IMG/VR virus record: IMGVR_UViG_3300031167_000050
Location: 1-20,475 of that record
Length of the DNA stretch: 20,475 bases
Source: a virus
Reading direction: 5' to 3' (one strand)
In this document: piece by piece, positions 1 to 20,475 of the stretch
How positions within the stretch are numbered: position 1 is the first letter of the stretch
Layout of the letters: each line of letters opens with the position of its first letter
Translations under genes and position numbers: made by a program
Notes under the pieces: generated by a model
Databases searched by the model: none
Told to the model about the DNA's origin: nothing
The model's input: the letters and a program-made list of their open reading frames with translations, nothing else

Positions 1-326
1 GACGAAATAGGCGCGCCAGTAAGGAATCCACCAACTTGCGCTAAATCTCTACCACTAATACCATCATCTTTCCAGTAGTCATAGTAATCTTGAACTTCTT
101 TTTCTCTTGGTGTTAATGCTGGTCCAGCTGGAGTTGGAGCTTCAAAATTATAGTTTCCGTCACTAATATTACCAGCAATATCAAGACCAGCAGACAAAGC
201 AGGATTGACTGATTGCTGACTATCAAGCCAACGTCTATAATACTGATTCTGTCTAAACATACCGTCTTGACCTAATAAGTTATTAAGCCCTGCATTAGCT
301 GTTAAATTTTCTAGTGCTGTTGACAT
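1..326 (-). CDS. Partial virion protein, N-terminus only (unknown)
   Basis: The first 108 codons of a minus-strand gene are present; the rest lies beyond the left edge. It starts MSTALENLTANAGLNNLLG directly after the stop of the upstream gene (TAAATG, no gap), so it belongs to the same operon. The visible part is hydrophilic, rich in Asn, Gln, Asp and Tyr, with an aromatic charged stretch (QDYYDYWKDDG) and no signal peptide or obvious domain. Being next after the adaptor, propeller and fibre-like genes, it could be an internal virion (ejection) protein or another tail component, but this rests on position only. I do not recognise the family. Confidence 0.7.
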   Translation of the reverse strand, partial: MSTALENLTANAGLNNLLGQDGMFRQNQYYRRWLDSQQSVNPALSAGLDIAGNISDGNYNFEAPTPAGPALTPREKEVQDYYDYWKDDGISGRDLAQVGGFLTGAPIS

Positions 327-773
327 TTAAGCTCCGTTATCTCTTCTAAGTGAGCAACTTGTTCCACCATTGTGTGAGGTGTTAGCACCTGTAACTGAAT
401 GACCTTCCCATAGATAAAAGGAAGCCGAGCCATTTCCTGTAAAAGTACCATCGCTTGTAACCATACGATATCCTGTATTTAGTATTACATCCCATCGTGT
501 ATCGCCACCTGGTCCTACACTGTAAGAGGAGGATTTGATAGCGGCAACATAGGTACTCTTTAGTTGAGCAATAGCGTTTTCTAAGTTCTGTGAATCAGGT
601 GCTAAGCTAAAACTATAAAGCGTAGTCTCTGATGAATAATCTCCAACACCCCAAACCTTGGTACTTCCAAAGTAAACCTCGCCTACCGCAGAAGGAGAGC
701 TTACAGTAGAACCGTTACTCTCTATCGTATGAGTGTACCAGTTTAAAGAAGTACCGTTGAAAGTTATTGACAT
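327..773 (-). CDS. Putative tail tip or fibre accessory protein (unknown)
   Basis: A 148-residue protein with no family that I recognise. It is rich in Ser, Thr, Gly and Asn with regularly spaced Trp, Tyr and Phe (NWYTHTIES, VYFGSTKVWGVGDYSS, FYLWEGHSV), the pattern of a beta-sandwich or virion surface protein. There is no signal peptide or membrane segment. A short helical stretch near residues 60-80 (NLENAIAQLKSTYVAAIK) is the only obviously helical part. Its ATG overlaps the stop of the upstream gene by one base (TAATG) and its own stop abuts the next start, so it is co-translated with tail genes. A structural role is inferred from context and composition. Confidence 0.75.
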   Translation of the reverse strand: MSITFNGTSLNWYTHTIESNGSTVSSPSAVGEVYFGSTKVWGVGDYSSETTLYSFSLAPDSQNLENAIAQLKSTYVAAIKSSSYSVGPGGDTRWDVILNTGYRMVTSDGTFTGNGSASFYLWEGHSVTGANTSHNGGTSCSLRRDNGA

Positions 774-1174
774 TATGTTGTACTAATAGTTAATGTTGTT
801 CCTGACAACGAAGCCTTCACACCACCAAGTGCAGAAGATGTCGCAGCAGGTAAAGTGTAAGTAGTTATACCAGCAACTACAGCCGCAGCCGCAGTAGTTA
901 CAAATGCTGTTGTGGCTAATTTAGTTGTATTGTCTCCAGTAGTAGGAGTTGGTCCAGTTGCCTCGCCTACAATGGTCGCTGTTCCAGAAACCGTTAAGTT
1001 GTTAATAGCGAAGGCTTCACTAGATGATCCATTTAGATTAGCTTTAGTATTAACTGCTGTTTGAACAGCTGAAAACTCAGTGTTAAAATCTGTTCCAGAG
1101 ATTACCTTGGCTGCATCTGAATCAGATAAAGCGTCTTTACCACTCCAGTTTACTGCAATTGTATAGTTACTCAT
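773..1174 (-). CDS. Short tail-fibre-like protein
   Basis: A 133-residue protein of low-complexity Ala/Thr/Ser-rich composition. The N-terminal part (YTIAVNWSGKDALSDSDAAKVI) followed by a helical stretch with FNTEFSAVQTAVNTKANLNG resembles the linker and start segments of phage tail fibre or needle proteins; the later part contains TTKLATTAFV and ALGGVKASLSGTTLTIS, a beta-repeat seen in fibre shafts. It lacks a recognisable receptor-binding tip, so it may be a short fibre or a fibre-attachment piece. The start overlaps the propeller gene stop by four bases (ATGA). The call is by composition and context, not by a full family match. Confidence 0.7.
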   Translation of the reverse strand: MSNYTIAVNWSGKDALSDSDAAKVISGTDFNTEFSAVQTAVNTKANLNGSSSEAFAINNLTVSGTATIVGEATGPTPTTGDNTTKLATTAFVTTAAAAVVAGITTYTLPAATSSALGGVKASLSGTTLTISTT

Positions 1175-2727
1175 CGTATCTTCCCTTGTTTATATAATAA
1201 TGTCATATCTTGTAATGAAGAGGTAGAGCCATTGGTTTCACCACTCATCTCTAGTTGTAAATACTTAGCACTTCCTGTTAGAGGAATATTGTATTCTTTC
1301 ATTCCAAAAATAGGTGCGAATTTAGATGTACCAAATAAAGATGTTGTAGCTCCAAATAAAGAAGCTGTTCCCGAGCTTCCTGGATTTAGCAAGAAGTTTG
1401 TTGTATTAGATGGCTCGATACTAAAGTCTTTATACCACTTAACACCAATAGTAGTTCCTGATCCACCTGAAATTACAGCTTTAATCTTCTTTAGGATAGA
1501 AGCCATAGCGCCTTGACCCAAGTCTATCCAAGTAGTTTTAAATGTTCCTGTGTAAGATGCAGACGTATAAGTTCCACCGCTCACATAATCCTTATCATAA
1601 TACCCTTCATAAGTAGCTATTGATCCCGCTATCTGACCTATTAAAAAGCCCTTAGAGTCTGTGTAAGCCATGCTAGATGGGTTTCTATCATCATCGAATG
1701 ACCATGTTGTTATTCTTGGAGTGCCTGAAGGAGTTTCATGCTTAATATCAAAGACATAGGTTATGTTTAAATCAACAAAAGATAAAACATAAGTACCTTC
1801 GTTCTCAACATACAACGCTTTAGCATTTGAACTTTGAGAGATGTTTCTAATAATTGTATCTTTGATTGTTAAAGATAAGTCTTGTAGTGGTACATTATCC
1901 TTCTCTGTTGTTCTGCTTAAAGACCTTACACCTGTTGAAGATAGGAAGTATAAATCATCACCAACCGACTGTATTGAGTCTCTTGAAACACAACCAATAC
2001 CTCTAATAACTTCGTCTAATACCATAGTAGATGGTTCAGATGGTCCGCCATATATGACGATGTTACTCTTACCAAAGATAACTAGCTTTCCATAGAATGG
2101 AGCAATAGCTACAATATCATCTGTTCCCCAAACGGTTTTCAAATCAACCGCACCAGCAGCACCTGAACTCCACTTATGAGCATTTAAAGTATCAGAGTAA
2201 TAAACAACATCCTTCTCTTCAGTAATACCGCCTACCCATAGCCTTCCGTAGAATCCCATTCCACAGCTTGGATTAAAAGTGGTTACACCAGCGGGTGCGT
2301 TATATCCAGAAGTAGCAGGCAACGCCGCCCAAGTAGTGCCATCCAACTCTATAGGTATATGACCAGATTGAACGCAGTATAGCTCACGATTAAAGTCTAT
2401 CATTTGCCAGTCAGAGGCAGAGCCTCCAGTAGCATAAGCAGCAGTCCAAGGGGAGTTAGGGGCAGTAAAGTCTACTGTGTACATATTAGTACCTACAGCG
2501 GCAACTACAACACCCGTACTTGTCTCACCTATAGCACCAATCTTAGCAGTTGTCTTTAATATATTCTGCTTAACGCCTTTTCTAAATGAGATACGACCTG
2601 ATTCTCTTAAAACAATATTATCCGCTTCAGTTAACCATGATTGATCGATAGCGGCAGGATTTGCCTGAACGTTTAAACCATTCAGTCCTAAATTATCTAA
2701 TGGAGTATATTCTAATCTAGCTGACAT
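1171..2727 (-). CDS. Tail hub / stabilisation beta-propeller protein (P22 gp10 or T7 tail-tube-B-like)
   Basis: A protein of about 518 residues that probably forms the distal tail tube or hub below the adaptor. It opens with YTPLDNLGLNGLNVQANPAA, followed by SWLTEADNIVLRESGRISFRKG, the usual 'list of fixed values plus coordinates' opening of these proteins, then repeated beta-blades (GRLWVGG, GKLVIFGKSNIVIYGG, DDLYFLSSTGVRSLS). Known relatives are phage stabilisation and tail tubular B proteins of roughly 470-800 residues. The open frame extends back to a GTG at 2757, but that would overlap the upstream gene by 41 bases; the ATG at 2727 (MSARLEY) leaves an 11-base overlap and I prefer it. It lies just downstream of the adaptor gene, as expected for tail assembly. 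Confidence 0.8.
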   Translation of the reverse strand: MSARLEYTPLDNLGLNGLNVQANPAAIDQSWLTEADNIVLRESGRISFRKGVKQNILKTTAKIGAIGETSTGVVVAAVGTNMYTVDFTAPNSPWTAAYATGGSASDWQMIDFNRELYCVQSGHIPIELDGTTWAALPATSGYNAPAGVTTFNPSCGMGFYGRLWVGGITEEKDVVYYSDTLNAHKWSSGAAGAVDLKTVWGTDDIVAIAPFYGKLVIFGKSNIVIYGGPSEPSTMVLDEVIRGIGCVSRDSIQSVGDDLYFLSSTGVRSLSRTTEKDNVPLQDLSLTIKDTIIRNISQSSNAKALYVENEGTYVLSFVDLNITYVFDIKHETPSGTPRITTWSFDDDRNPSSMAYTDSKGFLIGQIAGSIATYEGYYDKDYVSGGTYTSASYTGTFKTTWIDLGQGAMASILKKIKAVISGGSGTTIGVKWYKDFSIEPSNTTNFLLNPGSSGTASLFGATTSLFGTSKFAPIFGMKEYNIPLTGSAKYLQLEMSGETNGSTSSLQDMTLLYKQGKIR

Positions 2728-3385
2728 ACCAATCACTTTCGTATTTAGTATTGCCACTGTCTAGCATGATAGCTTGATTAAGTATTTCTTTGTATTCCAT
2801 AGCTATTACACTAGATTGAGTTCCACCGTCTTCACCACGCTCTGCTACAGCTCTCATCCAAGCACCAATAACAACAGGCTTTTCTGGTATTTTAATTGCG
2901 GTAGCTGAAAGTTTTAATACATCTTGATATTTAACAATGTCAAATGAAATGGTTTGGACTTTATTAGGCTTAGGCTCAAAATCAATCTTTAAGTTGTTTG
3001 AAGAGTCAACACCGTTAAAAGCATAATATGAAGGATCGCCTGAATTATCGCTAGGGTATTTCATTGCATTTAAATGTGTACGACTAATCTGATTAAGGTG
3101 AGTGCCTTGATCTTGATTTATAACATCGATAACTTTTATCTCTTGTCCAGACGATAAATTATAGTTTCTAGTGCCTACTACTGTAGGTACGTCAACAGTT
3201 TCACGAAGGACTAGCCAATCGTGGTAAGCTTCAATATTACTTTTAGAGTCGTTAATCAGTGAGCCAATAACCTTCTGATAGTCGGTTACTGTTGTGCTGT
3301 CATTGATATTACCCGACCAGTCGGTAGCAATGGTTTCTTCTCTCAACCTGATTAGGACTTCATTGATAAGTTCTCTAAAGGTCAT
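2717..3385 (-). CDS. Head-tail adaptor (gp4 / tail tubular protein A-like)
   Basis: A 222-residue protein whose N-terminus (MTFRELINEVLIRLREE) and following helical segment (SLINDSKSNIEAYHDWLVLRETVDV) match the pattern of podoviral adaptor proteins that ring the portal exit and carry the tail. The middle is beta-rich (TVVGTRNYNLSSG, KIDFEPKP) and the C-terminal helices (PVVIGAWMRAVAERGEDGG followed by a conserved-looking EYKEILNQAIMLD) also fit. The start is supported by GGAGA six bases upstream, and a sigma70-like promoter lies at 3406-3435. The order adaptor then propeller is the normal podovirus arrangement. Family assignment is by recognition, without alignment. Confidence 0.8.
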   Translation of the reverse strand: MTFRELINEVLIRLREETIATDWSGNINDSTTVTDYQKVIGSLINDSKSNIEAYHDWLVLRETVDVPTVVGTRNYNLSSGQEIKVIDVINQDQGTHLNQISRTHLNAMKYPSDNSGDPSYYAFNGVDSSNNLKIDFEPKPNKVQTISFDIVKYQDVLKLSATAIKIPEKPVVIGAWMRAVAERGEDGGTQSSVIAMEYKEILNQAIMLDSGNTKYESDWYVS

Positions 3386-3405
3386 TAGGTTCTCCGTTTG
3401 GTTGC

Positions 3406-3435
3406 ATTATAATACAAAAACTTCAGTTAAATCAA
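3406..3435 (-). promoter_or_regulatory. Sigma70-type promoter for the tail gene cluster
   Basis: On the minus strand a TTGATT box (3430-3435), an 18-base spacer and a perfect TATAAT (3406-3411) sit in the short gap before the adaptor gene. Transcription would start near 3399, leaving a very short leader with the ribosome-binding site. This would let the tail genes be transcribed separately from the membrane and secreted genes upstream. Confidence 0.5.
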
Positions 3436-3543
3436 TTACTTAGAAGATTTCTTTTTAGTTGTCTCTTTCTTTTTAGTTTCACCTTTAAGTTCTGCTTTTG
3501 CTTTTACTTTTTTATTTGTAACTTCTATGTTATATCTTAACAT
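3436..3543 (-). CDS. 35-residue lysine-rich small protein (unknown)
   Basis: A short frame, MLRYNIEVTNKKVKAKAELK onward, ending in a Lys/Thr/Ser tail with three KKK clusters and no acidic balance beyond a few Glu. It is preceded by AAGGAGAAATAAG directly before the ATG, a strong ribosome-binding site whose 16 bases including the ATG are identical to those in front of the major capsid gene. This good initiation signal, plus exact fit between the upstream small gene and the downstream promoter, is why I count it as real. Function unknown; a nucleic-acid- or envelope-binding basic peptide is possible. It is below usual ORF length cut-offs. Confidence 0.6.
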   Translation of the reverse strand: MLRYNIEVTNKKVKAKAELKGETKKKETTKKKSSK

Positions 3544-3558
3544 CTTATTTCTCCTTTA

Positions 3559-3723
3559 TTATTGAGGTTGTGGACATTTACAGTCACACGTTTGTTGTGG
3601 ATTTATCATTTGCATACTACCTTGCATTACCTGTTGAGGCATTGACATCATTTGATTAAAGAAAGCAAAAGCTGTTGCTGTTACAATCATACTTGCTAAA
3701 AAGATTATTGTAGATTTATTCAT
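3559..3723 (-). CDS. 54-residue membrane/secreted small protein with CxCxC tail
   Basis: The frame begins MNKSTIIFLASMIVTATAFA, an N-terminal signal peptide or membrane anchor, continues with a Met/Gln-rich stretch (six Met within residues 25-39), and ends in TCDCKCPQPQ. Its ATG overlaps the stop of the upstream membrane protein by four bases (ATGA), which argues for coupled translation. The C-terminal CxCxC could bind metal or form disulphides outside the cytoplasm. There is no lipobox, so it is not clearly a lipoprotein. I know no family for it. It sits in the cluster of membrane and secreted proteins that may handle lysis or the envelope. Confidence 0.65.
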   Translation of the reverse strand: MNKSTIIFLASMIVTATAFAFFNQMMSMPQQVMQGSMQMINPQQTCDCKCPQPQ

Positions 3724-4064
3724 AGTGATAACGGGTTTCCTGTTGAGTTTACTTTAGTATCAACACGATCTTGGTCTTTTCTTAATGCTTTTATTTTTTC
3801 AGACAAGCTAATGATAGCTCCTGAGTTTACTCTTGTAATTGCTTCTAGCGCAGTATCGTCATATGTATATGTATAAACAGGTGTTTTTTCATGAGAAGAA
3901 ACATTTAGTGCCTCTATATCAGCTAGTACCGTCTCGTACTTCTGAAGAGCTAACATCCCTGAGAATACTAAACCACCAATAGCAATAGCTATAGTTACAA
4001 TCCAGCTTGCTGACATCTTCTTACCTTCTAATGCTTCTTTAATAAAATTGATTATTGCTTCCAT
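3720..4064 (-). CDS. Small membrane protein with periplasmic coiled coil (inner-membrane spanin-like?)
   Basis: A 114-residue protein with one clear membrane segment (about residues 18-42, SWIVTIAIAIGGLVFSGMLAL) after a short charged N-terminus, followed by a hydrophilic tail with helical, heptad-like stretches (VLADIEALN; ISLSEKIKALRKDQDRVDTKV). That topology fits an i-spanin or other envelope-associated phage protein but is not diagnostic. The start ATG lies inside the end of the upstream gene (26-base overlap) and is preceded by AGGGA five bases upstream. The stop overlaps the 54-residue gene (ATGA). No enzymatic motif is visible. Confidence 0.7.
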   Translation of the reverse strand: MEAIINFIKEALEGKKMSASWIVTIAIAIGGLVFSGMLALQKYETVLADIEALNVSSHEKTPVYTYTYDDTALEAITRVNSGAIISLSEKIKALRKDQDRVDTKVNSTGNPLSL

Positions 4065-5253
4065 ACCATTCCCTGTTATCGTTAATTTTTACGCTATTGT
4101 AACCGTTTAAGATGCCACTATCGGTCATTCCTATCGAACTATAAAATGCTTGGTCTTGATACCAATCATCGTTATCTTCTAATTCTACTGACTCACTCAA
4201 TGTGATACCTGTGTAACTGCTTATATCTACTGTGTCCACCAGTGCTACTTGTGTCATAACTGTGATGGACTTAATTAGGTTTAATGTTTGCAGCGCATCT
4301 GTTGTAGCTTCACCAACTTGTACGTCTTGCTTGGCTGTTGTAGTCTTAGCAATAACTACTATAGACTTCTTGATAGTCTTCTTAACTTGCTTCTTGACGG
4401 TCTTCTTAACCACCTTTTTTACTTGCTTCTTAACTGACTTTTTTGCTACTACTTTGGTGGCAGGTTTAACTACAGTCTTGGCTTGAACTTTTGGAGCTAC
4501 TACAGCTACTGTTTTAACCTCAGCCTTAGTCTCTTCTTTTACTTCGACCACTACTTCAGCAACCTCAACCGTCTCTACTACTTCGACCACTTCCTCGACA
4601 ACCTCTTCAGCTACCTCCTCAACTATTTCCACCAAAGGTTCTAGCTGTATCTCTTCAACCTTCATTACTTCACCACCATTATCAATAATATCGTTAATGA
4701 TTTCCTCAAGAATCTCATCAGCAACCTTATCGTGATAGTCTATAGATAGTGTAGGGTTCGTTAATCTAATATCATCAGTACCACCTCTATCAGATATACC
4801 ACCGATAGTGAATGATATAAACTCAACATCAGGTAGTATTAGAGGGTTACTGTATATACCTGAGATAGTTACATAGTTATTACCTGCAGCACCAACGTCA
4901 TAAGAGCCTACTTCTGAATCTAGTGAGTTACTATTAGCATCATACAAAACCACACCTGCGTAGATAGTAGCATCAACAACAGACATATAATCCACAGACC
5001 AATTAATACCACTCATAAGTTGGTCTTCACCCACATAATCAGATACCTTGACCAACTCGTCTGTTTTATTAAGATGGTTAGGACTGCCTGTAAATATAAC
5101 GGGGTCAGTAGGGCTATGGCTATGAATGTTCGGGTAGTCATAGATACCATCTAAGAATCCGTCAGTAGGATTAGGGTCTAGGACGTTGCCCGTGTTTAGT
5201 GCTTGGCTAGTTCCAATTAGAAGTAGAAGGTTTAAAGCTAGTAACTTTTTCAA
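4039..5253 (-). CDS. Secreted protein with adjacent acidic and lysine-repeat segments (unknown)
   Basis: A 404-residue protein that starts at TTG, supported by GGGAG six bases upstream, and opens with a signal peptide (MKKLLALNLLLLIGTSQA). Residues about 20-175 are beta-rich and look like a folded extracellular domain. Residues about 198-245 are Glu/Val repeats (EEVVEEVVEVVETVE). They are followed at about 255-297 by a strongly basic KKxV repeat of period four (KKSVKKQVKKVVKKTVKKQ). A further non-repetitive acidic and aromatic C-terminus ends in REWYGSNNQFY. The gene overlaps its upstream neighbour by 47 bases and the next by 26. Function is unknown; an envelope- or surface-binding role is a guess from the signal peptide and charge pattern. 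Confidence 0.75.
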   Translation of the reverse strand: MKKLLALNLLLLIGTSQALNTGNVLDPNPTDGFLDGIYDYPNIHSHSPTDPVIFTGSPNHLNKTDELVKVSDYVGEDQLMSGINWSVDYMSVVDATIYAGVVLYDANSNSLDSEVGSYDVGAAGNNYVTISGIYSNPLILPDVEFISFTIGGISDRGGTDDIRLTNPTLSIDYHDKVADEILEEIINDIIDNGGEVMKVEEIQLEPLVEIVEEVAEEVVEEVVEVVETVEVAEVVVEVKEETKAEVKTVAVVAPKVQAKTVVKPATKVVAKKSVKKQVKKVVKKTVKKQVKKTIKKSIVVIAKTTTAKQDVQVGEATTDALQTLNLIKSITVMTQVALVDTVDISSYTGITLSESVELEDNDDWYQDQAFYSSIGMTDSGILNGYNSVKINDNREWYGSNNQFY

Positions 5254-5797
5254 CTTTGACTCCCGTGTTTAGTGAACCGTCTTTGTTTAAGTAGCCTGCG
5301 TCAATAAGTATTTGCTTATTAGCTACATATTCTTGAAAGTCAGGTCTCAGCTCAGGGTAAGCGTTCCAATATCCTGCAGCTGCACTACCAATCTTACCTT
5401 TAGCAGGACAAGGTGTGCCTGACATAATCATAGCTTGGAATACTCTAGGGTCTTGACATAATAAAGCAATAGAGGCTACCTTCATACCACCCTTACGCAA
5501 TTCACGACTAAGTTTGAGTCTCTCACAGTTAGCATCAATCACAGTAGTACCAAATGATAATCCAATCACATTTGATTGAACACCACCACTAACACCACTA
5601 ACACATACATCAGAATTACTTACTGAGATACTTGGAGCTTTAGCACCACCTACAGGTTGGTTCTTATGGTCAACCGTAGAGGCGCTTGTGTTGTTTGAAG
5701 TAGAATTAACAGTTGAGTTTGATGTAGTAGTGGTTGTATAGGTGTTGTCAACAGCGTGAGCTGTAGTAACAAGCAATGCTAGTAATAGTGCTTTCAT
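5207..5797 (-). CDS. Secreted marine-phage-type hypothetical protein
   Basis: A 196-residue protein with a signal peptide (MKALLLALLVTTAHA) and then a Thr/Ser/Asn-rich linker (about residues 19-45). The conserved-looking core around residues 90-135 reads CERLKLSRELRKGGMK, ASIALLCQDPRVFQAM and GTPCPAKGKIG. I associate this LSR-LRK-GM...ALLCQDPRV...AGTPCP pattern with uncharacterised proteins of marine phages near holin genes. Cysteines in the core could form disulphides in the periplasm. The ATG overlaps the preceding stop by one base (TAATG), with GGGGAG just upstream. A role in lysis or envelope passage is possible from position only. Confidence 0.75.
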   Translation of the reverse strand: MKALLLALLVTTAHAVDNTYTTTTTSNSTVNSTSNNTSASTVDHKNQPVGGAKAPSISVSNSDVCVSGVSGGVQSNVIGLSFGTTVIDANCERLKLSRELRKGGMKVASIALLCQDPRVFQAMIMSGTPCPAKGKIGSAAAGYWNAYPELRPDFQEYVANKQILIDAGYLNKDGSLNTGVKVEKVTSFKPSTSNWN

Positions 5798-6228
5798 TAT
5801 CTCCCCTTAGCAAGTGATGCACCGAAGTACATTTCAACTATTAAGCTAGTCCATCCGAATATCTCATCATACTTAACCAAGCCTCTAACCATCGTATATT
5901 CAACAGTATCAGAAGTAATATCAAAACCTAGAAAGCTAATACCTTCAGTAACGATAGGAATAGCAGTAGGAAGGTCAAATATAATAGGAGCAAGGACATA
6001 AACAGTAATCAAGGCAAGCATCACCCAAATGATTAATCGTCTGTTTAAGGCAGCCATAGGGCTTTCTTTATTAGCAGCGATACGAGCAGCATCTACAGCT
6101 TGTGATCTAGCAGCAAACGCATCTAGCATTTGTGACTGTTGTTCTGCTTTAGCTTGTTGATTAAGAGCAAACAACTTCATTAAGAAGCCACCTAAGATAG
6201 GTGCTATGCTTGTTAATAGACTAATCAC
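5797..6228 (-). CDS. Holin-like membrane protein
   Basis: A 143-residue protein with a hydrophobic N-terminal segment (residues about 2-20, ISLLTSIAPILGGFLMKLFA), a charged Gln/Ala-rich helix (about 23-60), and a second strong membrane segment (about 65-90, LIIWVMLALITVYVLAPIIF); a weaker one may lie near the C-terminus (TSLIVEMYFGASLA). Similar proteins in marine phages are often annotated as holins, which form inner-membrane lesions at lysis. The start is GTG and overlaps the end of the hidden 43-residue gene by eight bases. No endolysin lies beside it in this window, so the holin call stays tentative. Confidence 0.7.
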   Translation of the reverse strand: MISLLTSIAPILGGFLMKLFALNQQAKAEQQSQMLDAFAARSQAVDAARIAANKESPMAALNRRLIIWVMLALITVYVLAPIIFDLPTAIPIVTEGISFLGFDITSDTVEYTMVRGLVKYDEIFGWTSLIVEMYFGASLAKGR

Positions 6229-6352
6229 AAGACTTTAGCCAAGCATCTAACTTGAGCATTATTCGGTTACACATCAACTTAACCTTATTAATAGCAGTCA
6301 CCTTTAAGTATCTACCTCTACTGTCTCTAGTCTTTTGGTCTGTTCTAGCCAT
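6221..6352 (-). CDS. 43-residue basic small protein (unknown)
   Basis: A frame too short for usual ORF cut-offs fills the apparent gap between two membrane-protein genes. It reads MARTDQKTRDSRGRYLKVTA and continues with INKVKLMCNRIMLKLDAWLK before ending SCD. It overlaps the upstream gene by eight bases (ATGGCTAG) and the downstream GTG start by eight bases (GTGATTAG), the same overlap style used elsewhere here, and GAGGAT precedes the ATG. The protein is basic and helical, with two cysteines. Exact packing between both neighbours is the main evidence that it is a gene. Function unknown. Confidence 0.6.
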   Translation of the reverse strand: MARTDQKTRDSRGRYLKVTAINKVKLMCNRIMLKLDAWLKSCD

Positions 6353-6596
6353 GGTCTATCCTCATGTGTTTCCATATTTGGTCAATCTTTTTAGACTGAG
6401 CGTCTAGCATTTTCTCAATCTTTTCAGTCGTGTGAAGAAACTCATCACGATGTATAAAGTCTTTATGCAAACCTATCTGACAGCTAGTCATATTATGCTC
6501 TAAGTCTTTAATATCCTTCATTATTGATTTAACAACTCCGCCTGTTATAGCTGAGAGAACACTGACAAATGCCAATATTATTTCTGATAGTTCCAT
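6345..6596 (-). CDS. Small membrane-anchored coiled-coil protein
   Basis: An 83-residue protein with an N-terminal membrane segment (residues about 3-25, LSEIILAFVSVLSAITGGVV) and a hydrophilic helical remainder with heptad-like spacing (KDIKDLEHNM; TTEKIEKMLDAQSKKIDQIW). The layout resembles small phage holin-associated or i-spanin-like proteins such as those with a DUF-type single-TM plus coiled coil. AAGGAA lies upstream of the ATG. It begins the membrane/secreted cluster that continues to 3436, directly after the U32-like gene. No catalytic residues are seen. Confidence 0.7.
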   Translation of the reverse strand: MELSEIILAFVSVLSAITGGVVKSIMKDIKDLEHNMTSCQIGLHKDFIHRDEFLHTTEKIEKMLDAQSKKIDQIWKHMRIDHG

Positions 6597-6619
6597 TCAT
6601 AATTCCTTAATCATTTTTT

Positions 6620-7549
6620 TTATAATAAATAAAGGCACTGTTGCCTATCCCAATCGTCATCAAAAACATGGCTAATCATTTTTATAATAGGAAGCCTTAC
6701 AGCTTCCTCTGAATTTGGAGAGCGCCCACTCAATTTGAAATTCCTTACCCCTAGACTGTAAAGATTATCAACATCCTTCTTAGTAGATATAATAAAACCT
6801 TTATCTTGTTTAGTTTTCAAAGCAAGACCTTGTATGACTTTTTCTCTAGGGCATAGATTATTATATAAATCAACCTCCTTTCCAAAGTATAACTCTTGTT
6901 CTGTGTCTGTGGTCGCATTGTTACCCATAGCAACTAAGTCATAATGGTGTTTTCTTATACTGCAATTATAAGTACATCTCTCATCTAGTAACACTTCAAT
7001 TTTATTAATATTATTCAAAGACTCTATTAAGGCGTAATCTTTATTGTCGTCAGGGTGCAGAACAACTTTATCAAATCTATCTGTTAATGAGTTATAGTAA
7101 GATGCCGTTCTTTTATGTGGAAGGTCGTTAGTAACTTTAAGAATTGATGATTTTGTTTTTAGGTTGGGGTACTTATCTTTTATATAGTCAAAAAGATAAT
7201 CACTTGTAAGTATAACTCCATTACCCACATTAGGCTTGTTAGCGGTGTCTAGTAAAAAGTTACCAACATAGTCGCTTATATTAGTAGAGTCTATGTATGA
7301 ATTTGTAAATGTAAAGAAAGTATTAATACCAAGAGAGTTAGTCTCGTCTATGTATTCTGTTACTCTTTTCTCATCATTTAAACGAAAAGCTCCTGTTGTT
7401 CTTCCACCATTCCAACGTGTTAGTAAAGAGCCATATATTGTTCCTATAGGTAGTTTTTTTCCATAAGTGTTCTCAATATAATTCAAGAATGGCAAGGGTA
7501 GAGAGTGGAATAAACTAGGTAAGGAGAAATGACAATCAGTAAAATTCAT
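6620..7549 (-). CDS. U32-peptidase-like TIM-barrel protein, possible iron-sulphur enzyme
   Basis: A 309-residue protein. The C-terminal end has VDNLYSLGVRNFKLSGR (about residues 260-276), which closely matches the 'elGv..fKL.GR' signature of the U32 family (UbiU, UbiV, RlhA, TrhP), and an upstream barrel strand (DKVVLHPDD, then INKIEVLLDERCTYNC) also matches in order. Cysteines C192, C196 and C233 (with C305 at the C-terminus) are placed where U32 proteins ligate a [4Fe-4S] cluster. Members known from bacteria take part in rRNA/tRNA or ubiquinone hydroxylation, often with prephenate as oxygen-related cofactor source. A phage substrate is unknown. The start overlaps the hidden 57-residue gene (ATGA). 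The region is AT-rich with many ATA codons, suggesting acquired cargo. Confidence 0.6.
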   Translation of the reverse strand: MNFTDCHFSLPSLFHSLPLPFLNYIENTYGKKLPIGTIYGSLLTRWNGGRTTGAFRLNDEKRVTEYIDETNSLGINTFFTFTNSYIDSTNISDYVGNFLLDTANKPNVGNGVILTSDYLFDYIKDKYPNLKTKSSILKVTNDLPHKRTASYYNSLTDRFDKVVLHPDDNKDYALIESLNNINKIEVLLDERCTYNCSIRKHHYDLVAMGNNATTDTEQELYFGKEVDLYNNLCPREKVIQGLALKTKQDKGFIISTKKDVDNLYSLGVRNFKLSGRSPNSEEAVRLPIIKMISHVFDDDWDRQQCLYLL

Positions 7550-7719
7550 AGTGTATTACTCATTCTTTCTTTCAGGTATTTGTACATAGTGAAATTTCCT
7601 ATAACCTCGGTCTCTCTTTCATTTTTAAACCTAATCTCCCCCTTATCCCCCTTCCATTCTATAGACTTTATATTTGGATCTATACCTAGATTAAATATTG
7701 GGGGTTTTTCGTTTTTCAT
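7546..7719 (-). CDS. 57-residue truncated relative of the fibre-associated protein at 8554
   Basis: This frame is too short for usual cut-offs but is bounded on both sides by four-base ATGA overlaps: with the sulfotransferase stop and with the U32-like start. Residues 9-34 (FNLGIDPNIKSIEW then KGDKGEIRFKNE) align without gaps to residues 21-46 of the 129-residue protein encoded at 8554-8943 (FDFTIDANIHAIEW then NGSTGNVQFKDN), with 12 of 26 identical. It lacks that protein's C-terminal helical half, retaining only a short helix (MYKYLKERM). GAGG precedes the ATG. It is probably a duplicated N-terminal domain; its job may be to serve a fibre or the two flanking enzymes. Confidence 0.7.
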   Translation of the reverse strand: MKNEKPPIFNLGIDPNIKSIEWKGDKGEIRFKNERETEVIGNFTMYKYLKERMSNTL

Positions 7720-8543
7720 AGGACCTCAGGGTAGAATTTTTCATAGAACGGTAAAAAATCACTGACAATGCTAGCGTTTAAATCGCTATATAAAATGTCG
7801 TCAAAGTCTTCAACTGTATCTGAATTAAACTCAAGAGTTGACACATTATGTAGGCATGGGGTTTTGTTTACTATGTCTGCTAAATAATCTTCTTCAGGTT
7901 TATAGGGTTTAATTTTATCGAAGTCTATAGATATTTCTAAGAAATCATACATCTTCCTTATTTCAGACTGTGTGTCTGTCAATAAATCTTCAAACCTTAT
8001 AATTAAGAAATCATTATTATTAAAAGAGCCGTCACTAAGCATGCTCATTATTCGATTCAGGTAAAAACCTAAAGCCCTGTTTTCTGTAGACAACAACCAT
8101 AAAGCCCTTGACCTTTTACTTGATAAGTCTATATCTTTAGGATAAATTGCAGACTTTGTTGTAGCTGTCTTTTGATAATAACTCTCAAACGAGGCTAATA
8201 TCCCCCTAATATCTCTAACCAACAATATTGCTTTAGCTTTCGGTCTTAATGCTTTTAACACTCTAAAATCTGTTGACCAGCCTCGGTCTTTGTCTATGAT
8301 AATTTGATTTGTTTTTACTCCCGACCATGAATCTATAAAAGCATTTATAGCTGACTTAGTCCTGTCAATATAGTTAAAAGAGTTTAGGCAGGGTGAGTCG
8401 TCTATAATATCTATCATCTTATCAACAATAAAATAGTTCTCACTATTGGAACACACGCACAAACGAGGGTCTTGAGATAGTATTTTAGAAAGTTTGGTTG
8501 ACCCTGAGCGTGGCATCAAACCTAATGCGACATAATCAGTCAT
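7716..8543 (-). CDS. Sulfotransferase family protein (PAPS-dependent)
   Basis: A 275-residue protein with the classic sulfotransferase layout. Residues 10-20 (MPRSGSTKLSK) form the 5'-phosphosulphate-binding loop; residues 105-123 (AILLVRDIRGILASFESYY) form the 3'-phosphate-binding strand with R110 and S118. FEDLLTD near residue 184, followed by a helix ending FLEI, matches the usual YEDLL...FLG tail. Known members move sulphate from PAPS to sugars, lipids or tyrosines. No signal peptide or membrane segment is present, so it is cytoplasmic. No clear Shine-Dalgarno sequence precedes its ATG. It follows the tail fibre cluster and is coupled to the next two genes. Sulphation of host surface glycan or of a phage protein is inference only. 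Confidence 0.75.
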   Translation of the reverse strand: MTDYVALGLMPRSGSTKLSKILSQDPRLCVCSNSENYFIVDKMIDIIDDSPCLNSFNYIDRTKSAINAFIDSWSGVKTNQIIIDKDRGWSTDFRVLKALRPKAKAILLVRDIRGILASFESYYQKTATTKSAIYPKDIDLSSKRSRALWLLSTENRALGFYLNRIMSMLSDGSFNNNDFLIIRFEDLLTDTQSEIRKMYDFLEISIDFDKIKPYKPEEDYLADIVNKTPCLHNVSTLEFNSDTVEDFDDILYSDLNASIVSDFLPFYEKFYPEVL

Positions 8544-8553
8544 AGTTAAATAA

Positions 8554-8943
8554 TTAGTTTTTTGGGTATTTATCTTTTATCACTTTAATAGCATCACTCC
8601 AACCAACAATACCATTGTGATAAATATCATCCAGTTGCTCTATAATGCTAGGATATTCTACAGAGCGCTTATCTGCATAAGTCATATTAGAAATTCTATC
8701 TACTTCTTTCTGTATTTCAAAAGCTACCAACCTTTGTTTTTCAGCAGCGTGAGCATCAACTAAAGATTGATAAGCAGTAATTTCTGTAAATTCTTCATTT
8801 GGCGTATTGTCTTTAAACTGTACGTTACCTGTTGAGCCATTCCACTCAATAGCGTGAATATTTGCATCAATAGTAAAGTCGAAGTTAATTGCTTCTCCAT
8901 CAATTTGAATCATTCTGTCGTCTGTAATTACACATACATTCAT
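8554..8943 (-). CDS. Tail-fibre-associated small protein, chaperone-like
   Basis: A 129-residue protein. The N-terminal half is beta-rich with AIEWNGSTGNVQFKD, the 'i.a.eW.g..G..e' motif frequent in phage proteins coded next to tail fibres. The C-terminal half is helical and ends in YPSIIEQLDDIYHNG, then W, then KDKYPKN, a conserved-looking tail seen in fibre-assembly or neck-associated marine phage proteins. It overlaps the upstream gene by one base (TAATG) and is separated from the sulfotransferase by only ten bases. A fibre chaperone or fibre-attached role is plausible; the function is not established from sequence. Confidence 0.7.
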   Translation of the reverse strand: MNVCVITDDRMIQIDGEAINFDFTIDANIHAIEWNGSTGNVQFKDNTPNEEFTEITAYQSLVDAHAAEKQRLVAFEIQKEVDRISNMTYADKRSVEYPSIIEQLDDIYHNGIVGWSDAIKVIKDKYPKN

Positions 8944-9242
8944 TAGTGCTCTCCTAATATTTTATTTTTTTTCTTAACTATCTTGTTAAATTCTTCTTGA
9001 CCTTTTACAGTCTCATTTCTAAAACTCTCTAGTGCTTGAGTTTGACCTCTATTTGTATTAGACATCTCAACTTGTAGCATAGGCATCCAACTCATAGAAC
9101 ACGCCCAATCATCCACTTCTTTACCTGTGTTTGGGTCTAGTCCTACCATCTTAGTGTACCAAGCACAACGCTTGATAACACCATCTACAGCTTCTTCACA
9201 AGTTGAACCTAAAGGGCAAAAGAACTCTACTTCTAATGCCAT
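8943..9242 (-). CDS. Cysteine-containing fibre-cluster hypothetical protein
   Basis: A 99-residue protein with CPLGSTCEEAVDGVIKRCAW near the N-terminus (C9, C15, C26) and DDWACSMSWMPMLQVE (C48), followed by a helical region with ESFRNETVKGQEEFNKI. The cysteine spacing suggests a metal site or disulphides. I recognise the CPLG-CEE...RC.W...DEW.C..AWMP pattern as recurrent in marine phages beside tail fibre genes, but no function is known to me. It is joined to both neighbours by one-base TAATG overlaps, consistent with coordinated synthesis with the fibre. Confidence 0.75.
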   Translation of the reverse strand: MALEVEFFCPLGSTCEEAVDGVIKRCAWYTKMVGLDPNTGKEVDDWACSMSWMPMLQVEMSNTNRGQTQALESFRNETVKGQEEFNKIVKKKNKILGEH

Positions 9243-11599
9243 TAGTCTTTACTACAAACAATTACGTTTATGTATTGAGGTGCAAATGCTGTAGGAGTTG
9301 ATGAGCCTGAAGTGCCTGATACTGCTACAGTATGTGTATGAGCGCTCGCACTACTTGTAGCACCTGTGCCACCTGCCCCTGTAGTTCCACTAGCAGAACC
9401 TGAAGTGCCTGAACCACCACTTGTGATACTACCTGCTAATGAGTGACTATGAGAGCTAGAGCCGCCCTTGCTGCTAGTAGAAGCATTAAATGAGTATTGA
9501 GCGCCAGAAGCCCTGTCAACATTACCAGGTGAACTACCCCAACCACTTTTTACTGAAAGACTATGATTATGACTAGGCATCTGAGATACACTCAATGTAT
9601 GCGAACCCGCACTTAAACTATGAGAATGAGAGTGACTAGGCGTACTATGAGTATGTGAAGCGCCTGAGTGAGTATGTGAAGCACCTGTGTGACTATGAGC
9701 GCCCGCACTAGAAGTAGTAGATGATGAATCACTAAAACTATGCGTGTGAGCTGTGCTAGGAGGTGAGCTAAATGCGTGTGTACCACCTGTACCACCACCT
9801 GTACCACTAACTACTCTTAATCCTTTATCGTTATTAGTTGTGACCTGTGTCCAAGAGGTAGGTGCTGATGCTTGATAAAACACCATAACCGTTCCACTAG
9901 GAAAAGAGACAGGTGCTGAATAACCAAGGTCAGATAGTGTTAATGTACGAGTAGAGACTGTACCATTGGCATCTGTAACGTGACCCGAAGTATCTGTTGT
10001 AACATTAATATCAATATCACTGATTACTGTAGCACCTGTTAAAGCACCTGAGTCCACACTAAAATCGTCTCCTGGATGTGAAGGATGAGCATAGTTATTA
10101 GCACTTGTGGCGATGCCGTCTAGTTTAGTATTATCAGCTGAAGTAAAGTTCTTTTGTGTAAGACCGTTGTCACCTACTGAGTAAGTTGTATTGTTATCAG
10201 GGATAGTTACTGATTCGCTAGTACCATCGCCCTTATAAAGACTTACCGTATGACCTGATAATCTAAGAGCATCTGTTGCGTGTAAAGAGCCTTTTTCGGT
10301 ATCGTGTACAACGCTAGAAGGTAATGAATAATTGTTTGCACCTGTAGCTACGCCTGATAGTTTAGTTTGTTCAGCATCACTAAACTCGTTACTATTAGCA
10401 TTAGCTTCATAAGCAGTCTTTATCTGAGCATTGGTTTGGTCTGCTGTAGCACCTGTTTCAATGCCATTTAACTTAGCTGAGTTTAGCTCTGTATCTGTAA
10501 CAGCGTTTGCTACAATTTGAGCATTAGAAGCAGTACCTGATAAATCACCACCCATAGTCGGGTCAGCTGAGATACTTGTCCAAGTCATTGTACCATCAGC
10601 ATCTGAGCCTAAGTATTGTCCTGCTGTACCATTACCTGTTACATTTAATTCTGAAGCGCCTACTGAGTTAGCATCAATCTGACCAGCAGCTACACTACCT
10701 AAAGTAGCTAGAGCCGCTAACCCTAAGTTTGTTCTAGCTGTACCTGCATTATTTAAGTCTGATAAGTTGTTAGTTTGTAATAAAGCACCTGAAAGAGAAG
10801 CATAAGCAGCAACCCAAGAAGAGCCTTCATACACAAACATAGCGTCACTGGTACTATTAAAGTATAAAGTACCACCAGCTAAGGCATTACCATCATTATC
10901 TAATGTAGGGTTACTAGTTTTCTGACCTAAGTATCTATCATCAAATGAATCAAATGAAGCTAAAGCTGAATCTCTTGCTGCTTCTGCCGCTGCTTGAGCG
11001 GTTGTGGCGCTAGAGGCTGAGCTACTTGCGTTAGTCTCTGAAGTTCCAGCGTTAGTTTCTGAAGTTCCTGCTGCTGTAGCTGATGTGCTTGCATTACCTG
11101 CTTGTGTTGTAGCAATACCAGCTTGAGTCGTAGCAGTAGAAGCCTTAGTCGTAGCAATACCAGCCTGTGCTGTTGCGGTTACTACATCTGCAGCGGTATC
11201 AATCGTGTCTTGGTTTGTAGCTACTAAGTCAGCGGCTGTTGCAACTGTATCTGCTGCTGTAAGAATTAAATCTGCTGCTACTGCTGCTCTATCTGAGCCA
11301 GTTTGTACCTTATCAGCTTCTGCTAAAACTACATCAGCTGCTGTGGCAACTCTGTCTAATCCTGTTTGTACTTTATCAGCCTCTGCAAGGACAACATCAG
11401 CATTGGTTAATACTAAATCTGCTGCTACGTTAGTCTCTGCTAATTCTGCTGCTGTTTTAGCTGTCTCAGCTGCTACCTTAACATCTAAGAATCGTTGGGT
11501 TGAGAACTTTTTAGAAGTACCACTATCATTGATTAGCACCTCTTCAGTACCTACCATTGTGGTTTTCTCGGTTAATGCTGAAATCTTAATTGATGCCAT
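9242..11599 (-). CDS. Tail fibre with alanine-rich shaft and histidine-rich collar-type tip
   Basis: A 785-residue fibre. Residues about 40-210 form an Ala-rich, heptad-like coiled shaft containing an exact repeat (ADVVLAEADKVQTG at 67-80 and 88-101, period 21 residues) and later Thr/Ala/Ser/Gln repeats. A YLGQKTSNPTLDNDG segment near 223 starts the middle beta-rich part. From about residue 565, GTVMVFYQASAPTSWTQ matches the phage tail collar-type fibre tip. The tip is then crowded with HxH motifs (HTHS, HSHT, HSHSHS, HNHSL), which in related fibres bind iron or zinc. The end PTAFAPQYINVIVCSKD is typical. GGAG lies upstream of the ATG. This protein is the likely receptor-binding element. Confidence 0.85.
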   Translation of the reverse strand: MASIKISALTEKTTMVGTEEVLINDSGTSKKFSTQRFLDVKVAAETAKTAAELAETNVAADLVLTNADVVLAEADKVQTGLDRVATAADVVLAEADKVQTGSDRAAVAADLILTAADTVATAADLVATNQDTIDTAADVVTATAQAGIATTKASTATTQAGIATTQAGNASTSATAAGTSETNAGTSETNASSSASSATTAQAAAEAARDSALASFDSFDDRYLGQKTSNPTLDNDGNALAGGTLYFNSTSDAMFVYEGSSWVAAYASLSGALLQTNNLSDLNNAGTARTNLGLAALATLGSVAAGQIDANSVGASELNVTGNGTAGQYLGSDADGTMTWTSISADPTMGGDLSGTASNAQIVANAVTDTELNSAKLNGIETGATADQTNAQIKTAYEANANSNEFSDAEQTKLSGVATGANNYSLPSSVVHDTEKGSLHATDALRLSGHTVSLYKGDGTSESVTIPDNNTTYSVGDNGLTQKNFTSADNTKLDGIATSANNYAHPSHPGDDFSVDSGALTGATVISDIDINVTTDTSGHVTDANGTVSTRTLTLSDLGYSAPVSFPSGTVMVFYQASAPTSWTQVTTNNDKGLRVVSGTGGGTGGTHAFSSPPSTAHTHSFSDSSSTTSSAGAHSHTGASHTHSGASHTHSTPSHSHSHSLSAGSHTLSVSQMPSHNHSLSVKSGWGSSPGNVDRASGAQYSFNASTSSKGGSSSHSHSLAGSITSGGSGTSGSASGTTGAGGTGATSSASAHTHTVAVSGTSGSSTPTAFAPQYINVIVCSKD

Positions 11600-11608
11600 T
11601 TATTACTC

Positions 11609-11854
11609 CTATTCTATTACTATGTATGTCGGTAAGTTACGTGGTGATGATTCAATTATGATACCAAAACCCTCACCTGAAGCTATCTCTGTATCAGGGG
11701 TGTATTCTATCCCGTACTCTCTAATCCACTGTCTCTTATTAGCAAGCATAGCTAATGTCTTACCCTTTCTCCACTGAAGGCGAACGACAGAAGGCTGTTT
11801 ACGAGTTAAACTCCTAATTTTGCCGCGTCTGTCTATTCTAGTTTTCTTTGCCAT
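11609..11854 (-). CDS. Small basic hypothetical protein
   Basis: An 81-residue protein with a very basic N-terminal half (MAKKTRIDRRGKIRSLTRKQ, then WRKGKTLAM, NKRQWIREYG) and a more neutral beta-rich C-terminus (FGIIIESSPRN, TYIVIE). There is no known domain, signal peptide or membrane segment. The basic N-terminus could contact DNA or RNA. It overlaps the preceding gene by one base (TAATG) and ends just before the fibre's ribosome-binding site, so it is expressed with the fibre. I do not recognise a family. Confidence 0.7.
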   Translation of the reverse strand: MAKKTRIDRRGKIRSLTRKQPSVVRLQWRKGKTLAMLANKRQWIREYGIEYTPDTEIASGEGFGIIIESSPRNLPTYIVIE

Positions 11855-12402
11855 TACAGTCTAAATAACTCTCTTCGTCTGCCAATATTTTGTCTAGCCT
11901 TTAAAGCTGTAAGCTCATCTCGCATCATCTCAGCCATTGGTGCGAAGCTTCTAATAACTTTAGCGTCTTTTCTTGGTGCTATCTTACCACTTTGTGCGCC
12001 ATAAGTGCTTGATTTTACTGAAGTTTTAGAGTCTCCAGGGGTCTTAGTCATTGAGTGTTCTGACTTATAAGTAGTAGCTTCAATCTTACCTTTCTCATTG
12101 TTAGCTTTAAGCTGAGAACCTGAGTATGTTGGGGCTTTAGAATCACCTTTAACCGACTCAAGCTCCTCATCAGGAGACATCATGTCATCTAGCATAGCCA
12201 TCAGGTTGTCCATTTCAGATTCTTCTTCAGGATCATCAGCAAAGTGAAGAGCATTAGCTTTCATGTACTCTTCTTCAGACATCTCATCTTCATACTTATT
12301 GAATGTCTCTTGTAACATGTGCATCCATACTTCTTGTAGCTTACACTTGAATCTATCAAGCTCTAATCCACCAGATGTTGAGTCTTCTAATATATCAAAC
12401 AT
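11854..12402 (-). CDS. Acidic hypothetical protein downstream of the capsid cluster
   Basis: A protein of 182 residues. Its first half is acidic and Met/Glu-rich (EDEMSEEEYMKAN, DDPEEESEMDNLMAMLDDM, SPDEELE), then a Ser/Thr/Lys-rich linker, then a basic end (APRKDAKVIRS, LKARQNIGRRRELFRL). The open frame reaches an ATG at 12414 without a visible ribosome-binding site, overlapping the zinc-ribbon gene by 20 bases. The ATG at 12402 has GGGAAG just upstream and gives an eight-base overlap (ATGTTTGA), like other junctions here, so I prefer it. Function unknown; acidic-then-basic architecture could suit a virion or assembly protein. Confidence 0.7.
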   Translation of the reverse strand: MFDILEDSTSGGLELDRFKCKLQEVWMHMLQETFNKYEDEMSEEEYMKANALHFADDPEEESEMDNLMAMLDDMMSPDEELESVKGDSKAPTYSGSQLKANNEKGKIEATTYKSEHSMTKTPGDSKTSVKSSTYGAQSGKIAPRKDAKVIRSFAPMAEMMRDELTALKARQNIGRRRELFRL

Positions 12403-12631
12403 AGTTCTTCCCATTTGTGTTTAATCGTTTGTTCTCACGCATATTCCAACGGTGTGTATCAGCTGCAAAAGAGCGATAATCTTGACCAAATTGGAAATTA
12501 GTGCAGAATGTTAGTTCATAGTAAGAAGGTTCTCCGCAGTCTGGACAGACTTGTGGTTCTTCACGTTTACTGTAAGAAACTATATTATCTTCAGTATGGT
12601 TATTTTTACATTTATAAGTAAATAGCGGCAT
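12395..12631 (-). CDS. FmdB-type zinc-ribbon protein
   Basis: A 78-residue protein starting MPLFTYKCKNNH with C8, H12, then C29-P-D-C32 and a further C43, the spacing of the FmdB-family zinc ribbon (usually CxxCx(n)CxxC, here the first knuckle is CxxxH). FmdB proteins are small zinc-ribbon proteins of uncertain regulatory role. The C-terminal part (DYRSFAADTHRWNMRENKR) is not typical of that family and could be a phage addition. AGGA lies six bases before the ATG. It follows the capsid gene after a hairpin at 12655-12680. Confidence 0.8.
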   Translation of the reverse strand: MPLFTYKCKNNHTEDNIVSYSKREEPQVCPDCGEPSYYELTFCTNFQFGQDYRSFAADTHRWNMRENKRLNTNGKNYV

Positions 12632-12654
12632 AACTAATCCTAATTAATTCAGAA

Positions 12655-12680
12655 TAGCCCTCTCATCTAGACAAGGGCTA
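12655..12680 (-). terminator. Hairpin after the major capsid gene (possible attenuator)
   Basis: TAGCCCT (12655-12661) and AGGGCTA (12674-12680) form a perfect seven-base stem with a twelve-base loop in the only sizeable gap of the head-gene region. On the minus strand it is followed by TTCTGAATTAATT, not a real U-run, so it is at most a weak terminator, or a processing or mRNA-stability site. A stem directly after a capsid gene would raise its expression over the genes downstream. Confidence 0.4.
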
Positions 12681-12698
12681 CGCTTAACTAACTAACTA

Positions 12699-13616
12699 CT
12701 ACGACTGTGGACATACGAACGCTACACCAGCGTAATCACGTAATCCAGAAACACCGTAAATAGTATCAGCAGTAAACAAGTCACCTAAGTATTCTTGTTT
12801 GTACTGAGTTTGCGAACGAACGCCAACTTGCTCTGCAAGAACTAAAGCGTCTTTATGCATTAACATACCTACACGACCAGTTGTACTGATTGAAGGACAG
12901 TTATTAGTTACCAACACATCTACACCGTAGATTTGTCCGATAGTACCATTCTTAATAGCATCACCGTTACCAATGAACTGTTGCTCAGTGAAACGTGAGA
13001 TAGCTAATAAGTCATTAGCAGCTACTGGAGGTAGTACTAAAGAACGGTTATCCATAGGAACATCAGAATTATCTAACTTGAGAATCATCTGTCTGATACC
13101 AGCGTCAGTAAGAGCTGAAGCATTACTAGAGTTACCAGTGTATAACGTAGTACCGTTACCGATTACAGCTTTCTCCCATAAATTAGCGGCTGCGCCACCT
13201 GCTGTTCCACCTTGGAACTCTTCAGCTAAAGCGAATAAGTCATCTTCCACTTGATTAGCTAGTGCATAACCAGCGTCATCAGTGTAGAACTTACGCATTG
13301 AAGCTAATGCTTGAACTTCAGCAATATCTTCAATCAACTTCGAGTATTCGTAGTGTTTGTTAATGCTAATTGCTACAACACCTGCTGTATCAGCAATCAT
13401 TGTAACCTGTGAATTAGCAGCTTTTACAGATGCAGTACCACGAGCAGGAACAGGGATATTAATAGTATCGCCTTTCTTACCTTTGTGAGACATCTTTGTA
13501 ACTAAGTTTGCAACAACTAAGTTTTGTTTGTACGCACCAATAACTTCATCCGACCATAGAGCAGGGATGAAATTAGCTGATGTTGTAATCGTACTATGGT
13601 TAGTACCTAAACCCAT
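12699..13616 (-). CDS. Major capsid protein
   Basis: A 305-residue protein. The N-terminal SANFIPALWSDEVIGAYKQN, followed by LVTKMSHKGKKGDTINIPVP and later HYEYSKLIEDIAEVQALASMR, is typical of phage major capsid proteins with the HK97 fold. A Gly/Ala-rich middle (about residues 137-150) and VSGLRDYAGVAFVCPQS at the end fit too. It lies straight after the scaffold gene in the same direction, as expected. The ATG is preceded by AAGGAGAAATAAG, one of the strongest initiation sites in the window. No cleavage-protease domain or prolonged N-terminal arm is seen. Confidence 0.85.
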   Translation of the reverse strand: MGLGTNHSTITTSANFIPALWSDEVIGAYKQNLVVANLVTKMSHKGKKGDTINIPVPARGTASVKAANSQVTMIADTAGVVAISINKHYEYSKLIEDIAEVQALASMRKFYTDDAGYALANQVEDDLFALAEEFQGGTAGGAAANLWEKAVIGNGTTLYTGNSSNASALTDAGIRQMILKLDNSDVPMDNRSLVLPPVAANDLLAISRFTEQQFIGNGDAIKNGTIGQIYGVDVLVTNNCPSISTTGRVGMLMHKDALVLAEQVGVRSQTQYKQEYLGDLFTADTIYGVSGLRDYAGVAFVCPQS

Positions 13617-13637
13617 CTTATTTCTCCTTATTGAGTA

Positions 13638-14435
13638 TTATTTAACGCGCCCTTCCTGATATGCAATAGTTATCTCATCTGATAAATCTGCATACCTTTG
13701 AGGGTCGCTCACTTGTAGGTTGATTAAATCACTCCTACGATACATCTTCTTACCACCAACAGAATCTCCTGAAGATCGAGTCTCTGAACTGGTTTGTCGC
13801 ATTGCCTTCTTTCTCTTATTTTCTTCAGCCTTATTTACTGCTTGTGTCTTATCGATCATTGAAATTTGCTTCCAAGTACCTAATAATTCATTTGCAGAGT
13901 TGAAGTCATAATTAGCATCGGCTCTGCGGAACAGCTCGGTACGAATACCACTCTCTCCCACCCACTTTTGAAAGTCGCTATTACCAATAACATCCATGAA
14001 ATCAGGATGAGTTGACTCTAACTGTGTTAAATTAGCTTTTTGGGCTGACTTAACGTTACCTTCTCTAGCTTTGACAATTTCTGGATGATTTTCTATCGCT
14101 GAGTTAACTGCTTTCGCAGGGTCATCGTAAAAATTATCTTCAAAACTGACATTTTCTTCTGTTGTCTCAGCAGTTTGACCAGCCTGTGACTTGGACATAA
14201 GTTGTTCGATTAGCTGACGCTGATCTCCGACTGTCTGACCTTGTGAACCAAACGCCCTTTCGACATTTTGGTGCATGTTAATCACATCCTCTAATGACTT
14301 CCCAGCATACTTCTCTGGAACTACATATTCTGGCTCTGCTTGAATTTCTTCTTGCTGAACCTCTTGTGTAATTTCTTGAGTTTCTGTTACCTGTTCGCCT
14401 ACACCTTCGGGTGCTACATCTACTACTATACTCAT
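13638..14435 (-). CDS. Capsid scaffolding protein
   Basis: A 265-residue, highly charged, helix-rich protein. An acidic Gln/Glu-rich N-terminus (about residues 1-35) is followed by PEKYAGKSLEDVINMHQN and VERAFGSQG, the motif seen in podoviral scaffold proteins (PEKF.GKS.ED......E...G..G). The long charged middle (EENKRKKAMRQTSSETRS) and a basic tail around MYRRSDLINLQVSDPQRY fit a protein that binds and is later lost from the capsid. It is between the portal/78-residue gene and the capsid gene, which is the normal place. GGAG lies nine bases upstream of the ATG. Confidence 0.8.
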   Translation of the reverse strand: MSIVVDVAPEGVGEQVTETQEITQEVQQEEIQAEPEYVVPEKYAGKSLEDVINMHQNVERAFGSQGQTVGDQRQLIEQLMSKSQAGQTAETTEENVSFEDNFYDDPAKAVNSAIENHPEIVKAREGNVKSAQKANLTQLESTHPDFMDVIGNSDFQKWVGESGIRTELFRRADANYDFNSANELLGTWKQISMIDKTQAVNKAEENKRKKAMRQTSSETRSSGDSVGGKKMYRRSDLINLQVSDPQRYADLSDEITIAYQEGRVK

Positions 14436-14474
14436 ACCTTTGGTCTCCGTCCTCTTCAGGATTGTGAAGTTTGA

Positions 14475-14711
14475 TTAATGTGGAGTCGTTCCCGATTGTT
14501 CCACGGCTATTGTAGTTGCAGATTCCAAACTAAGTAAATAGCCTAGTACCTTCAACTGACCCTTGGCATCCCAAAGAGCCTGCTCATTGTTGATAGTCTC
14601 AATGTCTCGAGTATTATCTTCAATGGTTTCTAGTTCTTGCATTAGGTCTAGCCAACCTTCTGCTTCGAATAATTCTATTCTATCTTTTAAGAATTGCTCA
14701 TCTGACTTCAT
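14475..14711 (-). CDS. Small conserved head-region hypothetical protein
   Basis: A 78-residue acidic, helical protein (QFLKDRIELFEAEGWLDLMQ, then ETIEDNTRDIETI, LKVLGYLLSLE). I recognise the 'FL..RI.LF.T.GW..L' opening from small genes between portal and scaffold in podovirus-like phages, without a known function. The ATG overlaps the portal stop by four bases (ATGA). It may assist portal or capsid assembly by position only. Confidence 0.7.
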   Translation of the reverse strand: MKSDEQFLKDRIELFEAEGWLDLMQELETIEDNTRDIETINNEQALWDAKGQLKVLGYLLSLESATTIAVEQSGTTPH

Positions 14712-16672
14712 TGAACAAACCTATTAATTTCTGTTTCTTGTGCAATCTTTCTGGCATTTGCCATGTTTAAAGCAGTCTCAGACTTCAAGTGATCCACTTC
14801 AGGGAAGTTTCTAGCTGTTTCAGAGTTCTTATTCTGAATATCAGCTTTAGTTTTCTCTAATGCAATAGAATCTTTCTGTAATTTAAGTACCTTTTCTTGA
14901 ATCTTAATCTCATTAGGTGCAAGTTCTTGAGCTTCAGCGTACCACTTAGCAGCCTTGGCTTTCTCTTCTTCAGTTTCAGCAACAGTTTTCTGAATATCAG
15001 CTTGAGCTTGTTGCATCTGTAACTGCATGTGAGCTTGTTCCATCTGTTGAGCTTCAGGATTAGGCTGATTACCTTGCATAAGTTGCTGAACAATCTGATC
15101 TCTGTTGTGCATTGATGAGTTTTGTATCATTGACAACAAAATAACATCGAAAGCAGGTGAATCTTTAGGTACTGCCTGAAGCATTTGCACCATTTGGGTC
15201 ATCTCTAGCTCTTTAGCCATGATTCCCATAGTTGAATACGGTACAAACTTGTAATCAGCTACTGGATAGCGATCAACATCAAACTGAATCTTTCTCCACA
15301 TTGATTTATTGATCATTGGGATCAGGAAAGTGTTCTGGAAATTCATCAAAGTACGCTTTTGACGCTTAATTGATGCAGATTGAGTCATTGACATACCAGA
15401 AGAAGTAGCTCTTTCGGCTGAACCAAGGTCAGCAGAGCCAGTTCCCATCTGTATCATGTTTTGTAATGAGGCGACCTGGGTATAAGTATTTTGGTCTGTA
15501 GTTCCCAAAGTCAGAGGCATGATAGCTTGTCTTGGATCACCATTCGTTAGTATAGTCTTACCTGGTCGAACCTCAAACTTTACACCCCTTGGTAATCTGG
15601 TCGCATCTGCTGCCATCATAGGAGTGGTCGTTAGGGCAAGAGAGTCGATTCTAGCTCGCATCTCTGTATCAAGTGCTTTTTGAGGGTTGTAACCCTTCTC
15701 ACAAACACCTCTGCCCCAAAATTTATTAGGAACAATGTCATGCTGGTAGACAATGAAAGGTCTATCCTTCATCATAAACGCATTTTCTTCAGCTCTAAGG
15801 ATATATTCGTCATTAACAATCGTTACAACTGCTTCAACTAGCTCATCTTTAGCTTTATTAGTGTATTCAAAGTCGTCTTGATCTTTTGATTTAGTTAAAA
15901 ATCTCTTAGGTACTAAACCCCAATACTCGGTAATCTTAACCGAATCGCCTTCGTCAGCTTGCTTAACTTCAGGGTCGAAGCCAAAGCGAACAGTGTCATA
16001 ATCACCATCAAGGGGAACATCACGATAAATACCAGACTTAATACCAGACACAACATGATGTCTCGGCTTAATAACTTCATGCGCACAACCAAGTGCTTCC
16101 TTGATAGAGTTAGCTGATGGATCAATTAAGAACTCCTTAGGAGAAATAGGCTCGATTTTCACATCTATTGATGGAATTTCTTTTAATGTACGAGTTGTAG
16201 TCATCGTTCCTTCTACAGGTTCTTCCGATGGCACTCTTTCTATGTTCTGTTCAACAACAATCTTACCAATACCAGTACCGTAGATAGCAGCATTAAGGAA
16301 TACCTCGCAGATAGCGTCTTTAGCACCAGTCTTTTCAAGGTCTTCTTGTAATAGGTTACGAATGTACTCAACATCTGAAGGATCTGTGTCCAACATATCG
16401 TCTTGAATGTCAAACCACTTGCCACGACCGAACGTAGCTTCTTCTAATTCAGCAACTGATGCCTCGACCGCTTGTTGTAAAGCAGGAGATATGATTCTTG
16501 ACTTCTCTGAAGAGCGTAATCTGTCTGAACCAACCCAGATACCACGCCAAAGTCGGTAATATTCATCCCACTTATCAACATAGTTCATATCACGATGATC
16601 ACGCCATCCTTCTAGTCTATATGTAAGCCAAGATGCTAGAGCTTTATACTGAGTTTCTTTCTGATCGAACAT
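14708..16672 (-). CDS. Portal protein (podovirus-type head-tail connector)
   Basis: A 654-residue protein. The N-terminal helix (SWLTYRLEGWRDHRD, then WDEYYRLWRGIWVGSDRLRSSEKSRIISPALQQAVEASVAELEEA) matches portal proteins of podovirus-like phages. Recognisable later pieces are EYWGLVPKRFL and PFIVYQHDIVPNKFWGRGVCE (about residues 235-325), then DTEMRARIDSLALTTTPMM. The C-terminal stretch (about 530-640) is Gln/Ala/Glu-rich, a coiled coil as in portal barrels. A twelve-copy ring through which DNA enters and leaves the capsid is the known role. Length fits (about 500-750 in the family). It follows the large terminase after a 73-base gap in which I see no clear feature. Confidence 0.85.
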   Translation of the reverse strand: MFDQKETQYKALASWLTYRLEGWRDHRDMNYVDKWDEYYRLWRGIWVGSDRLRSSEKSRIISPALQQAVEASVAELEEATFGRGKWFDIQDDMLDTDPSDVEYIRNLLQEDLEKTGAKDAICEVFLNAAIYGTGIGKIVVEQNIERVPSEEPVEGTMTTTRTLKEIPSIDVKIEPISPKEFLIDPSANSIKEALGCAHEVIKPRHHVVSGIKSGIYRDVPLDGDYDTVRFGFDPEVKQADEGDSVKITEYWGLVPKRFLTKSKDQDDFEYTNKAKDELVEAVVTIVNDEYILRAEENAFMMKDRPFIVYQHDIVPNKFWGRGVCEKGYNPQKALDTEMRARIDSLALTTTPMMAADATRLPRGVKFEVRPGKTILTNGDPRQAIMPLTLGTTDQNTYTQVASLQNMIQMGTGSADLGSAERATSSGMSMTQSASIKRQKRTLMNFQNTFLIPMINKSMWRKIQFDVDRYPVADYKFVPYSTMGIMAKELEMTQMVQMLQAVPKDSPAFDVILLSMIQNSSMHNRDQIVQQLMQGNQPNPEAQQMEQAHMQLQMQQAQADIQKTVAETEEEKAKAAKWYAEAQELAPNEIKIQEKVLKLQKDSIALEKTKADIQNKNSETARNFPEVDHLKSETALNMANARKIAQETEINRFVQ

Positions 16673-16745
16673 AAGTGTTTGATTTCTCTAGGAATTTAGG
16701 CGTAATATATCATAAACGCAATTAAAAAGGAGACTTTCTTTATAT

Positions 16746-17996
16746 TTAATATCCTGCGACCTCATCTTCAGGCTGCCAATCGTCTTCAAGCTCGATTGTG
16801 TGGGCGAAATCAGCAACAGACACTTGATCAATGTACGCAAGAGCGTCCAACATATCATCATGTGATAATCTATTAGGGAAATCAACCATCTGAGAGATAA
16901 ACGGTCGCCAATCTCTATCTTCATTGAACGATATTTGACCATGTTCCATTCTACCTTGTAAAGACCATACAATTCTGTCAGCCTTTTTCTTACCACCATG
17001 TCTCATCTCAATAATCGATACATATTGACCTTGTGTTCGCATCTCATCCTCTAAATAAGGCAAGATAGCGTTCTTCAGCGAACCAGTTTCAATACCAACA
17101 GTCGAAGATTCAACAATTACCGCAGATGTAAGTATCTTTCTAGCTGTTTCCTTGATATTCCAACGACCATGTAGTATATCTTTAACCCACCACTTGTCTC
17201 TATCTATCTTAACAATAGCAATAGCAGTTTCATCAAGTCTTGATCGTTTCAAATTACGTTCTTTCTCAATAGCTTCAAATCCAGCAGGATCAATAGCAAT
17301 AACATACGACCCCTCTTCTGGTTCTTCTGCTGTTTTAAACCATTCCTCTTTAAACACACCACCAGAGAAGGTTTCAAAGGATGCTTCAAACTCTTGACGA
17401 AATGACATAGACGACATAGAGTCTCTTGCAGCTTCAATTTCATCATCAGGAATAAACGGGTTATCAGTTGAGTTAAACTGGAAGGCTTCCCAGTCATCTA
17501 GCTTCATTGCATCTTGATAAACGTCATAGAAGTGATTCTTACCTGCTGGAGTACCAATAAACATAGCACCACCACGAACGTCCGCAAGAGTAGGTCGAAT
17601 AATCTGTTCCCACACGTTAGGTTTCATAGAAGCGTACTCATCTAGTACAACATAAGCCAAACCAACACCACGCAATGTATCAGGTCTATCAGATCCTTTC
17701 AAATAGATCTTCCTACCGTTTACAAGCGTTAATACAGCAGTGTTCTCATGAGCAGCAACGATCAAATCTTCACCTAGCTCTTTTAACATCGCCCACATAA
17801 TGTCTTTAGATTGTTGAAACGTAGGACCAATATAAAACACGTCTTTTGAATCAGACTGTAAAGCTTTAATTAACAAGATCCAAGCAGCAAGCCTAGACTT
17901 ACCGAATCTACGTCCAGCAGCCACAGCTTTAAATCTAGCAGTTGAATTGAATATCTCTAACTGAGCAGGATGAAGGTCAACGTTTAATTCAGGCAT
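16746..17996 (-). CDS. Terminase large subunit
   Basis: A 416-residue packaging motor. The ATPase has the Walker A AAGRRFGKS (residues 26-34, K33) and Walker B AYVVLDE (114-120, D119/E120), with the coupling segment FIGTPAGKNHFY at 147-158. The nuclease part shows YVIAIDPAG (D236), SRLDETAIAIV (D255), VGIETGSLK and a C-terminal HDDMLDALAYID (D380/D381/D384). Family members are usually about 410-600 residues, so this is a short but complete form. Its ATG is inside the end of the 35-residue ORF (eight-base overlap, ATGCCTGA), with AAAGGA eight bases upstream. It moves DNA into the capsid and cuts it with the small subunit. Confidence 0.92.
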   Translation of the reverse strand: MPELNVDLHPAQLEIFNSTARFKAVAAGRRFGKSRLAAWILLIKALQSDSKDVFYIGPTFQQSKDIMWAMLKELGEDLIVAAHENTAVLTLVNGRKIYLKGSDRPDTLRGVGLAYVVLDEYASMKPNVWEQIIRPTLADVRGGAMFIGTPAGKNHFYDVYQDAMKLDDWEAFQFNSTDNPFIPDDEIEAARDSMSSMSFRQEFEASFETFSGGVFKEEWFKTAEEPEEGSYVIAIDPAGFEAIEKERNLKRSRLDETAIAIVKIDRDKWWVKDILHGRWNIKETARKILTSAVIVESSTVGIETGSLKNAILPYLEDEMRTQGQYVSIIEMRHGGKKKADRIVWSLQGRMEHGQISFNEDRDWRPFISQMVDFPNRLSHDDMLDALAYIDQVSVADFAHTIELEDDWQPEDEVAGY

Positions 17997-18096
17997 CCTT
18001 CTTTTCCTTTTGTTCTTTAACTAACTTCCTAAGCTTTTCAAGTAGCTTACTTTGCCTAGCTTGTCTAGCCCAGTAATTTTCAGGTAGTTCATTCAC
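17989..18096 (-). CDS. 35-residue protein between the terminase subunits
   Basis: This short frame starts with GTG overlapping the small terminase stop (GTGA), preceded by GAGG seven bases upstream, and ends inside the start of the large terminase (ATGCCTGA, eight-base overlap). It reads VNELPENYWARQARQSKLLE then KLRKLVKEQKEKKDA: a charged, helical, probably coiled-coil peptide with no membrane segment. Overlaps at both ends and a good ribosome-binding site make it likely to be translated. It could couple expression of the two terminase subunits, or act with them. It is too short for usual annotation limits. Confidence 0.65.
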   Translation of the reverse strand: MNELPENYWARQARQSKLLEKLRKLVKEQKEKKDA

Positions 18097-18479
18097 TCTA
18101 TAACCTCACCTACTTCAATTATCAAATCATCATCTTGCTTAGTTTTAGGATTAACAAGTTTAGCAGGATCAGTATCAGCTATCTTAGCCTCTATTCCAGT
18201 AGAAGCACCAACATTAATAATAATCTTAGAGTCTTGTTTTGTTCTACTAGGATCAACAGCTTTATGAACAGGCAAGATACGATCAATACACATCTTCAAA
18301 CAATGAACATCACCATCCATAGCCATATCAACAATCTTCTGTACGATGTCAGGCCCTTTCTCGGTCATCATTTCTCTAGCTAGTAGTGTGTACTTGTTAC
18401 GAATACCCTTAGGTCTTCCTAAAGGATTCATAGCCTTACCCTTCACCATTGCAGGATTACCACGTCTTTTCTCTGTCAT
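18093..18479 (-). CDS. Terminase small-subunit-like protein
   Basis: A 128-residue protein with GNPAMVKGKAMNPLGRPKGI near the N-terminus, the 'NP.GRPKG' motif typical of DUF5681/small-terminase-like proteins, a helical middle (LAREMMTEKGPDIVQKIVDM, then CIDRILPVHKA) and a more acidic end (DDDLIIEVGEVIE). Small terminases recognise the packaging site on phage DNA. It lies immediately before the large subunit, the standard arrangement, and the ATG is preceded by GGGAG about nine bases upstream. The adjacent noncoding 1 kb is therefore the natural place to look for its binding site. Confidence 0.78.
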   Translation of the reverse strand: MTEKRRGNPAMVKGKAMNPLGRPKGIRNKYTLLAREMMTEKGPDIVQKIVDMAMDGDVHCLKMCIDRILPVHKAVDPSRTKQDSKIIINVGASTGIEAKIADTDPAKLVNPKTKQDDDLIIEVGEVIE

Positions 18480-18514
18480 TTAATTATCTCCCTGTAAGAG
18501 GTTAAAGTATCATT

Positions 18515-18545
18515 ATTATATACTGAAGCAAATACATAAACATAA
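18515..18545 (-). promoter_or_regulatory. Possible minus-strand promoter for the packaging operon
   Basis: A perfect TATAAT (18515-18520 read on the minus strand) lies about 35 bases before the small terminase start, with only weak -35 candidates (TATGTT/TTTATG) about 17-18 bases further upstream. It is placed divergently from the plus-strand promoter at 18567. Proposed from the -10 box and position only; a phage RNA polymerase promoter could replace it. Confidence 0.35.
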
Positions 18546-18566
18546 ACAATATCAATATATTATGAC

Positions 18567-18595
18567 TTGACAGTATTCGTTTCGTCAGCTAAAAT
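18567..18595 (+). promoter_or_regulatory. Strong plus-strand sigma70-type promoter without a downstream gene
   Basis: TTGACA (18567-18572), exactly 17 bases, then TAAAAT (18590-18595): a full -35 and five of six -10 bases. Transcription would start near 18602, on a palindrome TAACTAGTTA (18602-18611) that could be an operator. It is the only convincing plus-strand promoter in a window otherwise coded on the minus strand. Confidence 0.6.
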
Positions 18596-18601
18596 CCTTC
18601 T

Positions 18602-18706
18602 TAACTAGTTAGCCAACACATAGTAGTAATCACTTATCCCTTCTAAAGCTAACATAGTTAATGCGGATAGCCTCTTATGGCTATATTCCCATTTCTCCTC
18701 TTTTTT
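18602..18706 (+). ncRNA. Candidate short noncoding RNA
   Basis: If the promoter at 18567 is used, the transcript crosses a hairpin (ATAGCC 18667-18672 with GGCTAT 18679-18684, extendable by G-C pairs across a bulge) and reaches six T at 18701-18706. The longest frame inside is a 15-codon one starting at 18661 without ribosome-binding site. The T-run is 16 bases past the stem, so it is a poor terminator and the RNA end is uncertain. No family is recognised. Confidence 0.25.
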
Positions 18707-18778
18707 GAAATCCCGTTTTTTCTGTCTTGGGTATAGCATCCATTACTGCAAGCAAGCAAGTGAGCCTCCCCCTATCGA

Positions 18779-18794
18779 TTAGCTTAAAAGCTAA
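18779..18794. repeat. Perfect inverted repeat
   Basis: TTAGCTT and AAGCTAA are separated by two bases. It is a candidate protein-binding site; no adjacent gene start makes it clearly an operator. Confidence 0.4.
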
Positions 18795-19144
18795 AAAGAT
18801 ACACTCTTAAACATAGCTTAAAGCCTTACATAGCAACGATTAAACGCCAGCTTACACAATATGAGAGATAAAAAGAAAATGAGTAGGATTAGCAACCCAG
18901 GCTTATTTACTCCAAACCCTTATAGATCCTGGCTAACAATTAACTAAGCATCTACTAATCTTATTGATCTAATGATCCTGGCCTTCATAGATCACTTAAT
19001 CCTGGTTGATCTCTTCTAACTGATCAACTTCTATTCATTCCAGATCGTATGATCCTGGATCGTTTTATCTTTGATCGTAGCTAATTTATCTTTTATCGGA
19101 GCAAAAACGCTTGATCCTGGATTGATTTAACTTCCAAAAACCAT

Positions 19145-19173
19145 TTGACAGACTTCCAGAAGTTTAATTTAAC
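19145..19173 (+). promoter_or_regulatory. Promoter-like box overlapping a palindrome
   Basis: TTGACA (19145-19150), 17 bases, then TTTAAC (19168-19173, four of six). The spacer contains the inverted repeat ACTTCCAGAAGT (19152-19163), the usual place for a repressor operator. The -10 box is weak and there is no gene downstream on the plus strand. Confidence 0.3.
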
Positions 19174-19356
19174 TTCCTACATGACTTCCAATGCTTCCCA
19201 GGCTTTAAAAATTACCAGGTATTGATCAAACTATTTACCAGGCTATGATCAAAAAGTTATTAACAATTATTAATACAAAATAATGCTTTGACAGTAGTAT
19301 CTTAACACCTGGCCGCCAAATACTTATCCACTAAGTTATACAAAAGCAACAGGCAC

Positions 19357-19380
19357 AAAAAAACCAGCAATTAATGCTGG
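19357..19380 (-). terminator. Rho-independent terminator of the small-gene cluster
   Basis: On the minus strand, CCAGCA, a five-base loop TTAAT and TGCTGG (plus-strand 19364-19380) form a six-base GC-containing stem followed directly by seven U. It lies about 95 bases after the last gene of the three-gene cluster (19476-20268), so it ends that operon before the noncoding region. Confidence 0.75.
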
Positions 19381-19475
19381 CTTAATATTCCCCCCTTTTA
19401 ACTGATCAACTGAATAACTGATCTATTACCGCTTGAATCATTAGATCAACCGCCATTAACGCCTGGATCAACTGA

Positions 19476-19799
19476 TCAAGCATTGGCAAACGCTTTTAGA
19501 TCGTTCAAATGATCTTCCAGGATTTGATCGTTACCCGTTACAAGATCCCAAAAGCCAGGCTTGATCTGATACGCTCTCATTCCTACAACCTTTTCGGGGA
19601 AGCCTTTATATAATCTCATAATGTTTGATCCATCTGCATGAGCCATAGTCAAAGATAGTTTATTTTCAAACCCTCCCAGGCCTCCAAACTGCCAACCTTT
19701 CAAAAAGTTAATATCGCTATCGTTATAAACCTCCTCCAGGCTTGCATTTAGTATCCATGTATCTAAAGCTATTAATTTTCTTGTGTTTGATCTTCCCAT
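19476..19799 (-). CDS. 107-residue hypothetical protein
   Basis: A protein of mixed composition with Trp and Gly features (ALDTWILNASLEEVYND, FLKGWQFGGLGGFENKL, KPGFWDLVTGND) and a helical acidic end (QILEDHLNDLKAFANA). No motif, membrane segment or signal peptide is seen. It is the last gene of the coupled cluster; its ATG overlaps the previous stop (TAATG). Dense CCWGG and GATC within it are shared with the noncoding flank. Unknown function, probably an early or accessory phage protein. Confidence 0.65.
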   Translation of the reverse strand: MGRSNTRKLIALDTWILNASLEEVYNDSDINFLKGWQFGGLGGFENKLSLTMAHADGSNIMRLYKGFPEKVVGMRAYQIKPGFWDLVTGNDQILEDHLNDLKAFANA

Positions 19800-19987
19800 T
19801 ACATGCCCGCCTTTATTATTAGTAGTTGATCTAATACACTTTGTTTAGATCCTTTTAAGTTATATTCCACCTTTGCCATTTTATAAGCCGAAGTGCCTGA
19901 TTTTTTCATACCTAAAATTTCAAGCTTTAGCGCCTGGATCAAAGATAGAAACCTAAAACAATTAATTTCTTTTTGTTTAATTAACAT
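19799..19987 (-). CDS. 62-residue hypothetical protein of marine-phage type
   Basis: A small protein with a helical pattern (NCFRFLSLIQALKLEILGMK, then GTSAYKMAKVEYNLKGSKQ, LDQLLIIKAGM). The 'LEILGMK..G.SAY...K.E....GSKQ.V' stretch is one I associate with short proteins of marine phages of unknown function. GGAGG lies seven bases before its ATG, which overlaps the upstream stop by one base. It was kept because of the ribosome-binding site and coupling. Confidence 0.65.
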   Translation of the reverse strand: MLIKQKEINCFRFLSLIQALKLEILGMKKSGTSAYKMAKVEYNLKGSKQSVLDQLLIIKAGM

Positions 19988-20268
19988 TAGTTAACCTCCG
20001 TTATTGAATTGATCAATGCATCTTGTAAATGGATCGTTGCAAGTGTTTCGCTGTTAATACTTTGAAACGTGTATCCGATGTTATCGGCCAGGTTAAAAGA
20101 CTCTACCAGGCTTGCATCATTTTCGGCCAGGTATTGCATTGCCTTATGGTAGTAAATTATCTCTTGCTCCTGGCACCACTCTATCGCTTGATCGTAATCT
20201 TCAAACTTCATAATTTCACCGTGATATGTATCATCTACTGAGTAACTTTCTTTTATATCGTTTTGCAT
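19987..20268 (-). CDS. 93-residue acidic hypothetical protein
   Basis: A small acidic protein, predicted mostly helical (DYDQAIEWCQEQEIIYYHKA, MQYLAENDASLVESFNLADN, then TLATIHLQDALINSITEVN), first in the cluster. It has no signal peptide or membrane segment and no domain that I recognise. GGAG is eight bases upstream of the ATG and a TATAAT lies about 50 bases upstream. Acidic, short, first-in-operon proteins in phages are often early host-takeover factors; this is only analogy. Confidence 0.65.
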   Translation of the reverse strand: MQNDIKESYSVDDTYHGEIMKFEDYDQAIEWCQEQEIIYYHKAMQYLAENDASLVESFNLADNIGYTFQSINSETLATIHLQDALINSITEVN

Positions 20269-20317
20269 AATCTAATCTCCATGATTAAAAACAAGATCAA
20301 AATTGATCCATGCCGAA

Positions 20318-20352
20318 ATTATAACCTGGCCTGGCCTGGCATATTATTCAAT
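20318..20352 (-). promoter_or_regulatory. Promoter for the right-hand gene cluster with a CCTGG repeat spacer
   Basis: A perfect TATAAT (20318-20323, minus strand) precedes the first gene by about 50 bases. No good -35 is found at 17 bases; TTGAAT occurs 22 bases upstream. The spacer is occupied by the CCTGG repeat (20325-20340). A regulator acting there, or a non-sigma70 polymerase, could compensate for the missing -35. Confidence 0.45.
20325..20340. repeat. Tandem CCTGG triplet
   Basis: Three CCTGG copies in direct contact, a short tandem repeat made entirely of Dcm-type CCWGG sites, inside the spacer upstream of a TATAAT. Elsewhere in the left 18 kb such sites are very rare. Confidence 0.75.
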
Positions 20353-20393
20353 TTGAAATATTAATTTTATTAAAAATCCCTATGTTACGGGCG

Positions 20394-20428
20394 AAAAAAA
20401 ACCCACCTTAGTAAAAACTTTAGGCGGG
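20394..20428 (-). terminator. Terminator for a gene entering from the right edge
   Basis: On the minus strand CCCGCCT and AGGTGGG (plus 20402-20428) can form a seven-base stem with one G-U pair, followed by eight U. It would end a transcript coming from beyond the window; the three minus-strand frames all close at stop codons within about 35 bases of the edge, so an entering gene would end just before it. Confidence 0.65.
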
Positions 20429-20429
20429 C

Positions 20430-20475
20430 TTTACGTTAACCGTTACGTGATCGTTACGTTGGCGTTACGTTGGCG
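20430..20475. repeat. 11-bp tandem repeats (iteron-like) at the window edge
   Basis: Four consecutive 11-base units: TTTACGTTAAC (20430-20440), CGTTACGTGAT (20441-20451), CGTTACGTTGG (20452-20462) and CGTTACGTTGG (20463-20473), then the start of a further unit. The shared core is CGTTACGT. The period of one helical turn suggests protein binding on one face of the DNA. The array runs off the window. Confidence 0.7.

What the first reader, a model, noticed from the sequence alone, without database searches (positions are those of the whole stretch)
18880..20475. Sharp local enrichment of GATC and CCWGG (Dam/Dcm-type) sites
Counting by eye, I find about 34 GATC and about 23 CCAGG/CCTGG in the right-hand 1.6 kb, against about 34 GATC and about 6 CCWGG in the remaining 18.4 kb; they often occur together as GATCCTGG. 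Enrichment crosses coding and noncoding sequence, so it is not only codon use. Possible causes: a segment from another source, binding or methylation signals used in replication or packaging, or an assembly chimera.
Basis: seen in the sequence. Interest (0 to 1): 0.65.

Follow-up and report, generated by a model that had tools for sequence, protein, structure and literature searches.

The report
Swappable methylation-site array beside phage terminase
A family of uncultured, mostly marine phages carries, just before its DNA-packaging genes, a 1-2.5 kb stretch packed with exact GATC sites, exact CCWGG sites, or (here) both; related phages fill the same place with different words, which points to a DNA switch that reads the host's DNA-methylation marks, although no methylation has been measured.

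Summary
In detail: 34 of 68 GATC and 23 of 30 CCWGG lie in 18880-20475, against about 5 and 1.5 expected. It is not a chimera: contigs from three other metagenome records carry the same junction, and one (L120) closes the phage into a ~34.1-kb circle. The array lies upstream of a conserved GGGAGGCTC element (candidate packaging site) and the terminase genes. Among ~110 relatives, some have GATC-only arrays, some CCWGG-only, the window's clade has both, and most have none, many being nearly or wholly free of GATC. Homologous genes inside the array carry 5-10 GATC and no CCWGG in one lineage and 0 GATC and 11 CCWGG in another. Sites are exact, nearly flank-free, present in coding and noncoding DNA beyond codon-shuffled expectation, and conserved above matched words. 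Arrays travel with a companion motif, TTTTAACTTCCAA (13/13 array regions; its 10-mer core in 6/66 others), and usually with a Gp96-like gene. No DNA methyltransferase of three families was found in three (near-)complete array genomes. Best reading: a host-methylation-responsive packaging/replication control cassette that works like P1 pac or a Dam-dependent origin, but is neither by sequence. Methylation, the reader protein and the purpose are inferred.

The parts
18880..20475 (.). Array of GATC (34) and CCWGG (23), continuing past the window end
18480..19475 (.). Noncoding gap upstream of the TerS-like gene; its part from 18897 on holds the densest noncoding share of the array
19127..19177 (+). 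Companion motif: two TTAACTTCC (19127, 19169); further ACTTCC at 19152 and 19184
   Evidence: its 9-mer is in 13/13 non-redundant array regions; the 10-mers containing it in 6/66 non-array regions
18762..18770 (-). Conserved GGGAGGCTC element, candidate cos/pac, shared by relatives with and without arrays
   Evidence: function inferred
18093..18479 (-). DUF5681 gene in the small-terminase position
   Evidence: PF18932 E=1.8e-8
16746..17996 (-). Large terminase subunit
   Evidence: phrog_2 E=1.2e-42
19476..19799 (-). 107-aa gene of unknown function inside the array (7 GATC, 4 CCWGG)
19799..19987 (-). 62-aa gene of unknown function inside the array (3 GATC, 1 CCWGG)
19987..20268 (-). 93-aa gene of unknown function inside the array; a homologue is near in 9/10 array loci, 0/4 intermediate and 2/34 other loci
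19361..19383 (-). Terminator-like hairpin after the small-gene operon, inside the array

Best explanation
The region is an exchangeable control cassette at the junction of the early operon and the packaging genes. It holds a dense array of recognition words of common host DNA methyltransferases (GATC as for Dam, CCWGG as for Dcm), a companion motif TTTTAACTTCCAA that looks like a protein-binding site, and, next to it, the conserved GGGAGGCTC element, the likely packaging start. Proposed working: host methyltransferases methylate the array at a rate that lags phage replication; a phage or host factor seated at the companion motif senses the array as methylated, half-methylated or unmethylated and thereby gates packaging initiation or re-initiation of replication nearby, as methylated GATC gates cleavage of P1 pac. 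Which word a lineage carries would follow from which methyltransferases its hosts have. Shown here: the arrays, their exactness and lack of flank preference, selection on them, their fixed place, the exchange of words, the companion motif and the lack of a phage methyltransferase of three families. Inferred: that the sites are methylated, that a protein reads them, and that packaging or replication is what is gated.
For: Density and exactness. No consistent flank signal (mostly under 0.2 bit per position, highest 0.4) and no marked excess of one-mismatch words once sites are masked. Purifying selection: GATC kept 0.82 vs 0.43 for other orders of the same four bases (L109/L126), 0.69 vs 0.32 (L141/L145), 0.37 vs 0.08 (L109/L141). 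Recoding of one gene: Gp96-like gene 5-10 GATC and 0 CCWGG in dense GATC arrays, 0 and 11 in L149, 3 and 3 in the window's phage, 0 and 0 in GATC-free L112/L113. Same place in all, upstream of the terminase genes and, where present, of GGGAGGCTC. Companion motif. No gene of PF02086, PF00145 or PF01555 in the window plus L120, in G006 or in G036. Published: P1 pac holds seven TGATC(A/G) whose Dam methylation is proposed to control cleavage (PMC10028697); GATC and CCWGG methylation has been measured in some marine phages and attributed largely to hosts (PMC9516812).
Against: No methylation data and no host are known. P1 pac has seven sites; 30-60 over 1-2.5 kb seems more than a gate requires. 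Many relatives with the same GGGAGGCTC element and terminase have no array, so it is not needed for packaging in general. A sensor of two unrelated marks (6mA and 5mC) would have to be general or be replaced when the word changes. The companion motif also occurs in a few relatives without arrays (L139 and others). Labels were set by density thresholds and close relatives are not independent.
Confidence: 0.38

Rival explanations
1. Binding array: the words are sites of a DNA-binding protein (phage or host, SeqA- or nucleoid-like) that coats the region for condensation, replication or transcription control; methylation is irrelevant.
For: High density, fixed place and conservation of sites; many neighbouring GATC sites lie 5-9 bp apart in L109.
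Against: Almost no flank preference and no helical phasing; two unrelated words serving the same place would need two proteins; both words are exactly Dam and Dcm targets, and CCSGG is absent from the window phage.
Confidence: 0.25
2. Sponge or decoy: dense sites occupy a host restriction enzyme or methyltransferase early in infection.
For: Strong restriction-like avoidance in this family: near-zero or zero GATC in several genomes, zero ACGT, CCGG and GGNCC in G010 and G036.
Against: If the GGGAGGCTC element is the packaging start, a cut in the array would remove a needed genome end (inference); avoidance elsewhere argues against inviting cleavage; 30-60 sites are few against a chromosome's thousands.
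Confidence: 0.13
3. Passive history: the cassette was acquired from a genome with unusual word use, with no function of its own.
For: Near-identical terminase modules occur with or without arrays (L217 vs L082, the window vs L009).
Against: Sites are conserved above matched words; coding sequence is recoded towards the word; the density exceeds anything expected from composition.
Confidence: 0.1
4. A mutational or conversion process (for example Vsr-like repair making CCWGG) enriches the words locally.
For: Exact words; Vsr repair is known to favour CCWGG (own knowledge).
Against: Vsr cannot make GATC, acts genome-wide and would not stop at about 2 kb; near-misses are not in marked excess.
Confidence: 0.04
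5. Assembly chimera.
For: Abrupt change of word frequency near 18.88 kb.
Against: The same junction in contigs from three other metagenome records.
Confidence: 0.01

Closest known systems
Bacteriophage P1 pac site
   Same: Cluster of GATC in packaging-gene DNA; Dam methylation is proposed to control cleavage (PMC10028697)
   Different: P1: seven TGATC(A/G) in 161 bp inside the pacA gene. Here: dozens of nearly flank-free sites outside the TerS gene over 1-2.5 kb, sometimes CCWGG instead, plus a separate companion motif
Dam-dependent replication origins (E. coli oriC, P1 oriR; own knowledge)
   Same: Similar GATC density, about one per 16-25 bp in the densest part
   Different: No initiator gene or origin iteron was identified here; CCWGG-only versions have no counterpart among these origins
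Restriction-site avoidance in phage genomes
   Same: GATC and CCWGG are under selection in this family
   Different: Opposite sign in the array: strong local excess
GANTC density bias in pelagiphage clades (PMC9516812)
   Same: A host methylation word partitions related marine phages
   Different: There a density difference between phage clades; here a local array at one fixed place with interchangeable words

Membership tests
P1-type pac site | GATC sites inside the small-terminase gene | tested here: not met
   The array lies upstream of and outside the TerS-like gene; no GATC between 18285 and 18924
P1-type pac site | TGATC(A/G) hexamers | tested here: not met
   Flanking positions carry at most about 0.2 bit for GATC in the window
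P1-type pac site | Cleavage depends on Dam methylation | not testable with these tools
   No host or methylation data
Dam/SeqA-controlled origin | Dense GATC mostly within about 31 bp of each other | tested here: met
   21 of 33 gaps are <=30 bp, median 21 bp
Dam/SeqA-controlled origin | Array word is GATC in all members | tested here: not met
   CCWGG-only arrays L149, L159 and L217
Dam/SeqA-controlled origin | Replication starts there | not testable with these tools
   GC skew follows the coding strand and does not decide
Array tied to a phage-encoded methyltransferase | Phage encodes the cognate enzyme | tested here: not met
   No PF02086, PF00145 or PF01555 match in the window plus L120, G006 or G036; other methyltransferase families were not searched
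Decayed tandem or dispersed repeat | Longer repeat unit, excess of near-copies | tested here: not met
   Only short, loosely matching repeat pairs in the repeat finder; masked near-misses close to expectation

The most novel reading that the evidence does not exclude
A previously undescribed kind of phage locus: a methylation-readout array whose recognition word is interchangeable, so that related phages rewrite the same genes and spacer with GATC, CCWGG or both according to the methyltransferases of their hosts, to time packaging or replication by the host's own epigenetic marks.
Probability: 0.3. Interest if true: 0.9.

Novelty: new variant of a known kind. Interest (0 to 1): 0.72.

Why it matters
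If methylation is what is read, these phages use the host's Dam- or Dcm-type marks as a clock or identity check at the packaging gate, and the word a phage carries would predict the methyltransferases of its unknown host. Even without the mechanism, this is a clear case of strong selection for words that phages usually avoid, with natural word swaps that serve as built-in controls.

Tried and rejected
Chimera. Tandem or dispersed repeats. Helical phasing of sites: none. A structured RNA of a known family: no Rfam match. Cultured relatives: no meaningful match to the array DNA and none to the 93-aa protein; terminase, portal and capsid match cultured phages only distantly. Host: one MAG contig labelled Methylophaga with a 60% identical terminase, without an array; too weak to assign. 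Phage methyltransferase: none of three families in array genomes. Gp96-like and 93-aa proteins: confident models (mean pLDDT 85 and 86) but no significant fold match in the PDB. Contig ends at GGGAGGCTC: seven within 120 bp, mixed distances, not decisive for a cos site. Other palindromic words: no comparable clusters near the terminase. Literature: seven searches of the open-access library turned up no description of such arrays in the listed results; most subscription papers are not held.

Full report
What was checked. First-order expectation for the same stretch is 4.6 and 1.5; models trained on the whole window at order 1-3 give means of 5-7 and under 2, with maxima of 16 and 6 in 400 simulations each.

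The genome. The window is a 20,475-base IMG/VR record. Another record, L120, overlaps it at both ends (5096 bases at 99.8%, 372 at 96%), which closes a circular map of about 34.1 kb. Structural genes run leftwards in window coordinates from a DUF5681 gene in the TerS position and the large terminase; the early genes in L120 (ERF, RusA and others) run the other way. GATC is 0-3/kb through most of the tail half, 3-15/kb in the early half and 17/kb in the array; CCWGG peaks only in the ~2 kb array. L005, L006 and L108, from three other records, show the same junction, so it is not a mis-join.

Relatives. Two terminase scans gave about 140 loci, of which about 110 have enough upstream sequence. 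GATC-only arrays occur in L076, L126, L109, L125, L127, L128, L141, L142, L145, L026, L013 and L014; CCWGG-only in L149 and L159, and in L217 found later; both in the window's clade. Weaker CCWGG excess occurs in L129-L135, L071 and L180. Most relatives have neither, and many have no GATC in the whole stretch held. Of 448 palindromic patterns tested near the terminase, only GATC and CCWGG (with patterns that contain them) reach this kind of significance. On a terminase tree the labels are scattered: GATC arrays need 4-5 changes, and L141 (GATC) and L159 (CCWGG) are sisters. L217 has a TerS region 97% and a terminase 92% identical in DNA to L082, which has no array.

Selection on the words. In the L109 clade, GATC sites are conserved far above other orders of the same bases and above all 4-mers; the alignment was made by MAFFT and could favour shared words slightly. 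In the window's three small genes both words exceed codon-shuffled expectation. The homologous Gp96-like gene carries 5-10 GATC and no CCWGG in the dense GATC-array phages (2 in the weaker arrays L013 and L014), none and 11 in L149, three of each in the window's phage and none of either in GATC-free L112 and L113. Flanks carry little information and near-misses are not in marked excess after masking, so the unit is the bare word. Strain differences in the array are few: 11 and 15 against L108 and L006, one touching a word, where about two would be expected by chance; this is too few to conclude from.

Place and companions. A GGGAGGCTC element lies about 0.5-1.2 kb upstream of the terminase start in most relatives, with or without arrays; arrays lie on the far side of it from TerS. 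In L217 the exact element was not found. An unbiased comparison of 8-10-mers between 13 non-redundant array regions and 66 others found TTTTAACTTCCAA as the strongest companion: the 10-mers TTAACTTCCA and TTTAACTTCC are in 13/13 and 6/66. In the redundant set the 9-mer is in all 23 array loci and all 8 intermediate ones, in 9 of 95 others, and never downstream of the terminase start in the loci listed. Among loci with enough upstream sequence the Gp96-like gene is near in 9/10 array, 4/4 intermediate and 4/34 other loci, and the 93-aa gene in 9/10, 0/4 and 2/34. These numbers come from related phages and are not independent trials. The array is thus part of a cassette.

Mechanism. Array-bearing genomes that are complete or nearly so (window plus L120; G006, with a 361-base end overlap; G036) have no match to three DNA-methyltransferase families, so methylation, if any, would come mostly from the host; other enzyme families were not searched. 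P1 pac, where Dam methylation of seven TGATC(A/G) is proposed to govern cleavage, is the closest analogue (PMC10028697), and some marine phages have been shown to carry methylated GATC or CCWGG (PMC9516812). The present arrays fail the P1 membership features that could be tested (place within the terminase gene, hexamer flanks), and CCWGG-only arrays do not fit a SeqA-type origin. The claim is therefore that the cassette works like a methylation-gated packaging or replication site, at 0.38, not that it is a P1 pac.

Limits. No expression, methylation, host or virion-end data were available. Loci are metagenomic fragments, array labels depend on thresholds (GATC at least 10/kb or CCWGG at least 7/kb), and the neighbour-gene associations are phylogenetically confounded.

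Noticed in passing
window 20430-20475 and L120 18770-18830: Repeats of CGTTACG / AACGTAACG next to a GC-rich inverted repeat followed by a T run, between the 87-aa gene and the 93-aa gene; could be iterons or part of a terminator region.
   Followed up: no
window 18559-18575 and 19280-19296: Two copies of a sequence like ATTATGACTTGACAGTA; the first holds a strong sigma-70-like match (TTGACA, 17 nt, TAAAAT) on the + strand, pointing towards the array.
   Followed up: no
L105/L106 (G016), L102/L103 (G022) and other GATC-free relatives: 0 of 54 and 2 of 69 expected GATC in 21 and 25.5 kb; several relatives also lack ACGT, GCGC, CCGG or GGNCC, each with its own set of missing words.
   Followed up: partly
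L201/L202 (G037) 23500-35641; window 1-14000: Tail modules are nearly free of GATC and GGCC while the other parts of the same genomes are not: avoidance differs by module.
   Followed up: partly
L107 (G003) 11985-13001; L100/L101 (G021) 23915-25030: C5 DNA methyltransferase genes in relatives without arrays; the terminase of G003 is 98% identical to the window's.
   Followed up: no
window 6620-7549 and 7716-8543: Two genes among the tail-side genes: one without any PHROG or NCBIfam match, one matching phrog_27463 (unknown function) and resembling a sulfotransferase by eye.
   Followed up: no
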